Below are positions 1 to 64,000 of a DNA stretch of 64,000 bases, piece by piece. Each line of letters opens with the position of its first letter. Position 1 is the first letter of the stretch. The translations under genes and the position numbers were made by a program. The notes below the pieces were generated by a model that worked only from the letters and a program-made list of their open reading frames with translations, was not told where the DNA came from and searched no databases. Origin of the DNA: Spirosoma foliorum (lineage in GTDB: Bacteria > Bacteroidota > Bacteroidia > Cytophagales > Spirosomataceae); assembly GCF_014117325.1 (NCBI RefSeq), contig NZ_CP059732.1, forward strand, positions 3,237,001-3,301,000, written 5' to 3'.

Positions 1-917
1 GTTAACTGCTGCGATTGGAGGGCAATATCCTGACGAATACTCAGCTTTTTTTCCAGATCTTTCAGCGTAGCCTTATTGGCCGCCAGATTCGATTTTTCCT
101 TATCGATATCGAGGCTAAAATCCTTATCCCGAATGGTAAAACTCTTGGTCTGTTCGTAGTAGTTGATGATTCGATTATCCCGCGAGAAATCAGTGAGTTT
201 GTTCTCGGCAGCCGATAATTTGGTCGAAGCTTTTTTGAGCTGCTCCATAAAATACTCGACCACATTCCCGGTTTCATCTACTTTAATTTCCCGGTATCGT
301 TTCATGAAAACCGTCGACACCAACTCGATGGTTTCTTTCACAACAGACGGGTCATCGGCTGTATATGTCAGACGAATCATATCGCTGTTTCCCTCCCGAG
401 TTACGGTCAGCTTTGACAGGATTCCCTGCACCCCGTAAATCGATTTTTTATCATTCAGTAGCTTTTCGCCAATTACGTTTTTCGGAATCTGGGCGTATCG
501 GTAAATATTCTGCACCGTATTTTCCACGGACGACGGATCGACAACCTGCCTGATAACCGTTTCGGGTACGACATCCCGCAACTTCTTAAACGTCCCGGCA
601 GTGGCTACGCCGGGCGTGGGTTTGTTGATCATTAAATGGTGCGCCAACAACCGAATGCCAATTTCTTCAAGGGTTGTTCGGGCTTTAATCGTATTGATCA
701 GGTTATCGAACGCATTGTTGATCGAAACGAAATCCCGGCGACTATCCATCTCGATGGTATAGCCCGACGCAAAACCGGTATAGATAACGGTGCTGGTGGT
801 GAAAGACCGTTCCTCCATTTTAGTCAGGTAGAAAACAGCGCCAGCCAATGCTGTTGGAAACAGCAGTAGCACCCATTTATAAGCCCAAAGAAGGCGTGTG
901 AATTTCTTAAAGTTCAT
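1..917 (-). CDS. Wzz/GumC-like chain-length determinant protein, C-terminal part cut by window edge
   Basis: The reading frame is open on the minus strand from an ATG at 917 to the left edge, giving 305 residues of an incomplete protein. It starts MNFKKFTRLLWAYKWVLLLF, a cytoplasmic tip followed by an inner-membrane helix, as in Wzz/GumC co-polymerases that control polysaccharide chain length and couple polymerisation to export. The rest is a periplasmic region that turns into charged, probably coiled-coil sequence toward the edge. It is clearly paralogous to the protein at 45172-47361: both have an IYTG/LYTG stretch, an AFDN motif and the same following pattern. Its start overlaps the stop of the TolC-like gene by one base (TGATG), so the two are probably translationally coupled. 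Whether a C-terminal tyrosine-kinase-like domain follows cannot be seen. Confidence 0.85.
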   Translation of the reverse strand, partial: MNFKKFTRLLWAYKWVLLLFPTALAGAVFYLTKMEERSFTTSTVIYTGFASGYTIEMDSRRDFVSINNAFDNLINTIKARTTLEEIGIRLLAHHLMINKPTPGVATAGTFKKLRDVVPETVIRQVVDPSSVENTVQNIYRYAQIPKNVIGEKLLNDKKSIYGVQGILSKLTVTREGNSDMIRLTYTADDPSVVKETIELVSTVFMKRYREIKVDETGNVVEYFMEQLKKASTKLSAAENKLTDFSRDNRIINYYEQTKSFTIRDKDFSLDIDKEKSNLAANKATLKDLEKKLSIRQDIALQSQQL

Positions 918-1666
918 CAGTTTCCAGGGAATAATTCATAACCGGTCAACACTTCCAAAATCCGTATATTCTCGTAGAAAGCCTGTTTCGCCGTTTCGTA
1001 TTCCGAGTCGGCGAAGGTGGAAATCTGAACAATCCGGGCCAGTTCGGTAACCGATATATTGCCTTTCGAAAAATCCTTTTCGGCCATTTGTCGACTCAAT
1101 CGGTTAACCTGTTTCGATTCTTCCTTTATATGAAGCATTGCCCAGGCTGCCTGAGCTGCATAGTATTTCGTAATAACAATGGTTTCGACATCCTGGATAG
1201 CATAACCAACCCGCTGTCGGGCGGCCTCGTATTCCGACTCCGCCATTTTGACCAGGTTTTTTCGGCCCAGAATGTTGTAGAGCGAAAGGCGAACATTCAG
1301 GTTAGCCCGGTATCCGTTGTTGAAATTCTGAAACGATTCAAGCGAGCCGTTCGCCTGTTGAATCAATAACGCCTGATTACCTAGCCCCAGTTGAAGATCG
1401 ACCCCCACGCCATCCAGCCAAAACTGCTTCTGGTTTTTTATGTAATATGATCCTCGCTCCGTCATGGCCTCCTGTAATTTTACCGATGATGAATGATTAC
1501 GAGCCAGCTTTAGCACCGTATCGAGCGGTGGAATTGTCCATCTGGAGATAGCGCTCGACAAATTGCTTGTCGGCACGGGTGTGGTTTGCGCCTTTACGTG
1601 GGTGTGCAGAACAAGTAGCAAACACCCTATACTCATCAGCTTAGACACCAGATGATGAAAGTGCAT
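917..1666 (-). CDS. half-length TolC-like outer membrane protein
   Basis: About 249 residues with a signal peptide (MHFHHLVSKL, then a hydrophobic stretch ending VKAQ) and a long helical region of the outer membrane efflux (OEP) type. Family members usually have about 400-500 residues built from two OEP repeats; this one has room for only one. I chose the ATG at 1666, which overlaps the upstream polymerase gene by 26 bases. An ATG at 1636, just after that gene's stop, is a reasonable alternative. The longer open frame back to 1807 would put the signal sequence internally. The gene lies between a Wzy-like gene and a Wzz-like gene. The same pairing with a paralogue recurs at 45172-48210, so an outer-membrane role in polysaccharide export is inferred from context. 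Confidence 0.75.
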   Translation of the reverse strand: MHFHHLVSKLMSIGCLLLVLHTHVKAQTTPVPTSNLSSAISRWTIPPLDTVLKLARNHSSSVKLQEAMTERGSYYIKNQKQFWLDGVGVDLQLGLGNQALLIQQANGSLESFQNFNNGYRANLNVRLSLYNILGRKNLVKMAESEYEAARQRVGYAIQDVETIVITKYYAAQAAWAMLHIKEESKQVNRLSRQMAEKDFSKGNISVTELARIVQISTFADSEYETAKQAFYENIRILEVLTGYELFPGN

Positions 1667-3098
1667 AGGTTTCCGAAAGCGTAGAGGAAGGTTTGGCGGG
1701 TTCATAAGATGGGCGGGTAAAAAGATACATATAACTGACGCTGAGATAAATAATAATCCCAGTAGGTAACTGACCGAATATCTGATTGCCATAACTGGCG
1801 ACAGCAATACCGACTACGCCAGCGTAAAGAGCCATCATTTTTTGTCGTGTGGCCCCTACCGACATTCTCCAGATTCGAATAAAGAAATAGACTAACCAGA
1901 AACCGATCATAAACAGGTGCAGATATAGGCCAATAATGCCCGTTTGCGCCCATATTTTCACATACCAACTGTCGGTGGGTGTCTGAGCCAGAACTGTATT
2001 CGGGCTAAACCGTAGGCCCCAGTAACCAGCCGAACCGATGCCTCCTCCAATAGGGCGGCTCGCTAGGTACAACCGAAGTTTCTTCTGATTTTCGAGCCGT
2101 ACCAGTAATGATGGATCATTCGGGTCCAGGGCGCTACGCATACGCTGAACCTGATAGTTTCCCTGGCCAATGAACGTGAATTTAAGTGTACCCAGAACCA
2201 GCCCCGCCATTAACCCTCCGATAACCAGCACCTTCACATTTCGGGTCAGAAAAAGGTAAGCGGCTATGCCCGCTATCGGAACGAACAAGGCTCCCCGAGT
2301 ACCCGAAATGATCATCCCATAAAAACACAGAACAGCTACGACAGCACACCAGAGCCGTGTTTTTCGTTCCAGCGGCCCTAGCGCCAGAATCATCCCGACT
2401 AATCCGGCATGCCCCATGGCAGCTCCAAATTGGCCCGCATCCGAATAAAAAGAGAATACACGCAACTGTCCATGCAGAATGTGCGTAGAGGCATTTCCGG
2501 CATTTAGCCAGGCTTTTTCGGCCGAGTCGAGCCCCACGAATAATTGACGCATACCATGCAGAACGCCTACTACCGAAAACGACAACCAGATGACAAAAAA
2601 CCGGTTCATATCCTTTTCGGTATTAATCACTTCTAGGCCAAGTATGACTACGAGCACCAGGTAAAACGCTACCGCCCGCACATCGTAGAACCAGGCTGCC
2701 AGACTACGTGCTTCTGGATTAGCGATTTCCATCAGGCAGTAGACAAACCACATTAGAATGACGATCAGGACTGGATTTCCGCGTAGGTTGGGCCATTCTT
2801 TACTCTCAAATCGCCGGAAGAATTCGCAGAGCAGATTAATGACTAATAGAATATCAACCGATAAGCTTAGTGGTCCTGGTATGTAGCGAGGTAAACCGAT
2901 GGATATGAATGAAATAGCAAACGCAGCATAGATACCTGCCGATTGAAACCGTATTAAAATGGCCATGCAGGCAATTACAATCGGTATGGCAATAATGCCC
3001 CCCAACGCAATGAGTTGTCCTTCACCAATGGCAAAAGCTAACGCAACCAGTAAACAAACAAGTAGTAAACTAACTAATATCTGTCGGTTAATTAACAT
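1641..3098 (-). CDS. O-antigen ligase / polymerase (Wzy-like) membrane protein
   Basis: A 485-residue polytopic membrane protein with about ten to twelve hydrophobic segments, of the O-antigen ligase/polymerase type that joins undecaprenyl-linked sugar repeats in the periplasm. It is a clear paralogue of the protein at 17242-18690: both carry FSFYSDAGQFG, SGTRGALFV, VRLENQ.KLR and PTDSWYV at matching positions, with a large periplasmic loop before the C-terminal helices. It is first in a minus-strand group followed by the TolC-like and Wzz-like genes. Polymerase and ligase activities cannot be told apart by sequence alone. The neighbourhood favours polymerase. Confidence 0.85.
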   Translation of the reverse strand: MLINRQILVSLLLVCLLVALAFAIGEGQLIALGGIIAIPIVIACMAILIRFQSAGIYAAFAISFISIGLPRYIPGPLSLSVDILLVINLLCEFFRRFESKEWPNLRGNPVLIVILMWFVYCLMEIANPEARSLAAWFYDVRAVAFYLVLVVILGLEVINTEKDMNRFFVIWLSFSVVGVLHGMRQLFVGLDSAEKAWLNAGNASTHILHGQLRVFSFYSDAGQFGAAMGHAGLVGMILALGPLERKTRLWCAVVAVLCFYGMIISGTRGALFVPIAGIAAYLFLTRNVKVLVIGGLMAGLVLGTLKFTFIGQGNYQVQRMRSALDPNDPSLLVRLENQKKLRLYLASRPIGGGIGSAGYWGLRFSPNTVLAQTPTDSWYVKIWAQTGIIGLYLHLFMIGFWLVYFFIRIWRMSVGATRQKMMALYAGVVGIAVASYGNQIFGQLPTGIIIYLSVSYMYLFTRPSYEPAKPSSTLSETYALSSSGV

Positions 3099-3431
3099 TA
3101 TATATAGTTGCCAGCGTAAGTAAAAACACGGCTTATACGTATACAGTATAGATTATCTCGTATGAAACCCTATAAAAATATATGCAAATATAATGCCGCT
3201 AATTTGCAGGTTTAACCTTATGTTACTAAATAGCATATATATAAACTACATGTAAATATAGTCAAGAAAGTACTGTATTCCATGATGAAACAATCATAAT
3301 ACAGTAAATATTAATGATTCTGATAACAAAGATTCTGGTTATCAGCAGGGATTTTGAAGCGGTGATAAATAGTGAGGCAACTGGCGATTCGTTAAATAGG
3401 TATTTTAATTAACTAACCACTTGATCCAATA
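3099..3431. other. AT-rich divergent intergenic region
   Basis: This gap separates the divergent polymerase gene and beta-helix gene and should hold both promoters. A TATATTTG on the minus strand (3192-3185) fits the Bacteroidota -7 element TAnnTTTG for the polymerase gene, but I find no TTG at the expected distance. No matching plus-strand element was found. There is no convincing small gene or RNA. Confidence 0.4.
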
Positions 3432-5036
3432 ATGTACGTTATGAAAACTGCTCTGCTTCTTCTGATTTGCTTATTTCTAATCGTTCGGGCTATTGCTTGT
3501 CAATGCGATCTCACTATCAATAAAAGTGGCATTTACAAAGCCCAGCAATACCCCGTTCAGCCCGGTCAAATTATCTGTGTTCAGGCTGGTACTTATACCT
3601 ATCTGCGTTTTCAGGATATGCAGGGTACAGCAGCTGCTCCTATTAAAATCATAAACTGCGGGGGCAAAGTAACCGTAGGTGATCCAGCCAATTATGGTGG
3701 CATTCAATTTTACAATTGCCTGTATTTTAAACTGACAGGTTCGGGCGACAGTCAGACTCCATACGGATTTCTGATCAACCAGTCGGGAGGAGGCTCTGGT
3801 TTAGCCATTACGAACAAAAGCTCAGATAGCGAAGTTGAGCAGGTTGAAATAATGAATATGGCTTTTGCTGGCATTATGGCCAAAACCGATCCCACTTGCG
3901 ACCCAACAACGCAACGGGGTGGTTTTACGATGTACAATGTAAACATCCATGATAATTACATCCATGATGTATATGGCGAGGGTATCTACGTAGGTAATTC
4001 GTTCTGGAGTGCGGGCATGAACAAAACCTGTGATAATACGTCACAGGTTATTTACCCGCACGATGTAATTGGACTCAAGATTTATAACAATCTCATTGAA
4101 CGATCAGGGGCCGAGGGGATTCAGTATGGTTGTGCACCCAATGCACAGGTCTATCGCAACACCGTGCGGAATCCGGGAGCATCGCCATTTTCTACCTATC
4201 AGGATAATGGCATCCAGATCGGCGAAGGCTCGGGGGGTTTTTTTTACGGCAATATTATTACTAATGCAGCCAGTGCCGGGTTGATTATTTTAGGTCACAC
4301 AGGCAATTTGATCGTTTATAACAATGTAATAGCCAATTCGGGCTCAAATGGGATTTTCTGTGATAACCGAACGGGTTCTTCGGTGAATACGCCTGCGGGC
4401 TTCCTGCAAAACACGATTGTTACTACTGGCAAAGAAGGCATAAAACTGTATAACGAAAACAATATAAATACCATTGTCAATAATATTCTGGTCAATATCT
4501 GGCAGAATCGGTACATCGCTTTCGGGCAAGGCGCTACGGCCACACAGAATAACAACCTGACTAATTCATCGATCGCTGCGGCACAGTTTGTTAATGCTTC
4601 GGGTCTAAATTTTCAGTTAACCAACACGTCGCCAGCGGTCAATGCAGGAATGAATCTTTCGAGCTGGGGCATTACGACCGATTTGCTTGGAACCAGCCGA
4701 CCAGCTGCTAACGCCTATGACATTGGCGCTTATGAATACGTTTCTTCCAGTGCCAGAGAGGCTTCGCCCTTCGAGACGAAATTATCGGCAACATCCATGC
4801 TCGTCTACCCTACACCTTGTCGTGGCGAATTAACCATTCAGTTGCCAACCGAAGCACAGATTAAAGAACTTCTGGTGTACGATCTAAACGGTCGGCTGGT
4901 TCAAAGCCACCTTTATTACACGAATTTGGAGTCGACTGTTACGAAAGATATGACCGAATTACCCGTGGGGTCATATGTACTCCGGGTGTCACTGGCCGAT
5001 CAGCAGGTGTACACCACTCGCTTTGTAAAAATGTGA
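3432..5036 (+). CDS. secreted parallel beta-helix protein with T9SS type A sorting domain
   Basis: A 534-residue protein with a signal peptide (MKTALLLLICLFLIVRAIA; the ATG at 3441 is as good a start as 3432). The middle is a right-handed beta-helix region with recurring short strands and Asn-rich turns such as IYNNLIE, VYRNTVRN, IVYNNVIANSG and IVNNILVN. This fold is typical of polysaccharide lyases, epimerases and some glycosidases. The last 80 or so residues (from LVYPTPCRGELTIQL to the terminal FVKM) form a type A sorting domain for export through the type IX secretion system. No lyase catalytic set can be assigned by eye, so the substrate is unknown. The surrounding polysaccharide genes suggest a role on exported glycan. 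Confidence 0.8.
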   Translation: MYVMKTALLLLICLFLIVRAIACQCDLTINKSGIYKAQQYPVQPGQIICVQAGTYTYLRFQDMQGTAAAPIKIINCGGKVTVGDPANYGGIQFYNCLYFKLTGSGDSQTPYGFLINQSGGGSGLAITNKSSDSEVEQVEIMNMAFAGIMAKTDPTCDPTTQRGGFTMYNVNIHDNYIHDVYGEGIYVGNSFWSAGMNKTCDNTSQVIYPHDVIGLKIYNNLIERSGAEGIQYGCAPNAQVYRNTVRNPGASPFSTYQDNGIQIGEGSGGFFYGNIITNAASAGLIILGHTGNLIVYNNVIANSGSNGIFCDNRTGSSVNTPAGFLQNTIVTTGKEGIKLYNENNINTIVNNILVNIWQNRYIAFGQGATATQNNNLTNSSIAAAQFVNASGLNFQLTNTSPAVNAGMNLSSWGITTDLLGTSRPAANAYDIGAYEYVSSSAREASPFETKLSATSMLVYPTPCRGELTIQLPTEAQIKELLVYDLNGRLVQSHLYYTNLESTVTKDMTELPVGSYVLRVSLADQQVYTTRFVKM

Positions 5037-5049
5037 AGGGACAAATCAC

Positions 5050-5082
5050 AAACCTATAAGGTTTTTAAAACCTTATAGGTTT
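5050..5082. repeat. perfect 33-base palindrome downstream of the beta-helix gene
   Basis: AAACCTATAAGGTTTT (5050-5065) and AAAACCTTATAGGTTT (5067-5082) are exact reverse complements around a single T. It sits between the convergent beta-helix and Hpt genes and could act as a bidirectional terminator. The same AAACCTATAAGG arm occurs in the hairpin split by the insertion sequence at 9815-11172, so it belongs to a dispersed hairpin family. Confidence 0.8.
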
Positions 5083-5134
5083 AGAATCGCTAAAGCTCTG
5101 TTTCTCTGTTGTTAAACCTACTTTATCGGGCAAC

Positions 5135-5509
5135 TTAACTCGTTAATCTAACCAGCTCTTCTCGAATCAAGGGCCTAGCCTGGCTAAGCCCTGTTTTAAA
5201 TTGCATCCAGGTTGCCATTATTTCCGCCTTGTCTGAACCAGCTTTAGCTTGTGCTTCAATAGCGCGTAGTTTGGCCTCTAACGCTGTCAGACCAACCATG
5301 CCTACCCATGGAAGCATTTTATGCGCAATCTGGGCTACTTCAGACCAGTTTTGTTGGTCAATTTCATTTTCTATTTCGTCAAAATCAGGCAATACTTCGT
5401 CGAGAAATAATTCGAAGAGACTGGCAATCTGCTCATTATCGCCATCATACAATTCATTAAGTCGATTGTAATCAATAGCGTGTAATGCAACCGAATTTGA
5501 ATCTGCCAT
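5135..5509 (-). CDS. Hpt domain phosphotransfer protein
   Basis: A 124-residue single-domain histidine phosphotransfer protein. The motif IAHKMLPWVGMVG places the phospho-accepting His at residue 63, inside the four-helix pattern typical of Hpt domains. Such proteins carry phosphate between a hybrid kinase receiver and a final response regulator. It lies downstream of the hybrid kinase gene (5661-7190) on the same strand, separated by 151 bases that contain an inverted repeat. It may therefore be co-transcribed or have its own promoter. The hybrid kinase has a receiver but no Hpt of its own, which makes this protein its likely partner. Confidence 0.85.
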   Translation of the reverse strand: MADSNSVALHAIDYNRLNELYDGDNEQIASLFELFLDEVLPDFDEIENEIDQQNWSEVAQIAHKMLPWVGMVGLTALEAKLRAIEAQAKAGSDKAEIMATWMQFKTGLSQARPLIREELVRLTS

Positions 5510-5569
5510 AATTAATGAAGCCCTAAATTGATATAAAATTATACTGTTAATGGATAATCAGTAATGAAC

Positions 5570-5657
5570 AATGGATAATGAGTAATGTAAAATGGGTAAT
5601 GAATACTAGTTCATCATTCATCATTCATCATTCATCATTCATTACTCATTATCCATT
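5570..5657. repeat. inverted repeat with internal 7-base tandem repeat
   Basis: AATGGATAATGAGTAATG (5570-5587) is the exact reverse complement of 5640-5657. The loop contains about four to five tandem copies of a TCATCAT-like 7-mer (about 5611-5640). It fills the gap between the hybrid kinase and Hpt genes, and a transcript would form an 18-base-pair stem there. Confidence 0.75.
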
Positions 5658-5660
5658 CCC

Positions 5661-7190
5661 CTAAATACTTACCTGTCGTTGACTATACTTGGCGATTTTA
5701 TTGAATAAATCTTTGGGGTTGAATGGCTTCGTAACGTAATCATCCATCCCCACTAATACGGCCCGATCCCGGTTACTGAATGTAGCAGAGGCTGTCAGGG
5801 CAACGATCGGAACGGTGGTATTCGTCTTTCTGATTTCTGATGCTGCTGTATAGCCGTCCATTACAGGCATTTGCAAATCCATCAATATCAAGTCATATTG
5901 ACCAACCAGACATTTATCGACAGCTACTTGTCCATTTTCAGCCGTATCAACCTCAATTCCCCATTTATTCAGGAATTTCAACGCTACTTTTACATTAACC
6001 GGATAATCTTCTACCAATAAAATCCGGAGTCCTTTCAACGTCTTATCATCCACCGCATCGGGCGCTACTACCGCCACAGGTGCGGTCCGACTAATTGGCA
6101 AGTTCAACGTAAACGAGAACGTAGCTCCCTTGCCCTCTTCACTTTCAACGTGAATAGCGCTGTTATATAATTCCAGTAATTTCTTGGTAATGACCAGACC
6201 TAATCCTGTTCCGCCAAACTTGCGGGTTGTGGCTGAGTTGGCCTGGGTAAACATTGTAAAAATGGCCTGCTGCTTATCGGGAGCAATACCGATTCCCGTA
6301 TCCTGGACAGATACATAAATCGTTGCCATATCCTCCGTTCGATGCTCAAGCGCCAGTTCAATGGTAACGGTGCCCTGTAAGGTGAATTTAATAGCGTTAG
6401 ATACCAGGTTAGTGAGGACCTGCCCAATCCGGAGTGAGTCCCCAACGAGCGCGCCCGGTATGTCATCGTCGATCATCAACCGAATCCGATTGCCTTTTTC
6501 CTGCGCTTTGGCCTGTTGTGCCCGTTTAATGTTCGACAGCAGTTGCTTGAAGTCGAAGGTAACTTCTTCGAGTTCAACTTTTCCGGCTTCGATTTTACTA
6601 AAATCCAAGATATCGTTGATAAGCGCCTGCAAATGTTCGATCGAAAACTGGAGTGTTTTCAGGTTCTCATTCATGGAAGGCGGCACTTCTTCCTGCAACA
6701 TCAGGTAGGTCATGCCCACAATACCATTCAGTGGCGTACGGATTTCATGACTCATCATCGACAGAAAATCCGACTTGGCCAGCGTTGCCTTTTCGGCTTC
6801 GTCTTTAGCCTGTCTTAGTTCGGCTTCAATCGTTTTTCGATACTCAATCTGTCGTTGCAGGAAATTAACCAATCCAACCAGGTTATTCAGGTCGAAATCG
6901 GAAATAACCTCCCCCTCAGGTACTTCAATAAGCTCAATGGCTTCAATAAGCTTTTCAACTGACTGGCGTCGTTGACTAACTTCCTCCTTTAATTTCTGGT
7001 TGATTGCAGTATACTCCCGATCGTTCACTAAAGCTGAGTGCTCCAGCAATTCTTTGTCACGATCAAAATTCTGATAAGACTCATTAACCGCCTGAATAAA
7101 CTGCTGGATGTGTTTATCCTGCAAGCATTCTTCTGTCAGGTGTCGATGAATCTGGCGGGATAATATCTTATGCAACTTACTTTCTTCCAT
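5661..7190 (-). CDS. hybrid sensor histidine kinase / response regulator
   Basis: 509 residues with no membrane segment, so cytoplasmic. Residues 1-120 are a helical, probably coiled-coil input region. HisKA follows with SHEIRTPL (phospho-His 148), then a HATPase domain with the N, G1 (DTGIGI) and G2 (GTGLGL) boxes. The C-terminal receiver contains ILLVEDYPVN, DLILMDLQMP (Asp 438) and VTKPFNP. The start is three bases after the stop of the FIST gene, so the two are almost certainly one transcript. The kinase has no sensor domain of its own. The FIST protein is the likely input, and the Hpt protein at 5135-5509 the likely phosphate acceptor. Confidence 0.92.
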   Translation of the reverse strand: MEESKLHKILSRQIHRHLTEECLQDKHIQQFIQAVNESYQNFDRDKELLEHSALVNDREYTAINQKLKEEVSQRRQSVEKLIEAIELIEVPEGEVISDFDLNNLVGLVNFLQRQIEYRKTIEAELRQAKDEAEKATLAKSDFLSMMSHEIRTPLNGIVGMTYLMLQEEVPPSMNENLKTLQFSIEHLQALINDILDFSKIEAGKVELEEVTFDFKQLLSNIKRAQQAKAQEKGNRIRLMIDDDIPGALVGDSLRIGQVLTNLVSNAIKFTLQGTVTIELALEHRTEDMATIYVSVQDTGIGIAPDKQQAIFTMFTQANSATTRKFGGTGLGLVITKKLLELYNSAIHVESEEGKGATFSFTLNLPISRTAPVAVVAPDAVDDKTLKGLRILLVEDYPVNVKVALKFLNKWGIEVDTAENGQVAVDKCLVGQYDLILMDLQMPVMDGYTAASEIRKTNTTVPIVALTASATFSNRDRAVLVGMDDYVTKPFNPKDLFNKIAKYSQRQVSI

Positions 7191-7193
7191 AGT

Positions 7194-8333
7194 TTACTGC
7201 TCAGAAAGGATAGTTATAGTCATTGTTTGATTATGAAGCTCACCCGGAGACGCTGGGCCTGCCGGCGCTATCTCACCATACGAATAAAAGCCAGTCATAT
7301 ATGGAACGCTACCAAAAATCTCGCAGGCAACTTCTACTTCTTCTTCGGTACGTTGCCCTAACACTAACTTACGACCCACACAACTGATCAATAGGGCCAG
7401 TTCGGGAGCTTTGCCTAGTTGCGTCAGTGCGTTTTGGGCAGCGAGAGCCGATGCTTCCACCAACCGATCCAGGTTAGCCCGCATAAACCGAACACTGGCT
7501 CCCTCGGGTATATCGCCAGCAAACGTCATGCTCTTTTTGGTTTCGTCAATCGACAGAATAGTCCGTACCAATGGCTGTGAATCGGGCGTCACTCGAATTG
7601 ACAATGGAAAAAGAAGCGCAGTTCCGGGTAGTCCTTCGGCGTATCGCCCTAAATAGTCTTTGTATAAATCAAGAGCATCCCGATCATCGATCTGATATAA
7701 TTCATTGTAGACCGACTTGGTCACTTCGCGTTCGGGACCAAACACATCCCAACCGCCCATTGTACCGTGCCCTATTTTCAAATCAGTACCGTACAAACCA
7801 ATACCAACAACTTTACCTGACACAGGATTCTGATTGACGCCAACGACTGTTCGTTCGAAACGAGGACCATCGCCAGCAAGACCGCCAATAACAGGAACTG
7901 GTCGGTTCAACCATCGATTGGTGGCGTTGGTCAGTTCACTCCCATTCACGACACCACCGTCGGATATCAGAATAATTCCCTGCAGATTTTCTTCGTCGAG
8001 GGCTTTGGCCAGTTTTTCGCCTACCTGATAGCTTTCTTTGTGATTAGTAATATCAAGCTGAACGGTTCTCACCGTTGTCTTTTCGAATTCAATGGCGGTA
8101 ACAACGATCGTATCATCGTACACTTTATCGCCTATAATTTCGCCAGACGTAGAGTTAATGATGATCTGAGCTTCGGGGAACAGTTGGTCTAAGTATTGAT
8201 ACGGATTTGTGTTTTCCAGTATCCTTCGTTCGCCGAATGCTAACACCAAAGATGCCTTTTCTGGCAGAAATCCGGGAGTTTCAGACATAGTCTCCCAATT
8301 GCCATTCGAAAACTTCGCTTGTCTTATTTTCAT
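7194..8333 (-). CDS. FIST domain sensory protein
   Basis: A 379-residue soluble protein with a FIST N domain (about 25-220; GGLAGDGPRF, GIGLYG) followed by a FIST C domain (about 225-370; GFYSYGEIAP near the end). FIST proteins are thought to bind small ligands, possibly amino acids, and usually sit next to signal transduction genes. Here the gene is directly upstream of a hybrid kinase that has no sensor of its own, with a three-base gap. The ligand is unknown. On the minus strand a TAGTTTTG at 8394-8387 resembles the -7 promoter element, but I see no TTG at the right distance. Confidence 0.88.
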   Translation of the reverse strand: MKIRQAKFSNGNWETMSETPGFLPEKASLVLAFGERRILENTNPYQYLDQLFPEAQIIINSTSGEIIGDKVYDDTIVVTAIEFEKTTVRTVQLDITNHKESYQVGEKLAKALDEENLQGIILISDGGVVNGSELTNATNRWLNRPVPVIGGLAGDGPRFERTVVGVNQNPVSGKVVGIGLYGTDLKIGHGTMGGWDVFGPEREVTKSVYNELYQIDDRDALDLYKDYLGRYAEGLPGTALLFPLSIRVTPDSQPLVRTILSIDETKKSMTFAGDIPEGASVRFMRANLDRLVEASALAAQNALTQLGKAPELALLISCVGRKLVLGQRTEEEVEVACEIFGSVPYMTGFYSYGEIAPAGPASPGELHNQTMTITILSEQ

Positions 8334-8703
8334 ATCTCTCTTTTATAACAAATGGACAAGCATAGATCAGGCCATTCTTTTACAAACAAAACTACCCAAA
8401 AAAGCAATTAAATTTACCGTTAAAAGCCAATGTCAACATTTATTTACTATTTAATAGAATATACTAACATATCTTGATTTCATCCATATAATTATATGTC
8501 TATATGGACTACTGTGGAGCGCTAATTATGGGCTACGATTGTCCTAACTATTCGTTCTTGCTAATGTATTCAATCCTTCTCTAAACTTAAATAGGCCTAA
8601 TTCACCATGTACACCCCAATCCAATTTCACCTCAAACAAGGCAAAGCGCTTCTTAGCTGATTCCGTCTTATTTTTACGACTCAGTTATTAACTTATTCCG
8701 AGC
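8334..8703. other. AT-rich divergent intergenic region
   Basis: The region between the divergent FIST and GH43 genes. Apart from a possible minus-strand -7 element at 8387-8394, I see no clear promoter, RNA or small gene. Confidence 0.4.
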
Positions 8704-9702
8704 ATGTCCCGTTTCCACGTCTGCATTCCCATTCTTTTTTTAGCGCTTTCCTCGTCACTTTCACTGGCTCAAACCCAGAAGCCTGCGGCAAAGACTTCGG
8801 GTAATCCTGTTTTTCCGGGTTGGTACGCCGATCCAGAAGGTGTTATTTTCGGCAAAAAGTACTGGATCTACCCAACTTATTCGGCAAAGTATAACCAACA
8901 GGTGTTTTTCGACGCCTTTTCGTCGCCCGATTTAGTAACCTGGACCAAGCACAGTCGAATCCTCGACTCTACAGCTGTAAAATGGGCCAAACGAGCTATG
9001 TGGGCTCCGGCGATCATCGAAAAAGGCGGTCAGTATTTTTTATTCTTTGGGGCGAATGATATTCACGACGACAAAAAAGAAGTGGGTGGCATTGGCGTTG
9101 CGGTTGCCAATAACCCAGCGGGGCCATTCCGGGATTATCTGGGCAAACCACTTGTCGGGCAGATTCACAATGGTGCTCAACCCATTGACCAATATGTCTT
9201 TAAAGACAAAGACGGACAGTATTATCTGCTATACGGTGGTTGGGGTCACTGCAACATTGCTCGTTTGAAAGACGACTTCACCGGGTTTCTCCCCTTTGCC
9301 GATGGTACTATCTTTCGGGAAATAACGCCTAAAGATTATGTGGAAGGCCCTACCATGTTTGTTCGAAACGGCAAGTATTATTTTATGTGGTCAGAAGGTG
9401 GCTGGACAGGACCTAATTACTCCGTTGCCTATGCCATTGCCGATTCGCCATTTGGTCCATTTGAGCGGGTTGGAAAAATTCTTCAGCAAGATCCTGCCGT
9501 GGCAACTGGCGCCGGTCACCATTCGGTTATTCAGGTCCCAGGAACGGATACCTGGTATATTGTTTACCATCGGCGTCCATTAACCGAAACCGATGGCAAT
9601 CACCGGGAAACCTGCATCGATCGCATGTACTTTGATGAGAAGGGCGCCATCAAGCCCGTAAAAATTACTGTCGAAGGCGTATCGGCACAGGCATTAAAAT
9701 GA
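8704..9702 (+). CDS. secreted glycoside hydrolase family 43-type enzyme
   Basis: 332 residues with a signal peptide (MSRFHVCIPILFLALSSSLSLAQ). The rest is a five-bladed beta-propeller of the GH43 type, which usually cleaves arabinose or xylose units from plant or other glycans. The three acidic positions expected in the family are visible: the base Asp43 in WYADPEG, the pKa-modulating Asp162 in IDQYVF, and the acid Glu214 in DYVEGPTMF. There is no sorting domain or lipobox, so a periplasmic location is likely. The length fits a single-domain member. A strong hairpin terminator follows. Substrate specificity cannot be judged. Confidence 0.88.
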   Translation: MSRFHVCIPILFLALSSSLSLAQTQKPAAKTSGNPVFPGWYADPEGVIFGKKYWIYPTYSAKYNQQVFFDAFSSPDLVTWTKHSRILDSTAVKWAKRAMWAPAIIEKGGQYFLFFGANDIHDDKKEVGGIGVAVANNPAGPFRDYLGKPLVGQIHNGAQPIDQYVFKDKDGQYYLLYGGWGHCNIARLKDDFTGFLPFADGTIFREITPKDYVEGPTMFVRNGKYYFMWSEGGWTGPNYSVAYAIADSPFGPFERVGKILQQDPAVATGAGHHSVIQVPGTDTWYIVYHRRPLTETDGNHRETCIDRMYFDEKGAIKPVKITVEGVSAQALK

Positions 9703-9759
9703 AATCGTTGGCTTCATAAATGGCCTTGGGAGGCCACAGAGATGCAATTTTAATTCATT

Positions 9760-9796
9760 AAAAAAGGTCGGCTCTGATGTAGAGTCGACCTTTTTT
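9760..9796 (+). terminator. rho-independent terminator after the GH43 gene
   Basis: AAAAAAGGTCG-GCTCT, a five-base loop, then AGAG-TCGACCTTTTTT: a GC-rich stem flanked by an A run and a T run, 58 bases after the GH43 stop. Confidence 0.85.
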
Positions 9797-9814
9797 ATGA
9801 GTTAAGCCTAATTT

Positions 9815-9828
9815 AAACCTATAAGGTC
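9815..9828. repeat. left arm of a hairpin repeat split by the insertion sequence
   Basis: AAACCTATAAGGTC. Its exact complement GACCTTATAGGTTT lies at 11159-11172, on the other side of the insertion sequence. The last four bases (GGTC) are the left copy of the target duplication. Removing the element and one GGTC restores a perfect 14-base-pair stem with a TCAAA loop. Confidence 0.85.
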
Positions 9829-9908
9829 TGCTGTACGACCTAAAGCTATGTAGTGTATAGCGACATTTAGTTTAGTATTTTTGTTCTTTGACAAGACGGT
9901 TAACATGT

Positions 9909-10442
9909 ATGGGACGCGCCATTGAAATGGGCCAGCGAGAGCAACTTATGGCCCTTAAACAAAAAGGACTTAGTCTGGCGACAATCGCTCAGCAACTCGA
10001 CCTGCCTTTTGCTACAGTACGTAATCTGTCTGCTCGCTATAGGAGGCAGGGACATTTACAGGTTGGCTACGCCAACTGCGGCCCTAAACAACGGCGGAGC
10101 GAAGGACTTCTGGAGCGAGCTAGTCTGTGGCTCAAACGCCATCATCCTACCTGGGGAGCACCCCTGATTCACCAGCAACTGCTTCAACGCTACGGACCCC
10201 AGCGAACGCCTTCGGTACGTACCCTCCAGCGATGGTTTCGCCAGCAACACCTTACCAAGCCCCGCCAGCAGCCAGTCCAAGTTCATATTGGACAAGCGAA
10301 GGCGGTTCATAATATTTGGCAGGTGGATGCCAAAGAGAACTTAACCCTGGTCGACGGGCAGCCAGCCTGTTACCTAACGATCACCGACGAACACAGCGGA
10401 GCCGGTCTGGAAGCGTTGGTTTTCCCCCCACAAACGCATTAG
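9909..10442 (+). pseudogene. transposase, N-terminal part (frameshifted)
   Basis: 177 residues from the ATG at 9909. The frame also opens at a TTG at 9888. It holds a helix-turn-helix (about residues 8-45, with LSLATIAQQLDLPFATVRNL), a second DNA-binding segment with HPTWGAPLIHQQLL, and the start of the DDE catalytic core (WQVDAKEN, first Asp). The frame ends soon after a run of six C residues at 10424-10429. Removing one C joins it to the next reading frame as VFPHKRISQVPLEQV. This is either a disrupted gene, a base-call error, or much less likely a programmed shift. Confidence 0.85.
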
Positions 10443-11112
10443 CCAAGTGCCCCTTGAGCAAGTCCGTCAACGACTCATTGAGACGTTTGCCCGCTGGGGT
10501 AAGCCGGGGGCCATGCGCGTCGATAATGGCTTACCGCTAGGTGCCCCTTCGGGCCAACTTACCCCTGTCTTGGCCCTATGGCTCATTGGGATTGATGTGG
10601 ATATGATTTGGAACAAGCCCCACTGCCCCCAACAAAACGGGCGCGTCGAGAAAATGCAGGACACCACAGCTCGCTGGGCTGAGATCAATAAAGCCGCCGA
10701 TCTGACTGATTTGCAGCTACGCTTGCAAGCTAGCCTGGTTCTACAGCGAACTCGTTATCCCGTGCATCGGCTGGCAGGCAAAAGCCGACTGGCCGCTTAT
10801 CCTACTTTGGAAACAAGTCGTCGAGCTTACAGCCCAGCCGACTTCTCCATTGAGCGTGTGTACTGTTTTCTGATGCCTAAACTTTATACACGAAAAGTCT
10901 CCGTGAGTGGGCAAATCGTCCATTTTGGCAAGGTTTACAGTGTGGGCTTATCCTTTGGCCATCAGTGGGTTCAGCTACGGCTGAGAGCTGATGGCCAAAG
11001 CTGGCAGGTTCTCTCTGACTACAAGGTGGTCAAAGAACTAGCGGCCACCACTCTGACTGAGCAATGCATCCAAAAGTTAACCGTCTTTCAAAGAACAAAA
11101 CACCAAACTTAA
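10443..11112 (+). pseudogene. transposase, C-terminal part (frameshifted)
   Basis: This frame continues the transposase after the C6 run. It contains the second catalytic Asp in MRVDNG and the catalytic Glu in PQQNGRVEKMQ, then a beta-rich C-terminal domain. An isolated start (GTG at 10447) exists but would give a protein without the first Asp or the DNA-binding domain, so it is not expected to function alone. The stop (11112) is 37 bases before the right end of the element. Confidence 0.85.
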
Positions 11113-11158
11113 TGGCGCGAGCTTTGATCAATCTTTATGGCGTACAGCAGGTCTCAAA

Positions 11159-11172
11159 GACCTTATAGGTTT
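11159..11172. repeat. right arm of the split hairpin repeat
   Basis: GACCTTATAGGTTT, exact complement of 9815-9828. In the uninterrupted state it would form a hairpin between the convergent GH43 and YfhO genes. Confidence 0.85.
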
Positions 11173-11179
11173 TTAGTCA

Positions 11180-13819
11180 CTACCGAGTTTTTGTCCCTCC
11201 CGTCTTACGTTGTGGTGGAGTTGCTTTCGTCTGTTCTGAGGTACTAAATGGCATTTCTGGTGATGAAGGCACTACAGGAGTTGGCTCAGATACAAGTTCA
11301 CTACGGCGATTGCGTCCTTCATGGAAGATAACAAAGCCAATTAACAGAATCAATAAGACATTACAGATCAAGTCAACGGTATCGCCCGTGTGCGCTAAAG
11401 GCGGATCAAACCGAAATTCAATGGTATGTTTACCCGCCGGAATACGCAAGGCCCGCAGTACATAATCGGCCCGAAGGTGTGGCGCAGGTTTACCATCGAT
11501 GAATGCCTGCCAGTCCTCATCTCCCCGGTAGTAGACCTCCGAGAAAATAGCGAGTCCATCACGTGCTGCATTGGTCTGGTAAATTAACTTATCGGGGCGA
11601 TAACTTGTCAGTTGAATCGTGCTACCTGTATGATCCAGCTTGCCGGGCAAATTACCCAATTCGGCCGCAAATCGTTTATCGACGACAGCCGAATCGCGGG
11701 GATTCAGCGTCTTCATGGCCGCCATTTCCTCATCGGCATTAGCTACCTGCAGTACGTTCCCAACAAACCAGGCTGCACCCAACACCTCTGGATTTGGAAT
11801 AACAACGGGACCAGCCTGTTGCTGCGGATTGGCAGGGTCAGGCTGTCCAGGTTGAATAACGTACTTGGCATTCAGCATATTCAGAATATTCAGCGTATTC
11901 GATTGGAACGCATGACTAATAAGCTCATTATAGCGCCGTAATCGGGTCGTATTATAACCGCCAATTGATCGGTGGAAATACGATGTCCGGTTAGTTTCCA
12001 TAAACGACCCCGTTTGGTCGAACACCCGATAATCCAGTGATTTATCCTGCAAAATCTGCTGATCGGCTGCGGTTGGCTCAAACAGAACACTGGCAACTGT
12101 TTTGGAGACAAAATCGGCACTGTTCAGGAAGCGTTTGTCAACCGAAAACAAATCAAAAACAACGATTGCCAACACCAGCGGATAGAAGATAACGGTTTTG
12201 ATTTTATCGGTGATAAACAACCATACTGCCCCAGCAGCCAGTAGAATCAGGATAATAGACCGAATAGCATCGGCCCTCAGCAAACTCTGCCGATCGCTGA
12301 TAAGGGCGCTCTGAAATTCCTTACCCGCTTCCCCGAAAATGCTGGACAGAATCCGGCCATCGTTTGGTGACTGAAACGAGAAAAATGCTCCACCCATTAC
12401 CGCCAGTACTAAGGCAACACCCGCCGTTAGCCCCAGACTAACCAATAAGGGTTGTTTCAGTTGAGCAAAGGTTAATTTCTGATTTACAATTGTCTGAAGA
12501 CCAAGAGCCGCCCCTGCTGCAATGAATAATTGCGCCAGACAGAAGGCCATCGTCATGGCTCTGAACTTATTCAGGTAAGGCAGATAATCGAACAGAAACT
12601 CATTGAAAAACAGCAGATTTTTACCCCAGGCCAGCATAACCATCAGCACCGTGGCGCTCAATAGCCACCAGCGCATCGAACCCCGAATTACGAACAGGCC
12701 CAGAATAAACAAAAACAGCAATGCTGCGCCCGCATAAGCAGGACCACCTACAATTGGCTGATCGCCCCAGTAGGTTGGCGCCCCTAGTTCGGCCATTTGC
12801 TTGGCAGCCGAAGGGTCAATACCACGGTTTACCATGGCCTTATAAAATTCAGAATCCGTTGACAGGCCCCCTCCCGATGAAGCGCCACCGGCAGCATTCG
12901 GAATAAGCAGCGTTAAGGTTTCGCCCTTACCGTAGCTATATGTAAAGGCATAATCCTTATCTAAACCACCTTTCGATTCACTACTAGGTGCCTTTCCATC
13001 AGGATTGGTTGTTTTAGCCGTCAGTTCCGACTTACCCCGAATTGTTTCTTTGGTGTACTGATTGAGAACCAGTAGCCGTTTACCGAAGCTTCCGGCCCCC
13101 AGGCCAACAGCCACGGCCAGCGTTAGCAACCCAAGTGTGAGCTGGCGACCTTTACCTGCCCGTATCAGGCTAACTCCTTCAATGAGTACATACAGGCCAA
13201 TTGTCATAAATAAGTAATAGGTAATCTGTATGTGATTGGCTCCAAGTTCCATACACATAAAGAATCCCATCAGAGCAGCACCAATCCAATAGCGGCCCCG
13301 GAGCGCCAGAATCACCCCAGCCAGCATACCAGCTCCATAGGCCAGCGCAAAAAGTTTAGAAACGTGCCCTGCTTCGAGGCTGACTATACTAAATGTACCG
13401 AACCCATAGGCAGCAGCACCAAGAGCCGAGAGCCACGGATTACAGCCCAGCACGACCAGCAGAATATACATACTCAGCATCACCATAAAGATGATACTGG
13501 CCGTATTGGGCAGTATATTAACTACGGCCATCACGGCTTTATAAACCAGAATGTATGGGTAATTAAAATCGATCATGTAGCCTGGCATTCCGCTAAAAAC
13601 AGCATCGGTCCATAGCGGCTTTTGCCCAGTTTGCTGAGCTATTTCGCGGATTTCGCGAGCCGATGCCGAAGCTTCCTGCACATCGTGCATCGACAGAATT
13701 TTACCGGACAAAACCGGCGAGAAATAAATGATAGCCAGTACGAGTAGCCCCAGTACGGCAATCAAGTGAGGAAGCAGAGTAGTCCGCCGATGCGGTTGGA
13801 AAAGGGTTGGTTGGTTCAT
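11180..13819 (-). CDS. YfhO-like polytopic membrane protein
   Basis: About 879 residues starting MNQPTLFQPHRR at the ATG 13819. The frame extends to a TTG at 13843, but a possible -7 element (TATCTTTG, 13848-13841) overlaps that codon and favours the ATG. The protein has about a dozen hydrophobic helices, a large extracytoplasmic part (about 580-840) and a final helix near residue 845. It resembles the Bacteroidota YfhO family, relatives of the GT-C type glycosyltransferases that use polyprenyl-phosphate sugars. In Bacillus, YfhO is linked to glycosylation of lipoteichoic acid. Acceptor and donor are unknown here. The gene is alone and converges on the insertion sequence. Confidence 0.8.
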   Translation of the reverse strand: MNQPTLFQPHRRTTLLPHLIAVLGLLVLAIIYFSPVLSGKILSMHDVQEASASAREIREIAQQTGQKPLWTDAVFSGMPGYMIDFNYPYILVYKAVMAVVNILPNTASIIFMVMLSMYILLVVLGCNPWLSALGAAAYGFGTFSIVSLEAGHVSKLFALAYGAGMLAGVILALRGRYWIGAALMGFFMCMELGANHIQITYYLFMTIGLYVLIEGVSLIRAGKGRQLTLGLLTLAVAVGLGAGSFGKRLLVLNQYTKETIRGKSELTAKTTNPDGKAPSSESKGGLDKDYAFTYSYGKGETLTLLIPNAAGGASSGGGLSTDSEFYKAMVNRGIDPSAAKQMAELGAPTYWGDQPIVGGPAYAGAALLFLFILGLFVIRGSMRWWLLSATVLMVMLAWGKNLLFFNEFLFDYLPYLNKFRAMTMAFCLAQLFIAAGAALGLQTIVNQKLTFAQLKQPLLVSLGLTAGVALVLAVMGGAFFSFQSPNDGRILSSIFGEAGKEFQSALISDRQSLLRADAIRSIILILLAAGAVWLFITDKIKTVIFYPLVLAIVVFDLFSVDKRFLNSADFVSKTVASVLFEPTAADQQILQDKSLDYRVFDQTGSFMETNRTSYFHRSIGGYNTTRLRRYNELISHAFQSNTLNILNMLNAKYVIQPGQPDPANPQQQAGPVVIPNPEVLGAAWFVGNVLQVANADEEMAAMKTLNPRDSAVVDKRFAAELGNLPGKLDHTGSTIQLTSYRPDKLIYQTNAARDGLAIFSEVYYRGDEDWQAFIDGKPAPHLRADYVLRALRIPAGKHTIEFRFDPPLAHTGDTVDLICNVLLILLIGFVIFHEGRNRRSELVSEPTPVVPSSPEMPFSTSEQTKATPPQRKTGGTKTR

Positions 13820-14237
13820 AAAAGCAACGTATACATAGCCCAAAGATACGGCTTTGTACCAAAACGGATAGGATACCTACGGATTGTTGGCTATCAAAAA
13901 ACTTCCTCAATTGGATTAAAATGGATCATAACTACATTAAATTACCTACCGCTTAATCAATTTTGTATTTTACTCAGTTCCCCCTCCTATGGCATGATCT
14001 TCTGTAGATGCAGGTTTCGCCGACATAGCAAAAATCTACATAAATAGATAATAGTCAATAAGTTAACAAAACAATATATCAATATTATTTAATTTAATAG
14101 ACTTATTTCCCCCATGAACGAGTCGGCGCAAAAGGCAGTGGGGCATAGTTTTTTTTTACTACAAATAGTAACCGGCGATTTGGGGGATAGTCTAAAAATT
14201 CAAAATCTAACCCATAAGTACTTAAAAAATTAATAAA
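13820..14237. other. AT-rich divergent intergenic region
   Basis: This separates the YfhO gene from the plus-strand polysaccharide run. Apart from the possible minus-strand -7 element at 13841-13848, I find no motif, hairpin or coding frame I would defend. Confidence 0.4.
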
Positions 14238-14747
14238 ATGAACACCAAACACCACTTACTTGTCGTGGATGAAAATCCATACGTGGTTGATATACTTGTA
14301 CAAACGCTTAGTAAAGATTTTAAAATTACAGTGGCTAGTACAGGACAAGAAGCAGCCCGTTTGTTGATCCAGGGTAATCGGTTTGATTGTGTACTTACGG
14401 AACTTGATCTGGCTTTTTTTAGTGGGCTTGAATTAACCAAGCTTATTCGAATGAGCCGATTGGCTTCTCAGACCCCTGTGGTCATTCTTTCTAACGCACC
14501 AGACAGTGCAACTCGCATAGAGTGTTTGGAGCAAGGTGTCGATGCTTTTCTGTCGAAACCCTTTAATCCACTTGAAGTCAAAGCTAAACTACATGCTTTG
14601 CTACGACGCGCCGATTCTCCTATCGAAGAGCCGCAACGGCGATTGGTTTCGATGACGGAGCAATCGGAGAACAAGCCTTTTTGGCTTCAGAAATCTCGTA
14701 TTTTCTCGATGTTGTTTGGCAGCTACCTTCTTCCCCAAAGTGCGTAA
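14238..14747 (+). CDS. receiver-domain protein with Glu at the phospho-acceptor position
   Basis: 169 residues: a receiver fold (1-125) and a short tail without a recognisable output domain. LLVVDEN gives the acidic pocket and LSKPFNP the conserved Lys. Where the phospho-Asp should stand (compare DLVLLDLxLPxxSG), the sequence reads DCVLTELDLAFFSG, so the aligned residue is Glu55. Asp57 is two positions off. Glu there often imitates the phosphorylated state, so this may be a constitutively active or phosphorylation-independent regulator. It is 271 bases upstream of a sugar transferase that itself carries a receiver-like domain, at the head of the polysaccharide run. The alignment is by eye. 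Confidence 0.8.
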   Translation: MNTKHHLLVVDENPYVVDILVQTLSKDFKITVASTGQEAARLLIQGNRFDCVLTELDLAFFSGLELTKLIRMSRLASQTPVVILSNAPDSATRIECLEQGVDAFLSKPFNPLEVKAKLHALLRRADSPIEEPQRRLVSMTEQSENKPFWLQKSRIFSMLFGSYLLPQSA

Positions 14748-15018
14748 TTCCTGAATTGGTTGAGATAATACCTTAACGGGTATTATCCAAAACTATTCTT
14801 ACTGGATCAATCAATTCGTTTAAAGCACTCGCTAACTGAATCTGAGAGAATACATCTACAGATCTGGGATTATTGTACGAAAAATTCAGATTTAATCACA
14901 ACCTCTTAAGAATTTCTTAGGCTGGCGTCAGGCGTATATCCGCACGATAACGGTATACCACACAATTGTTAATGCCAGCGAATTAGAACTTATTAAAATT
15001 TCCCCAACTGAATATCGA

Positions 15019-16191
15019 ATGCCTTCATTTTGTGTCTTATTGGTAATGGAAGACGATTTAATCGCCAACCGGCTTGCTACCATTGCTGGCGCAACCTGTT
15101 CAATCGTGCGATTCAGGTCTGGGAATGATGCCGAAAAGTGGCTAACCGATAGTCAGAAAGTAGACCTGATTATCGCGGATAAACGTTGTGGCCAGGCGAT
15201 GGTCACGATGGTCCGAAACAAAGCCGACTATCGCTTAGTACCCTTCCTGATCACCTGTCGCTTCGGGGAAACTCACTTAATAAAATCAACGCTTGCTGCA
15301 GGCGTAACCGATATATTGGTCATCAACGAGGAAAACTATAAAATTCAGGCAAAACTTGATTACTATCTGGGGCTACACAGTCAGGTACAGTCTTTTCGTG
15401 ATGACTCCCCCAGCCCAGTTGTCCAGCACTTTAAACTACCGCTCTGGAAACGCACTATTGACCTGAGCGTTTCGCTGATCATACTTATTCTCCTTTCGCC
15501 AGTCATGCTATTAGTTTCACTACTGATACTTCTGGACTCTAAAGGGCCTGTTATTTATAAATCAAAACGTGCTGGTGCTAATTTCCATGTGTTCGATATG
15601 TACAAATTTCGGACTATGACTGTATCAGCCGATCAACAGCTCAGTCAGTTATCGTCTCAAAATATTTACGCCCAAACCAAACCCAATGGCGAAGCCGTAA
15701 ATGGTGTTATGAAGTTGTGCAGCAGTTGTCGTGAACAAGGAATTTCCTGTCAGAGCCTGCTTGTCGATCACAACAGATCAATCTGTGAAAAATTATACCT
15801 GGAAGAGTCAGAAGGCTCGGCCAAATTCATGAAGTTCCGTAACGATCCTCGTATAACTCGATTTGGCACCTTTCTTCGCAACAGTAGCATTGATGAACTT
15901 CCTCAGCTAATCAATATTCTGATCGGCGACATGTCGTTGGTAGGAAATCGCCCATTACCGCTGTATGAAGCCGAGAAATTGACTTCCGATGAATTTGCCA
16001 AACGGTTTGCTGGTCCAGCTGGCTTAACGGGCTTGTGGCAGGTGAAGAAACGAGCGAAAGGACAAGGTACAATGTCTGATCGGGAACGCACACTGCTCGA
16101 CATTGAATACACAACCAATTTCTCGTTCAAGACGGATCTCGAGATTATCTGGAAAACCTTTTTCAGCTTATGGCAAAAAGAGAACGTATAG
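15019..16191 (+). CDS. receiver-like domain fused to polyprenyl-phosphate sugar transferase
   Basis: 390 residues. Residues 1-118 have the pattern of a response-regulator receiver (LLVMEDD; LIIADK with Asp54), but the conserved Lys near the end of the domain is missing (DILVINEEN). Residues 138-390 are a bacterial sugar transferase that places the first sugar phosphate on undecaprenyl phosphate: a membrane helix (about 147-172), GPVIYKSKRAG, YKFRTM, KFRNDPRITRFG, DELPQLINIL and GLTGLWQV. Between KFRTM and KFRNDP is an insertion of about 70 residues with four cysteines (234, 237, 244, 256), perhaps a metal site. It starts the cluster and overlaps the next gene by 22 bases. Receiver control of the initiating transferase is inference. 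Confidence 0.87.
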   Translation: MPSFCVLLVMEDDLIANRLATIAGATCSIVRFRSGNDAEKWLTDSQKVDLIIADKRCGQAMVTMVRNKADYRLVPFLITCRFGETHLIKSTLAAGVTDILVINEENYKIQAKLDYYLGLHSQVQSFRDDSPSPVVQHFKLPLWKRTIDLSVSLIILILLSPVMLLVSLLILLDSKGPVIYKSKRAGANFHVFDMYKFRTMTVSADQQLSQLSSQNIYAQTKPNGEAVNGVMKLCSSCREQGISCQSLLVDHNRSICEKLYLEESEGSAKFMKFRNDPRITRFGTFLRNSSIDELPQLINILIGDMSLVGNRPLPLYEAEKLTSDEFAKRFAGPAGLTGLWQVKKRAKGQGTMSDRERTLLDIEYTTNFSFKTDLEIIWKTFFSLWQKENV

Positions 16192-17111
16192 ACGATAGCA
16201 GACAACCCAGCGATCAGCCGGCGCTCGTATCGATCATTACGATCAACTACAACCAGGCTGAAATAACCCGCCAGTTTCTGGAATCGGCCAAGAGCCTTAC
16301 GTATCCGAACTACGAAATTATTGTGGTCGATAATGCCTCTATTCAACCATTAACGACTTACATCGATTCGACCTTATACCCTCATCTTCGGGTGATTCGG
16401 AGTGAAGAGAATCTAGGGTTTACGGGCGGCAACAATCTGGGAATACAAGAAGCGAAGGGTGACTTTTTCTTTGTTGTCAATAACGATACCGAACTATCGC
16501 CATCGTTACTCGATGAATTATTAAAGCCCTTCGGCGAAAATAAACAGATTGGGGTTACCTGCCCCAAAATAAGGTTCTTCGATGCTCCCCAGCTTGTTCA
16601 GTACGCGGGCTATAATCCAATGAATCGGTACACAGGTACGGCAACGGCTATTGGCTTTAATCAGACGGATAATGGCCAGTTCGATGAGCCTCATTCTACC
16701 TATTTCGCCCACGGTTGCGCTATGATGGTAAGCCGGAACGTAGTCGAAAAAGTTGGGCGGTTTGCCGAGCGTTTTTTTCTGTATTACGAAGAACTCGACT
16801 GGTCGCAACGGATTCGGGATGCTGGTTTTATAATTTATTATCAGCCAACAGCCTCTATTCTGCATAAAGAATCGGCATCTGTTGGGCAGAATAGCCCCCT
16901 CCGCACATACTACCTGACCCGTAATCGCATTCTGTTTATGCGACGGCACTCCTCGTCATTTCAGCGCCTTGTCTTTTACCTGTTTTTTGGGGTATGTGTG
17001 CTCCCAAAACACGTAGTCTCCTACGCTGTATCCGGCAAGATAACGCACGCCAAAGCCTTTCTCAAAGGTACCCTCTGGAATTTGACCTCAACAAGTTTAT
17101 CACCGGTGTAA
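16170..17111 (+). CDS. glycosyltransferase family 2
   Basis: A 313-residue GT-A glycosyltransferase of the rhamnosyltransferase-like group. The nucleotide-sugar binding core reads SIITINYNQ, then VVDNAS, and the metal-binding motif is in NNDTE. An acceptor-side motif with YYEELDWSQRIR follows. The C-terminal hydrophobic stretch (YLFFGVCVLPKHV) suggests membrane association. It probably adds one sugar to the lipid-linked repeat on the cytoplasmic face. The start lies inside the end of the sugar transferase gene (22-base overlap), so the two are translationally linked. Donor and linkage cannot be predicted. Confidence 0.9.
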   Translation: MAKRERIDDSRQPSDQPALVSIITINYNQAEITRQFLESAKSLTYPNYEIIVVDNASIQPLTTYIDSTLYPHLRVIRSEENLGFTGGNNLGIQEAKGDFFFVVNNDTELSPSLLDELLKPFGENKQIGVTCPKIRFFDAPQLVQYAGYNPMNRYTGTATAIGFNQTDNGQFDEPHSTYFAHGCAMMVSRNVVEKVGRFAERFFLYYEELDWSQRIRDAGFIIYYQPTASILHKESASVGQNSPLRTYYLTRNRILFMRRHSSSFQRLVFYLFFGVCVLPKHVVSYAVSGKITHAKAFLKGTLWNLTSTSLSPV

Positions 17112-17241
17112 CGCAAGGTACAAACTCAAAAAAATACAAATTGTAAGCTAATAGTCTAGTGACCCCACTTTCCTGATAGAGTCTAATTAATAAGACAACC
17201 TCTTCATCTAAGTACCAGACTTAAAGCCCAATAGTTAATTA

Positions 17242-18690
17242 ATGAATCCTTTGTTTAACGATACGCTCTCCCCTGCAGACCAATGGCGCAACAACCGTTG
17301 GTTGCTCACATTGGTGGGCGTGTTGTGTGCCTTAACCGCTGGCTGGCTCATTGGGTCGTGGGGTACTATGGGCGTTCTGATGTCGGTTGGGGTCCCGATA
17401 GCTATCATTCTCCTGGTGGGTGTATTGCTAGAACCAAGGCTCGGCTTGCTCATTTATCTTAATCTGAGTTTTCTAATTGGGTTTACCCGCTTTCTGACTG
17501 CTGATATAGCCGTAGGTACAGGACTCGACGGGATACTGGTACTGACGTTGCTGAGTACATTCCTGAATGGGAAACGAATGGAATGGAAAAGGCTCCGTCG
17601 TCCAGCCTTCTGGGTATTGATTGTGTGGCTTTCGTTTACTATTCTGGAGTATTTTAATCCCGAGCACCCCCACCCTTCTTCCTGGTTTTACCACGCTCGT
17701 TCTTTTTCGTTAAGCTGGTTCCTGCTTGCCATTATTGTATCTGTCAACCCGATTACCAAAGGGGATATAAAGGTACTTTTTATAGTATGGCTCGTTTGGT
17801 CATTCTTTGCAGCCTTGTGGGGTTTTAAGCAGCAGTACATTGGTCTGGAACCCGCCGAACTCCGGTGGCTGGCCGAAGGTGCTGAGAAACAGCATATTTT
17901 GTGGGGCCAACTACGCAGCTTTTCGTTCTATTCCGACGCCGGTCAATTTGGTTCTGAAATGGCTGGTGTAACCCTGCTCTGCCTTATTCTATTCTTTGAA
18001 ACTGACTCCTGGCTGTACCGTATTGTCTACGTACTCCTGGCCATTATTCTTTTCTGGGGATTTGCCGTTTCGGGTACACGGGGTGCTTTATTCGTAATTC
18101 TAGCTGGTTTTCCAGCCTATTTCGGCCTGAAGCGAAACCCCGTTCACATTTTGCGAGGACTTATGGTGGCTGGCCCCGTACTCGCCATTCTGCTGTTCAC
18201 CCACATTGGTGACTCTGTTTATCAAATCTGGCGGATTCGTTCAGCGCTGCACCCTACCGAAGATGCTTCCTTCCTGGTACGTCTTGAGAACCAGCAAAAG
18301 CTAAGAAACTTCCTGAAAGACAAACCATTTGGCGCAGGAATTGGAACCTCATCGGGCGCCGGACAACGCTTTTCACCCAATTATTTTGCCGCACAAATAC
18401 CAACTGACAGCTGGTATGTTCAGATCTGGATTGAAACCGGCGTTGTTGGGCTCACCCTTTATTTATTGATGCTGGCCAGTTTTATCCTTATCGGTACCAT
18501 TAAAATCTGGCAACTAAAAGACCCCTGGGTAACGACGATGATGATTGCATTGCTGGCCGAATTCACCGGTATATGCGTTGTGAGTTACACCAACCCAATT
18601 CTGGGCCAGTTTCCTACCAGTTCAATTTTATTTATCAATTCATTTCTGTTTACCACCTGCGATAGGTGGGATACCCATAAGCAAGCATGA
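17242..18690 (+). CDS. O-antigen ligase / polymerase (Wzy-like) membrane protein
   Basis: A 482-residue polytopic membrane protein with about eleven hydrophobic segments and a large periplasmic loop, expected to polymerise lipid-linked repeat units. It shares long conserved stretches with the protein at 1641-3098 (FSFYSDAGQFG, SGTRGALFV, VRLENQQKLR, PTDSWYV), so the two are paralogues. Its stop overlaps the start of the next glycosyltransferase gene by four bases (ATGA). A window with two such polymerases may make two polymers, or one may be a ligase. Confidence 0.87.
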   Translation: MNPLFNDTLSPADQWRNNRWLLTLVGVLCALTAGWLIGSWGTMGVLMSVGVPIAIILLVGVLLEPRLGLLIYLNLSFLIGFTRFLTADIAVGTGLDGILVLTLLSTFLNGKRMEWKRLRRPAFWVLIVWLSFTILEYFNPEHPHPSSWFYHARSFSLSWFLLAIIVSVNPITKGDIKVLFIVWLVWSFFAALWGFKQQYIGLEPAELRWLAEGAEKQHILWGQLRSFSFYSDAGQFGSEMAGVTLLCLILFFETDSWLYRIVYVLLAIILFWGFAVSGTRGALFVILAGFPAYFGLKRNPVHILRGLMVAGPVLAILLFTHIGDSVYQIWRIRSALHPTEDASFLVRLENQQKLRNFLKDKPFGAGIGTSSGAGQRFSPNYFAAQIPTDSWYVQIWIETGVVGLTLYLLMLASFILIGTIKIWQLKDPWVTTMMIALLAEFTGICVVSYTNPILGQFPTSSILFINSFLFTTCDRWDTHKQA

Positions 18691-19817
18691 GAATCGGAAT
18701 CGAAGCACAACGTCTCCTACGACCTCACAAGCACGGCATGGACATCGTAGCGCTCGAAACGATTCGAGCACTGGCTACCTGTTCGGAGCATGAGTTCGTC
18801 GTTTTTGTAAAACCGGATGAAGATCGCGACGGATTACCTAGTTCGTCCAATATGCAAATCGTAGAGTTACCTGGAGGGCCTTACCCTGTATGGGAACAAT
18901 ATGCGTTGCCTAAAGCAGTCAAGCAACACGGTATTGACTTGTTACATTGCACAGCCAACACGGCACCTCTGAATTGCTCAGTACCTATTGTGCTTACCCT
19001 GCACGATATTATTTTCCTGGAAAATCAGCCTATGCTGGCAGGTAGCTGGTATCAACGATTTGGCAATCAGTATCGGCGTTGGAACGTACCCCGAATTGTA
19101 GTGGAATGTGAACGGATCATTACGGTATCTCATTTTGAACGGCAGCGTATTGTTGATCATCTACACCTATCGCCAGAACGTGTTGTAGCTATTTGGAATG
19201 CTGTTAGCGACCAGTTTAAGGTAATCAAGGATATGGAGCAAATTGAGACCGTTCGGTCGAAATATGAATTACCCAAAGAGTTTATCTTTTTCCTAGGAAA
19301 TACCGATCCCAAAAAGAATGTCAAAGGCGTACTAAAAGCGCTATTAGGACTAAAAAGACAAGGTAAACTGACGCTACCTGTCGTTATTTCGAACTTGCCT
19401 ACCGCTACGCTCACCGATCTTCTTGGCGAAATTGACGGGCAAGATCTGGCCAACGATATTATTTTGTGCGGCTACATTCCAAACTACATTTTACCACTGG
19501 TATATAACGCAGCCACCATTTTCCTATGTCCATCATTAAGGGAAAGTTTCGGGCTGCCTATTTTAGAAGCTATGGCTTGCGGAACACCCGTTTTAACGTC
19601 GTCGACCTCATCAATGCCAGAAGTAGCCGGTGATGCCGCTTTGTTAGTAAATCCAACATCAACCGAAGAAATGATGGCGGGCATTGATCGGCTCATCACA
19701 CAACCCAATCTACGAGCCGAATTACGAACGAAAGGACTGCAACGGGCAGCCTTATTCTCCTGGAAAGCAACAGCCAATCAATTACTGACTGTTTATGCCG
19801 ACTCCATGAATCAATAA
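18687..19817 (+). CDS. glycosyltransferase family 4
   Basis: A 376-residue GT-B fold glycosyltransferase. The N-terminal domain starts MRIGIEAQRLLRPHKHGMD and contains LLHCTANTAP. The C-terminal domain has FFLGNTDPKKN and the family signature ESFGLPILEAMACGTPV, whose glutamates contact the nucleotide sugar. It has the usual length and no membrane segment. It is coupled to the Wzy gene by a four-base overlap, so it probably adds a sugar to the same repeat unit. Specificity is unknown. Confidence 0.92.
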   Translation: MRIGIEAQRLLRPHKHGMDIVALETIRALATCSEHEFVVFVKPDEDRDGLPSSSNMQIVELPGGPYPVWEQYALPKAVKQHGIDLLHCTANTAPLNCSVPIVLTLHDIIFLENQPMLAGSWYQRFGNQYRRWNVPRIVVECERIITVSHFERQRIVDHLHLSPERVVAIWNAVSDQFKVIKDMEQIETVRSKYELPKEFIFFLGNTDPKKNVKGVLKALLGLKRQGKLTLPVVISNLPTATLTDLLGEIDGQDLANDIILCGYIPNYILPLVYNAATIFLCPSLRESFGLPILEAMACGTPVLTSSTSSMPEVAGDAALLVNPTSTEEMMAGIDRLITQPNLRAELRTKGLQRAALFSWKATANQLLTVYADSMNQ

Positions 19818-20189
19818 GTCGTCGATTCACAACGTGAACTATCCAACTACAATTTATAGTTTGTGTGACCCCAATGAGGTTATATGTCTATAGAAAGACC
19901 TATTTGCTATAAACGCATGACACCATCGGGATCACATCAAATGGGCAAATCTAATCTTGCATGACTCTTTAAGCAGGAATGTCTACTCGATTTTCCGAGT
20001 TCTCGTTCTTATGGCGATAAGACCAAAAACTAAGTAGAATTACACGTATTTCCGAATCAGATAAACCCTTATTTTTACTCGCTCAATTCTATAGCTAATC
20101 CATAGCCACATACCACGTTCGTTAATCGCCACCTATCTAGTTGTCTTTAATGCTCTCATTTATCCGAAAGGACGCTTTTTCTTGCATAC
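19818..20189. other. intergenic region containing a dispersed repeat
   Basis: The gap between two same-strand glycosyltransferase genes. Its first part holds the palindromic repeat at 19866-19934, and I see nothing else I can name. The repeat may end transcription of the upstream operon. Confidence 0.5.
19866..19934. repeat. dispersed palindromic repeat (TGACCCC family), diverged copy
   Basis: About 69 bases starting TGACCCCAATGAGGTTATAT and ending CACCATCGGGATCA, with an inner inverted pair (GTCTATAG / CTATAAAC). It aligns along its whole length with 31182-31251, which is the more perfect copy. Both lie just after polysaccharide genes. Confidence 0.8.
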
Positions 20190-21401
20190 ATGCAGCAGTT
20201 TGATAGTATAGTTTGTCTCGGGCAGACTACCTGGGAGGGTGATTTCCAGAAAGCGGTCGTGCAACTAATGACCGAATTTTCTGCTCGATACCGAGTTTTG
20301 TACATTGATTATCAATATACCCTGAAAGACTGGGCTATGGGTGTGGCGGGCCGTCAGGATATGCCTGTTCAGGAAGCTGTCCGGCTGAAGAACCCACTCA
20401 CGAAAAAGACGTTTGCCAATGGTAGCGAGGTTTATGTGTGGACGCCCCCATTAATGCTTCCCGTCAACTGGATGTCCGCCAAACCACACGATTTGTTGGT
20501 TCAGCAAAATGTAAAGCGACTGGTTAAAGGGCTTCGACGCGTCATGCGTGAGTTAAACATGGCTCGACCGTTGGTAATTAATGGATTGAACCCGGTTTTT
20601 GGGTTGCCGATGCTTCATCAGCTCAATGAGTGCGCTACGATTTACTATTGCTTTGATGAAATAACGATTATTAACTGGATGAGTCGGCATGGCAGCCGTT
20701 TCGAGCCCGATTATCTTCGGAGCGTGGATGCGGTGGTGACTACTTCAGAGACCTTAAGACGTTCTAAGTCAGCCTTACAGCCGAATGCTTATTGCGTGAA
20801 AAATGGGGTTAATTTCGATTTATTCAATCAGGCCTACCAGATCGCTCGACAGCAACCAGCACCAGAAAAACCAATAGTAGGGTATTTGGGGACTGCGGAT
20901 AATCGAATCAATCTATCGTTAGTCGAGCATTGTGTCCGTACGATGCCAGATGTTACGTTTCAGTTTGTCGGTGAAGTCCATGAACCCGGCCTTTTAAAGC
21001 TCGCATCCACCTATTCAAATGTAATTTTTACACCGCCACATCAACCAGCGGACCTCCCGCCTTTGCTGGCTCAGATGCAGGCGGCCATGATTCCGTTTGT
21101 TTGCAATGAGCATACGTATACCATTTACCCACTGAAAATCAATGAGTATTTAGCGGCTGGCTTACCTGTTGTATCAACTCCTTTTTCGCTACTTGATGAT
21201 TTCGACGGGGTAATTGAGTTGGCCGACAGTCCAGAAAAGTTTGCACAGGCACTTCGCCGGGCCTTAGCAGATTCAAATCCTGAACGCGTAAATGCCCGAA
21301 TCGACATGGCTAAAAACAACTCCTGGTCACGACGGGCCGAAGAATTTGAAGCTGTTATTCGGCAAGTGCCCAACGCCTGGGCTAAAGAAGCTGTTCTGTA
21401 A
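20190..21401 (+). CDS. GT-B glycosyltransferase
   Basis: A 403-residue protein with a GT-B layout. The N-terminal half contains LVINGLNPVFGLPML and YYCFDE. The C-terminal half contains IVGYLGTADNRINL, VTFQFVGEV and KINEYLAAGLPVVSTPF, the last corresponding to the donor-binding segment of GT4-type enzymes. There are no membrane helices. It follows the polysaccharide operon after a repeat-containing gap and may have its own promoter. It probably works on the same glycan. Donor and acceptor are unknown. Confidence 0.85.
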   Translation: MQQFDSIVCLGQTTWEGDFQKAVVQLMTEFSARYRVLYIDYQYTLKDWAMGVAGRQDMPVQEAVRLKNPLTKKTFANGSEVYVWTPPLMLPVNWMSAKPHDLLVQQNVKRLVKGLRRVMRELNMARPLVINGLNPVFGLPMLHQLNECATIYYCFDEITIINWMSRHGSRFEPDYLRSVDAVVTTSETLRRSKSALQPNAYCVKNGVNFDLFNQAYQIARQQPAPEKPIVGYLGTADNRINLSLVEHCVRTMPDVTFQFVGEVHEPGLLKLASTYSNVIFTPPHQPADLPPLLAQMQAAMIPFVCNEHTYTIYPLKINEYLAAGLPVVSTPFSLLDDFDGVIELADSPEKFAQALRRALADSNPERVNARIDMAKNNSWSRRAEEFEAVIRQVPNAWAKEAVL

Positions 21402-21411
21402 AGTTATTTTT

Positions 21412-21467
21412 AACACAGAGGCACGGAGAACACAGAGATTGATTATTAACTCTGTGTTCTCCGTGTT
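21412..21467. repeat. imperfect inverted repeat
   Basis: The left arm at 21412-21437 (AACACAGAG...AACACAGAG) pairs with CTCTGTGTTCTCCGTGTT at 21450-21467. It is just after the stop of the glycosyltransferase gene and could end transcription. Confidence 0.7.
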
Positions 21468-21476
21468 AGTATTAGC

Positions 21477-21546
21477 GTGGTGTCGGTTTCTCAAAACCGA
21501 CATTTTCGCGTCAGCAACAGTGTCAGTTTTAAGAAACCGACACCAC
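21477..21546. repeat. 26-base-arm inverted repeat
   Basis: Arms at 21477-21502 (starting GTGGTGTCGGTTTCT) and 21521-21546 (ending AGAAACCGACACCAC) are complementary with three mismatches. Each arm is itself partly palindromic. It lies between convergent genes. Confidence 0.75.
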
Positions 21547-21589
21547 ATCAACATACGTCTACTGATGGCTTGAATTTATAAACGCACCC

Positions 21590-23308
21590 CTACAACAATC
21601 CCTTCTTCATTTCTTTCACGGCATGGTCGGCGGCTCGTGCTGTAATGGCCATAAATGTCAATGATGGGTTTTGGGTTGACGTGGATGTCATACAGGCTCC
21701 ATCTGTAACGAATACATTTTTACAGTTATGAAGCTGATTCCACTTATTCAGCAAGGATGTTTTTGGGTCTTTCCCCATCCGAACTCCCCCCATTTCATGA
21801 ATATCGAGTCCGGGTGCTTTGTCTGGTTTATCGTGCGTCTGGATGTTTTTAAAGCCTGAAATCGTCAACATTTCAGTCATTTGCTCATGAAAATCGCGAA
21901 TCATTTTTTCGTCATTATCATCATAAGCCACCGAAATTTTCAGTTGAGGAATTCCCCAGGCATCCGTCAACGTTGAATCGAGCGTCACATAATTACTCTC
22001 CTTCGGAATGGTTTCGCCCATCATGTGCGAACTGACACGCCAGTTGCCATACTTGGGCTGCATCAGGCTCGACTTCAGGTCTTCGCCCATCGCCGACGTG
22101 TCTACGCTGGTTGCCCGACTGGAGCCAAACCCGGCCGCATAGCCCCTCAGAAAGTCGGTTTCCTGTTTGAACACGTTTCGGAACCGAGGGATATAGCTCC
22201 CATTCGGACGAATACCTTCGGTCGTTGTATCCTGAAAGCCTTCGTGTTCGGCCGAAATGGTTGTCCGGAAGTTGTGAAAAGCTACGTATTTACCCAGTAA
22301 ACCATTATCATTACCCAGACCATTGGGGAAACGGCTGGATTTTGAATTCAGGAGAATGAGATTACTGTTCAGACAGGCGGCATTGACGAAGATGATTCGG
22401 GCATAATACTCTGTCATCTCTTTGGTATGCGCATCAATCACCCGCACACCAGATGCTTTCCCTTTCTTCTCATCAAAAATAACGGAGTGAACAACCGAAT
22501 CGGGACGGAGAGTCATTTTCCCCGTTTGAGCTGCCCAGGGGAGTGTCGACGAGTTGCTGCTAAAATAGCCTCCATACGGGCAACCTCGCTGGCATAAAGA
22601 TCGGTTTTGGCACTGTGCCCTCCCTTGCTTAAAGTGAATAGGCTGCGGCTTTGTCAAATGAGCACAACGACCAATGATAATGGGACGAGTTCCTTTATAA
22701 TGCTTCGCCATTTCATCCGTGAAGTGCTTCTCAATACAGGATTGTTCGTGTGGCGGTAAAAACTCGCCATCAGGCAATGCAGCCAATCCATCTTTGTTTC
22801 CCGAGATACCCGCAAAGCGTTCAACATGGCTGTACCAGGGAGCAATATCGGCATAACGAATAGGCCAATCGACGGCAAAGCCATCGCGAGCGGGACCATC
22901 AAAGTCATATTCCGACCAACGCTGGGTTCCGCGAGCCCACATCAACGATTTACCCCCAACCTGATAGCCCCGAATCCAGTCGAAAGGTTTTTCCTGAACA
23001 TAAGGATGCTCGTTGTCTTTAATAAAAAAATGCGTGGCATCTTCCCGGAAGGCGTAACATCGACTGGCAATCGGGTTAGCCTCTTTCATCTCTTTGGTTA
23101 ACTGGCCCAAATGTTGAAATTCCCAGGGCTGCATCATCGTGGTTGGGTAGTCTACAATGTGTTTTACATCGCGTCCTCGTTCCAGAACCAGTGTACGCAA
23201 GCCTTTTTCGGTCAACTCTTTGGCAGCCCAGCCACCACTAATACCCGAGCCAACAACAATGGCATCGAACGTGCGATCTTTAACAGAATCTATATTTAAG
23301 AAAGACAT
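21590..23308 (-). CDS. GMC family oxidoreductase
   Basis: 572 residues. The FAD-binding fold starts at DAIVVGSGISGGWAAKEL (about 13-31). A cysteine-rich segment CQNRSLCQRGCPYGG lies near the middle. The C-terminal GMC substrate domain contains HEMGGVRMG and ends with NPSLTFMAITARAADH. Such enzymes oxidise alcohols or sugars and pass electrons to a membrane acceptor. It follows the small subunit-3 gene by 41 bases on the same strand, a pairing typical of periplasmic sugar or gluconate dehydrogenases. It has no signal peptide itself, so export with the Tat-type partner is possible. Substrate unknown. Confidence 0.88.
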   Translation of the reverse strand: MSFLNIDSVKDRTFDAIVVGSGISGGWAAKELTEKGLRTLVLERGRDVKHIVDYPTTMMQPWEFQHLGQLTKEMKEANPIASRCYAFREDATHFFIKDNEHPYVQEKPFDWIRGYQVGGKSLMWARGTQRWSEYDFDGPARDGFAVDWPIRYADIAPWYSHVERFAGISGNKDGLAALPDGEFLPPHEQSCIEKHFTDEMAKHYKGTRPIIIGRCAHLTKPQPIHFKQGRAQCQNRSLCQRGCPYGGYFSSNSSTLPWAAQTGKMTLRPDSVVHSVIFDEKKGKASGVRVIDAHTKEMTEYYARIIFVNAACLNSNLILLNSKSSRFPNGLGNDNGLLGKYVAFHNFRTTISAEHEGFQDTTTEGIRPNGSYIPRFRNVFKQETDFLRGYAAGFGSSRATSVDTSAMGEDLKSSLMQPKYGNWRVSSHMMGETIPKESNYVTLDSTLTDAWGIPQLKISVAYDDNDEKMIRDFHEQMTEMLTISGFKNIQTHDKPDKAPGLDIHEMGGVRMGKDPKTSLLNKWNQLHNCKNVFVTDGACMTSTSTQNPSLTFMAITARAADHAVKEMKKGLL

Positions 23309-23349
23309 GAGATAACGTGCTAAGGGGAAATTGACTATTGAAAATTACA

Positions 23350-23889
23350 CTACCGACCACCCTGTACAGCCAATTTGGATACAGGAACACAACCATGATA
23401 AAAACCGGGAGCCATGTTGAATTTCTCCACGTTAACCAGGTAGTATTCAGAATTCATATACCCCTGGATGGTCAATTGCTTGATCATATCGACAAATGCT
23501 TTTCCACGCGTATCGGTTGAGGTAGTCATTTTGGCCAGTACATCCAGGCGTTGGGGCGCATCGCAGCCACTGAATGGCTTTGCATAGGCTTGCTGCGCTG
23601 TTGAGTCTGCCAATGGAAGCCCTTGTTTCAGCAACGTCTGAGCAGGCTCGCCGTAACAATCAGCAATCATCCGCATCGCGAACTGGTGTACTTTGAGCGA
23701 TTTTGCGCCCGGCGTAGTCGTTTCCGGAATAATTGTCCCCACAATTTCACTCAAAAGAAGCTCATCGTCGAAGGCCAGGGTAGAAACATAACCCGGCGCA
23801 TCTGGTGTCCAGCCAGAAGCCCAGGCTGGCAGACTTACTAGGCCGCCGAAGGTCATGGCTAAGTTTTTCAGTACGGAACGTCGTTGCAT
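23350..23889 (-). CDS. gluconate 2-dehydrogenase subunit 3 family protein
   Basis: 179 residues. The N terminus MQRRSVLKNLAMTFGGLVSL has the twin-arginine pattern (RRSVLK) and a hydrophobic stretch. The rest resembles the small subunit of GMC-type membrane-bound dehydrogenases, which is needed for export or maturation of the flavoprotein. It precedes the GMC oxidoreductase gene and is probably cotranscribed from the promoter-like site at 24075-24105, giving a leader of about 180 bases. Confidence 0.85.
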   Translation of the reverse strand: MQRRSVLKNLAMTFGGLVSLPAWASGWTPDAPGYVSTLAFDDELLLSEIVGTIIPETTTPGAKSLKVHQFAMRMIADCYGEPAQTLLKQGLPLADSTAQQAYAKPFSGCDAPQRLDVLAKMTTSTDTRGKAFVDMIKQLTIQGYMNSEYYLVNVEKFNMAPGFYHGCVPVSKLAVQGGR

Positions 23890-24192
23890 AACAGCTATAA
23901 AAATTAAAATTCTCTTCTTGATCTATTTGCCTTTCTGTCAGGAAGCTGCGTTACAATCTTTTCAATTGAAGACTCGTAGCACTTATCTTATAAACGCAAA
24001 TACCAGGCAGGATATACTAACCAAGCCAAATAAAAGCCAACAATTACTTCAAATAATTAAACTATAGACCTAATCAAAGGTACGTATTTCTCAATATCGG
24101 CACAACGACTCCCACGCAATCCTTTTTAGAGTTTGCGCATTTATAAAATCGAACCGTTGTTGAATGTAGATTAAATGCCAGGGAGGCAGGGC
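23890..24192. other. intergenic region holding the promoter of the GMC pair
   Basis: About 300 bases between two minus-strand genes. The only element I can support is the promoter-like site at 24075-24105. No small gene or structured RNA is evident. Confidence 0.45.
24075..24105 (-). promoter_or_regulatory. Bacteroidota-type promoter upstream of the GMC dehydrogenase pair
   Basis: On the minus strand TTG (24105-24103) is followed after 20 bases by TACCTTTG (24082-24075), matching the -33 TTG / -7 TAnnTTTG pattern of Bacteroidota primary sigma promoters. Transcription would start near 24069. Confidence 0.5.
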
Positions 24193-25146
24193 CTAATAGT
24201 GTTCACTCAGGTATTGAAACACGTCATCTTTGGTTTTTGCGTGTAGGATTTTAGCGCCAGAAAGAGACGGAAAAATAGTCTCGTATTCGTTAAAGTGGTG
24301 CTCCATACCACCGCCCGGATGCGACAGAATGATATTTATCCCACCGAAATAGCTGGCCAGCGCAGCAGTTCCGCCGTGCATCGAAATAAATCGGTCGGTA
24401 TTGGCGTAAACCAGTAATTGAAGATGATTGAAATTGTTGACCGACCCTTTGTGCTGTTCGTGTAGATCATGCATCAGGATTACTTCGGGATGCTGTTTCC
24501 GAATCCACTCATGCTCATTCAAATCCATTATTTCGCTGTTGTCCAGCACGATTTGAGTGGAGAGTGGGCGATTGTAAATGATCTGATACTTTTCTTTGTA
24601 GGTTGAAATAATGCGATCCAGCTCGGCTATGCCCAGAAAATTGATGGGTGGTTTATCCCATTCAATATTGTATTTGTTGGCAATTAGTAAAATGGGTTTG
24701 CTATAGACAAACAGGTCATTTTTGTACTGCTTTTTAAAAGGAACCTGAGCAAATTTCGTATAACTAAACGTTGGACTATGGGTCATGTTGGGCACATCAT
24801 AATAGCCATATCCAGCCTGCCAAACCCGTTTTTCGTATTGCTCTACGTGCTGTTCACTAAAAAAATAAAACTCCTTTGTATTGGTACAGGATATGGTTTT
24901 TTTCAGTGTTCCATTGAGGTGATGCCAGTAGGCAAACGGGAGAACATAACGTAACTCCTGATCAAATTCGCCGTGATAATCAACCACTTTATAGGGCTTT
25001 TTGGTAAAGTAATCGGCGCCAATAAACCGAAGTTGATTGAGCCGGGCGTAATAGTTATCTCGAACAAAATACCGCAGATCCCGTCGGATTCCGGGATAGC
25101 GCAGCGACGCAACAACGTAAAGGAACTTCAGCATTAATTGCTGCAT
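24193..25146 (-). CDS. protein of unknown function, possibly glycosyltransferase-like
   Basis: A 317-residue protein I cannot assign. It has no clear signal peptide (MQQLMLKFLYVVASLRYPG is only weakly hydrophobic). The C-terminal third has a pattern seen in GT-B type transferases: YANTDRFISMHGGTAALASY followed by NIILSHPGG. The middle contains KPILLIANKYNIEW and a stretch about bringing two lobes together is plausible. Position between an oxidoreductase pair and the phosphopantetheinyl transferase, inside a polysaccharide region, fits a glycan role but does not prove one. The gene looks real: long, intact and with codon use like its neighbours. Confidence 0.6.
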   Translation of the reverse strand: MQQLMLKFLYVVASLRYPGIRRDLRYFVRDNYYARLNQLRFIGADYFTKKPYKVVDYHGEFDQELRYVLPFAYWHHLNGTLKKTISCTNTKEFYFFSEQHVEQYEKRVWQAGYGYYDVPNMTHSPTFSYTKFAQVPFKKQYKNDLFVYSKPILLIANKYNIEWDKPPINFLGIAELDRIISTYKEKYQIIYNRPLSTQIVLDNSEIMDLNEHEWIRKQHPEVILMHDLHEQHKGSVNNFNHLQLLVYANTDRFISMHGGTAALASYFGGINIILSHPGGGMEHHFNEYETIFPSLSGAKILHAKTKDDVFQYLSEHY

Positions 25147-25183
25147 ATAGATCTGATTAGTTCAGTAAACAGTTGCCTCCAAC

Positions 25184-25244
25184 CGCCGGGTTAAAACCCG
25201 GCGCAAAAACAACAGAATGAAATGCACCGGGTTAAAACCCGGTG
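25184..25244. repeat. two tandem GGGTTAAAACCC palindromes
   Basis: CGCCGGGTT-AA-AACCCGGCG (25184-25203) and CACCGGGTT-AA-AACCCGGTG (25225-25244) are perfect 9-base-pair hairpins sharing a core, 21 bases apart. They sit between two minus-strand genes and may end transcription of the phosphopantetheinyl transferase gene. Confidence 0.8.
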
Positions 25245-25259
25245 TTAGAATGACTATAT

Positions 25260-26009
25260 TTATGACTCAAAATGAGAAAATAAGCCACTATCAACCGTAT
25301 AAAATTTAGGTACCTCGTTTATTGGCCGATAGGCAACTGCAGCCGGATAGTCATCGCAAATAGAAAAGCCAGCCACCACCCAATGACCTGACGCCCCAAT
25401 CAGCCGACTTTCCAGTACATATGTACCGACCAGAGCTGGAACTTGCGCAAAATCGTCATCCAGTCCTTTCGCCGTCGCTTTAAGTAGGGCCTCTTTCCGG
25501 GTCCATAAGTCGTAAAATGCGAAACGACGATTGGCACTAGCTTCTATATACTCTTGCTCCTGCTGACTAAAACTTTGCGGTACTATGTCCTGAAATGTAA
25601 AATCGGGATTGACCCATTCGGTATCGACGCCTACACTGGATTTCGCAATAGCGACAACGATCCAATCGCCTGAGTGTGAGACATTCATAAACCAACCTGC
25701 ATTATCGTCAAGTTCGGGCTTTTTATTGATACCTTCAATAAAACATAGCTCATGCGGGCGCTTGTTTACATAGCGCCCAAGCAAGATTCGTAAGATACGT
25801 CGGGTATAAATGTAGCGAAGACGATCCTCCTGTCGATGGTACAGCTGTGCCCGTTCAACTTCGTGATCTTGTAATTCAGGGTATTGATAATCAACAGCAT
25901 TGGCTACGTAAAACCGAAAGATCGCTACTGTATCGGCATAAGAACAGGCCGACAAAGGTTGCCACGAAACAGCTGACAGAGTCGTACTGGATAGGAAGGC
26001 ATCAGGCAT
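25260..26009 (-). CDS. 4'-phosphopantetheinyl transferase, Sfp type
   Basis: 249 residues, the usual length of Sfp-type enzymes. These move the phosphopantetheine arm of CoA to a serine of carrier proteins. Metal and CoA binding residues are visible: SVGVDTEW (Asp129, Glu131) and WTRKEALLKA (Trp169, Lys172, Glu173, Lys177). An MNVSHSGDW segment precedes them. Sfp-type enzymes commonly serve secondary-metabolite carrier domains. The three carrier domains encoded at 34305-45064 are the obvious clients, although the gene is 8 kb away with glycan genes between. It may also serve a fatty-acid carrier protein. Confidence 0.92.
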   Translation of the reverse strand: MPDAFLSSTTLSAVSWQPLSACSYADTVAIFRFYVANAVDYQYPELQDHEVERAQLYHRQEDRLRYIYTRRILRILLGRYVNKRPHELCFIEGINKKPELDDNAGWFMNVSHSGDWIVVAIAKSSVGVDTEWVNPDFTFQDIVPQSFSQQEQEYIEASANRRFAFYDLWTRKEALLKATAKGLDDDFAQVPALVGTYVLESRLIGASGHWVVAGFSICDDYPAAVAYRPINEVPKFYTVDSGLFSHFES

Positions 26010-26137
26010 AAATTATCCTGCCATTAGTTAAAAATCAGACCGTAAAGTTACCCACTCAACTAGTATAGTCCACTACTAGACAGTTCAATGTAAAAAATGG
26101 TGACCAAATTTCGGCAGTTCAGTCCAAAAAGGTAAGT

Positions 26138-27145
26138 ATGTTTTCTGCGATCCGTAAATTTATCAGAAACACTTTTCTGATAGCGAACAAGTTACGAATA
26201 GCAATCTGCCTGGTTGCCTGGCTATTCTATAGCTGTTTCCAAGCCGCTACTGCTCAGGTTTGTGCAGACCCATCTGGAGGAATCGTATTCAATCAAACAT
26301 TTGGTACTGCCAGCAACCCTGTTTCAATAACCGGATTAACTACCTATGAGTACGAGCCAATAGATTGCCCAGGCGATGGCCAATACACCATTACGTCAGC
26401 ACTCGAGAGCGATTGTTTCAATGCAACCTGGTACACGGTTGCAACTGATCATACTGCGGGCGATGTACAGGGCAATATGCTGGTTATCAATGGAGGAGAC
26501 AAAGCTGGACTATTTTATCAGCAACCCGTAGGGGCTCTTTGCAAAGGAACCAGTTATGAATTTTCGATGTGGGTGCTGAATCTACTGAAAACAGGAACGT
26601 GCCTGGATGCGCTGATCCCTAATCTGACAATACGTGTAGAGACGACAGAGGGACTGCTTATTCAATCGATCGATATTGGTCAGATTCTGCAGACAGACAC
26701 ACCCACCTGGCGTCGTTGTTCAATTTTGTTTACGGCACCAGAATCTAATGACGAGATTGTTGTAAAGTTAATTAACAATCAGGGCGATTTAGGGTGTGGC
26801 AATGATATGCTTATCGACGATTTACAGGTAAAACAGTGCAGCGAGTGTGTAGGGCAACCTGAGTTAGTGTATGTTCCGGATGCTTTTACGCCAAACAATG
26901 ATGGTGTAAACGACACCATGTCTGTTTTCCTTCAGTCTGCTGCCTCAGACTCGTTTACTTTAAAAGTATACAATCGGTGGGGCAGTTTAATTTTTACCAG
27001 TTCTGATCCGGCTCACAAATGGGACGGCAATTTTGCGGGTACACCTTGTGCTGTAGGCACTTATACCTGGGAGATTACCTATAAGTCGAGCTCATCACCC
27101 AAACGTGAAACCGTTCAAACTGGCCGTATTTTACTGATGCGTTAA
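26138..27145 (+). CDS. secreted protein with T9SS type B (gliding motility-type) C-terminal domain
   Basis: 335 residues with a signal peptide (hydrophobic stretch LRIAICLVAWLFYSCFQAATAQ). A beta-sandwich-like middle (about 45-235) contains several cysteines and a carbohydrate-binding-like pattern (FSMWVLNL, WRRCSILFTAP, DDLQV). The last 90 residues start VPDAFTPNNDGVND and contain LKVYNRWGSLIF and GTYTWEITY, the type B sorting domain used by the type IX secretion system for surface proteins. The substrate or partner is unknown. The neighbouring glycosidase also has a sorting domain. Confidence 0.83.
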   Translation: MFSAIRKFIRNTFLIANKLRIAICLVAWLFYSCFQAATAQVCADPSGGIVFNQTFGTASNPVSITGLTTYEYEPIDCPGDGQYTITSALESDCFNATWYTVATDHTAGDVQGNMLVINGGDKAGLFYQQPVGALCKGTSYEFSMWVLNLLKTGTCLDALIPNLTIRVETTEGLLIQSIDIGQILQTDTPTWRRCSILFTAPESNDEIVVKLINNQGDLGCGNDMLIDDLQVKQCSECVGQPELVYVPDAFTPNNDGVNDTMSVFLQSAASDSFTLKVYNRWGSLIFTSSDPAHKWDGNFAGTPCAVGTYTWEITYKSSSSPKRETVQTGRILLMR

Positions 27146-27228
27146 TCCGGGTTTTGCCTTTTTGGGCGATGTCCACGATTAACGAATCATCCGAATGCCA
27201 GACAGTAGCTTGTCAGGTCATCTAACCC

Positions 27229-28665
27229 ATGAAAAGAACTTTAATAACATTATTGGGAGCCTTGCTCGTACTGCTGCTTTTTATAAAGACGCAGGAAAGC
27301 AGCCAGGCATTACCCCCTCCCGCTCCCTTTCGGCATGGGACTTCCATCAAAATACCCATTGACCCCAAACGCTGGTATCAGATCAATAATGTATCAACGG
27401 GACTTGAAGGTCTTTTCGATGGCATAACAACTGAAAGTGTTAATACCGGCTGGGGAAAAATTCTAACGAACTTCGATGCGTATTACCCTTTGCTCGAAGG
27501 AGAACAATTGAGTATTTCAAGTATTCGTCTCTATGATGGTGCGGGGATGAATACGGATAAACCCGTCACGCTCTCTATATTAACAGACCGATGGGAGCGC
27601 GTTCCAATTGCCCGTTTTATTGGGAGTAAGTATCAGGCATGGGTCGGCCCCGATCCCGACCAGCCCGATGTTTTTAACCTTAAGACGCCCATCACCAACG
27701 CCCGCTACCTGGTCCTGAACACATCTGGTGATTACCCAACCGAACTTGAACTATACGGTACTTACCAAAAAGGGCATGAACCAGCGCTTGCTCAATTACC
27801 AATAACTCCTTTTCGACATAAACTGGGTATCAATGGATTTGAATGGTACGTTGAAAATCCCGATGCCCCATCGGCGCTTCGCCCTGTAGATGATACGCGT
27901 GTAAATGCCCTGAAGAGTTTTTCATTGATGCGGCAATACATGGACTGGGATAAACTGGAAGCGAGTAAAGGCCAATACACCTATACTCCTACGTTCAGTG
28001 GAAGCTGGGATTATGATGCCATGTATACTCGTCTTCAGGCAGAGGGAATTGACCTATTAGCCTGTTTTCAAACGCTCCCGAAGTGGATGGAGAACACCTA
28101 CCCAGCAGGTGGCCGTGATTATAGCAACGTTCCCGCTCAGTACGGTTCCGATCTTACTTCGCCCAAATCATACCTTGCCCATGCTCGGGTGGCTTTTCAG
28201 TATATAGCCCGCTATGGCTTCAATAAGCGAATAAACCCATCGCTATTATCGGTGAGTTCGGTGAAGACGACAGCAGGTGTCAACTCGGTTAAGATGGGCC
28301 TAGGGTTGGTTCGCTACATTGAATGCAACAACGAGCCGGATAAAACCTGGAAAGGCCGTAACGGATACCAATCGGCAAGGGAGTATGCGGCTAATTTATC
28401 CGCATTTTATGATGGACATAAAAACACCTTAGGGCCAGGCGTAGGCGTAAAAAACGCCGACCCTTCAGTAACAGTTGTCATGGGTGGTATGTCTACGGCA
28501 ACCACCGACTATATCAGGGCAATGATCGACTGGTGTAAAGAGTTTAGAGGGTATCGCCCCGACGGTTCGGTAAATCTTTGCTGGGACGTTATCAATCAAC
28601 ATCTATATGCAAACGACGCTCAATCGTCGCAGGGGGGGCGGAGGAAAGCGCGGAGCGGCTCCTGA
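27229..28665 (+). pseudogene. secreted glycoside hydrolase (GH39/GH5-like), N-terminal part of a frameshifted gene
   Basis: 478 residues with a signal peptide (MKRTLITLLGALLVLLLFIK), a beta-rich domain (about 40-180, LYDG and LELYG) and a TIM-barrel glycosidase domain from about 195. IECNNEPDKTW gives the Asn-Glu pair of a clan GH-A enzyme, with Glu369 as likely acid/base, and INQHLYAND continues the barrel. At a run of seven G residues (28632-28638) the frame shifts, and the last eight residues (RRKARSGS) are out-of-frame sequence. Removing one G joins it to 28607-29560. The nucleophile is in the second part, so this part alone cannot be an active enzyme. Confidence 0.83.
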
Positions 28666-29560
28666 GCTGGCCGGTGTGGGTGCTCAGGCAGCTTCATTTG
28701 TCAAACTAGCCCGTCAGTATGCAAATGGAATGCCCGTCTGGATTACGGAAACGGGTTACGATATCAATCAGGGAAGCCCATTCCATGCGCTGTCTACTGG
28801 CAGGAAGACCGCTCTGGAAACGCAGGCCGACTGGATTCTGCGAACCGCTTTATTGTTCAGTCGGGTTGGTATTGATCGTGTATTTTTCTTTCAGGCCTAC
28901 GACGATAATCCAGCCAATCCGGTTCAGTTTAGTTCGATGGGTTTACTGAATACGGATAAAACCCGCAAACCCGCTGCGGATTATATATACCAGGCAATGA
29001 ACCTATTGGGCGATTATCGCTATAAAGAGTCGCTTAAACCCGTTGGCGGCCCCTCCGATCTACTCATTGATCGTTACGAACTAAATGGCCGTTCGTCTTA
29101 TGTACTCATGATACCTGATGAGCGAGATCGAACAGATACCTATACGTTAGCGATTCCGAAGGGCGATACCGTACAAATTTGTACACCAACTGCTGGTCGC
29201 GATCAGATGACCCGAAGGATACAGGTAAGTCAAACAGGCACCATACGATTAAGCGTCAGTGAAACGCCAGTCTTTGTCGTACCGGTATCAATTAGTGCTC
29301 CCGATCTAAGCACCTTACAGTTTGTCTCGGCTCCATCAACAAATTCCGTAGATTTACTGGTAGAGAATAACAGTCTGAGTCCAGTAGAAATTAGTGTTTA
29401 CAACAGCACAGGCCAACGGTTCAGACAAGTAAGTTTGCCAAAGTCAGGGCGTATCTTTCGTACGCAACTCGATTTAAGGCAATTACCAAAAGGTAATTAT
29501 CTGCTGGCGGTCCAGCAGGGGAAGGCAAGGGTAGTCAGAAAATGGGTTAAAGCCCAGTAG
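28607..29560 (+). pseudogene. secreted glycoside hydrolase, C-terminal part with T9SS type A sorting domain
   Basis: Continuation of the preceding gene in the +1 frame. The true sequence resumes near the G7 run as GGKRGAAPEL. WITETGYD (Glu codon at 28748) supplies the probable nucleophile and RVFFFQAYDD the next barrel strand. A small beta domain follows. The last 75 or so residues (LLVENNSLSPVEISVYN through LPKGNYLLAVQQGK) form a type A T9SS sorting domain. Repaired, the protein would be about 780 residues. The ATG at 28607 lies inside the upstream frame and is probably not used. Confidence 0.83.
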
Positions 29561-29615
29561 TTTTGACCATATTAATTTATAAACAACAACCCAGATAGTC
29601 GAGTAGCGTTTCCAC

Positions 29616-31055
29616 ATGAGTAATACAAAAAAGGCAATGAACGGGGGTAAGTGGATCACCATTTCCACTGTTATTTCAACCCTGTTTCAATTCGTGCAGG
29701 TCGCCATACTCGCTCGCGTACTGGCTCCGTCTGATTTTGGCATTGTCAGTATCAGCAATTTGATTATTGCGTTTTTTACGGTCTTTGCCAATCTCGGTTT
29801 TTCGAATTCGATCATCTACAAGCAGGAAAGCGACCCAAACGTTTTATCAACGTTGTATTACCTAAATCTGCTGATTGGCTTATTCATCTTTATCGTCATT
29901 CATATCAGTACCCCGTTCATTATATCGTTTTATCACGAGCCTAAACTAGACCATGTACTAAACTTATCTTCTTACTATTTCGTGATTGCTTACTTTGGCC
30001 AGATCTACATGTTCTTGCTGGAAAAAGAGCTTCGTTTCAAATCTGTTGCCATTATTGACATTGGTGGAACCGTAATTGGATCGGCGGTTACGATAACGCT
30101 TGCCTATAACGGCTACCATGAACTGTCGCTTATTATTGGGTCGTTAGTGATGCAGACCATAAAATCTGCGCTACAGATTACATTCGGGCGTCAGTTTTTC
30201 AAGCCGAGGTTATTCTTTAATTTGGGTAACATCCAGGAACACCTCCGTTTTGGCCTCTTCGGCATGGGCGATGGCTTTTTAGGCTTCGTACAAACGAATG
30301 TCGACAACATTTTTCTCGGGGGTATGTTAGGCGTCAAAATGCTTGGCTACTACACCATTGCGTATCAGTTGTGCGTCTTCCCGATCATGAAACTCAACCC
30401 GATCATTTTGCAGGTTGCCTACCCAATACTGGCCAAGATGAAGGAAAACACCGCCGACCTGAAAAAGTCGTACCTGAAGATTCTGGATTTCATTAGCTAT
30501 TGTAACCTGCCGCTTTTGGCGGGCCTATTCATTACGGCCGATGGTGTTGTCCCCTTAATTTATGGTCCTGGCTGGGATCAAACGGCCGAGCTAATTCGCA
30601 TTTTCGTCTTTGTTGGAATTTTCATTTGCCTGAGCCACCCTTTGTATACAATTGCCTTCACCAAGGGAAAGCCTAACCTGCTCTTCTACCTCAACTTAGG
30701 TACATTAATCGTCAAAATTCCACTCGTCTATTTCTTTGGAACTCGGTGGGGCGTAACGGGTATAGCCAGTGCGTTTATGCTAACCACTTTTCTTAATATG
30801 CTCGTCAACTTTGGTATGGTGCATTACCTGATTGGCGATTTCATAGGCGAATTCCTGAAAAACATAGCGAAACCCGTTACGTTTTGCCTGGTGATGGTGG
30901 GTATCATTAGCCTGTACAAATCATTTGTTGGTTATACAGGCTTAGTCAACACTATGGTAGAAATCGCCTTGGGTGGGGTTGTTTATGCCGTTTTCACATT
31001 AGCGTATAAGCTTTCATTCTCTGAATTAAAAGCCTATCGACAGGGGCTCATGTAA
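29616..31055 (+). CDS. Wzx-like polysaccharide flippase
   Basis: A 479-residue integral membrane protein with about fourteen hydrophobic helices of the polysaccharide-flippase (MATE/MOP) superfamily. N-terminal motifs include GGKWITISTVISTLFQ, VLAPSDFGIVSI and the FSNSIIYKQ loop that is common in the group. It moves lipid-linked sugar repeats across the inner membrane for the Wzy enzymes. Only one copy is seen here despite two Wzy genes. It follows the glycosidase gene by 55 bases. Confidence 0.9.
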   Translation: MSNTKKAMNGGKWITISTVISTLFQFVQVAILARVLAPSDFGIVSISNLIIAFFTVFANLGFSNSIIYKQESDPNVLSTLYYLNLLIGLFIFIVIHISTPFIISFYHEPKLDHVLNLSSYYFVIAYFGQIYMFLLEKELRFKSVAIIDIGGTVIGSAVTITLAYNGYHELSLIIGSLVMQTIKSALQITFGRQFFKPRLFFNLGNIQEHLRFGLFGMGDGFLGFVQTNVDNIFLGGMLGVKMLGYYTIAYQLCVFPIMKLNPIILQVAYPILAKMKENTADLKKSYLKILDFISYCNLPLLAGLFITADGVVPLIYGPGWDQTAELIRIFVFVGIFICLSHPLYTIAFTKGKPNLLFYLNLGTLIVKIPLVYFFGTRWGVTGIASAFMLTTFLNMLVNFGMVHYLIGDFIGEFLKNIAKPVTFCLVMVGIISLYKSFVGYTGLVNTMVEIALGGVVYAVFTLAYKLSFSELKAYRQGLM

Positions 31056-31497
31056 GTCTTATTGTCAAATTTCCTCTCCCTGCTTTTAGCTGTAGATTCC
31101 AGTAAAGGGCAACAGTACAAGCAACCACAAGCGAGTGGCATTTCTGGGGTAATTAAGCGAAATTATATTCAACTATATTTTTGACCCCGATGGGGTCAGA
31201 TGTTTATAGAGAGACCCTCTTAGCTATAAACATTTGACCCCATCGGGGTCATACGGCCTCCCAAAAGTGTCACTCGCTAAAATTTATAAGTAATTTATTT
31301 TGACCACTTCAACTTTTCGAAGTCATAAAAACAAGTCGTATAGATACGCAATCTGTTTTTTATGCAACGCTAAGCTGTCAGGAAACAGATATAGCCAATC
31401 GTCATGCGACTAGATTGCCCAATTTAATGTGCCTTTTTCAGGCGCTCCAGTCAAGTGAGATTGAAGCGCCTTTAACAACGCACATAGCTAACCCATC
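31056..31497. other. intergenic region with dispersed repeat
   Basis: A 442-base gap between two plus-strand polysaccharide genes. It holds the repeat at 31182-31251. Its only promoter-like motif, TATTTTTG at 31176-31183, overlaps that repeat's edge and has no partner TTG. I see no small gene. Confidence 0.5.
31182..31251. repeat. dispersed palindromic repeat (TGACCCC family), well-preserved copy
   Basis: 70 bases. The outer arms TGACCCCGATGGGGTCA and TGACCCCATCGGGGTCA are each nearly palindromic and complementary to each other, and the inner arms are GTTTATAG and CTATAAAC. It is a second copy of the sequence at 19866-19934. Confidence 0.85.
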
Positions 31498-34065
31498 ATG
31501 AACTGGCAACTTTTTACTCAACCAACCCCCAACGAAGCCTATAATTTCTCCTTTAAAAAGAGCGATAAACGACTAATCAGAATACTCATTTCGGTTGGTA
31601 TATTGTTTATTGTAGGATTCCTTTGGGTGTATCTTCAGCCGAGCAATCGAGGCTACTCCTGGCTGTTTGCTTTACTGACTATATCGGTATCTTTCAAATT
31701 GCTGCGCTTGTTGCACGAGTGGTATCATTATTGGAACGTTGTTCCCTCAACTCCTCCGAAAGCCACAAGAACCTGGAGCGTTGACATCATGACGACGTTC
31801 TGTGCAGGCGAGCCCTACGAGATGATACTGAACTCTCTTCAAGCCATTCAGGCAATTCCGTACCCTCACACGACTTATTTGTGCGATGAGGCCGATGATC
31901 CTTATCTGCGGCAGGTTTGCGCCGAAATGGGAGTTCGGCACGTTACGCGTACCGATAAGAAGGATGCCAAGGCCGGTAACATTAACAATGCCCTCAAACA
32001 AGCTACGGGCGAGATCTGTGTTATTCTGGACCCCGACCATGTAGCAGTGCCTGACTTTCTGGATCACGTTCTCCCCTACTTCGAAGATCCTACTATTGGC
32101 TTTGTACAGTGCGTACAGGCTTATTATAATTACCGGGAAAGCCTGGTTGCGTTTGGGGCTGCCGAGCAGACCTACACATTTTATGGGCCAATGATGACCT
32201 GCATGGGAAACTATGGAACCGCGCAGGCTATTGGAGCCAATTGTACCTTCCGACGGGAAGCACTCGATTCGATTGGTGGTCACGCTGCCGGACTCTCCGA
32301 AGACATGCACACCGCCATGCAATTGCACGGCAAAGGCTGGGCGTCGGTTTATGTACCGCTGCCCCTATCATACGGCTTAGTACCATCGACTTTATCGGCC
32401 TATTATAAGCAACAACTCAAATGGGCACGCGGAACGTTTGAACTACTTGTGACTACGTATCCAAAAGTATTTAGTCAATTGTCGTGGCGGCAACGACTGC
32501 ATTACCTGACAATGCCTTTATATTACTTACTGGGTATTGTTCAATTGATTGACCTGCTCATTCCGATCATTTCGCTGGTCACGATGAGGCTTCCGCTGAA
32601 GCTGGACCTATTGGTATTCGGGACGGCCTATTTACCGCTTCTGGTCACGGCTTTTCTGATCCGGCAATATGCGCAACGCTGGCTCATCGAAAAACATGAA
32701 GCAGGATTTCATACGCTTGGCGGTGTACTAAGTAGCGGTACCTGGTGGGTTTATACTTTGGGGCTTATTTACACCATTTTCCGAATAGATGTCCCTTACC
32801 TGCCAACCCCAAAGCGCGACCAGCCGCGCAATAACTTCATTCTCTGCCTACCCAACCTGCTGATATTGTTGCTAACTGTGGGCGCTATTGGCTATAGCAT
32901 CTATCACTATGGGCGATTTGCCGTGAGCAATATCTATTCGGAACTGATGATCACATTCGCTATTCTGAATGGCTATATTTTGAGTCTCAATGTGTTGATC
33001 GGGCAGGAGAAAGTATTGGGAATGGTAAAAAACTGGATTACCAAAATCTCGTTTCAGCGGCCAATCGTGTGGCCTCTTCGTATTGCTATCTGGCAAATGC
33101 GATACGGTTTGTATAGCTGGATACGCCTTTCGGCCATACCGCTATTTGGTGTGGTCGTGATTTTAACAACGGGTTTAGTAGCGTATACCAGTCGCAAAAA
33201 AACGTCAACGCTTCCTCACGAAGTTCGCTTTGCCACTACACAGCCTTTCTATTATGGTCTGGAAACAAGCGGCCAACCAACAGAACGAACAGCTACCTCA
33301 AAACCCGTAGTGCTGCCCATTCAGGTAATTTCGCCCCAGCATCTGGCCTGGTCTGTTAATCCTACCGGTAAACAAGCCATTGCTGACCCAAATCTGTCAA
33401 CCATTTTAAATAAATTACCCCTTCTCTACCTGGAGCCTGCACTTATCGACACATCGGCTCATAAACAACGGTCAGAGACGGAGTTACAAGCCTTTTTGAG
33501 CAACCTTAAAGAAGGCCGTTATAACACCGATTTACAAAAACTGGTTGGTGCTATAAAACGGTACAAAGAGCCGGTGTTGCTCAGTTTCGCACCAGCCTTT
33601 GACGATACAACGCGGGCATGGGGCACAAAGCAGGAAAGCACGTTAGTACGCTACCGGCAAGCATGGCAGTACATGGTCAATTTTTTACAGAAACAAGAGG
33701 TAACCAATGTGATCTGGGTTTGGTGCCCTACGCAGCCGTCCACAATCGTAAACCATTATCCGGGCACCAGTTACGTAGATTGGCTTGGGCTCGAGGTCAT
33801 CAACAATCCAGATCTGGACGAAGACCACCAAAACCATTCGTTCGCGGCTTTATATCAACTGGCCCACAACACGATTCGCCTGCATTTAGACTATAACATC
33901 CGCCTGAAGCCAATTCTGATTACCCATTTTGGTGATGCCCAGCCCAACCCCACCGAAAATACATGGGTACGAGATGCTCTGGCAATCATAGACGAACGTT
34001 ATCCAGAAATTCGGGGGGTTGTTCTGAACCCACAGCAAGCGCGTGCCGTTCAAGACGCCTATTAG
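31498..34065 (+). CDS. cellulose-synthase-like glycosyltransferase fused to a catalytically dead GH26-like domain
   Basis: 855 residues. Two membrane helices (about 26-46, 52-70) precede a processive GT2 domain (90-320) with the full set: Asp130, DPD 178-180, SED 267-269 and QQLKW 305-309. More helices follow (about 340-560), as in cellulose and mannan synthases. From about 600 the protein carries a GH26-like (beta-mannanase) barrel: VTNVIWVWCP, YPGTSYVDWLGLE and KPILITHFG align with the family. The acid/base motif HE.N reads PAFD (Glu to Ala700), and the nucleophile in ITEFG is His810. Both glutamates are gone, so hydrolysis is unlikely and glycan binding or guiding is more likely. It probably makes a beta-linked polymer. 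Confidence 0.87.
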   Translation: MNWQLFTQPTPNEAYNFSFKKSDKRLIRILISVGILFIVGFLWVYLQPSNRGYSWLFALLTISVSFKLLRLLHEWYHYWNVVPSTPPKATRTWSVDIMTTFCAGEPYEMILNSLQAIQAIPYPHTTYLCDEADDPYLRQVCAEMGVRHVTRTDKKDAKAGNINNALKQATGEICVILDPDHVAVPDFLDHVLPYFEDPTIGFVQCVQAYYNYRESLVAFGAAEQTYTFYGPMMTCMGNYGTAQAIGANCTFRREALDSIGGHAAGLSEDMHTAMQLHGKGWASVYVPLPLSYGLVPSTLSAYYKQQLKWARGTFELLVTTYPKVFSQLSWRQRLHYLTMPLYYLLGIVQLIDLLIPIISLVTMRLPLKLDLLVFGTAYLPLLVTAFLIRQYAQRWLIEKHEAGFHTLGGVLSSGTWWVYTLGLIYTIFRIDVPYLPTPKRDQPRNNFILCLPNLLILLLTVGAIGYSIYHYGRFAVSNIYSELMITFAILNGYILSLNVLIGQEKVLGMVKNWITKISFQRPIVWPLRIAIWQMRYGLYSWIRLSAIPLFGVVVILTTGLVAYTSRKKTSTLPHEVRFATTQPFYYGLETSGQPTERTATSKPVVLPIQVISPQHLAWSVNPTGKQAIADPNLSTILNKLPLLYLEPALIDTSAHKQRSETELQAFLSNLKEGRYNTDLQKLVGAIKRYKEPVLLSFAPAFDDTTRAWGTKQESTLVRYRQAWQYMVNFLQKQEVTNVIWVWCPTQPSTIVNHYPGTSYVDWLGLEVINNPDLDEDHQNHSFAALYQLAHNTIRLHLDYNIRLKPILITHFGDAQPNPTENTWVRDALAIIDERYPEIRGVVLNPQQARAVQDAY

Positions 34066-34115
34066 GCGTGCAAAACCCTGTTAAAATAACTTTTAACGGA
34101 TGTTATGGCTGATCA

Positions 34116-34208
34116 TTTTTTGTCATTCCGACGCAGGAGGGATCTTAAAGTATCTTTATTAGAGAACTAGGACATCTTAAGATCCCTCCTGCGTCGGAAT
34201 GACAAAAA
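34116..34208. repeat. long inverted repeat of the GTCATTCCGACG family
   Basis: Arms of about 33 bases at 34116-34148 and 34177-34208 (GTCATTCCGACGCAGGAGGG and complement) with a 28-base loop, downstream of the synthase gene. A diverged copy is at 60389-60489. The A/T tracts at the ends mean a transcript from either strand would look like a terminator. Confidence 0.85.
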
Positions 34209-34232
34209 AACCATATGATTCATATTAACCTA

Positions 34233-34287
34233 AACGAGTTCGGTCCGGTGAACAAGAACTATTCTTGTGCACCGGACCGAACCCGTT
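34233..34287. terminator. strong bidirectional hairpin between convergent genes
   Basis: GTTCGGTCCGGTG-A-ACAAG pairs with CTTGT-G-CACCGGACCGAAC around a short loop. It is 18 bases beyond the stop of the NRPS gene and could end that transcript. There is no clear T run, so its terminator role is inferred from position. Confidence 0.6.
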
Positions 34288-34304
34288 ATAAAGGCTTTAT
34301 ATGC

Positions 34305-37300
34305 CTAAGCGTTATCCAGCGCTCGCTGTAAGGCCTCAGCAAATGCTTTATCGTTTGGCGGCAAAAGCATTAACTCGTGATCGCCGGGAACATTGTGCAC
34401 ACGAACGCCTTTCGTCGCATATTTTTTCCATCCCAGGTACTTATTATCGTCAACAAAGTAAAGCCGTACCTGCGCTTTAAACAGATCCACGATGCCATCA
34501 TAGGGCTTCATGGTATACTTCTCAAAGGCGCTTTCATGCTTTTCAATGATTTGCTCAAACAAGTCAAGACCTTCTTTCGGCTTTGGTTTTTCACGCAGAC
34601 CCGTTGCTTTCAGCAATCGGTCAACCTGCCGCTCAACGTACACCTGCTGGTAGCGTAGCGTAGCGACTGGCTGACGCACCAACGAACTCGTAAACCAAAT
34701 TAATTTGGGAAACTGGCGAAGAATTTTCCGTTGCAACCAGTTCATCATTGATCGGTTCGTATCCGACTCCTGAGCATTGGTATCGAACATGGCAAGCATT
34801 TTCACTTCCTTACCCATTGCCTTCAGTTGGCGGGCCATTTCGAGAGCAACATACCCCCCAAACGAATAGCCAGCAATGGCATACGGCCCCTCTGGATTTT
34901 GGTCGATTACCTCACTAACGTAAAAGGCAGCAATTTCGCCAATGTCGTCCAGCGGTTCATCGATACCATCTAACCCTCGAGCCTGCAATCCGTAGATAGG
35001 TTGCTGAGGGTCCATATAGCTCAGTAAGCTACTAAAATTCAACAGATTAAGCCCAATACCATGAATAATATAGATCGGTACTTTATTGCCTTCTGGCTGA
35101 ATGGGAACCAGTGATTTCCAATTGGTTGGCTTGCCGTCGGCCTCAACTACCTGCGCCAGTTTTCGAATCGTTGGGTACGTTAATAAGGTCGATAGCGGCA
35201 GACGTTTTCCGGTCTCTTTTTCGAGTTGGATCATTACCTGCACGGCAATCATCGAGTGCCCGCCTAACTCAAAAAAGTCAGCATCTACGCCAATTTTTTC
35301 GAGGCCAAGTGCCTCCTTCCAGATCGCTGTAATCAATTTTTCGGCCTCCGTAACGGGTTCTGCTTCGCTGCCCTTAGCCGTCAACATACTGGCAGGTTTC
35401 GGTAGTGCATTACGGTCAACCTTGCCGTTCGGCGTGATAGGCAATTGTGGCAGACTGACAAAATCAGTCGGAACCATATATACCGGCAACACATCCTGCA
35501 GTTTGGTTCGCCATATGAGCACCTGGCTCATAAAGGCAGCGTTGGTCAGTGGCGGGTTGTTTACGATATACGCAATTAATCGTTGATCGCCAGCCCGTTC
35601 TTCACGAGCCACAACTACCGCTTCACTTACACCCGGCTGTGTGATTAAGGCATGTTCTATTTCGCCCAACTCAATCCGATAGCCTCTAACTTTTACCTGC
35701 TGGTCAATACGGCCCAGACAATGGATTTCGCCATCAGGCATAAACTTTCCCAAATCGCCCGTTCGGTACATCATCCGTCTGGCCGATTTCTCAAATGGAT
35801 TGGGCACAAACTTATCTTTCGTCAGATCGGGTCGATTAAGATATCCCCGCGCTACGCCTTCACCCGCGAGATAAATTTCACCAATACTCCCTTCCGGCAA
35901 AGGGTTCAGATGTTCGTCGAGAATATATACCTGGGTATTGTGTATCGGTCGACCAATCGTAATGATTTCATCACTGGCTAGAATCTGCTTTCCAGTTGAA
36001 TAAATCGTCGTTTCCGTCGGGCCGTACATATTCCAGAGCGTGCCACAGCGTGCGGTTAGCTTTTGCGCCAAATCCTTCGACATGGGTTCGCCACAGCACA
36101 GAATTTTTAGCGGCAACCGCTGTTCCCAACCAGCAGCCAGCATCATTTTATACGTGACCGGCGTAGCCTGAATAATGCTGACCTGGTAAGCTGGGACGGC
36201 TTCCAGCAAGGCCCGGCCATCTTTCGTCATTTCAGCATCGGCCAATACGAGGGTAGCCCCAACCAATAAAGGCAGGAACAACTCAAGGCCCGCAATATCA
36301 AACGAAACGGTCGTTACCGCCAGCAAGGCGTCCTCTTTCGTGATACCCGGCCAGGCAATCATGCTGTACAGCAGATTAACCAGATTATGGTGCTCAATCA
36401 ATACACCTTTCGGCCGCCCTGTTGAACCAGATGTATAGAGGATATACGCCAGATCGCTTCCAGTAACGGGCACGTCGGGGGCTTTCTTCGAATACGTATC
36501 CAGCTTAGCCAGTACCTCTTCAATCAGAATTACGGTTGTCTGATTGGCAGTTTGGCCAGCTGCATGGTATTTTTTGGCGGTAATGAGTACACTGGCCGAT
36601 GAATCGGCCAACATAAACTCAACCCGATCGTGTGGATAATCCGGATCGATTGGTACATAGGCGGCACCAGCTTTTAGAACCGCTAAGAGCGTAATTACCA
36701 GCTCCGGCGATCGATCCAGCACAACGCCCACTACAGCTTTCTGCTTCGTACCTCCCAGGCCAGTTTGCAGGATGGCGTGAGCTATCTGATTGGCCCGTTC
36801 ATTTAGTTCGCGATAGGTTAAGGTTTGGCCTTTCGTAAAAACCAATGCTGTTTTATCCGGATAGGTTGCTGCTGTTTTATCGAGCAATGCCTGCAACGAA
36901 CTGGTACGCGGATAATCTGCCTGCGTATTATTCCAGAGCGTTAATTTCCGAATCTGTTCAGACTGATCGGCGAGTAAAATATCTTCAATGAGTATGGACG
37001 GATTGTCGACTACTGCTTCCAGTACGTTTTCAAATTCGCCCATCATCCGGTCAATCGTACTCTCCTTGAACAGTTGCGTATTATACGCCCATTCCAGAAC
37101 CAATTCAGCCGTTGCAGACGACCCGCTGATGTTAAGGAATAAATCTACGGCTCCGTATTCGCGGGGATTACTGATTAACTGATAATCAAGCCCATGAAAG
37201 TTAACCCCATCATCCAACCCCATGTCCACGTTAAAAATAACGGGGACGAGCGGTATACGAGAAGGGTCTCGGACAATGGATATTTTCTTCAGCAGACTGC

Positions 37301-38357
37301 CAAAAGTTAGCTGCTGATGCTCATACGCATCGAGTACATCTTCTTTACGCTGTTTTAAAAACGAAAGGAAGCTAAGCTCCGGACGGGGAAAACTTCGCAG
37401 AGGTAGTAGGTTGACGCAGTGACCAACCAGACCCAAATAACCCGTAGCCGACTGCCCTGACGTTGGGAGACCAACAACAATATCGTCCTGTCCTGTCAGT
37501 CGATGTAGAAAAACCTCGAAGCTGGCCAATAAGGTAGTCACAAAGCTACAACCCGCTTTGGCACCCATTTTTTTGACCGCCAGCCCCAGTTTACCACTCA
37601 TTGGATAATCTCGACGGGCAATCTTATAGGTACGTAACGTAGGTCGGGCAAAGTCAGTCGGCAAATCCAGTACGGGCACCGATTCTTTGTACTGGTTGAC
37701 CCAAAATTTCTCTACCTGCTGATACGTTCCACTTGCTAAAAATTGAAGCTGATCGGCTGCATACTGACTATAGGCGGGAGCTTCCTGCAACGCTGGCGAC
37801 TTATGCTGCGTATAGGCAGAATATAGCTCGCTCAAGTCCTGGAGCATAATGCCCAGCGACCAACCATCACACACGATATGATGGGCTGTAATCGTGAAAT
37901 GATGCGCGGTATCGGACAGTTTAATCAGGCCAACTTTTGCCAAAGGACCATTGAGGAGGTCGAACAGATACAAGGCATCCTGCCTTACATATTCCTCAAT
38001 GATTTGCTCCTGTTCGGCAGGCGTTTTGTCGGAACAATCCTGATAAACCAGATCAATAAAAAGCTGGTCGAATACACAGATTTGCCTCCCATCGGCACTG
38101 AAAGCCGAATGTAGCGACTCGTGACGTTGTACTAATGCGTGCCAGGCTTGCTCCAGCGCCGGTTTATCCAGCAAGCCATTAAATCGCAATGAAACCGACT
38201 CATTAAATGATCGGCTGGCATCAGCGCCACCTAATTGGCAGGTTGCCCAGATTTCCGTTTGGGGTTCGGTAGCCGGGGCCAGTCGCACAATAGCTGGCCC
38301 ATCAAACGGATCAAAGTCAACAGCAATCAGATTTACGTTTGTAATGCTTTCCGCCAT
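34305..38357 (-). CDS. non-ribosomal peptide synthetase, C-A-PCP-TE
   Basis: About 1350 residues from the ATG at 38357, five bases after the stop of the upstream PKS-NRPS gene; the frame runs on to a TTG at 38366. The condensation domain (about 30-460) has intact HHIVCDGWS (His159-160, Asp164). The adenylation domain (480-990) has YTSGSTGRPKG, YGPTETT, YRTGDLG and NGKVDRNALP. The carrier domain has GGHS with Ser1035. A type I thioesterase closes the protein, with GYSFGG (Ser1165), Asp1192 and His1327. By eye the pocket reads D-I-L-A-L-C-M-I-Y-K and I predict no substrate. It should join its amino acid to the upstream intermediate and release the product. Confidence 0.95.
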   Translation of the reverse strand: MAESITNVNLIAVDFDPFDGPAIVRLAPATEPQTEIWATCQLGGADASRSFNESVSLRFNGLLDKPALEQAWHALVQRHESLHSAFSADGRQICVFDQLFIDLVYQDCSDKTPAEQEQIIEEYVRQDALYLFDLLNGPLAKVGLIKLSDTAHHFTITAHHIVCDGWSLGIMLQDLSELYSAYTQHKSPALQEAPAYSQYAADQLQFLASGTYQQVEKFWVNQYKESVPVLDLPTDFARPTLRTYKIARRDYPMSGKLGLAVKKMGAKAGCSFVTTLLASFEVFLHRLTGQDDIVVGLPTSGQSATGYLGLVGHCVNLLPLRSFPRPELSFLSFLKQRKEDVLDAYEHQQLTFGSLLKKISIVRDPSRIPLVPVIFNVDMGLDDGVNFHGLDYQLISNPREYGAVDLFLNISGSSATAELVLEWAYNTQLFKESTIDRMMGEFENVLEAVVDNPSILIEDILLADQSEQIRKLTLWNNTQADYPRTSSLQALLDKTAATYPDKTALVFTKGQTLTYRELNERANQIAHAILQTGLGGTKQKAVVGVVLDRSPELVITLLAVLKAGAAYVPIDPDYPHDRVEFMLADSSASVLITAKKYHAAGQTANQTTVILIEEVLAKLDTYSKKAPDVPVTGSDLAYILYTSGSTGRPKGVLIEHHNLVNLLYSMIAWPGITKEDALLAVTTVSFDIAGLELFLPLLVGATLVLADAEMTKDGRALLEAVPAYQVSIIQATPVTYKMMLAAGWEQRLPLKILCCGEPMSKDLAQKLTARCGTLWNMYGPTETTIYSTGKQILASDEIITIGRPIHNTQVYILDEHLNPLPEGSIGEIYLAGEGVARGYLNRPDLTKDKFVPNPFEKSARRMMYRTGDLGKFMPDGEIHCLGRIDQQVKVRGYRIELGEIEHALITQPGVSEAVVVAREERAGDQRLIAYIVNNPPLTNAAFMSQVLIWRTKLQDVLPVYMVPTDFVSLPQLPITPNGKVDRNALPKPASMLTAKGSEAEPVTEAEKLITAIWKEALGLEKIGVDADFFELGGHSMIAVQVMIQLEKETGKRLPLSTLLTYPTIRKLAQVVEADGKPTNWKSLVPIQPEGNKVPIYIIHGIGLNLLNFSSLLSYMDPQQPIYGLQARGLDGIDEPLDDIGEIAAFYVSEVIDQNPEGPYAIAGYSFGGYVALEMARQLKAMGKEVKMLAMFDTNAQESDTNRSMMNWLQRKILRQFPKLIWFTSSLVRQPVATLRYQQVYVERQVDRLLKATGLREKPKPKEGLDLFEQIIEKHESAFEKYTMKPYDGIVDLFKAQVRLYFVDDNKYLGWKKYATKGVRVHNVPGDHELMLLPPNDKAFAEALQRALDNA

Positions 38358-38362
38358 CCTAG

Positions 38363-41300
38363 TCAATTTAATTCAACCTGGAGGTATTTTCCGGGCTGAT
38401 CTGGATTTGGGACAAACCAAGCGGGATTCCCTTCCCGATCCCGGCCCAATCGGGCACCAGGAGCAGGTGGGGTATCCTTAGCCAAACTTGCACCAACTTG
38501 TCCAGTACTGGTTATTGGATTTGAATCTTTTTTGAAAAAACCGGCATCTATCAGTTCCCGAACGCTTTCGGTAAACCGGCGAATTATTATCTCTAATTCC
38601 TGATCAGTATGGGCTTCTGTCAGGAAGCACGGAAATCCATCCCAAATATGAATTCCCTTTTCACGCATTAAAGTAAACAACAACTCCCCATATACTATAT
38701 CTTCCTTAAACTTTATTTTCCAAAGTGAGCCGAAATGAACTACATTAATAGGTAGCGTATACTCTTTTAGTACCGCGTTAAGACCATCGGCGAGTCGCTG
38801 CGTCTTTTGGGTTAACGCTTGTTGCAAACCAGGTCCAACTTCCTTCATATGAGTTAAGGACGCTTTGGCAGCAGCTAACACCAATGGATGCCGAACAAAT
38901 GTTCCGGCAAAGTAAGTCACACCCACTTCAGGTACCGAGTGATCGCCATATTGCCAGAACCCGCCATCAAGCGCGTCCATAAATTCCCGTTTACCTGCAA
39001 TGACACCAATGGGCAAGCCGGCCCCAACCACTTTGCCGTAGGAACCTAAATCTGCTTTAATTCCAAACAGTGCCTGAGCCCCACCCGGATGCGTCCGGAA
39101 TCCAGTAATTACTTCATCAAAGATTAGCGCGGTACCTGACTTTTCGGTGATGGCCCGCACTGCCTTCAGAAACTCAATAGGAACAAATTCAGGCCGGCGG
39201 CTTTGCACGGGTTCTACCAGAACAGCTGCTAATTCATGTGCCCGTTCCCGGATGATCTGAAGACTTTCTTCCGTCCCATAGTCCAAAATCAGCATGTTCT
39301 GGACTGCTTCGGGCATAATACCCGGTGCCGCCGGAAATGACTTCAGTTTTTTAGTTCCGCGTACAAGTACTTCGTCGACAATGCCGTGGTAGGAACCCGA
39401 AAAGGCAACAATTAATGATCGACCTGTAACGGTTCGGGCAATTCGCATGGCACCTAATACAGCTTCGGAACCAGTGTTGCATAAAGCCGACCGATCAGTA
39501 GCAGTAAGCTCGCAAATCAACTGGCAAACTTCACCAGCGAGTTCATGTTGCGGCCCCACCTCGAAGCCAAGCTCAATTTGTTCATGTAGTGCTTCCTTGA
39601 CCCAATCGGGTTGATAGCCAAACATATTTGAGCCAAAGCCATTCAGCGCATCAATGTATTCGTTGCCATCAATATCCCAGAGTCGGCTGCCTTTTGAACG
39701 ATTGACAACCAACGGGTAGACAATTTCTTTCGTTAGTGGCCGGAAACCCGAAACCACCCGAGGATCGGCCATTTGAGCCCGATGCTCCTGTGCGTATGCT
39801 TTACTCTTGCCTGTTTTCTGGATGTACCGTTCTGTAAATTGTTGTAAGAAGTCCTGCTGTTTGGTACTTAATTCCGAAGCCTGTCGATCGATGCGGGCCG
39901 TGGCACCAAACGGCTTTTTCAGCTCAACCTTTTCTTCAGGAGTCAGGTCAGGGGTCGAGTCGGGTTTATGATGGCCATTCGAACTCCCATTGGTAGCACC
40001 ATTAGCAGGTGTCAGGATTGACTTTATAGTAGCGGGGGCTACAGAAGGGGCAACGGGAACTGCCACGCTGCCACCCTGGAGTAATTCAAGCTGTTTCGCC
40101 AATAATTGTAATTGCTGCGCGATCAGATCCAGGGCAGGATTGTGCGGAGCTGGGTTCTGTACATATTGAACAGCAACAGGTTGGCTCACCGCCGTTGGAA
40201 TTGGCGCTGATACGGGAGCTGGTGGTTGAACCTCAGCAGGCAAAGCCTGATCGAGGTAGTTGGCCAGTTGTTCGGGCGATGTATATTCACTAGTTAATTG
40301 CCTGAACGTAATTGGCAGGCCAAATTCTTTTTTGAGCGTCAAGGCTACTTGTGTCAGTAGCAATGAATCGAAGCCAATCTCCAGGAAGCTTGTATCAGGT
40401 GCGACACTATCCATTTCAATACCGGATGCGTCTTCGAGGAGTTGGTTGATTTTGTTGAGTAGGGTATTTTTTCTCATAGTAACCGCTGGAGCTTGCGTTT
40501 CTGGTGGGTTAGGTATTGATAACGATTGATTAGAGGAAGCAAAATGCGTACTTTCCAACGGGTTGGTTGGTTTAACGACTGGGTCGACCCAGCAGCGTTT
40601 TCGGTTAAATGCATAGGTCGGTAATACGACGCGGCTGCGTTGCTGCCCAGCATAAAAAGCCTTCCAGTCAGGTGTAAGCCCAGCCACATATAGTTGACCT
40701 AAGGTCGTTAAAACAGCCTGACAGGTTTTAGTCCAATCAGGTTGATTCGCTAAACCAGCCAAAACTGTTACTGGCTTTTTAGCTGCCTGCTGACGAGCCA
40801 ACGTGGCCGTTACGTGACCTGGCCCAACCTCTAAAAAGAGTGGGTTATCGAACGTAAGGAGCGTATTGAGGGCATCCGCAAAACGTACGGTAGTCCGAAG
40901 ATGGGTTGCCCAATAAGTAGGATCGGTCGCTTGTGCATCAGTCAACCAAGTACCACTCACGGTCGAGACGACTGGCTTTTGCGGACGATTTAGCGAAACA
41001 CCTGCTACAATCGCCTTAAACTCATCCACAATTGGGTCCATCATGGCGGAGTGAAAAGCGTGACTCGTTAACAGCGGTTGATTAGGAATTTCCCGTTCGT
41101 CGAGCAATCTCGCAAAATCGGCAATATCTTCATCGGGACCAGCCACAACACAGAGTGTATAGCTATTAATGGCGGCCATCGAGATTGTTGGCGGCATGAT
41201 TGCCAGTACTGCATCCGCTGCCAGTCGAACAGAAAGCATACTGCCCCTTGGCAATTCGCTCACCATCCGTCCACGAGCAGCAATTAAGGTTACCGCATCC

Positions 41301-44300
41301 GAAAGCGAGAACACACCCGCCAGATGAGCCGCAACGAATTCGCCAATACTATGCCCACAAAAAACAGAGGGTTCTATTCCCCAGCTCATCCATAACTGAG
41401 CCAAAGCATATTCTGTAACAAAGAGCGCGGGTTGGGTATAGCGCGTATTTTTCAACCGCTGTTCAGCCTCCGAACTCAGACTTTCGGGGTACATCACCTC
41501 ACGAATGTCCGTCTCCAGATATGGGTTCAGCAAGGCCGCACAACTGTCTACAGCCTGTCGGAATACAGCCTCGTTTTCGTACAAATCCCGGCCCATGTTC
41601 AGGTATTGCGCTCCTTGGCCCGGAAATAGGAAAACAACTTCATCGGGACGTTCAGTCGTTGCTTTTATTCCCGATGATTTCGAACGGTCTACTAATTTAT
41701 CCCGCAATTCAGTTGGTGTAGAGGCTACTACAAACCGACGATGCTTAAAATCAGCACGTGTTGTTTGCAAGGTAAACGCTACATCTGTCAGATTCAGAGT
41801 CGGTTGCTGATCGAGTTCAGTGACAAGGTTTTGCGCGTAGGCATCTAAACTGGCGGGTGTTTTTGCCGACCAGCTAATTAGCTGAGCAGGCCGACCGCTA
41901 TCCGACACAGGAGCTTCCTGTTGAAACTCTTCCAGTACTACATGCACGTTTGTTCCCCCAACACCAAACGAGCTCACACCTGCCCGGCGTGGATTCGCAT
42001 CGGCTCCATTAATTTCCCAATTAGCAAGTTTGGTATTGACAAAAAATGGGCTGTTTTCGAAATCTATGGCGGGGTTAGGTGCGTCGTAATTAATGGACGG
42101 CGGGAGTTGCTTATGATATAAAGCCAGGGTCGTTTTAATCAGCCCGGCCACGCCTGCCGCCTGAGTTAAATGGCCCATATTACTTTTGATGGACCCAATG
42201 GCACAGTATTGCTTTTCAGCCTGTTCACCAAATGCCTGTATCAACCCATCAATTTCAATCGGATCACCTAGCGGAGTGGCTGTTCCGTGGGCTTCGACAT
42301 AACTGATGGTGGCAGGATCAATATGAGCATCAGCAATAGCCATAGCGATAGCACCTGCCTGCCCTTCGGCGCTTGGCGCGGTAAAGCTGCCTTTGCCTCC
42401 GCCATCATTATTAACTCCTACTCCTTTAATAACCGCATAAATTGTATCGCCGTCACGCAACGCAGCGTCTACATTTTTCAACAAAACAACCCCTGCTCCA
42501 TCGCTAAACACAGTTCCCTGGGCGTCCGCATCAAACGAACGACAATGGCCATCCCGGCTTAGCATTGCGCCTTCCTGATACAAATGCCCACTGTTAAGCG
42601 GGGTGGTGATACTAGCCCCACCAGCCAATGCCAACTCACATTGCCCGTTTCGAATGCTCTGAACTGCCTGCGAAATAGCCAGTAACGATGTCGAGCAAGC
42701 CGAATATACGCTGACGGCTGGGCCTTTCAGGTCTAACTGATAGGCTGTTCGGGAAGCGATATAATCTTTTTCGTTCAGGGTCATCACCTGAAACGCGCCC
42801 ACCTGGTCAACCAGGTTTTGATGACCAAGTACATTGTTCAGGTAATACGTATTGTTTCCGCAACCAGCAAATACCCCCACACGACCATCGAAATGCTGGG
42901 GCAGATAGCCTGTTTGTTCGAGCGTTTCCCAAGCTATCTCCAAAAAGATACGCTGCTGGGGGTCCATGAGCTGAGCCACATTGGGCGTCAGTCCAAAAAA
43001 CTGGGCATCAAACTGGTCGGCCTGATCAATGACTCCTCTTGCTTTTACGTAAAGTGGATCATTTTTAAGGCCAGCAGGTATACTGGCATCTAGCTCACTA
43101 TCAGTAAAAAAGCGGGTGGTTTCCTTACCTTGCTTCAGCAGCTCCCAAAGAGCCTCAATCGTATTTGCTCCGGGGAAACGACCTGCCATGCCAATGACTG
43201 CCACATCGTCTCGTTGATTAGCCGACGAGTCTCTGTTAGCTTTTGAGACATCCTTCGTCAGTCGATTGGGTTGTTCTGTTTTTTGCGGCTGTAAGTAAGT
43301 AACAATGCCGGCAATCGTTGGATATTGGTATAGTTTGGTAACGGGTAACGTTTGTTGCTGCTGTTTTAACTGGGCAACGGTTTTCTGAGCTAGCAGCGAA
43401 TTTCCGCCAAGCTCAAAGAAATTATCATCCAGACCAACTTTATCGATTTGAAGCAACTCAGCCCACAACCCTGCGATTTTCCGTTCCAGGTCGGTTCGGG
43501 GCTTTTGGTAGGGCACTGCCAGATCTGGTCGCTTTTGTTCGGGCCCTGGTAGCTGCTTCTTATCGACCTTGCCACTGCTGGTTTTAGGAAGCTCATCTAA
43601 CCAAACAAACGCAGAGGGCATCATGTAGTCGGGCAGTTGCTGTTCCAATTGAGTTCGAATACTCGCTTTGGATACTTGGGCATCAATGGCTACCAGATAA
43701 GCCACTAAGCGTTTCTGTCCGTCATTTCCTTCACGAGCAACAACTACAGCCTGTTTAACACCTGTAAGTTGATTGATAATAACTTCAACTTCGCCCAATT
43801 CAACCCGATGCCCACGAATTTTGACCTGATCATCACGACGTCCCAGAAACTCGATTGTCCCGTCGGGCAACAAACGACCAAGATCGCCCGTGCGATAAAT
43901 CCGCATTTTTTCTTGCTGCGGAGTACTTAACTCAATGAATTTTTCGCTGGTTAGTGCCGGTTGATTCAGATAGCCTTCAGCCAGGCAAGCCCCGCCAAAA
44001 CAGAGTTCTCCCACATCGCCATCAGGCAGAATGGTCAGCGAATCATCAACTACAAATACGCTAACGTTATCAATCACCTGACCAATAGTCGGCAGGGGTG
44101 GCCAGTTGGCAGAGTCACCCGTTAAAGCCAATTGCGTGATTACGTGGCATTCCGTAGGACCATATTGGTTAAATAAAACGCAATCGGGCAATGCTGCAAA
44201 GAATTGAGCAACTTGAGGGGTAATCTTCAACTGCTCCCCAGCCGTCATGATTTCGCGCAACTGTGCCGGAAATAATTGGGTACTTACGGCAGCTTCAGCC

Positions 44301-45064
44301 AGGTATTGGAGCGCGACAAACGGCAGAAAGAGTCGATTGATTGCCTGTTCGTCAATGAAGCGTAATAATGCGTTCAGATCCAGACGAAGCGTTTCATCGA
44401 TCAGTATCAGTGTGCCACCCGTACTTAGTGTGGCAAAAATCTCCTGAAATGAAACGTCGAAACTTAACGGAGCCAATTGAAGTGTCCGAGTGCCCAAACC
44501 CGCCGTTGACTGTTTCGATTGCCACTGCAATAGGTTCATGAGTGGGCTATGCCCCATGCAAACACCTTTTGGCTTACCCGTTGAGCCAGAGGTGTATAGC
44601 ACATAAGCCATGCTGGCTTGTGGGCTCACTACTTGTTTGGGCTGAGCATAGGCCCGATCCGACAGAATTACCTGAAATCCTAACTGGCTAAAAAGCGGTT
44701 CATCCTGCGCCGTCGTCAAACAGGTTTGAAGACCAGAATCGGCCTTAATTTGCTGTAGCCGATGCTCCGGATAGGCAGGATCGAGCGGTAAATAGGCTTT
44801 CCCAGATTTCAGGATCGCTAATACGCTCACAATCATTTCCAGATTGCGGGTCGTGCTTACCCCGATATGTTCGGCCTCTGGATCGGTATCTAGAATAGCC
44901 TGAGCGAGTGCATCTGCCCGATCGTTCAACTGACGATAAGTGAGCTCACTATCCTTAAACACCAGTGCCAAATGCTCTGGATTGTCAAGTACAACTTGCT
45001 CGACAAGCTGATGAACAAACTGCGGGGAAAGGATGCCCCGGCTTATGTCTTCATAGACACCCAT
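38363..45064 (-). CDS. hybrid NRPS-PKS, A-PCP-KS-AT-ACP-aminotransferase
   Basis: 2233 residues. An adenylation domain (about 20-505; YTSGSTGKPKG, YGPTECH, YRTGDLG, SSGKVDKKQLP) starts the chain with no condensation domain before it. PCP follows with GGNS (Ser556). The ketosynthase (620-1045) has Cys790 in SVYSACSTS, His926 and His965. The acyltransferase (1143-1440) has GHSIGE (Ser1239) and HAFH, the malonyl-type signature. There is no room for a reductase. The ACP has GFDS (Ser1567). A Pro/Ala-rich linker (1607-1700) leads to a class III aminotransferase (1715-2190) with PLP Lys2011. The expected product is a beta-amino acid built on an amino-acid starter. The order recalls mycosubtilin MycA and microcystin McyE. 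Confidence 0.95.
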   Translation of the reverse strand: MGVYEDISRGILSPQFVHQLVEQVVLDNPEHLALVFKDSELTYRQLNDRADALAQAILDTDPEAEHIGVSTTRNLEMIVSVLAILKSGKAYLPLDPAYPEHRLQQIKADSGLQTCLTTAQDEPLFSQLGFQVILSDRAYAQPKQVVSPQASMAYVLYTSGSTGKPKGVCMGHSPLMNLLQWQSKQSTAGLGTRTLQLAPLSFDVSFQEIFATLSTGGTLILIDETLRLDLNALLRFIDEQAINRLFLPFVALQYLAEAAVSTQLFPAQLREIMTAGEQLKITPQVAQFFAALPDCVLFNQYGPTECHVITQLALTGDSANWPPLPTIGQVIDNVSVFVVDDSLTILPDGDVGELCFGGACLAEGYLNQPALTSEKFIELSTPQQEKMRIYRTGDLGRLLPDGTIEFLGRRDDQVKIRGHRVELGEVEVIINQLTGVKQAVVVAREGNDGQKRLVAYLVAIDAQVSKASIRTQLEQQLPDYMMPSAFVWLDELPKTSSGKVDKKQLPGPEQKRPDLAVPYQKPRTDLERKIAGLWAELLQIDKVGLDDNFFELGGNSLLAQKTVAQLKQQQQTLPVTKLYQYPTIAGIVTYLQPQKTEQPNRLTKDVSKANRDSSANQRDDVAVIGMAGRFPGANTIEALWELLKQGKETTRFFTDSELDASIPAGLKNDPLYVKARGVIDQADQFDAQFFGLTPNVAQLMDPQQRIFLEIAWETLEQTGYLPQHFDGRVGVFAGCGNNTYYLNNVLGHQNLVDQVGAFQVMTLNEKDYIASRTAYQLDLKGPAVSVYSACSTSLLAISQAVQSIRNGQCELALAGGASITTPLNSGHLYQEGAMLSRDGHCRSFDADAQGTVFSDGAGVVLLKNVDAALRDGDTIYAVIKGVGVNNDGGGKGSFTAPSAEGQAGAIAMAIADAHIDPATISYVEAHGTATPLGDPIEIDGLIQAFGEQAEKQYCAIGSIKSNMGHLTQAAGVAGLIKTTLALYHKQLPPSINYDAPNPAIDFENSPFFVNTKLANWEINGADANPRRAGVSSFGVGGTNVHVVLEEFQQEAPVSDSGRPAQLISWSAKTPASLDAYAQNLVTELDQQPTLNLTDVAFTLQTTRADFKHRRFVVASTPTELRDKLVDRSKSSGIKATTERPDEVVFLFPGQGAQYLNMGRDLYENEAVFRQAVDSCAALLNPYLETDIREVMYPESLSSEAEQRLKNTRYTQPALFVTEYALAQLWMSWGIEPSVFCGHSIGEFVAAHLAGVFSLSDAVTLIAARGRMVSELPRGSMLSVRLAADAVLAIMPPTISMAAINSYTLCVVAGPDEDIADFARLLDEREIPNQPLLTSHAFHSAMMDPIVDEFKAIVAGVSLNRPQKPVVSTVSGTWLTDAQATDPTYWATHLRTTVRFADALNTLLTFDNPLFLEVGPGHVTATLARQQAAKKPVTVLAGLANQPDWTKTCQAVLTTLGQLYVAGLTPDWKAFYAGQQRSRVVLPTYAFNRKRCWVDPVVKPTNPLESTHFASSNQSLSIPNPPETQAPAVTMRKNTLLNKINQLLEDASGIEMDSVAPDTSFLEIGFDSLLLTQVALTLKKEFGLPITFRQLTSEYTSPEQLANYLDQALPAEVQPPAPVSAPIPTAVSQPVAVQYVQNPAPHNPALDLIAQQLQLLAKQLELLQGGSVAVPVAPSVAPATIKSILTPANGATNGSSNGHHKPDSTPDLTPEEKVELKKPFGATARIDRQASELSTKQQDFLQQFTERYIQKTGKSKAYAQEHRAQMADPRVVSGFRPLTKEIVYPLVVNRSKGSRLWDIDGNEYIDALNGFGSNMFGYQPDWVKEALHEQIELGFEVGPQHELAGEVCQLICELTATDRSALCNTGSEAVLGAMRIARTVTGRSLIVAFSGSYHGIVDEVLVRGTKKLKSFPAAPGIMPEAVQNMLILDYGTEESLQIIRERAHELAAVLVEPVQSRRPEFVPIEFLKAVRAITEKSGTALIFDEVITGFRTHPGGAQALFGIKADLGSYGKVVGAGLPIGVIAGKREFMDALDGGFWQYGDHSVPEVGVTYFAGTFVRHPLVLAAAKASLTHMKEVGPGLQQALTQKTQRLADGLNAVLKEYTLPINVVHFGSLWKIKFKEDIVYGELLFTLMREKGIHIWDGFPCFLTEAHTDQELEIIIRRFTESVRELIDAGFFKKDSNPITSTGQVGASLAKDTPPAPGARLGRDREGNPAWFVPNPDQPGKYLQVELN

Positions 45065-45171
45065 ACAGTTAATTGATTGAGGATCAACAATTCGCCTTAT
45101 GCACGAGTGTAGTACTCGCTGGTGGACGAATGAATCTGCCAGTGTGTTTACTTATCGTTAGTTAGTGATGC

Positions 45172-47361
45172 TCAAAGCATATTCCGTTGGGGTTGTAGTG
45201 AGGTGGCCGGACTAACAGGCTTTGGCATGACATCGGCCCTACCCGGCACCTCGACGTAATTCCCTTCCACACGGTTCAATACCGTAAATATGGGTTGGTT
45301 CGTTACGCGTACATACATACTTAACAGTTGCTTTTCGGCCCTGGCCCAGGGACTACTTGCATCAATGATTAATAAGGATAAAGCACTGCTTTTGAGCAGA
45401 TAAACCGGAATCTGATTATTAATCAGAGCGGGGAGTTCAAGAATAATTCGGTCAAATTGTGAACCATCGAAACCCTGACTATAATCAACCAGGTAATCGA
45501 CGCCCGTAACGTTCATAAAATCGGGACGAATGGTGTACGGGAAATATGTTACCCCTTGTTTAAACTCCCGTTGCTCTTTTCCGGTCACCCGTGGATAGCA
45601 ATAGGCTACCTTCTGGTCAGCGTTTTCATAGAGGTCAACCAATCCATTAGCCACCCAGGTTTTACCTTGTTTCGATCGGATGCTAAAGAGGGTAATTATG
45701 GGTGGGTATGGCTTAGTGGTGTTTTGGGTCACCTCAACATTGATAGCGTTGAAGAGCTGTTCAAACATACTCCGCGATGCCATTGAAGCCCTTGTAAATA
45801 CCTGTGGTTTTTTGACCGTTGGGAACAAAGCGGCAACAGGCATCCCAATCATGGATTCGGCCTGTTCGGGCGACTGGATGCGCTTGTCTAACCAGAAACG
45901 CAGAGCTGTCAGCAATAGGGCAATGAAAAGTCCAACCCCAAAGCCGATAGCCACCATTTGTATACGCTTGGATGGCAACGGAACTAACGGAAAATCAGGA
46001 GCATCTAACACCTCCAATGTTCCACCGATCGATACATCCTGACGACGCGTTTTCGACTGATCGACATTCTGTATCAGGTCCAGGTATTCTTTTTCTGCAA
46101 TGGCTAACGTCCGATTTAATTGACGGAGTTGCGTCCCTAACGGCCCATACTCATTGGTCTTGGCCGCATAGTCATCCATTCGTTTCTTATAGAGTTCTAA
46201 TCGGGCTGACGATTCTTCGTATTCCAGCGACTTCATTAAACGGTCATTGGCCATTGTTTGCGCCGGAATGGCATCATTCGAATTGGCTGCCGCATCATAT
46301 TTTTGCGCGCTGACTTTTAAGTCTTCTGAAGCTTGTTTGACACTGGCCTGCAATTGAGCGATTACCGTTTGCGGCTGGCCGTAGGCCCGGGCATTGGCTA
46401 ATTTATTCTCGGCATCGCTTAATTTTTTCTGTTTTTCGGTCAAATCGTTATTGGCAGCACGAATACTCCCCTGTTGACCCATACGCCCATTTAAGGCATC
46501 GAGAGCTGCTTTAGCGGCATTTTTCCGCATTAACTCCTGATTATATTCCCCATTTAAAGCCTCGCGCGATGAAGCAACATTTCTGGCTTCTTCGTCATAA
46601 TCCAGTACCTGATGCTTTTCACTGAAGGCCCGCAAATCAGCCTCTGCCTGCGCCAGTTTTGTCTTTGCTTTCTCTAACTTGGCTTCGTAATAGCCAATAA
46701 CCGAATTGGTTTCGGAGGTTTTGAGCGTCGAATAACGTTTATTCAGGTATTCAATGGCATAATGCAATGTTCGCTGAGATACTGCCGGATCGTCTGATTC
46801 GTATTCCATCAGCAGCACGTCATTCGTATTCTTACGGGCAGAACCTTTTATGTTTTCGCCCAGATGGGCTATTGAATAATACGAATCTGATTTCAGCAGT
46901 AAGGTTTTTATTGGATTATCAGATGGTGTTTTTGCTAAGCTATCTATCGTATTGTGCAAGAGTGTCGAGTCTGCCGCAATGTAATATAAGTTTTCCCATT
47001 CGGGTGTGATCGCATTGTGCAATTTCTGGAACCCTGCATAGCCTAAGACCAGCGAATCGGGACGCCGAAGCTGAAGGTGATCTGTAAGCAGAGAAACCCC
47101 GATTTGAAGGAGGGTTTCCCGAGAGTTCAACGTAGTCAGGATATTGTCGAATGCGCTGGCTGACCGATCCTGATAGGCATTATTTCGATCTGACAACAGC
47201 GAATAGCGGGAAACCAGCCCTGTATAAAGAGTAGCCTGCGATTTATACACTTTGGCTTCGTTCCGGGTAGCAAAAAAAGCTGCTATCGCAGTTACCGCCG
47301 GAATGAGAATGAACCAGAGTATATGCTGTTTCAGTAAGCGCAAAAAGACCTCGACTGACAT
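45172..47361 (-). CDS. Wzz/GumC-like chain-length protein with degenerate tyrosine-kinase domain
   Basis: 729 residues. An N-terminal helix (about 15-30) and a second helix (about 470-495, IGFGVGLFIALLLTALRFWL) enclose a long periplasmic coiled-coil domain. The C-terminal domain (530-729) resembles a BY-kinase but its Walker A reads RSKQGKTW (Lys567) instead of PGEGKS/T, the Walker B region reads IILELP rather than an Asp-ending strand, and there is no tyrosine-rich tail. It probably does not phosphorylate tyrosine. It follows the half-TolC gene by nine bases. The paralogue at 1-917 shares its N-terminal pattern. The NRPS-PKS gene starts 107 bases downstream on the same strand. Confidence 0.88.
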   Translation of the reverse strand: MSVEVFLRLLKQHILWFILIPAVTAIAAFFATRNEAKVYKSQATLYTGLVSRYSLLSDRNNAYQDRSASAFDNILTTLNSRETLLQIGVSLLTDHLQLRRPDSLVLGYAGFQKLHNAITPEWENLYYIAADSTLLHNTIDSLAKTPSDNPIKTLLLKSDSYYSIAHLGENIKGSARKNTNDVLLMEYESDDPAVSQRTLHYAIEYLNKRYSTLKTSETNSVIGYYEAKLEKAKTKLAQAEADLRAFSEKHQVLDYDEEARNVASSREALNGEYNQELMRKNAAKAALDALNGRMGQQGSIRAANNDLTEKQKKLSDAENKLANARAYGQPQTVIAQLQASVKQASEDLKVSAQKYDAAANSNDAIPAQTMANDRLMKSLEYEESSARLELYKKRMDDYAAKTNEYGPLGTQLRQLNRTLAIAEKEYLDLIQNVDQSKTRRQDVSIGGTLEVLDAPDFPLVPLPSKRIQMVAIGFGVGLFIALLLTALRFWLDKRIQSPEQAESMIGMPVAALFPTVKKPQVFTRASMASRSMFEQLFNAINVEVTQNTTKPYPPIITLFSIRSKQGKTWVANGLVDLYENADQKVAYCYPRVTGKEQREFKQGVTYFPYTIRPDFMNVTGVDYLVDYSQGFDGSQFDRIILELPALINNQIPVYLLKSSALSLLIIDASSPWARAEKQLLSMYVRVTNQPIFTVLNRVEGNYVEVPGRADVMPKPVSPATSLQPQRNML

Positions 47362-47370
47362 ACAATTCGT

Positions 47371-48210
47371 TTAGTTACGTTTTAATCGTTGGATAGGCAT
47401 TCCTACTAATGCTTCAAAATAGCGAACATTTTTCAAAAAACTGCCTTTCGCTTGCTCTGAGGCCGTTTTAGCCTGTACATAACGGCTGGTTATCGACGCC
47501 ATCAGATCGGCAGTTATCTGACCTTTCTGAATTTCAACTTCCCCAACACGAAGGGCAGTCAATGAAGCCTGCTCGTCAACCAACAAAATTTTCAGGAGTT
47601 GCTGCGTCGTAATCATATCCTGATAAATACCGATCAGATCACGTTTCAGCGACAACTCAACCGTTTCTCTCTGATGTACAGCTGCTTTATAATTAGCCTG
47701 CGCCTGACGTATCTGGTGTTTTCGGCCAAACAACTCATACAGTGGAAACCGAACATCAATGCCTACCCGGTAACCGTTGGCAATTTGCCCAAGGGTACTC
47801 CCCTGTGCTGTTGACGTTCCCCCTTGTTGTAGAGCACCTGTCGAGACCAACACCTGATTTCCCGTTGAATAATTGGCCGCTCCCGCAACATTCTGCAGAA
47901 TTTGCAATTTGGCTATTTCATACCCCTCATTCAGTGAATTGGCTACTTCATTCTGATACTTCACTAAAGGTGAGTGCGTTACAGCTATTTTCATTAAATC
48001 ATCAAACGGCAGTAACTGACCAGCTATGTCCTGATTTATATCGAGATATAACGTATCGTCAGCAAAACCAGACGATGCTCCAAACGAAACAAGCCCACGG
48101 GCTCCGCGATTTTGCCCTGAACAGAGCGATATAGTAAGAACTCCAATCAGGCAAAAAAGACTAAACCGGCAAATAAGTATTGTGTTTAATCGAAATAAAC
48201 GGAATCTCAT
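47371..48210 (-). CDS. half-length TolC-like outer membrane protein
   Basis: 279 residues with a signal peptide (MRFRLFRLNTILICRFSLFCLIG, long) and a single OEP-like unit (about 55-275): LMKIAVTHSPLVKYQNE, RFPLYELFGRKHQIRQAQ and SFLKNVRYFEALVGM. A normal TolC has two such units and about 450 residues. It is a paralogue of the protein at 917-1666 (LYNILGRKNLVKMAE against LYELFGRKHQIRQAQ). The gene sits nine bases before the Wzz-like gene. It could supply the outer-membrane exit for polysaccharide, as no Wza-like gene is visible. No promoter is clear. Confidence 0.78.
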   Translation of the reverse strand: MRFRLFRLNTILICRFSLFCLIGVLTISLCSGQNRGARGLVSFGASSGFADDTLYLDINQDIAGQLLPFDDLMKIAVTHSPLVKYQNEVANSLNEGYEIAKLQILQNVAGAANYSTGNQVLVSTGALQQGGTSTAQGSTLGQIANGYRVGIDVRFPLYELFGRKHQIRQAQANYKAAVHQRETVELSLKRDLIGIYQDMITTQQLLKILLVDEQASLTALRVGEVEIQKGQITADLMASITSRYVQAKTASEQAKGSFLKNVRYFEALVGMPIQRLKRN

Positions 48211-48431
48211 TCTATAAAAATTTACGCATGTCTTTAGTACTACAAGTATCTATCCAATAAGTTTCCTATTTCTAGAACACAATAACTTATCATTTTCATT
48301 TACCGGCAAAATCAAAACTTTAAATCAACTACCAGTTTTATACTTTTGCTACCTGTCTATTCCTGATTTTGACTATTTTATTCCTATTTTGTCACACTTG
48401 CCTATTCGAGCAGGCCCAATCAGTTCATCTG

Positions 48432-49625
48432 CTAAGGCACTTGCGTATCAGCCGATCCCGTATGGGGAGTATGCATAAATCGTTTAAAGGCCTTCCGCAT
48501 ATTCAACACCGCCCGAACAAAGCTGAGCAATATCATCGGGATAAGAAGTAATTCCTTCATACTCACCCGCTTCCACAAATACGTAGGCACCGATATTACC
48601 AAACTGACGATCAGTAGTAACAGCAAAACAACTGGAATTTGCCACAACAATGCATTTCCGGTCAGTATCCCAAGCAGGCAACTGATCACCAAAAGTCCTA
48701 ACAGGAGAATCTTGGGTAAGATTATAGCTTGAATTACTTTGAATCCACTGGCAAATCGACCCGAGAAAAGCTCCTTTACACCGCTCCAGAAATAAAATTT
48801 CACAAACTGCCATTGAGCGGCAATCCACCTAGTACGCTGGTTTTCGAAGACCGCCCGCTGGGCAACTTTCTCGTCGTAAATGAACGCATGTTCCAGATAG
48901 CCAATTGTATGACCATTTAATACCACATTGGTTTCCAGCTCTTTATCATAGCCACCCATGGTATGTTGCGTTGTCATTGCCGCTTTCATAATCGCGGGTT
49001 CAAATGCCATACCCGATCCAATGGTAGCCGACGAGAATCCTAATACCCGCGTGGCTTTCCTAAAAATATGGTTATTGATTTCCTCACTGATGGCATCCAG
49101 AATAGCCATACTTGTGTTGATATTTTTAGCAACCCGATGTCCTTGAATGGCTCTCCACCCCTGCCCAAAAGCTGTATTTATCCGGCTCAGAAAATCAGGT
49201 GCCATATGATTATCGGCATCTGACACAACTAGTATATCATACTCTTCAATCGGTAACCTGTTTAACGCTAAATTAATGGCTTTGGCAACGGTAGACACCT
49301 CAAAGGAAACGGGAAGAACTTTAACAGGTAAGGCAGCCAACTGGCTAAGTGTTTGAGGTAGGAATGAATCGGCAATGACAACCAGGTCAAATCGGTCTGA
49401 TGGGTATATCTGTTTCAGGTTTTCAGTAACAGATTCAATAATGACTGCATCTTCTTTATAAGCGGGAATTAAAACGCCTATTTTCCTAAAAAAAACGGGA
49501 GTCTGCTCCTGATCCGTATCATCAGCTTTACCCAATCGGCCAGCTATAGCGAATACAATCCAATATAAGACATTTAGTGAAATAATTCCTAAAAATAGGA
49601 TATATATAGCGTAGAAAAACTGCAT
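48432..49625 (-). CDS. processive glycosyltransferase family 2
   Basis: 397 residues. An N-terminal helix, then a GT2 domain with GVLIPAYKED, VVSDADNHM (metal-binding DAD), GGYDKELE and the processive motif QRTRW. Three or so helices (about 275-365) follow, the layout of membrane-bound processive or hyaluronan-synthase-like transferases. It is the most upstream gene of the minus-strand group and is 221 bases from the TolC-like gene. It probably makes or extends the glycan exported by the neighbours. Donor unknown. Confidence 0.88.
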   Translation of the reverse strand: MQFFYAIYILFLGIISLNVLYWIVFAIAGRLGKADDTDQEQTPVFFRKIGVLIPAYKEDAVIIESVTENLKQIYPSDRFDLVVIADSFLPQTLSQLAALPVKVLPVSFEVSTVAKAINLALNRLPIEEYDILVVSDADNHMAPDFLSRINTAFGQGWRAIQGHRVAKNINTSMAILDAISEEINNHIFRKATRVLGFSSATIGSGMAFEPAIMKAAMTTQHTMGGYDKELETNVVLNGHTIGYLEHAFIYDEKVAQRAVFENQRTRWIAAQWQFVKFYFWSGVKELFSGRFASGFKVIQAIILPKILLLGLLVISCLLGILTGNALLWQIPVVLLLLLIVSLVISVPTYLWKRVSMKELLLIPMILLSFVRAVLNMRKAFKRFMHTPHTGSADTQVP

Positions 49626-49814
49626 AATTAACTAAAATAATCAACCCTATCTTGCCACAACCTACCGTCTAATAAATTTCTCGGGAAATTGGTCTTTGTT
49701 CCCCTTCCAACCGAACTCCTCCCCACAGAATCCTTGCCTTTTAAGACCAATAATTTGTGACCAAGTCACACTATATGACGCAACCCTAATTCCAATCTGT
49801 TCGTATATCAGAAC

Positions 49815-50069
49815 ATGCGCTACATCGTTGTTTTCGCTCAGCAGGAAATTGGCTACGCCGTGGGGTTCGACGACCCCTCTGACGCGGTTGATTTTTTATT
49901 CTGGGGGTATGAAGAATATGAGCTGCTACCGTATGGCATTTTTGACGCATTAACTGGAGAAGTATTTCCCTATAAACACCGGGGCGAATTAGTCGTTTCG
50001 GTTAATGAGGAGACAATCAGCCGTACCGCAAAAGATTATTTGAAAGCAGCTATCCGGCAGACAACGTAA
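49815..50069 (+). CDS. small protein of unknown function
   Basis: 84 residues, soluble, no known domain by eye. The sequence is rich in acidic and aromatic residues (FDDPSDAVDFLFWGYEEYE) and has a regular alpha/beta look. It is alone between a minus-strand glycosyltransferase and frr, and is followed by a hairpin terminator. Amino-acid composition and the terminator support a real gene, though conservation was not checked. Confidence 0.55.
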   Translation: MRYIVVFAQQEIGYAVGFDDPSDAVDFLFWGYEEYELLPYGIFDALTGEVFPYKHRGELVVSVNEETISRTAKDYLKAAIRQTT

Positions 50070-50104
50070 GCCTGTTGCCAACAGGGAAGCTATCTTTATC
50101 ACAT

Positions 50105-50134
50105 AAAAAAACCGATCATAAAAGACCGGTTTTC
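50105..50134 (+). terminator. hairpin terminator
   Basis: AAAACCG-A-TC, a short loop, GA-C-CGGTTTT: an imperfect hairpin with A and T tracts, just after the small gene and before the stop of frr. It may serve both convergent genes. Confidence 0.65.
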
Positions 50135-50174
50135 ATTGAGGACTGAATCCTTATGACTAGGATGATTCGACAGC

Positions 50175-50735
50175 TTAAACTATCAGAATATCCTTTTCTT
50201 TCGCTACAAATATTTCGTCGACACGCGCAATGAACGCATCGGTGAGTTTCTGAACGCGTTCCTCACCTATTTTTACGGCATCTTCCGAAACGCCATCTTT
50301 CGTGAGTTTACGAATGTCGTCGTTCGTGTCTTTACGAATGTTCCGAACATTGACTTTGGCAGTTTCAACCTCCTGTTTCACCTTTTTAACCAGGTCACGC
50401 CGACGCTCTTCGGTTAATGGGGGAATACTCAGGCGAATTTGTTCACCATCATTGTTTGGATTAAGACCCAGGTTTGAATTACGGATCGCCTTTTCTACTT
50501 CGCCAATGAGCTTTTTTTCGAACGGCTTGATCGAAATAGTGCGGGCATCGGGTGTATTGATCGATGCTACCGTATGCAACGGCGACAGCATTCCGTAGTA
50601 TTCAACCTGAATGCCATCGAGCATGCTTGCATTAGCCTTCCCGGCGCGAATTTTAGTCAATTCAATGGCTAAGTGCTTAAGCGCCTTTTCCATCGTGTCC
50701 TTTGCATCGTCGAGAAACAACTCGATTTCTTCCAT
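50175..50735 (-). CDS. frr: ribosome recycling factor
   Basis: 186 residues, the standard length. RRF frees ribosomes from mRNA after termination, together with EF-G. Recognisable motifs are KIRAGKANASMLDGIQVEYYG, SIKPFEKKLIGEVEKAI, LGLNPNNDGEQIRL and PPLTEERRRDLVKKVK. It follows pyrH on the same strand, a common order in bacteria, with a 96-base gap containing a long inverted repeat. Confidence 0.97.
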   Translation of the reverse strand: MEEIELFLDDAKDTMEKALKHLAIELTKIRAGKANASMLDGIQVEYYGMLSPLHTVASINTPDARTISIKPFEKKLIGEVEKAIRNSNLGLNPNNDGEQIRLSIPPLTEERRRDLVKKVKQEVETAKVNVRNIRKDTNDDIRKLTKDGVSEDAVKIGEERVQKLTDAFIARVDEIFVAKEKDILIV

Positions 50736-50756
50736 GTCTTACTTAGTGATTGAGTG

Positions 50757-50827
50757 ATTGAATGATTGAGTGACTGAATGATTGAATGTATCTGCCACTC
50801 AATCATTCAGTCACTCAATCATTCAAT
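50757..50827. repeat. 32-base-arm inverted repeat between pyrH and frr
   Basis: Arms 50757-50788 and 50796-50827 are complementary except for one position near the inner end, with a 7-base loop. Both arms consist of short GATTGA/GACTGA-like units. The transcript between pyrH and frr would fold into a long stem, which could adjust expression of frr. Confidence 0.8.
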
Positions 50828-50831
50828 TTAA

Positions 50832-51563
50832 TTATGGTAATTTCATTGTAATGAGCGTGCCCTGATTGTCATCACCTTCGATCAGCTTAAGCAAACTACC
50901 CTGCTTATTCATATTAAATACGATAATGGGCAGATTGTTTTCCTGACAAAGCGTGAAGGCTGTAAGGTCCATAACACTCAGTTTCTTTTCGTAAACGTCG
51001 TCGAAGGTAATGCTCGTATACCGCGTCGCTGTTTTATCCTTCATCGGATCGGCGGTGTATACTCCATCAACCTTCGTGCCTTTGAGCACTACATCGGCCT
51101 CAACCTCAATTGCCCGTAAGGCTGCCGTTGAGTCGGTTGTGAAATAAGGGTTACCCGTTCCTGCCGCAAAGATGACAACTCGACCTTTTTCGAGGTGACG
51201 TACTGCCCGCCGACGTACGTAAGGTTCGCAAACCTGCTCCATCTTGATAGCCGACATGACTCGTGTATACATCTTATGCTTTTCGAGCGAGCTTTGAATG
51301 GCCATCGCATTGATAACTGTTGCCAGCATACCCATGTAATCGCCTTGTACCCGGTCAATTCCCGAGCGTTCACCCGACACGCCCCGGAAAATATTGCCCC
51401 CACCAATAACGATGGCTACCTGTACGCCCAAATCGACTACCTCTTTGATTTCCTTGCTGTATTGCTCGAGCACAACTGGATCAATATTGTAACCATTTGG
51501 CCCAGCCAGAGCCTCCCCGCTCAGCTTGAGCAGGATACGTTTATACTTTGTCTGCGATGTCAT
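50832..51563 (-). CDS. pyrH: UMP kinase
   Basis: 243 residues from the ATG at 51563 ([19 protein letters not shown]). The frame extends to a GTG at 51644, but this would add 27 non-family residues, overlap the next gene's end and cover the promoter-like site at 51582-51613. Amino-acid-kinase motifs include [22 protein letters not shown] and the [10 protein letters not shown] region with its TDST-like turn. It makes UDP from UMP. It is followed by frr. Confidence 0.96.
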
Positions 51564-51581
51564 GTAGGGAAATTTTGCGGG

Positions 51582-51613
51582 CAAATATAGGAAAAAAGGC
51601 AGGAAGGAAGCAA
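51582..51613 (-). promoter_or_regulatory. Bacteroidota-type promoter of pyrH
   Basis: On the minus strand TTG (51613-51611) is followed after 21 bases by TATATTTG (51589-51582), matching TTG / TAnnTTTG. The expected start near 51576 leaves a leader of about 13 bases before the ATG at 51563. Confidence 0.5.
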
Positions 51614-51628
51614 CGCCCAAAGGTTGGC

Positions 51629-52588
51629 TTATGCCGATTTCCACATTTCTTTAAGTCGGTTCAGGTCTCGCTTCATCGCCATAAATAAATCATTTCTGGG
51701 AATCGATAGGTGTGTAGCCCCATGTTCGGCTCCGCCCATTGGGTACTCAATGTGCAGGGACACAGGCACCTGCAGGTTGGCTTTTTTCAATAATTGAAAG
51801 TACGTTTTAAAATCAACCATGCCTTCTCCCAGTGGTACATCCTGCACAATCCATTGACTACCTTTCTTCTCCCAGCGAAAATCTTTTATTGGAATAGTTT
51901 TGATCTGCGGCAATAATAAACGAACGCCATTCGGCCAGGATGTTCCTCCTTCGACCGTAGCGTGTCGGATATCATACTGAATACCCATATACTGAGGGTT
52001 GGCCTTTTTAAGAATTTCCCAAAGCTCCCAGATCGACGCACCGACTAATAAACCCGCGTGATTTTGATAGCATCCAACTAAATTCAGGCGCTTGTTCAGT
52101 TCTCCTAACGCTTGTAACTGGTTCTGAAACTGTAGAATCGAGTCTGGCATGGAGCGCTTATCGTCATAGGCATACCATTTCATCCGATATGCCTTATAGC
52201 CTAATTTAGCGGCCGTCTCCAGCAGCTGTCGGTCAGTCGGATTGGTCGCGTCGCCGACGGCTGTGGTCATCAATTTAGGTGGAAGTCCGGCTTTTTTTAG
52301 CGCATCAACCGCTTTTGGCAAATCGTCCTCTACACGCTCAGGTACCACATGGCCATCGGGACGAACGGTTAGGTCAACTCCATCGAACCCCATACTGGCC
52401 GCAGCATCGGCCATATCGGTGTAGTTCAGAAATTGCAGATGTTTCGAGAAAATATGAATGTCGGGCAAGTATGTTTCGACCCGATTAATCGACTGATTCA
52501 TAGCCGAAGGTAGCAATGGCAATGAGCCAGCAACCAGCGTAGCCTGTTTCAGAAAATAACGACGAGAATGCAAGGAGTCCATGCTCAT
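51629..52588 (-). CDS. sugar phosphate isomerase/epimerase-like TIM-barrel protein, exported by Tat
   Basis: 319 residues. The N terminus [23 protein letters not shown] is a Tat-type signal. The rest is an AP endonuclease 2-like (xylose isomerase-like) barrel with [40 protein letters not shown] and VSLHIEYP, which hold the likely metal ligands. Such proteins isomerise or epimerise sugars, often with an oxidoreductase. The substrate is unknown. It starts 12 bases after the biotin carrier gene in the same direction. The first ATG (52588) or the second (52582) may start. Confidence 0.83.
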
Positions 52589-52600
52589 CTAAATACCATT

Positions 52601-53107
52601 TTAGGCAAATTCTACCAATACCTGCCCTTTTTCGACCCGATCACCTTTGCTAACTCGAATAGTTTTTATTGTCGCATCAGCAGGTGCCTTCAACATGTTT
52701 TCCATCTTCATAGCTTCCAGAATCAGCAAGCTATCCCCCTTACGAACCTCATCACCCGGTTGTACACTAATGCCCACAATTAAACCAGGCATTGGCGCTT
52801 TTAGCTCATTAATTTTTGCACTGGCCAACGTACCCATGCCCATTTTTTCAAGCAGCTGGTCGAAACGATCTTTTAGTTTTACTGGATAAATATGCCCATT
52901 TATCTTCAGCGTGACCGTTTTCTCGGCTGTGTTCAGTTCCAGTACTTCGGCTGTGAATGAGCGATTCTGGTGTAAAATATGGAACGTCCGATCAGAAAGT
53001 TTGACCAGGTCCCAGGCAAATAGTTCGCCGTTGAGCGTCTGGCCTTCGGGAAGAAAGTCAATTGAGAAAGGAGCAAGTTCCGAGTCGACAAGCGTTGCGG
53101 TATACAT
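52601..53107 (-). CDS. biotin/lipoyl-attachment carrier protein (acyl-CoA carboxylase carrier)
   Basis: 168 residues. The C-terminal biotinyl domain holds the attachment site EAMKME (Lys134) with APMPG before it and KGDRVEKGQVLVEF after. The N-terminal half is a beta-rich region as in the carrier parts of pyruvate, propionyl- or methylcrotonyl-CoA carboxylases. It is not the canonical AccB layout, so a partner in propionyl/acetyl-CoA carboxylase is more likely. No carboxylase subunit is visible here. It is 43 bases from the EamA gene. Confidence 0.88.
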   Translation of the reverse strand: MYTATLVDSELAPFSIDFLPEGQTLNGELFAWDLVKLSDRTFHILHQNRSFTAEVLELNTAEKTVTLKINGHIYPVKLKDRFDQLLEKMGMGTLASAKINELKAPMPGLIVGISVQPGDEVRKGDSLLILEAMKMENMLKAPADATIKTIRVSKGDRVEKGQVLVEFA

Positions 53108-53150
53108 ATTTTTTTGGTTTCGCCGGGTTAATTGTTTTGAAGAAAATAAA

Positions 53151-54059
53151 CTACGATTTATTTACCAGCCAGATTCCAGCTAAACATACGCCCATTCCGG
53201 CAAATTGCACCAGATAGATGGTTTCGCCATCTAAAACACCCCACATCAAGGCAACAATGGGAATTAGATATGTGACCGAAGCAGCAAATAAAGGCGAGGC
53301 CAGTTGCATAATCCGATTAAAAAAGATCGACATTAAGCCCGAGCCAAATACGCCAAGGGTAACCAATGCCCCCAATGACCAGTTATTTTCATGCGTAATA
53401 ACCCGGCTCAAAAAATCGGTCGGCATAAGCGTGAGTAGGGCGATTGGACCCGCAAAAGCAAACAGCCAAGCGGTCGATATGAGTGCAGGAAGGTGGCTCA
53501 AGTAGCGCCCAATCAGGTTTGTATTCAGACCATAACAAATTGTGGCCAGTACAACCAAAAGCGCATATTTATTTAGTTGAAATGAACCCGTTGCACTAAA
53601 AAATACCAAGAGTAACGAGCCCGCCAAACCAAGTAAAATACCAGCAGCTTGCCGAATCTTGAGCGATTGCCCGAAAAATACCCCACCAAGAATCAGCGTA
53701 AATAATGGACTTAGTGAATTTAAGGCACCGGCTAACGAGCTGTTGAGATGCGCACCTGCCTCGGCAAATAGAAAGGCCGGGACAACAAACCCAATTACAG
53801 CCGATGCCAGCAAGGCTACCCAGCGGTGTCGAACGGCCACACGAACATCGGCCTGACGGCTTTGCCTCGCCAGAAAAGGCGTAAAGAAGAAAAGTGCAAA
53901 GACTAATCGCCCAGCCCCAACCTGCTCTGGCGGAAAGGAAACCAGACTACGTTTGATTAGAATAAATGAACTGCCCCAGACCAACGCGAGCGCACAAAGC
54001 AGTATCCAGGCTAATAGTGGTCGTTTCTGAGGAATTACGACAGGTTCTTCAGCAGTCAT
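53151..54059 (-). CDS. EamA-type (DMT superfamily) transporter
   Basis: 302 residues with ten hydrophobic helices in two EamA repeats (about 15-150 and 160-298). Features include ALVWGSSFILIK in helix 1-2, LNSSLAGALNSLSPLFTLILGG and the repeat-two ASVTYLIPIVALMWGVLDG. The family exports amino acids, metabolites or sugars across the inner membrane. Substrate cannot be told. It lies between dusB and the biotin carrier gene on the minus strand. Confidence 0.9.
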   Translation of the reverse strand: MTAEEPVVIPQKRPLLAWILLCALALVWGSSFILIKRSLVSFPPEQVGAGRLVFALFFFTPFLARQSRQADVRVAVRHRWVALLASAVIGFVVPAFLFAEAGAHLNSSLAGALNSLSPLFTLILGGVFFGQSLKIRQAAGILLGLAGSLLLVFFSATGSFQLNKYALLVVLATICYGLNTNLIGRYLSHLPALISTAWLFAFAGPIALLTLMPTDFLSRVITHENNWSLGALVTLGVFGSGLMSIFFNRIMQLASPLFAASVTYLIPIVALMWGVLDGETIYLVQFAGMGVCLAGIWLVNKS

Positions 54060-54147
54060 TGTTGAGGTAGAATTACAGAAACTGCAAGATAGTTTTTTAT
54101 GCGAAAATCCGGCTAGTCCTGTAATTCAGTCGACCCCAACATGAAAA

Positions 54148-55140
54148 TTAAGCAATCAGCGCAATGTCGTAGGTTTCAGCTATTTCATCCAGAATAGCAC
54201 TTACGCCACTATACGAATCGGTGGTCACTAAGCGCATCCGATAAGGTTTGAAATCGGGTAGTCCTTTGAAATAATTGGCATAATGTCGACGCATCTCAAA
54301 GAGTCCTACAATTTCTCCTTTCCAGCGAATCGAAAAATCAAGATGCTGACGGCATACCGCTACCCGGTCAGAAATGGTAGGTGGAGACAAATGCTGGCCT
54401 GTTTTAACAAAGTGTTTGATTTCGTTAAAAATCCAGGGATGCCCAATACTGGCCCGACCAATCATTACCCCATCTACCCCATAACGGTTTTTATACTCCA
54501 GCGCTTTTTCAGGCGAGTCAATATCACCATTACCAAATATGGGAATTTGAATCCGTGGATTTTCTTTAATACGACCAATAAGCGTCCAATCGGCTTCACC
54601 TTTATACATCTGTACGCGCGTACGTCCGTGAATCGTTAACGCCTTTATCCCGATGTCTTGCAAACGTTCTGCGACTTCACCAATATTCTTCGTGCTCTCA
54701 TCCCAACCCAGTCGGGTCTTCACTGTCACGGGCAAGTGGGTGGCTTTTACAACAGATTCGGTCATCCGAACCATTTTAGGAATATCCTGCAACAAAGCGG
54801 CTCCAGCGCCCCGGCAAGCTACATTCTTAACAGGACAACCGTAATTAATATCGATCAGATCGGGATTGGCTCGCGTGGCAATATGAGCGCATTCGCCCAT
54901 GGTTTCTACATCCGAACCGAAAAGTTGAATGCCGATAGGACGCTCATACTCAAAAATATCCAGTTTCTGAACACTCTTGGCGGCATCACGAATCAACCCC
55001 TCCGACGAAATAAATTCGGTGTACATCAGATCGGCTCCGTTGGCTTTGCATACTGCCCGAAACGGTGGATCACTAACGTCCTCCATCGGTGCCAGTAGCA
55101 GTGGAAAATCCGGAAGTTGTATCGTACCAATATTGACCAT
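54148..55140 (-). CDS. dusB: tRNA-dihydrouridine synthase, DusB-like
   Basis: 330 residues: an FMN-binding TIM barrel followed by a helical C-terminal domain. Typical motifs are LLLAPMEDVSDPPFR, MYTEFISSEGL, the catalytic Cys in NYGCPVKNVACRGAGAALL, VKTRLGWD, LTIHGRTR and NGDIDSPEKAL. It reduces uridine to dihydrouridine in tRNA. It is closest to the DusB group by eye, but subfamily assignment needs a tree. It is divergent from the CPBP protease gene. Confidence 0.93.
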   Translation of the reverse strand: MVNIGTIQLPDFPLLLAPMEDVSDPPFRAVCKANGADLMYTEFISSEGLIRDAAKSVQKLDIFEYERPIGIQLFGSDVETMGECAHIATRANPDLIDINYGCPVKNVACRGAGAALLQDIPKMVRMTESVVKATHLPVTVKTRLGWDESTKNIGEVAERLQDIGIKALTIHGRTRVQMYKGEADWTLIGRIKENPRIQIPIFGNGDIDSPEKALEYKNRYGVDGVMIGRASIGHPWIFNEIKHFVKTGQHLSPPTISDRVAVCRQHLDFSIRWKGEIVGLFEMRRHYANYFKGLPDFKPYRMRLVTTDSYSGVSAILDEIAETYDIALIA

Positions 55141-55323
55141 TTTTGTTTCAATGGGTTCCCAAACCCAGCTCTATTTTCGTTTAATTAATTGAGCAGTAAT
55201 TAAAACTACCCGCAAAGGATGTACAAGTTACGATTTGCCCGGCAGTTTGGTTCCGTTGATCTGCGAAGCAACTCAAGCGAAAAACATTCTTCGTAACTCG
55301 TATTGCGTATATTTACCGAAATT

Positions 55324-56268
55324 ATGCAACCACTCCACTTTCAAGAAGCCTCCAATTCACGGCCACCTACCATTGGTGGGCTGACTATGCTTGTCGGTTT
55401 TATCCTAATCGGAGGTGTTGTCAGCACTTATCTTTTGCTTGGTATTCTGGCACTGAGTAAAGGAATGGACTTTACAGAAACGCAGGGTTACCTGAAAGAA
55501 CTAGCCATTAACCCAACCGGCACACCCGCCAACTGGTATGAGTTAATGTTGCTTCAGGCCGTTAACCACCTCGGTACGTTTTTCCTCCCCTCTTTATTGT
55601 ATTGGTATGCGATTGAACGACGAACGTGGGATCAGTTTAACCCTCGGCCCGTTTCGGCAGTAGCTGGATTTAGTATCGTCGTCCTTATCGTCATTGCGTT
55701 TATGCCATTCGATGGGTTGATTATCGAATGGAACCAGAATCTCCACCTACCCCAAACCCTGGCGCCCATTGAGCAATGGATGCGCGATCAGGAACAAAAG
55801 CTATCAGGACTGACAAAGTACCTTACTTCGTTTAAAACAGTCGGCCAATTGCTGATTGCAATTCTTGTCATTGCGGTTATTCCGGCCCTTGGCGAAGAAA
55901 CGCTATTCCGGGGTATTTTACAACGTAATCTCATCCGCTGGACAGGCAATGCCCATCTGGGAATTTGGCTGGCAGCTGCCTTATTCAGTGCTATTCACGT
56001 ACAATTTCTGGGCTTTTTTCCCCGAATGTTACTTGGTGCCTTATTTGGCTATTTATATCTGTGGTCAGGCAATCTTTGGGTATCTATTTTAGCCCATTTC
56101 GTCAACAATGGTTTTACTGTTGTGATGGTCTATTTACACCAGAAGGAAATGACTACCATGGATATTGAAAGCACAGAGACCGTACCAATTCTGGGTTCAT
56201 TGGTTGCCTTACTGGTTACGACGGGCCTCTTATATTATTTTAAGCAGATAAATTCAGAGCAGACGTAG
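55324..56268 (+). CDS. CPBP family intramembrane metalloprotease
   Basis: About 314 residues from the ATG at 55324 (frame opens earlier at a TTG, 55303). It has seven or so membrane helices and the CPBP/ABI motifs: EETLFRG (Glu191, Glu192, Arg196), FSAIH (His225) and HFVNN (about 257-261). This family (CAAX-processing-like) cleaves within membranes. Targets in bacteria are mostly unknown. It begins a plus-strand group with a DUF2007-like protein and cdsA. Confidence 0.9.
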   Translation: MQPLHFQEASNSRPPTIGGLTMLVGFILIGGVVSTYLLLGILALSKGMDFTETQGYLKELAINPTGTPANWYELMLLQAVNHLGTFFLPSLLYWYAIERRTWDQFNPRPVSAVAGFSIVVLIVIAFMPFDGLIIEWNQNLHLPQTLAPIEQWMRDQEQKLSGLTKYLTSFKTVGQLLIAILVIAVIPALGEETLFRGILQRNLIRWTGNAHLGIWLAAALFSAIHVQFLGFFPRMLLGALFGYLYLWSGNLWVSILAHFVNNGFTVVMVYLHQKEMTTMDIESTETVPILGSLVALLVTTGLLYYFKQINSEQT

Positions 56269-56305
56269 AAACTGGTCGGCCAGTACGATTTCTCTTTACA
56301 ATACC

Positions 56306-56524
56306 ATGACCGAAACCTGGGAATCAATCTATACAAGCCCGCTACCTCACCGGGCCGAACTGGCAAAGGCTTTATTGCTCGAACACGACATTCCGGCAGT
56401 AGTCATTAATAAACAAAGTAGTAGTTATCCTAGTATTGGCTGGGGAAAGAGCGAGGTTCATGTGCTGGCTAAAGACGCTGTTCTGGCCAAAGTAATCCTG
56501 GAAAATGAAGCAACGTTTAGCTAA
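56306..56524 (+). CDS. DUF2007-like small signal-transducing protein
   Basis: 72 residues. The pattern of two strands and a helix around HRAELAKALLLEHDIPAVVINKQ and EVHVLAKDAVLAKVILEN resembles the DUF2007 (putative prokaryotic signal transducing) family. It lies between the CPBP protease and cdsA genes and overlaps the latter by 20 bases. Molecular function is unknown. Confidence 0.8.
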   Translation: MTETWESIYTSPLPHRAELAKALLLEHDIPAVVINKQSSSYPSIGWGKSEVHVLAKDAVLAKVILENEATFS

Positions 56525-57338
56525 CTTATCGAACCTGCAACAACGAGTTATTGCGGCTGTGGCAGGTGTTCCGTTTATTCTGTTTATGATCTGGTATGAT
56601 GCCTGGACGTTTGCGCTACTCTTTTGCGTAGTCAGTGCACTCACCCAGCGCGAATTTTACCGTCTGCTCGGCCTCGATGGATTTGAACCGCTTACAGCCT
56701 ACGGCACCGTTGTAGGCTGCATGATTTGCATTCTGGCTTATTTTGTTGAAACCGATCAAATTGGCACGGGTAATTATTTTCTGATTTGTCCGGCTTCCTC
56801 CATGATTTTCCTGATCAAGCTCTATAAGAAGCGCGACATGAAGCCTTTTACCAATATCGGCTTCACGTTTCTTGGGATTATCTATGTGGCCATGCCGTTT
56901 GCCCTTTTAATCATTTTAGCCTTGCAGGGCGGCACCTACCATCCGGCTATTATTACGGGCTGCTTACTGTTACTCTGGGCCAGTGATATCGGAGCCTATT
57001 TTGCCGGAACTAAATTCGGCCGACGTAAACTATTTGAGCGGGTTTCTCCCAAGAAATCCTGGGAAGGTAGTATTGGTGGTGCAGCAGCAGCTGGCCTGAT
57101 AGCCCTTGGGTTAACCTTCTGGGCGCCCGAGCTCAAACCCTGGCAATGGTATTGCGTTGGCGGTATTATTGTCGTCACCGGCACCTACGGCGATCTGGTA
57201 GAGTCATTATTTAAACGTAGCATCGCGATTAAGGACTCAGGCAGCAGCATTCCGGGGCACGGTGGATTTTTAGATCGATTTGATGGGCTGTTACTTGCCG
57301 CACCATTTATTATCACCTTCCTCAAATTGTTCGCGTAA
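56505..57338 (+). CDS. cdsA: phosphatidate cytidylyltransferase
   Basis: 277 residues with about eight helices. It makes CDP-diacylglycerol from phosphatidate and CTP for phospholipid synthesis. The signature SGSSIPGHGGFLDRFDGLL near residue 255 closely fits the family motif and carries the metal- and CTP-binding Asp residues. GRRKLFERVSPKKSWEGSIGG (about 165-185) is the other conserved block. The start overlaps the DUF2007-like gene by 20 bases, implying coupling. Confidence 0.95.
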   Translation: MKQRLANLSNLQQRVIAAVAGVPFILFMIWYDAWTFALLFCVVSALTQREFYRLLGLDGFEPLTAYGTVVGCMICILAYFVETDQIGTGNYFLICPASSMIFLIKLYKKRDMKPFTNIGFTFLGIIYVAMPFALLIILALQGGTYHPAIITGCLLLLWASDIGAYFAGTKFGRRKLFERVSPKKSWEGSIGGAAAAGLIALGLTFWAPELKPWQWYCVGGIIVVTGTYGDLVESLFKRSIAIKDSGSSIPGHGGFLDRFDGLLLAAPFIITFLKLFA

Positions 57339-57597
57339 ACCAGGCATAAGCTCAACTTTTACAGGCAATTAGATAATCTTTTACTGCCGACTCCCAGTCC
57401 GTACCTATCCGAAATTGATCCGTTAAAATTCGATTACAGGGTCTTAAATAACCTTAAATCAAATTTTAGTTGGGGCAATTTCCAGTCATAATGCTTAAAT
57501 TTGACAGGGTATCCGTACTAATCTTTCTTAAAATTCGGGTAGCCGAAACCTTATACTGCCTTTTACTAGTTTACGTTGTAGTTTAGATTGTAGGTCT

Positions 57598-58326
57598 ATG
57601 AAGAAGTCATTGACGTTATTGGTTTTTATTCTGGTGTTGTCTGCCTTAGCGGGACTCTTTACGACCGTACAGGCGCAAGGGCAGGAACGACAGATAACGT
57701 TTACAGGTTTTATCACCGGAGGTAAAACCAATGATGCTTTGCCAGGTGCCTACATTTACATTCCAAAAGCGGGCAAAGGCGTTTTAGCAGCCCCCAATGG
57801 CTACTTTGCGTTACCTGTGTTTCCAGGCGATAGTGTTATTTTCAGCTATGTCGGTTTCCGGACTCAATATCACATTATTCCCCGTCGGATAACAGACCTT
57901 ACGTATTCGGCCGTAGTAGCGTTGCAGGAAGATGTTAAAACGCTGGCAGAGGTAAAGGTTTATCCATATGCTACGGAAGAGCTATTTAAAGAGGCCTTTG
58001 TGAACCTGAAACTCCCCGACGAGAAAGAGCGGGAGAATCTGGCCAAAAACATGGACCCGACGGTTATTATGCGTCAGGCAGCCACAATGCCAATGGGAGC
58101 ACTGGCTAACCACCAGAATTTCGTGAATCAACAGTTCTTCGGACGAGAGTCTATTATTGGCCGCAGTGCTACGCCTACATTCGCTTTTACTAACCCGTTT
58201 GCCTGGGCTAATTTCATTCGCTCCGTTAAGCGTGGCGACCTAAAGACTAAAGAGTGGCGAAGCGAAATCAACAAGGCTCCTCGCGAAAACGTATCCCGAA
58301 AAGATATTCTGAATGAAACCAACTAA
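57598..58326 (+). CDS. secreted protein with carboxypeptidase-regulatory-like domain
   Basis: 242 residues with a signal peptide (MKKSLTLLVFILVLSALAGLFTTVQAQ). Residues 34-105 form a CarboxypepD_reg-like beta-sandwich (FITGGKTNDALPGAYIYIP, GYFALPVFPGDSVIFSYVGF), as in many Bacteroidota outer membrane proteins. The C-terminal half, rich in charged residues, is unassigned. Function unknown. A TAAATTTG at 57496-57503 with TTG at 57470 (spacing 23, a bit wide) is a weak promoter candidate. Confidence 0.8.
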   Translation: MKKSLTLLVFILVLSALAGLFTTVQAQGQERQITFTGFITGGKTNDALPGAYIYIPKAGKGVLAAPNGYFALPVFPGDSVIFSYVGFRTQYHIIPRRITDLTYSAVVALQEDVKTLAEVKVYPYATEELFKEAFVNLKLPDEKERENLAKNMDPTVIMRQAATMPMGALANHQNFVNQQFFGRESIIGRSATPTFAFTNPFAWANFIRSVKRGDLKTKEWRSEINKAPRENVSRKDILNETN

Positions 58327-58343
58327 TTCAGCATTGCTTTCCT

Positions 58344-59135
58344 TTAGCTGGCTGAATTAGGTTCCCATATTTTGAGCTGGATATCCGCTCCATCAAAAAC
58401 TCCATAGGTTTTAGCGGAAACCCATTCGCCGAGATTGATATAGCGGCTGTTAGATGTTACGGCTAAATCTAGTGGTAGATGCCGGTGACCAAAAATGTAA
58501 AAATCGTGGTGCGTTTTGGTTTCTACTTCTTTTGAGTATAGCCAAAGCCATTCCCGCTCTTCGCCCAGAAAATGCTCCTCCCCTTTCTTCTGGTTGCTGA
58601 TCCGGCTTCGGCGCGACCAGGCATGAGCTAGACCAATACCCAAATCGGGGTGTACCCAACGAAATAGTTGGCGAGCTAAACCGCTTTCAAAAACCGTTTT
58701 GAGACGTTTATAGACATAGTCACCCGGCCCTAGCCCATCGCCGTGGCCTATGAAAAATCGTTTTTCGCCAATGTTATAGCGACGTGGCTCCCGATAGATA
58801 GGAATTCCCATTTCCTGCGTAAAGTAATCGTTCATCCACATATCATGGTTACCCGTAAAAAGCACAATACGGATACCGGCATCGGTGAGTTCAGCGAGTT
58901 TGCCCTGCAGGCGGATGAATCCTTTGGGAATGCTTTTTTTGTATTCAAACCAGAAATCGAATACATCCCCGACCAGAAATATCACATCGGCATCGGCTCG
59001 GATGGTATCGAGCCAGTTAACAATAATCCGCTCCCGGTCGCGGCTTTGTTGATGCGAGGGAGTTCCTAAATGAAAATCAGAAGCGAAATAGACTTTTCGA
59101 CCAGAAGCAAGGGGAATGGTTTCGATCTCGGACAT
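58344..59135 (-). CDS. UDP-2,3-diacylglucosamine diphosphatase-like phosphoesterase (LpxH type)
   Basis: 263 residues of the calcineurin-like metallophosphatase family. Metal-binding motifs in order: SDFHLG (Asp20, His22), GDVFDFW, GNHDMW, GHGD and GHRH. The fourth and fifth segments and DFW agree with LpxH, which removes UMP from UDP-diacylglucosamine in lipid A synthesis. It converges on the preceding gene (17-base gap). A TAGTTTTG (59163-59156) 21 bases before the ATG resembles a -7 element but has no TTG partner. Confidence 0.87.
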   Translation of the reverse strand: MSEIETIPLASGRKVYFASDFHLGTPSHQQSRDRERIIVNWLDTIRADADVIFLVGDVFDFWFEYKKSIPKGFIRLQGKLAELTDAGIRIVLFTGNHDMWMNDYFTQEMGIPIYREPRRYNIGEKRFFIGHGDGLGPGDYVYKRLKTVFESGLARQLFRWVHPDLGIGLAHAWSRRSRISNQKKGEEHFLGEEREWLWLYSKEVETKTHHDFYIFGHRHLPLDLAVTSNSRYINLGEWVSAKTYGVFDGADIQLKIWEPNSAS

Positions 59136-59520
59136 GGATGCGGTTTATTCTGCCGCAAAACTACATAACGAAACCCGATACGGATATAGAAAGAAGCGAT
59201 TGGGTGTACCTTTTTCTATTCTGATCATCTATTCATGCCGAACCGTCAATGAATATTTTTTCTCAGTTGTATCGCTAATAGGCTATCGGTGGTTAATTAC
59301 TGACTGACGATAAAAGGTACTAGAAAGTCCTTCACTAACAGTCTTTTACAAAACCCAAAAATCTGTTTTTCAAATTAAAAACGTCGATTTAATCGTCTAG
59401 AAATAAGAATATTGGTCAATTAACGAGTAGGCTTGTCGATTTTCTGATCATGTAAAAACATCCGGCTGACTAAAATGGTATTTAAGAAAACGCTAATTTT
59501 GGCTTTTCTCCAAATAGACC
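59136..59520. other. divergent intergenic region
   Basis: Holds the start sites of the divergent LpxH-like and lipoprotein genes. On the plus strand a TAATTTTG (59494-59501) fits the -7 element and would start transcription about 13 bases before the lipoprotein ATG. I see no TTG at the right distance and no RNA or small gene. Confidence 0.4.
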
Positions 59521-60282
59521 ATGAAAATCAAATCGCTACTACTGGCCTTTCCCGTACTTTGTTTAGCCTGCAGTAACCCTGGTTCTGACACTTCTGATCC
59601 AGCTAGCCAAATGGATGCCAGCCCTATTCTGGCCAAAAAAGTGGCAGGCGTCAACACGCTATCTGTCGATTTTGGGTACGACGAACCCTGCAACATTTTA
59701 GGCGAAGAGTATGTCCGCAGCACCTTTAATTTAGGCGAAAAAACAGAATTAGAAGAAGGCCACGGACACAACGGCTGCGAATTCACCTGGGAAGGGAATA
59801 AAGTTCTTGTTTCCTTTGGTGGATCGAAACCTTATCCGTCTATAAATCAGGCTGAATATCTTTTCGACAAGATGTATCAGAATAAACCAGCTGCCGCTCC
59901 TGCTCCGGTCGCTGAAGTTCCTGAAACTGCAACTGTCAGTAGCTCAGAAGGCACTAGCCCTGAAGCCATCGTTACCGATGAAGAAGCTACCGAATCTCAT
60001 TCGACCGATGATCACCAGCCACAACATGGCGGTGTAACCGCTGCTGCTACGCATACAGAGCATGCCGCTAGCACGGGTCATTACGAAGCGGTTCCAAATG
60101 TTGGTGATAAAGCCGTTTGGGATGCAACAACTGGCGCGCTACACGTTCTCTACAACAATCACATCATCAATGTGACCGTTGAAACAAAAGGTAAAGCTGA
60201 AGCGAAAAAAGAACAGGCGCAAAGCTTAGCCGAAGTGCTCATTGAAAAAATCGCCGATAACGAATACGTTCGTCGCTTGTAA
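59521..60282 (+). CDS. histidine-rich lipoprotein of unknown function
   Basis: 253 residues. The signal peptide ends with a lipobox (MKIKSLLLAFPVLCLACSNPG; Cys17), so it is anchored in a membrane. An N-terminal globular part (about 40-120) contains an EGHGHNGCEF motif. A Pro/Ala/Glu-rich linker (120-155) leads to a His-rich stretch (about 160-190, several His-x-x-His groups) that may bind metal. A C-terminal segment follows with HVLYNNHIINVTVETKGKA. No family recognised. A strong terminator follows. Confidence 0.7.
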   Translation: MKIKSLLLAFPVLCLACSNPGSDTSDPASQMDASPILAKKVAGVNTLSVDFGYDEPCNILGEEYVRSTFNLGEKTELEEGHGHNGCEFTWEGNKVLVSFGGSKPYPSINQAEYLFDKMYQNKPAAAPAPVAEVPETATVSSSEGTSPEAIVTDEEATESHSTDDHQPQHGGVTAAATHTEHAASTGHYEAVPNVGDKAVWDATTGALHVLYNNHIINVTVETKGKAEAKKEQAQSLAEVLIEKIADNEYVRRL

Positions 60283-60301
60283 TAGGCATATATAATTTCA
60301 T

Positions 60302-60338
60302 AAAAAGAGCCGCTTAGATTACTAAGCGGCTCTTTTTT
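60302..60338 (+). terminator. rho-independent terminator
   Basis: AAAAAGAGCCGCTTAG, a four-base loop, CTAAGCGGCTCTTTTTT: perfect stem with A and T tracts, 20 bases after the lipoprotein gene. Confidence 0.92.
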
Positions 60339-60388
60339 ATGTACGCATGTCTGTTTAAACTTATCCTTTTACAGAAAATACTAGACTA

Positions 60389-60489
60389 TTTTTGTCATTT
60401 CGACGTCAGGAGGAATCCGCTCCGGCGGCCCGGTCAAAGTTCCTCATAAGTCAAGCTCGAGATTCCTCCTGATGTCGGAATGACAAAAA
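60389..60489. repeat. inverted repeat of the GTCATTCCGACG family, diverged copy
   Basis: Arms TTTTTGTCATTTCGACGTCA... (60389-60417) and ...GATGTCGGAATGACAAAAA (60461-60489) with two or three mismatches; loop about 43 bases. Same family as 34116-34208. It lies just downstream of bioB. Confidence 0.85.
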
Positions 60490-60514
60490 ACAGATACATG
60501 TATAAAGATCTAGA

Positions 60515-61510
60515 TTACACAGGTACCTGCTCAAATACAACCGCTGGTTGGGAAGCATCTTTGAATGCTTTACGCGGACGAATATTCAGCGTCTGGAATA
60601 ACTCCTGATCGGCGTCGCCATCAGGGTTTGGGGTTGTCAGGAGCTTGTCTCCGGCAAAGATCGAGTTGGCACCCGCCAGAAAGCATAAAGCCTGCTCTTC
60701 GGTATTCATACGAACTCGTCCGGCCGATAAGCGAACCATGGCTTTCGGCATAATGATACGCGCCGTAGCAATCATCCGAATCATTTCCCAAACCGATACG
60801 CGTGGCTGATCTTCTAACGGTGTACCTTCTACAGGCACCAACGCGTTCACCGGAACTGACTCAGGGTGTTGGGGTAACGTAGCCAACGTATGCAGCATAC
60901 CGATACGATCCTGGTCGGATTCGCCCATCCCGATAATACCTCCCGAGCAGACTGAAATACCTGCTTTGCGGGCATGACCAAGCGTATCTAGGCGATCATC
61001 GTAGGTGCGTGTGCTGATGATGTCGCCGTAAAACTCTTCGCTGGTATCGAGATTGTGGTTATAGGCATATAGGCCTGCATCTTTCAGTTTTTGCGCCTGG
61101 CTTTCGGTAAGCATACCTAGCGTGCAGCAAACCTCAAGGCCCATTTCGTTGACACCCTGCACCATGTCGAGCACTTTATCGAAATCACTATTGTCGCGCA
61201 CTTCGCGCCAGGCAGCTCCCATACAGAAACGTGTACTGCCCGTATCTTTGGCCCGTTGTGCGGCTGTTAACACCTCGCTCACTTCCATCAGTTTGTGAAC
61301 TTTCACGGCGGTATGGTAGCGCGCTGCCTGTGGGCAATAAGCACAATCTTCGGGACAGCCGCCCGTCTTGACCGATAGCAAAGTACAGACCTGCACTTCT
61401 TGCGGATCATGGTGCTGACGATGAACGGTAGCAGCCCGATACATCAAATCCAGTACGGGTGAATTATAAATCTCGGCTATTTCAGCACGGGTCCAATCGG
61501 TACGAAGCAT
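60515..61510 (-). CDS. bioB: biotin synthase
   Basis: 331 residues from the ATG at 61510 ([16 protein letters not shown]). The frame opens at TTG 61576, but a promoter-like site covers 61546-61576 and transcription would start inside. It is a radical SAM enzyme that inserts sulphur into dethiobiotin. The SAM iron-sulphur cluster motif is in [16 protein letters not shown] (CxxxCxxC), followed by [14 protein letters not shown] and GMGESDQDR. The late part LSAGRVRM and FLAGANSIF also fits BioB. It appears to be a single gene; no other biotin genes are seen. Confidence 0.97.
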
Positions 61511-61901
61511 AGCGCTGGGTAAATTAAGTAAGCTAGTAAAAGGGTCAAAAATAGCCAGTGAAGTGCTTCGGTGCAAATAAGAAGAGGAATCCTACACTAC
61601 CTGATTAGTTCTCAATGGAAAATTTTGAATATGTGTGAGATTCCTGTCGTTTTGAAATCCTACAACTGATACGTCTTCGTATAAGCTTCTCTAATTTTTG
61701 TATGATCTCTGTTCTATTAAAAGTAATTTATTTCCTATAACCTCTTTAGTAGTACATATAAGTTACCATTTGATGCATAATTCTCATAGTTCCAATTTAT
61801 ACTTTTAGAATTAGTTGTGCGCTTAAAATAAACAATACCGTTACCGTCGAATTCAGAAACGTACATCCACAACCATAAAACGTTAACCAAAACTAGTTTA
61901 G
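61511..61901. other. divergent intergenic region with bioB promoter
   Basis: Between bioB and the following plus-strand gene. It holds the promoter-like site at 61546-61576 for bioB. Upstream of the plus-strand gene I found no clear -7/-33 pair, small gene or RNA. Confidence 0.4.
61546..61576 (-). promoter_or_regulatory. Bacteroidota-type promoter of bioB
   Basis: On the minus strand TTG (61576-61574) is followed after 20 bases by TATTTTTG (61553-61546). The expected start near 61540 leaves a leader of about 30 bases and supports the ATG at 61510. Confidence 0.55.
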
Positions 61902-63104
61902 ATGAAACCCCTCTATACCCTATTTACGTTCTTCTTGATTACTAGCGAATTAGCAGTTGCTCAGAAATCCGCTGTTATCCGATTATTATTTCAACCAGAC
62001 TTGTCCATGAATACGCCCGGTCGTCTGTTTGCCATCGATTCTGTAATTGATGCCCGACTAGACACCCTAAATCGTATTGGAGCCTGGCAATATGCATCAG
62101 GAAAAACGGCTGAAATCCAACTTAAAAGTGGCTTTCAGTCTACACTGACCAATTTTATAATTAACTCCTTACCGAATGTCGACAACAAACTACCCTCTTA
62201 TGCACTCACAATTCATGAATTTACGGTTAGTGGCACACCACAGACTACCCATTTTGATCTCGCCCTTACCTTCTCGAAGTATATCAATAGCTCACAGATA
62301 ACAAACAAGTCTCCTTCTGTGAGTACTACACAACAAATGGAGCCGGTTTACAATGTCGATCTCATTGTTGAGAACAGCAGTAAAACCATCGCCGAAGTAC
62401 TCAAGCAAGGTATAGCCATAGCCTTCCTTAAATTCAACAAGTTTTTGGCAAATCCGACTACTGAGCCAGCCGTTTACAGCGATTTAGCGTTAGAAGCCGC
62501 TAATGCAGCTAGAGATCTGAATCTTGCACCAGCTATCTATGATAGCACAAAAAGCAATGAAGACAACTTACTCCGTTGCAAGCAGCTTAGGCCAGGTGTT
62601 TACCAGAACTTTAGTGATCTAAGACAAAATCGCCCATCATTGATTGGCAAGTTAGTAGTTGAGGAAAAAAACGGCTTCGCTGACTTGAGAAAGTCTACTG
62701 GCTCTCGGTCTAAAAACAGTTTCTTTGGCTTCAGTGATGGCAAAAATCTCTTTATCAGTAAACGTTACCAGAGTGGAAGCTCAGCCCGACAGTTTGTTAA
62801 AGTGAAAAGTATGGGGCGTTATTTACTCTGGATTGACAATTATATTAGCTCAAGTATAATTTCCGGCGCATCATTTGGCCTAATAGGCCTTGTGGCTACG
62901 TATACCGATAAAGACTGTATAGCCCTGGATATGCAAACAGGTGGAGTTTTCAGAATAACACAGGATAAATTGAAGGAGATGCTATCAGGTCAAGATGATT
63001 TATTGAACGAACTTGCTATGCTGCCTAATCCGGGAAATGGACCAGAGCAGTATCGTTTGCTGGAAAAATTAAATCAACGCAATTATCCTACCATAACCCA
63101 CTGA
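61902..63104 (+). CDS. secreted protein of unknown function
   Basis: 400 residues with a signal peptide (MKPLYTLFTFFLITSELAVAQ). It has no domain I recognise. Predicted-looking parts are an alternation of strands and helices (about 25-185) and a hydrophobic stretch SSSIISGASFGLIGLVATY (about 315-335) that may be membrane-inserted or buried. It converges on the dehydrogenase gene with a 22-base gap. Likely periplasmic. Confidence 0.65.
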   Translation: MKPLYTLFTFFLITSELAVAQKSAVIRLLFQPDLSMNTPGRLFAIDSVIDARLDTLNRIGAWQYASGKTAEIQLKSGFQSTLTNFIINSLPNVDNKLPSYALTIHEFTVSGTPQTTHFDLALTFSKYINSSQITNKSPSVSTTQQMEPVYNVDLIVENSSKTIAEVLKQGIAIAFLKFNKFLANPTTEPAVYSDLALEAANAARDLNLAPAIYDSTKSNEDNLLRCKQLRPGVYQNFSDLRQNRPSLIGKLVVEEKNGFADLRKSTGSRSKNSFFGFSDGKNLFISKRYQSGSSARQFVKVKSMGRYLLWIDNYISSSIISGASFGLIGLVATYTDKDCIALDMQTGGVFRITQDKLKEMLSGQDDLLNELAMLPNPGNGPEQYRLLEKLNQRNYPTITH

Positions 63105-63126
63105 AACAGCTCTCCTCACTCTACCA

Positions 63127-64000
63127 TCAGGGCAATCGATACCCTACCAGGTAATCTCCCAGCTTGGTTCCTAACTTACCATGCCCTCCGGCGGCTATCA
63201 CCACGTATTGTTGTCCATTCACCTGATAGGTCATAGGAGTCGCCTGTCCGCTTGCCGGCAGAGGAACTTCCCATTGCAGGCTACCATCCTGTGTTTTAAA
63301 GGCACGTAAGTGGCCATCTAAACTGGCCGCTACGAAGACAAGTCCGCCCGCTGTGGCAATGGCTCCTCCGAAGTTTAACGAACCCCATTGCTTAGCTTCT
63401 GGGTATTTATTGATATCCATCATATAGCCTAAAGGTACTTCCCATTCCAGCGTTCCCTTTTTGAGGTTGATAGCCGCTAATGTTCCCCAGGGCGGTGGCG
63501 TTTGCATTTGAATGCCTCGTTCATCTCGAGTGAACATATAGCTACGTTTTAATACATAGGGTGTCCCCGACTGCATTCCGGTTTCGGCCCGAAGTAAATC
63601 CTGATCATTTTTTACCGATTCGGCCAACTTTTCCCGTTCCAGTAGTCGAATAACAGCCGCCATCCGGTTCACATTGGTGATCAACAAACCCGATGTGGGG
63701 TCATAACACATACCTCCCCAATGGATACCTCCCACGTTACCCGGTGTCATCAGGCTGCCCTGTAATGAAGGTGGCGTATAGATGCCTTGATACAAAAGCC
63801 CATCAATTCGTTTTTGAGCAATAGCTTTATCGGCAGGGGTCATGCCCCAGGCTTCTACTTTTTGTAAGCCCAATGCAGGTAGCATTGTCGGGAAGGGCTG
63901 CGTCGGAAACGCTTCTTCACCCGGAATAGTCGATTTTGGAACGGGGCGCTCCTCGACTAGTAACAAGGGTACTCCTGTCTCCCGATTCAGGATAAAGACA
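63127..64000 (-). CDS. PQQ-dependent dehydrogenase (glucose dehydrogenase-like), C-terminal part
   Basis: The reading frame is open past the right edge (first complete codon at 63999, VFILNRETGVP), so the first M at 63966 is internal. 290 residues are visible: propeller blades of a quinoprotein with the repeat-like segments GGIHWGGMCYDPTSGLLIT, GTLAAINLKKGTLEWEVPLG and the C-terminal GQQYVVIAAGGHGK. The family oxidises aldoses or alcohols in the periplasm, passing electrons to quinone. The N-terminal domain, signal peptide and any cytochrome part are off-window. Confidence 0.88.
   Translation of the reverse strand, partial: VFILNRETGVPLLLVEERPVPKSTIPGEEAFPTQPFPTMLPALGLQKVEAWGMTPADKAIAQKRIDGLLYQGIYTPPSLQGSLMTPGNVGGIHWGGMCYDPTSGLLITNVNRMAAVIRLLEREKLAESVKNDQDLLRAETGMQSGTPYVLKRSYMFTRDERGIQMQTPPPWGTLAAINLKKGTLEWEVPLGYMMDINKYPEAKQWGSLNFGGAIATAGGLVFVAASLDGHLRAFKTQDGSLQWEVPLPASGQATPMTYQVNGQQYVVIAAGGHGKLGTKLGDYLVGYRLP

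Follow-up and report, generated by a model that had tools for sequence, protein, structure and literature searches.

Two adjacent minus-strand genes in the window, a stretch of 64,000 nucleotides from Spirosoma foliorum, encode a compact polyketide synthase-nonribosomal peptide synthetase (PKS-NRPS) line set inside an exopolysaccharide locus of Wzx/Wzy type (Table 1). A tentative reading, to which we give slightly less than an even chance, is that this is a dedicated line of the locus, making a proline-derived beta,gamma-diamino acyl dipeptide that serves the polysaccharide.

Table 1. The PKS-NRPS line and neighbouring genes, with positions in the window.
Feature	Position	Strand	Remark
PKS, A (Pro-like)-PCP-KS-AT (presumed malonyl type)-ACP-AMT	38363..45064	-	2233 aa; Pfam, motifs, A code
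NRPS, C-A (Gly-like)-PCP-TE	34305..38357	-	1350 aa from ATG 38357; Pfam, motifs, A code
Wzc/PslE-type polysaccharide copolymerase	45172..47361	-	107 bp upstream of PKS
Half-length TolC-type outer membrane efflux protein	47371..48210	-	
GT2 glycosyltransferase	48432..49625	-	Opens conserved upstream block
CelA-like GT2 with GH26 match	31498..34065	+	Found in only part of related loci
Wzx-type polysaccharide flippase	29616..31055	+	
4'-phosphopantetheinyl transferase (PPTase)	25260..26009	-	
Protein without Pfam match	24193..25146	-	Homologs also in NRPS-free exopolysaccharide loci
GT1 glycosyltransferase	20190..21401	+	
GT1 glycosyltransferase	18687..19817	+	
Wzy_C polymerase/O-antigen ligase family	17242..18690	+	
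GT2 glycosyltransferase	16170..17111	+	
Initiating bacterial sugar transferase (Bac_transf)	15019..16191	+	

Both ORFs (38363-45064 and 34305-38366, minus strand) are intact with open reading frames. The PKS stop codon TGA lies at 38365-38363, and ATG 38357, probably the NRPS start codon, comes 5 bases later. Pfam analysis of the PKS revealed an AMP-binding domain (residues 23-366) with its C-terminal part (425-499), a PP-binding domain (529-591), KS (619-993), AT (1144-1463), a further PP-binding stretch and Aminotran_3 (1783-2140), so that KS-AT-ACP and a PLP aminotransferase follow each other within one chain. Motif checks located the carrier-protein serines (PCP Ser556, ACP Ser1567), the KS cysteine Cys790 with EAHGT and KSNMGH, and the PLP lysine Lys2011; the AT carries GHSIGE and HAFH, which we take to indicate the malonyl type. 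The NRPS reads C, A, PP-binding and TE, a modular type I arrangement with HHIVCDG in the C domain, PCP Ser1035, and TE Ser1165 and His1327 (numbered from ATG 38357), the third triad member being likely Asp1192. No KR, DH or ER family was listed for the pair (Pfam, E<=0.001). Among the best 60 of 603 PDB sequences, the aminotransferase region matched solely mycosubtilin MycA (chains 6kfu and 6kfm). The sequence-only reading had proposed two genes five bases apart, this domain order with its catalytic residues, a single malonyl-type extension, no reductase, an in-line PLP aminotransferase (class III by the analysis) and one NRPS module with thioesterase in a polysaccharide setting, and the analysis agrees with it on each of these points. 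It had left out the operon-like bond with Wzc and the other exopolysaccharide genes, as well as the PPTase, the likely Pro-type starter and the Gly-type second residue. Full-length relatives, with 63-87% identity, occur in many genomes of the genus, and the arrangement is therefore not due to chance. In a phylogeny, the window aminotransferase falls inside a clade of 61 of 85 rows (support 100/99) that spans four phyla.

The loading adenylation domain (A1) has the code DVQFMAQVI, which is Pro-like and differs from textbook Pro at 3 of 9 positions, with M299, Q322 and I331 instead of I, H and V (position 331 of DVQ-type rows, I or V, comes from per-domain extraction, the joint alignment having a gap there). 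The textbook code DVQFIAHVV is found in the relatives L074, L082 and L225, in L082 with the A-PCP carried on a separate ORF. Besides, seven standalone paralogs have the Thr code DFWNIGMVH, and Val and Asp codes occur in other relatives. Because the A1 code is Pro-like and those of relatives are Pro, Thr, Val or Asp codes, A1 is taken as an amino-acid domain. An amino-acid starter, as the sequence-only reading had it, is thus a well-supported prediction, and by its code A1 would not be an acyl ligase for a fatty or aryl starter. Searching PDB sequences with A1 did not point to a substrate. The second adenylation domain (A2) has a modified Gly code with C301, M322 and Y331 instead of G, L and W; one A2 code is shared by 18 of the 25 Wzc-linked loci, and the other 7 have different ones. 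An extra methyltransferase domain has been gained in L045.

From the domain order, A1 would load a proline-type amino acid onto PCP1, and the KS would condense it with the malonyl unit supplied by AT and ACP. The beta-ketone would then be converted to an amine by the PLP aminotransferase through Lys2011, giving a beta,gamma-diamino acyl unit, which with proline would be 3-amino-3-(pyrrolidin-2-yl)propanoyl. The C domain is predicted to couple this unit to the small amino acid (Gly or Ala type) carried by the second module, and the product would be released or transferred by the TE. The most conjectural part of the proposal is the role of the product, which may serve the neighbours' polysaccharide; it would most likely be a basic substituent or a partner secreted together with the polymer.

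By family match, the locus brings together an initiating transferase, flippase, polymerase, copolymerase and glycosyltransferases; the half-TolC profile found no PDB sequence match. The PKS is present in 29 of 36 genomes of the genus, and relatives occur in several other lineages, which does not support the earlier view of the line as an unusual single find; rarity is rejected. An ortholog of the Wzc-type copolymerase (at least 59%) was found, immediately upstream of the PKS, in 28 of the 29 PKS-bearing genomes vs none of the 7 lacking the PKS (two of these, G022 and G033, being incomplete), a co-occurrence that, like the correlation between PKS and Wzc identities (r=0.86; 276 pairs, 24 loci), is inflated by shared descent. 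Among 40 fetched Spirosomataceae loci, Wzc lies beside the PKS on the same strand in 25, and in 24 of them the two are separated by -62 to 178 bp; an adjacent Wzc is missing in 15, which comprise paralogs and other genera. Of 20 genomes read, 19 have Wzx downstream of the PKS and 18 have the PPTase. Individual genomes depart from this layout: in G015 the PKS is broken and has no adjacent Wzc, and in G019 the block from Wzx to the sugar transferase is absent. The proposed reading also draws on locus versions that lack the NRPS.

Relatives were found in Pedobacter, Mucilaginibacter, Winogradskyella, Burkholderiales and Planctomycetota. A script detected an exopolysaccharide-type gene nearby in 11 of 38 distinct further loci, 37 of them from other families (39 rows, L077 and L220 being one place), with L084 counted on 17 bits alone and a Wzy_C protein in L077 overlooked. 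A universal polysaccharide link is ruled out by this count, and outside the genus the link is only occasional. A literature search found no described product of such a line and no identical characterised cluster; in their excerpted text, PMC10482864 and PMC7272551 give only antiSMASH T1PKS/NRPS calls in Spirosoma.

It is quite possible, if somewhat short of an even call, that the starter or the second residue differs from what the codes imply (a proline analogue, or Ala or Ser rather than Gly), with the same biosynthetic logic. The substitutions in A1 and A2 leave room for this, as do the clearly deviating A1 pockets of some relatives (DAQFIGVIW, DVQYTGVIW and DVQIFSQVV), whereas other relatives that have the textbook Pro and Gly codes at these positions argue for the residues proposed. 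A product that is instead a free secreted beta,gamma-diamino dipeptide, acting as antibiotic, signal or metal binder and placed here by shared regulation or export, is a possibility we regard as less likely than not. A TE with GxSxG and GxH, counted within the TE domain, occurs in 32 of 32 loci having an NRPS partner (40 Spirosomataceae loci inspected), and it could simply hydrolyse the product; moreover, relatives often sit outside polysaccharide loci as a PKS-NRPS(-PPTase) unit, and a TolC-type protein belongs to the block. However, the conserved neighbours are copolymerase, flippase, polymerase and glycosyltransferases, and the annotated genes include no small-molecule transporter other than the half-TolC and no resistance gene.

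That the neighbourhood reflects a chance insertion kept by descent, with no functional tie, appears improbable. All 28 linked cases in the genus may stem from one insertion, but 24 of the 25 linked loci keep the gap below 180 bp, and in G024 the PKS is broken together with the Wzc beside it, although an intact second PKS copy lies elsewhere. Relatives in Pedobacter, Ideonella and a Proteobacteria MAG have polysaccharide contexts of their own, which also speaks against mere chance. A stronger version of the polysaccharide-serving role, namely that the product is attached to the polymer and makes it basic, and that swaps of NRPS modules, of which the differing A2 codes and the methyltransferase domain of L045 would be signs, alter the decoration while export genes stay constant, as in a serotype cassette, is considered rather unlikely. 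Against the polysaccharide-serving role in general, no acyltransferase for linking product to sugar was seen among the annotated genes.

TAN-1057 from Flexibacter came into consideration since it, like the predicted product, is a small Bacteroidota dipeptide containing a beta-amino acid. Its starter is presumably a guanidino acid, whereas A1 here looks proline-type, and with no cluster for comparison it was set aside as the product; the excerpted text of PMC9248904 only names it. According to the excerpts of PMC6519341, the O-polysaccharide of Flavobacterium psychrophilum, also the product of a Bacteroidota polysaccharide locus, carries variable non-sugar acyl R-groups encoded in the same locus, R being a 3,5-dihydroxyhexanoate derivative in one strain, and no PKS-NRPS line is named in those excerpts. 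Should the present product be a modification of the polysaccharide, bacteria would have in modular NRPS-PKS chemistry a means of placing non-sugar groups on their surface polymers. The line also defines a broad clade whose members are predicted to aminate a ketone beside an amino-acid starter, which would offer a simple route to vicinal diamines. Starter and second residue are readable from sequence, and the prediction is therefore directly testable.

MycA has the order KS-AT-ACP with an in-line class-III aminotransferase behind it, which acts on a beta-keto thioester to give the amine; its iturin and bacillomycin kin and the window PKS share this domain arrangement. MycA starts from a fatty acid, whereas the window PKS has an amino-acid A-PCP. 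McyE and cyanobacterial PKSs of this kind likewise resemble the window line in having KS-AT-ACP-AMT and then C-A, and differ in the starter. Bacillota and cyanobacterial in-line aminotransferases, represented by rows from genome loci and not by MycA and McyE themselves, lie outside the 61-row clade in a tree that carries a long-branch warning. PKS-NRPS units of statine or dolaproine type join an amino acid to one malonate unit, the same extension as here; in them the ketone is reduced to a hydroxyl, whereas in the window line it is predicted to be transaminated.

The anatomy of the two genes is confirmed and both are intact. In an 8.85-Mb genome on a single contig, ORF, Pfam and motif checks bore out the two reading frames proposed by the sequence-only reading, with their coordinates, 5-bp gap, domain order and named residues; for the thioesterase triad, the Asp member (Asp1192) is a likely assignment only. 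Reductive domains were not listed by Pfam in the PKS. The NRPS gene probably starts at ATG 38357, not TTG 38366.

Features of the window and their coordinates
Feature	Position (strand)	Remark
NRPS	34305..38357 (-)	C-A-PCP-TE; adenylation domain A2
PKS	38363..45064 (-)	A-PCP-KS-AT-ACP-aminotransferase (AMT); adenylation domain A1
Wzc-type copolymerase	45172..47361 (-)	
Half-length TolC-type protein	47371..48210 (-)	279 aa, one OEP stretch
GT2	48432..49625 (-)	
Second exopolysaccharide-type set	1..3098 and upstream (L155)	own distant Wzc and half-TolC, directly adjoining
T9SS-type secreted protein	27229..29560 (+)	two overlapping ORFs, different frames

The most interesting part is the tie of the PKS-NRPS to the polysaccharide locus, which is strong and genus-wide. 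On the upstream side of the PKS and on its strand lie the Wzc-type protein (PDB profile match best to PslE, then Wzc), the half-TolC and a GT2. The opposite side has a Wzx flippase, a phosphopantetheinyl transferase (PPTase), three glycosyltransferases (two GT1 and one GT2), a Wzy_C protein and an initiating sugar transferase. Among 40 Spirosomataceae PKS loci fetched by choice, 25 carry the Wzc ortholog and half-TolC on the PKS strand. The Wzc-PKS gap is -62 to 178 bp in 24 of these; in L052 it is 729 bp, with Wzc broken into several ORFs. The GT2 also turned up in 23 of these 25. Within the genus, the Wzc ortholog occurs in 28 of 29 PKS-bearing genomes versus 0 of 7 PKS-lacking ones, the sole PKS-bearing exception (G015) having a broken PKS, and unlinked Wzc paralogs show at most 49% identity. 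Among 20 genomes read further downstream, Wzx was found in 19 (once at L156), and PPTase in 18 (34–63% identity). With a limit of at least 45% identity, 16 genomes have Wzy_C and 13 the sugar transferase. Some stretches stop short of these genes; G019 (L160) is without the Wzx-to-sugar-transferase block. Similar exopolysaccharide gene sets also exist without PKS-NRPS (L147–L152, L154), four of them (L149–L152) from genomes without a PKS ortholog.

A TolC-type protein is usually about twice as long as the window's half-TolC, and one of similar length adjoins Wzc in NRPS-free exopolysaccharide loci too. At L156 (G024), PKS and adjoining Wzc are both broken; the same genome has another PKS-NRPS copy, intact and without Wzc, at a different place. 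The split T9SS-type protein is a single ORF of 777–800 aa in 12 of 12 relatives examined, the split being either a frameshift or a sequencing error.

The PKS was present in 29 of 36 same-genus genomes (99 related genomes searched), where a match had to reach 60% identity and broken copies also counted. Of the seven without it, G035 holds a 56% standalone paralog, and G022 and G033 are incomplete assemblies, G022 containing a 62% NRPS piece. A protein search with PKS residues 1690–2233 gave at least 7883 matches (8000 candidates scored); of the best 120, those other than the query are mostly full-length (about 2200 aa) with 71–97% identity. Among the matches listed, Spirosoma litoris is closest (97% over the searched region), and the genera named include Spirosoma, Larkinella, Hymenobacter, Fibrella and Rudanella. 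In 295 evenly drawn Bacteroidia genomes, 27 match the AMT profile at 1e-120, and 25 reach 1e-230 or better; the genome of the window is counted here. Scanning of named genome contigs (at least 80 loci) revealed close relatives in Pedobacter, Mucilaginibacter, Winogradskyella, Pseudoxanthomonas, Xenophilus, Ideonella, Xylophilus and Pirellulaceae.

Outside the genus, 39 further rows were examined, namely 20 class-wide matches and 19 named loci (L068–L086); as L077 and L220 coincide, the distinct loci number 38, one from another genus of the family (L208) and 37 from elsewhere. The NRPS partner scored above limits in 32 of 39 rows, and PPTase as well in 21; L082, whose C-A is fused to its PKS, is scored as a miss. 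An exopolysaccharide-type gene was nearby in only 11 of 39 rows, one of them by a 17-bit match alone; the labelled set behind this count is small and missed a Wzy_C protein that Pfam showed in L077. Clear cases are Pedobacter-like loci, Ideonella L078 and the MAG locus L082 (sugar transferase, GT2 and flippase near the line); none was found near PKS in the Winogradskyella and Mucilaginibacter loci examined. By this survey, PKS-NRPS-PPTase looks like a unit that became joined to polysaccharide loci more than once and is not always inside them. Besides, a Cupin_8 protein, possibly a tailoring hydroxylase, adjoins the line in different lineages (L162:252-1145, L207, L082:2495-4003), and Pycsar effector (PycTM) genes lie near it in Pedobacter and one Spirosomataceae genome (L069, L070, L085, L048).

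Substrate codes were taken at GrsA positions 234–397, with letters verified one by one against 1amu. The window A1 code is DVQFMAQV plus I at 331, and A2 reads DILQLCMIY. In the Wzc-linked set of 25, 19 loci have DVQFMAQV at A1, four have DAQFIGV(I/V)W and two DVQYTGVIW; at A2, 18 have DILQLCMIY and seven have other codes. Relatives carry textbook codes for Pro (DVQFIAHVV; L074, L225 and, on a separate ORF, L082), Thr (DFWNIGMVH; L058–L064), Val (DALWIGGTF; L080, separate ORF), an Asp type (DLTKIGHIG; L068) and Gly (DILQLGLIW; A2 of L056 and L078). Together, the window's A1 code and these textbook codes make an amino-acid starter a well-supported prediction; proline is the likely one, and the second residue would probably be Gly or Ala. 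The seven paralogs with the exact Thr code at A1 are without an NRPS partner within the fetched stretch, and a GNAT acetyltransferase gene lies near both of those tested (L058, L061).

Over 12 loci compared with the window NRPS, A2 is down to 45–49% identity in L032, L043, L045, L049 and L054, with a smaller drop in the same five for the C domain (53–61%) and PCP-TE (56–61%). A methyltransferase sits between A and PCP in L045 and L055, and identities over 276 pairs correlate less for PKS-NRPS (r=0.79) than for PKS-Wzc (0.86). These observations are in keeping with second-module exchange.

The PLP lysine (Lys2011, alignment K318) is unchanged in 9 of 9 diverse family members aligned, and within the best 60 of 603 PDB sequences the AMT region is matched by MycA chains alone (6kfu, 6kfm). 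In a tree of 85 AMT domains (84 different), all from fetched loci with MycA and McyE themselves left out and a program warning of long branches, the family of the window PKS falls inside a 61-row clade (support 100/99) spanning Bacteroidota, Pseudomonadota, Planctomycetota and Verrucomicrobiota. The remaining rows comprise a group of 15 (cyanobacterial, Bacillota, other), two further cyanobacterial ones and seven that are distant. Biosynthetically, the line belongs with the known in-line aminotransferase hybrids as a variant that has its own clade and a predicted amino-acid starter.
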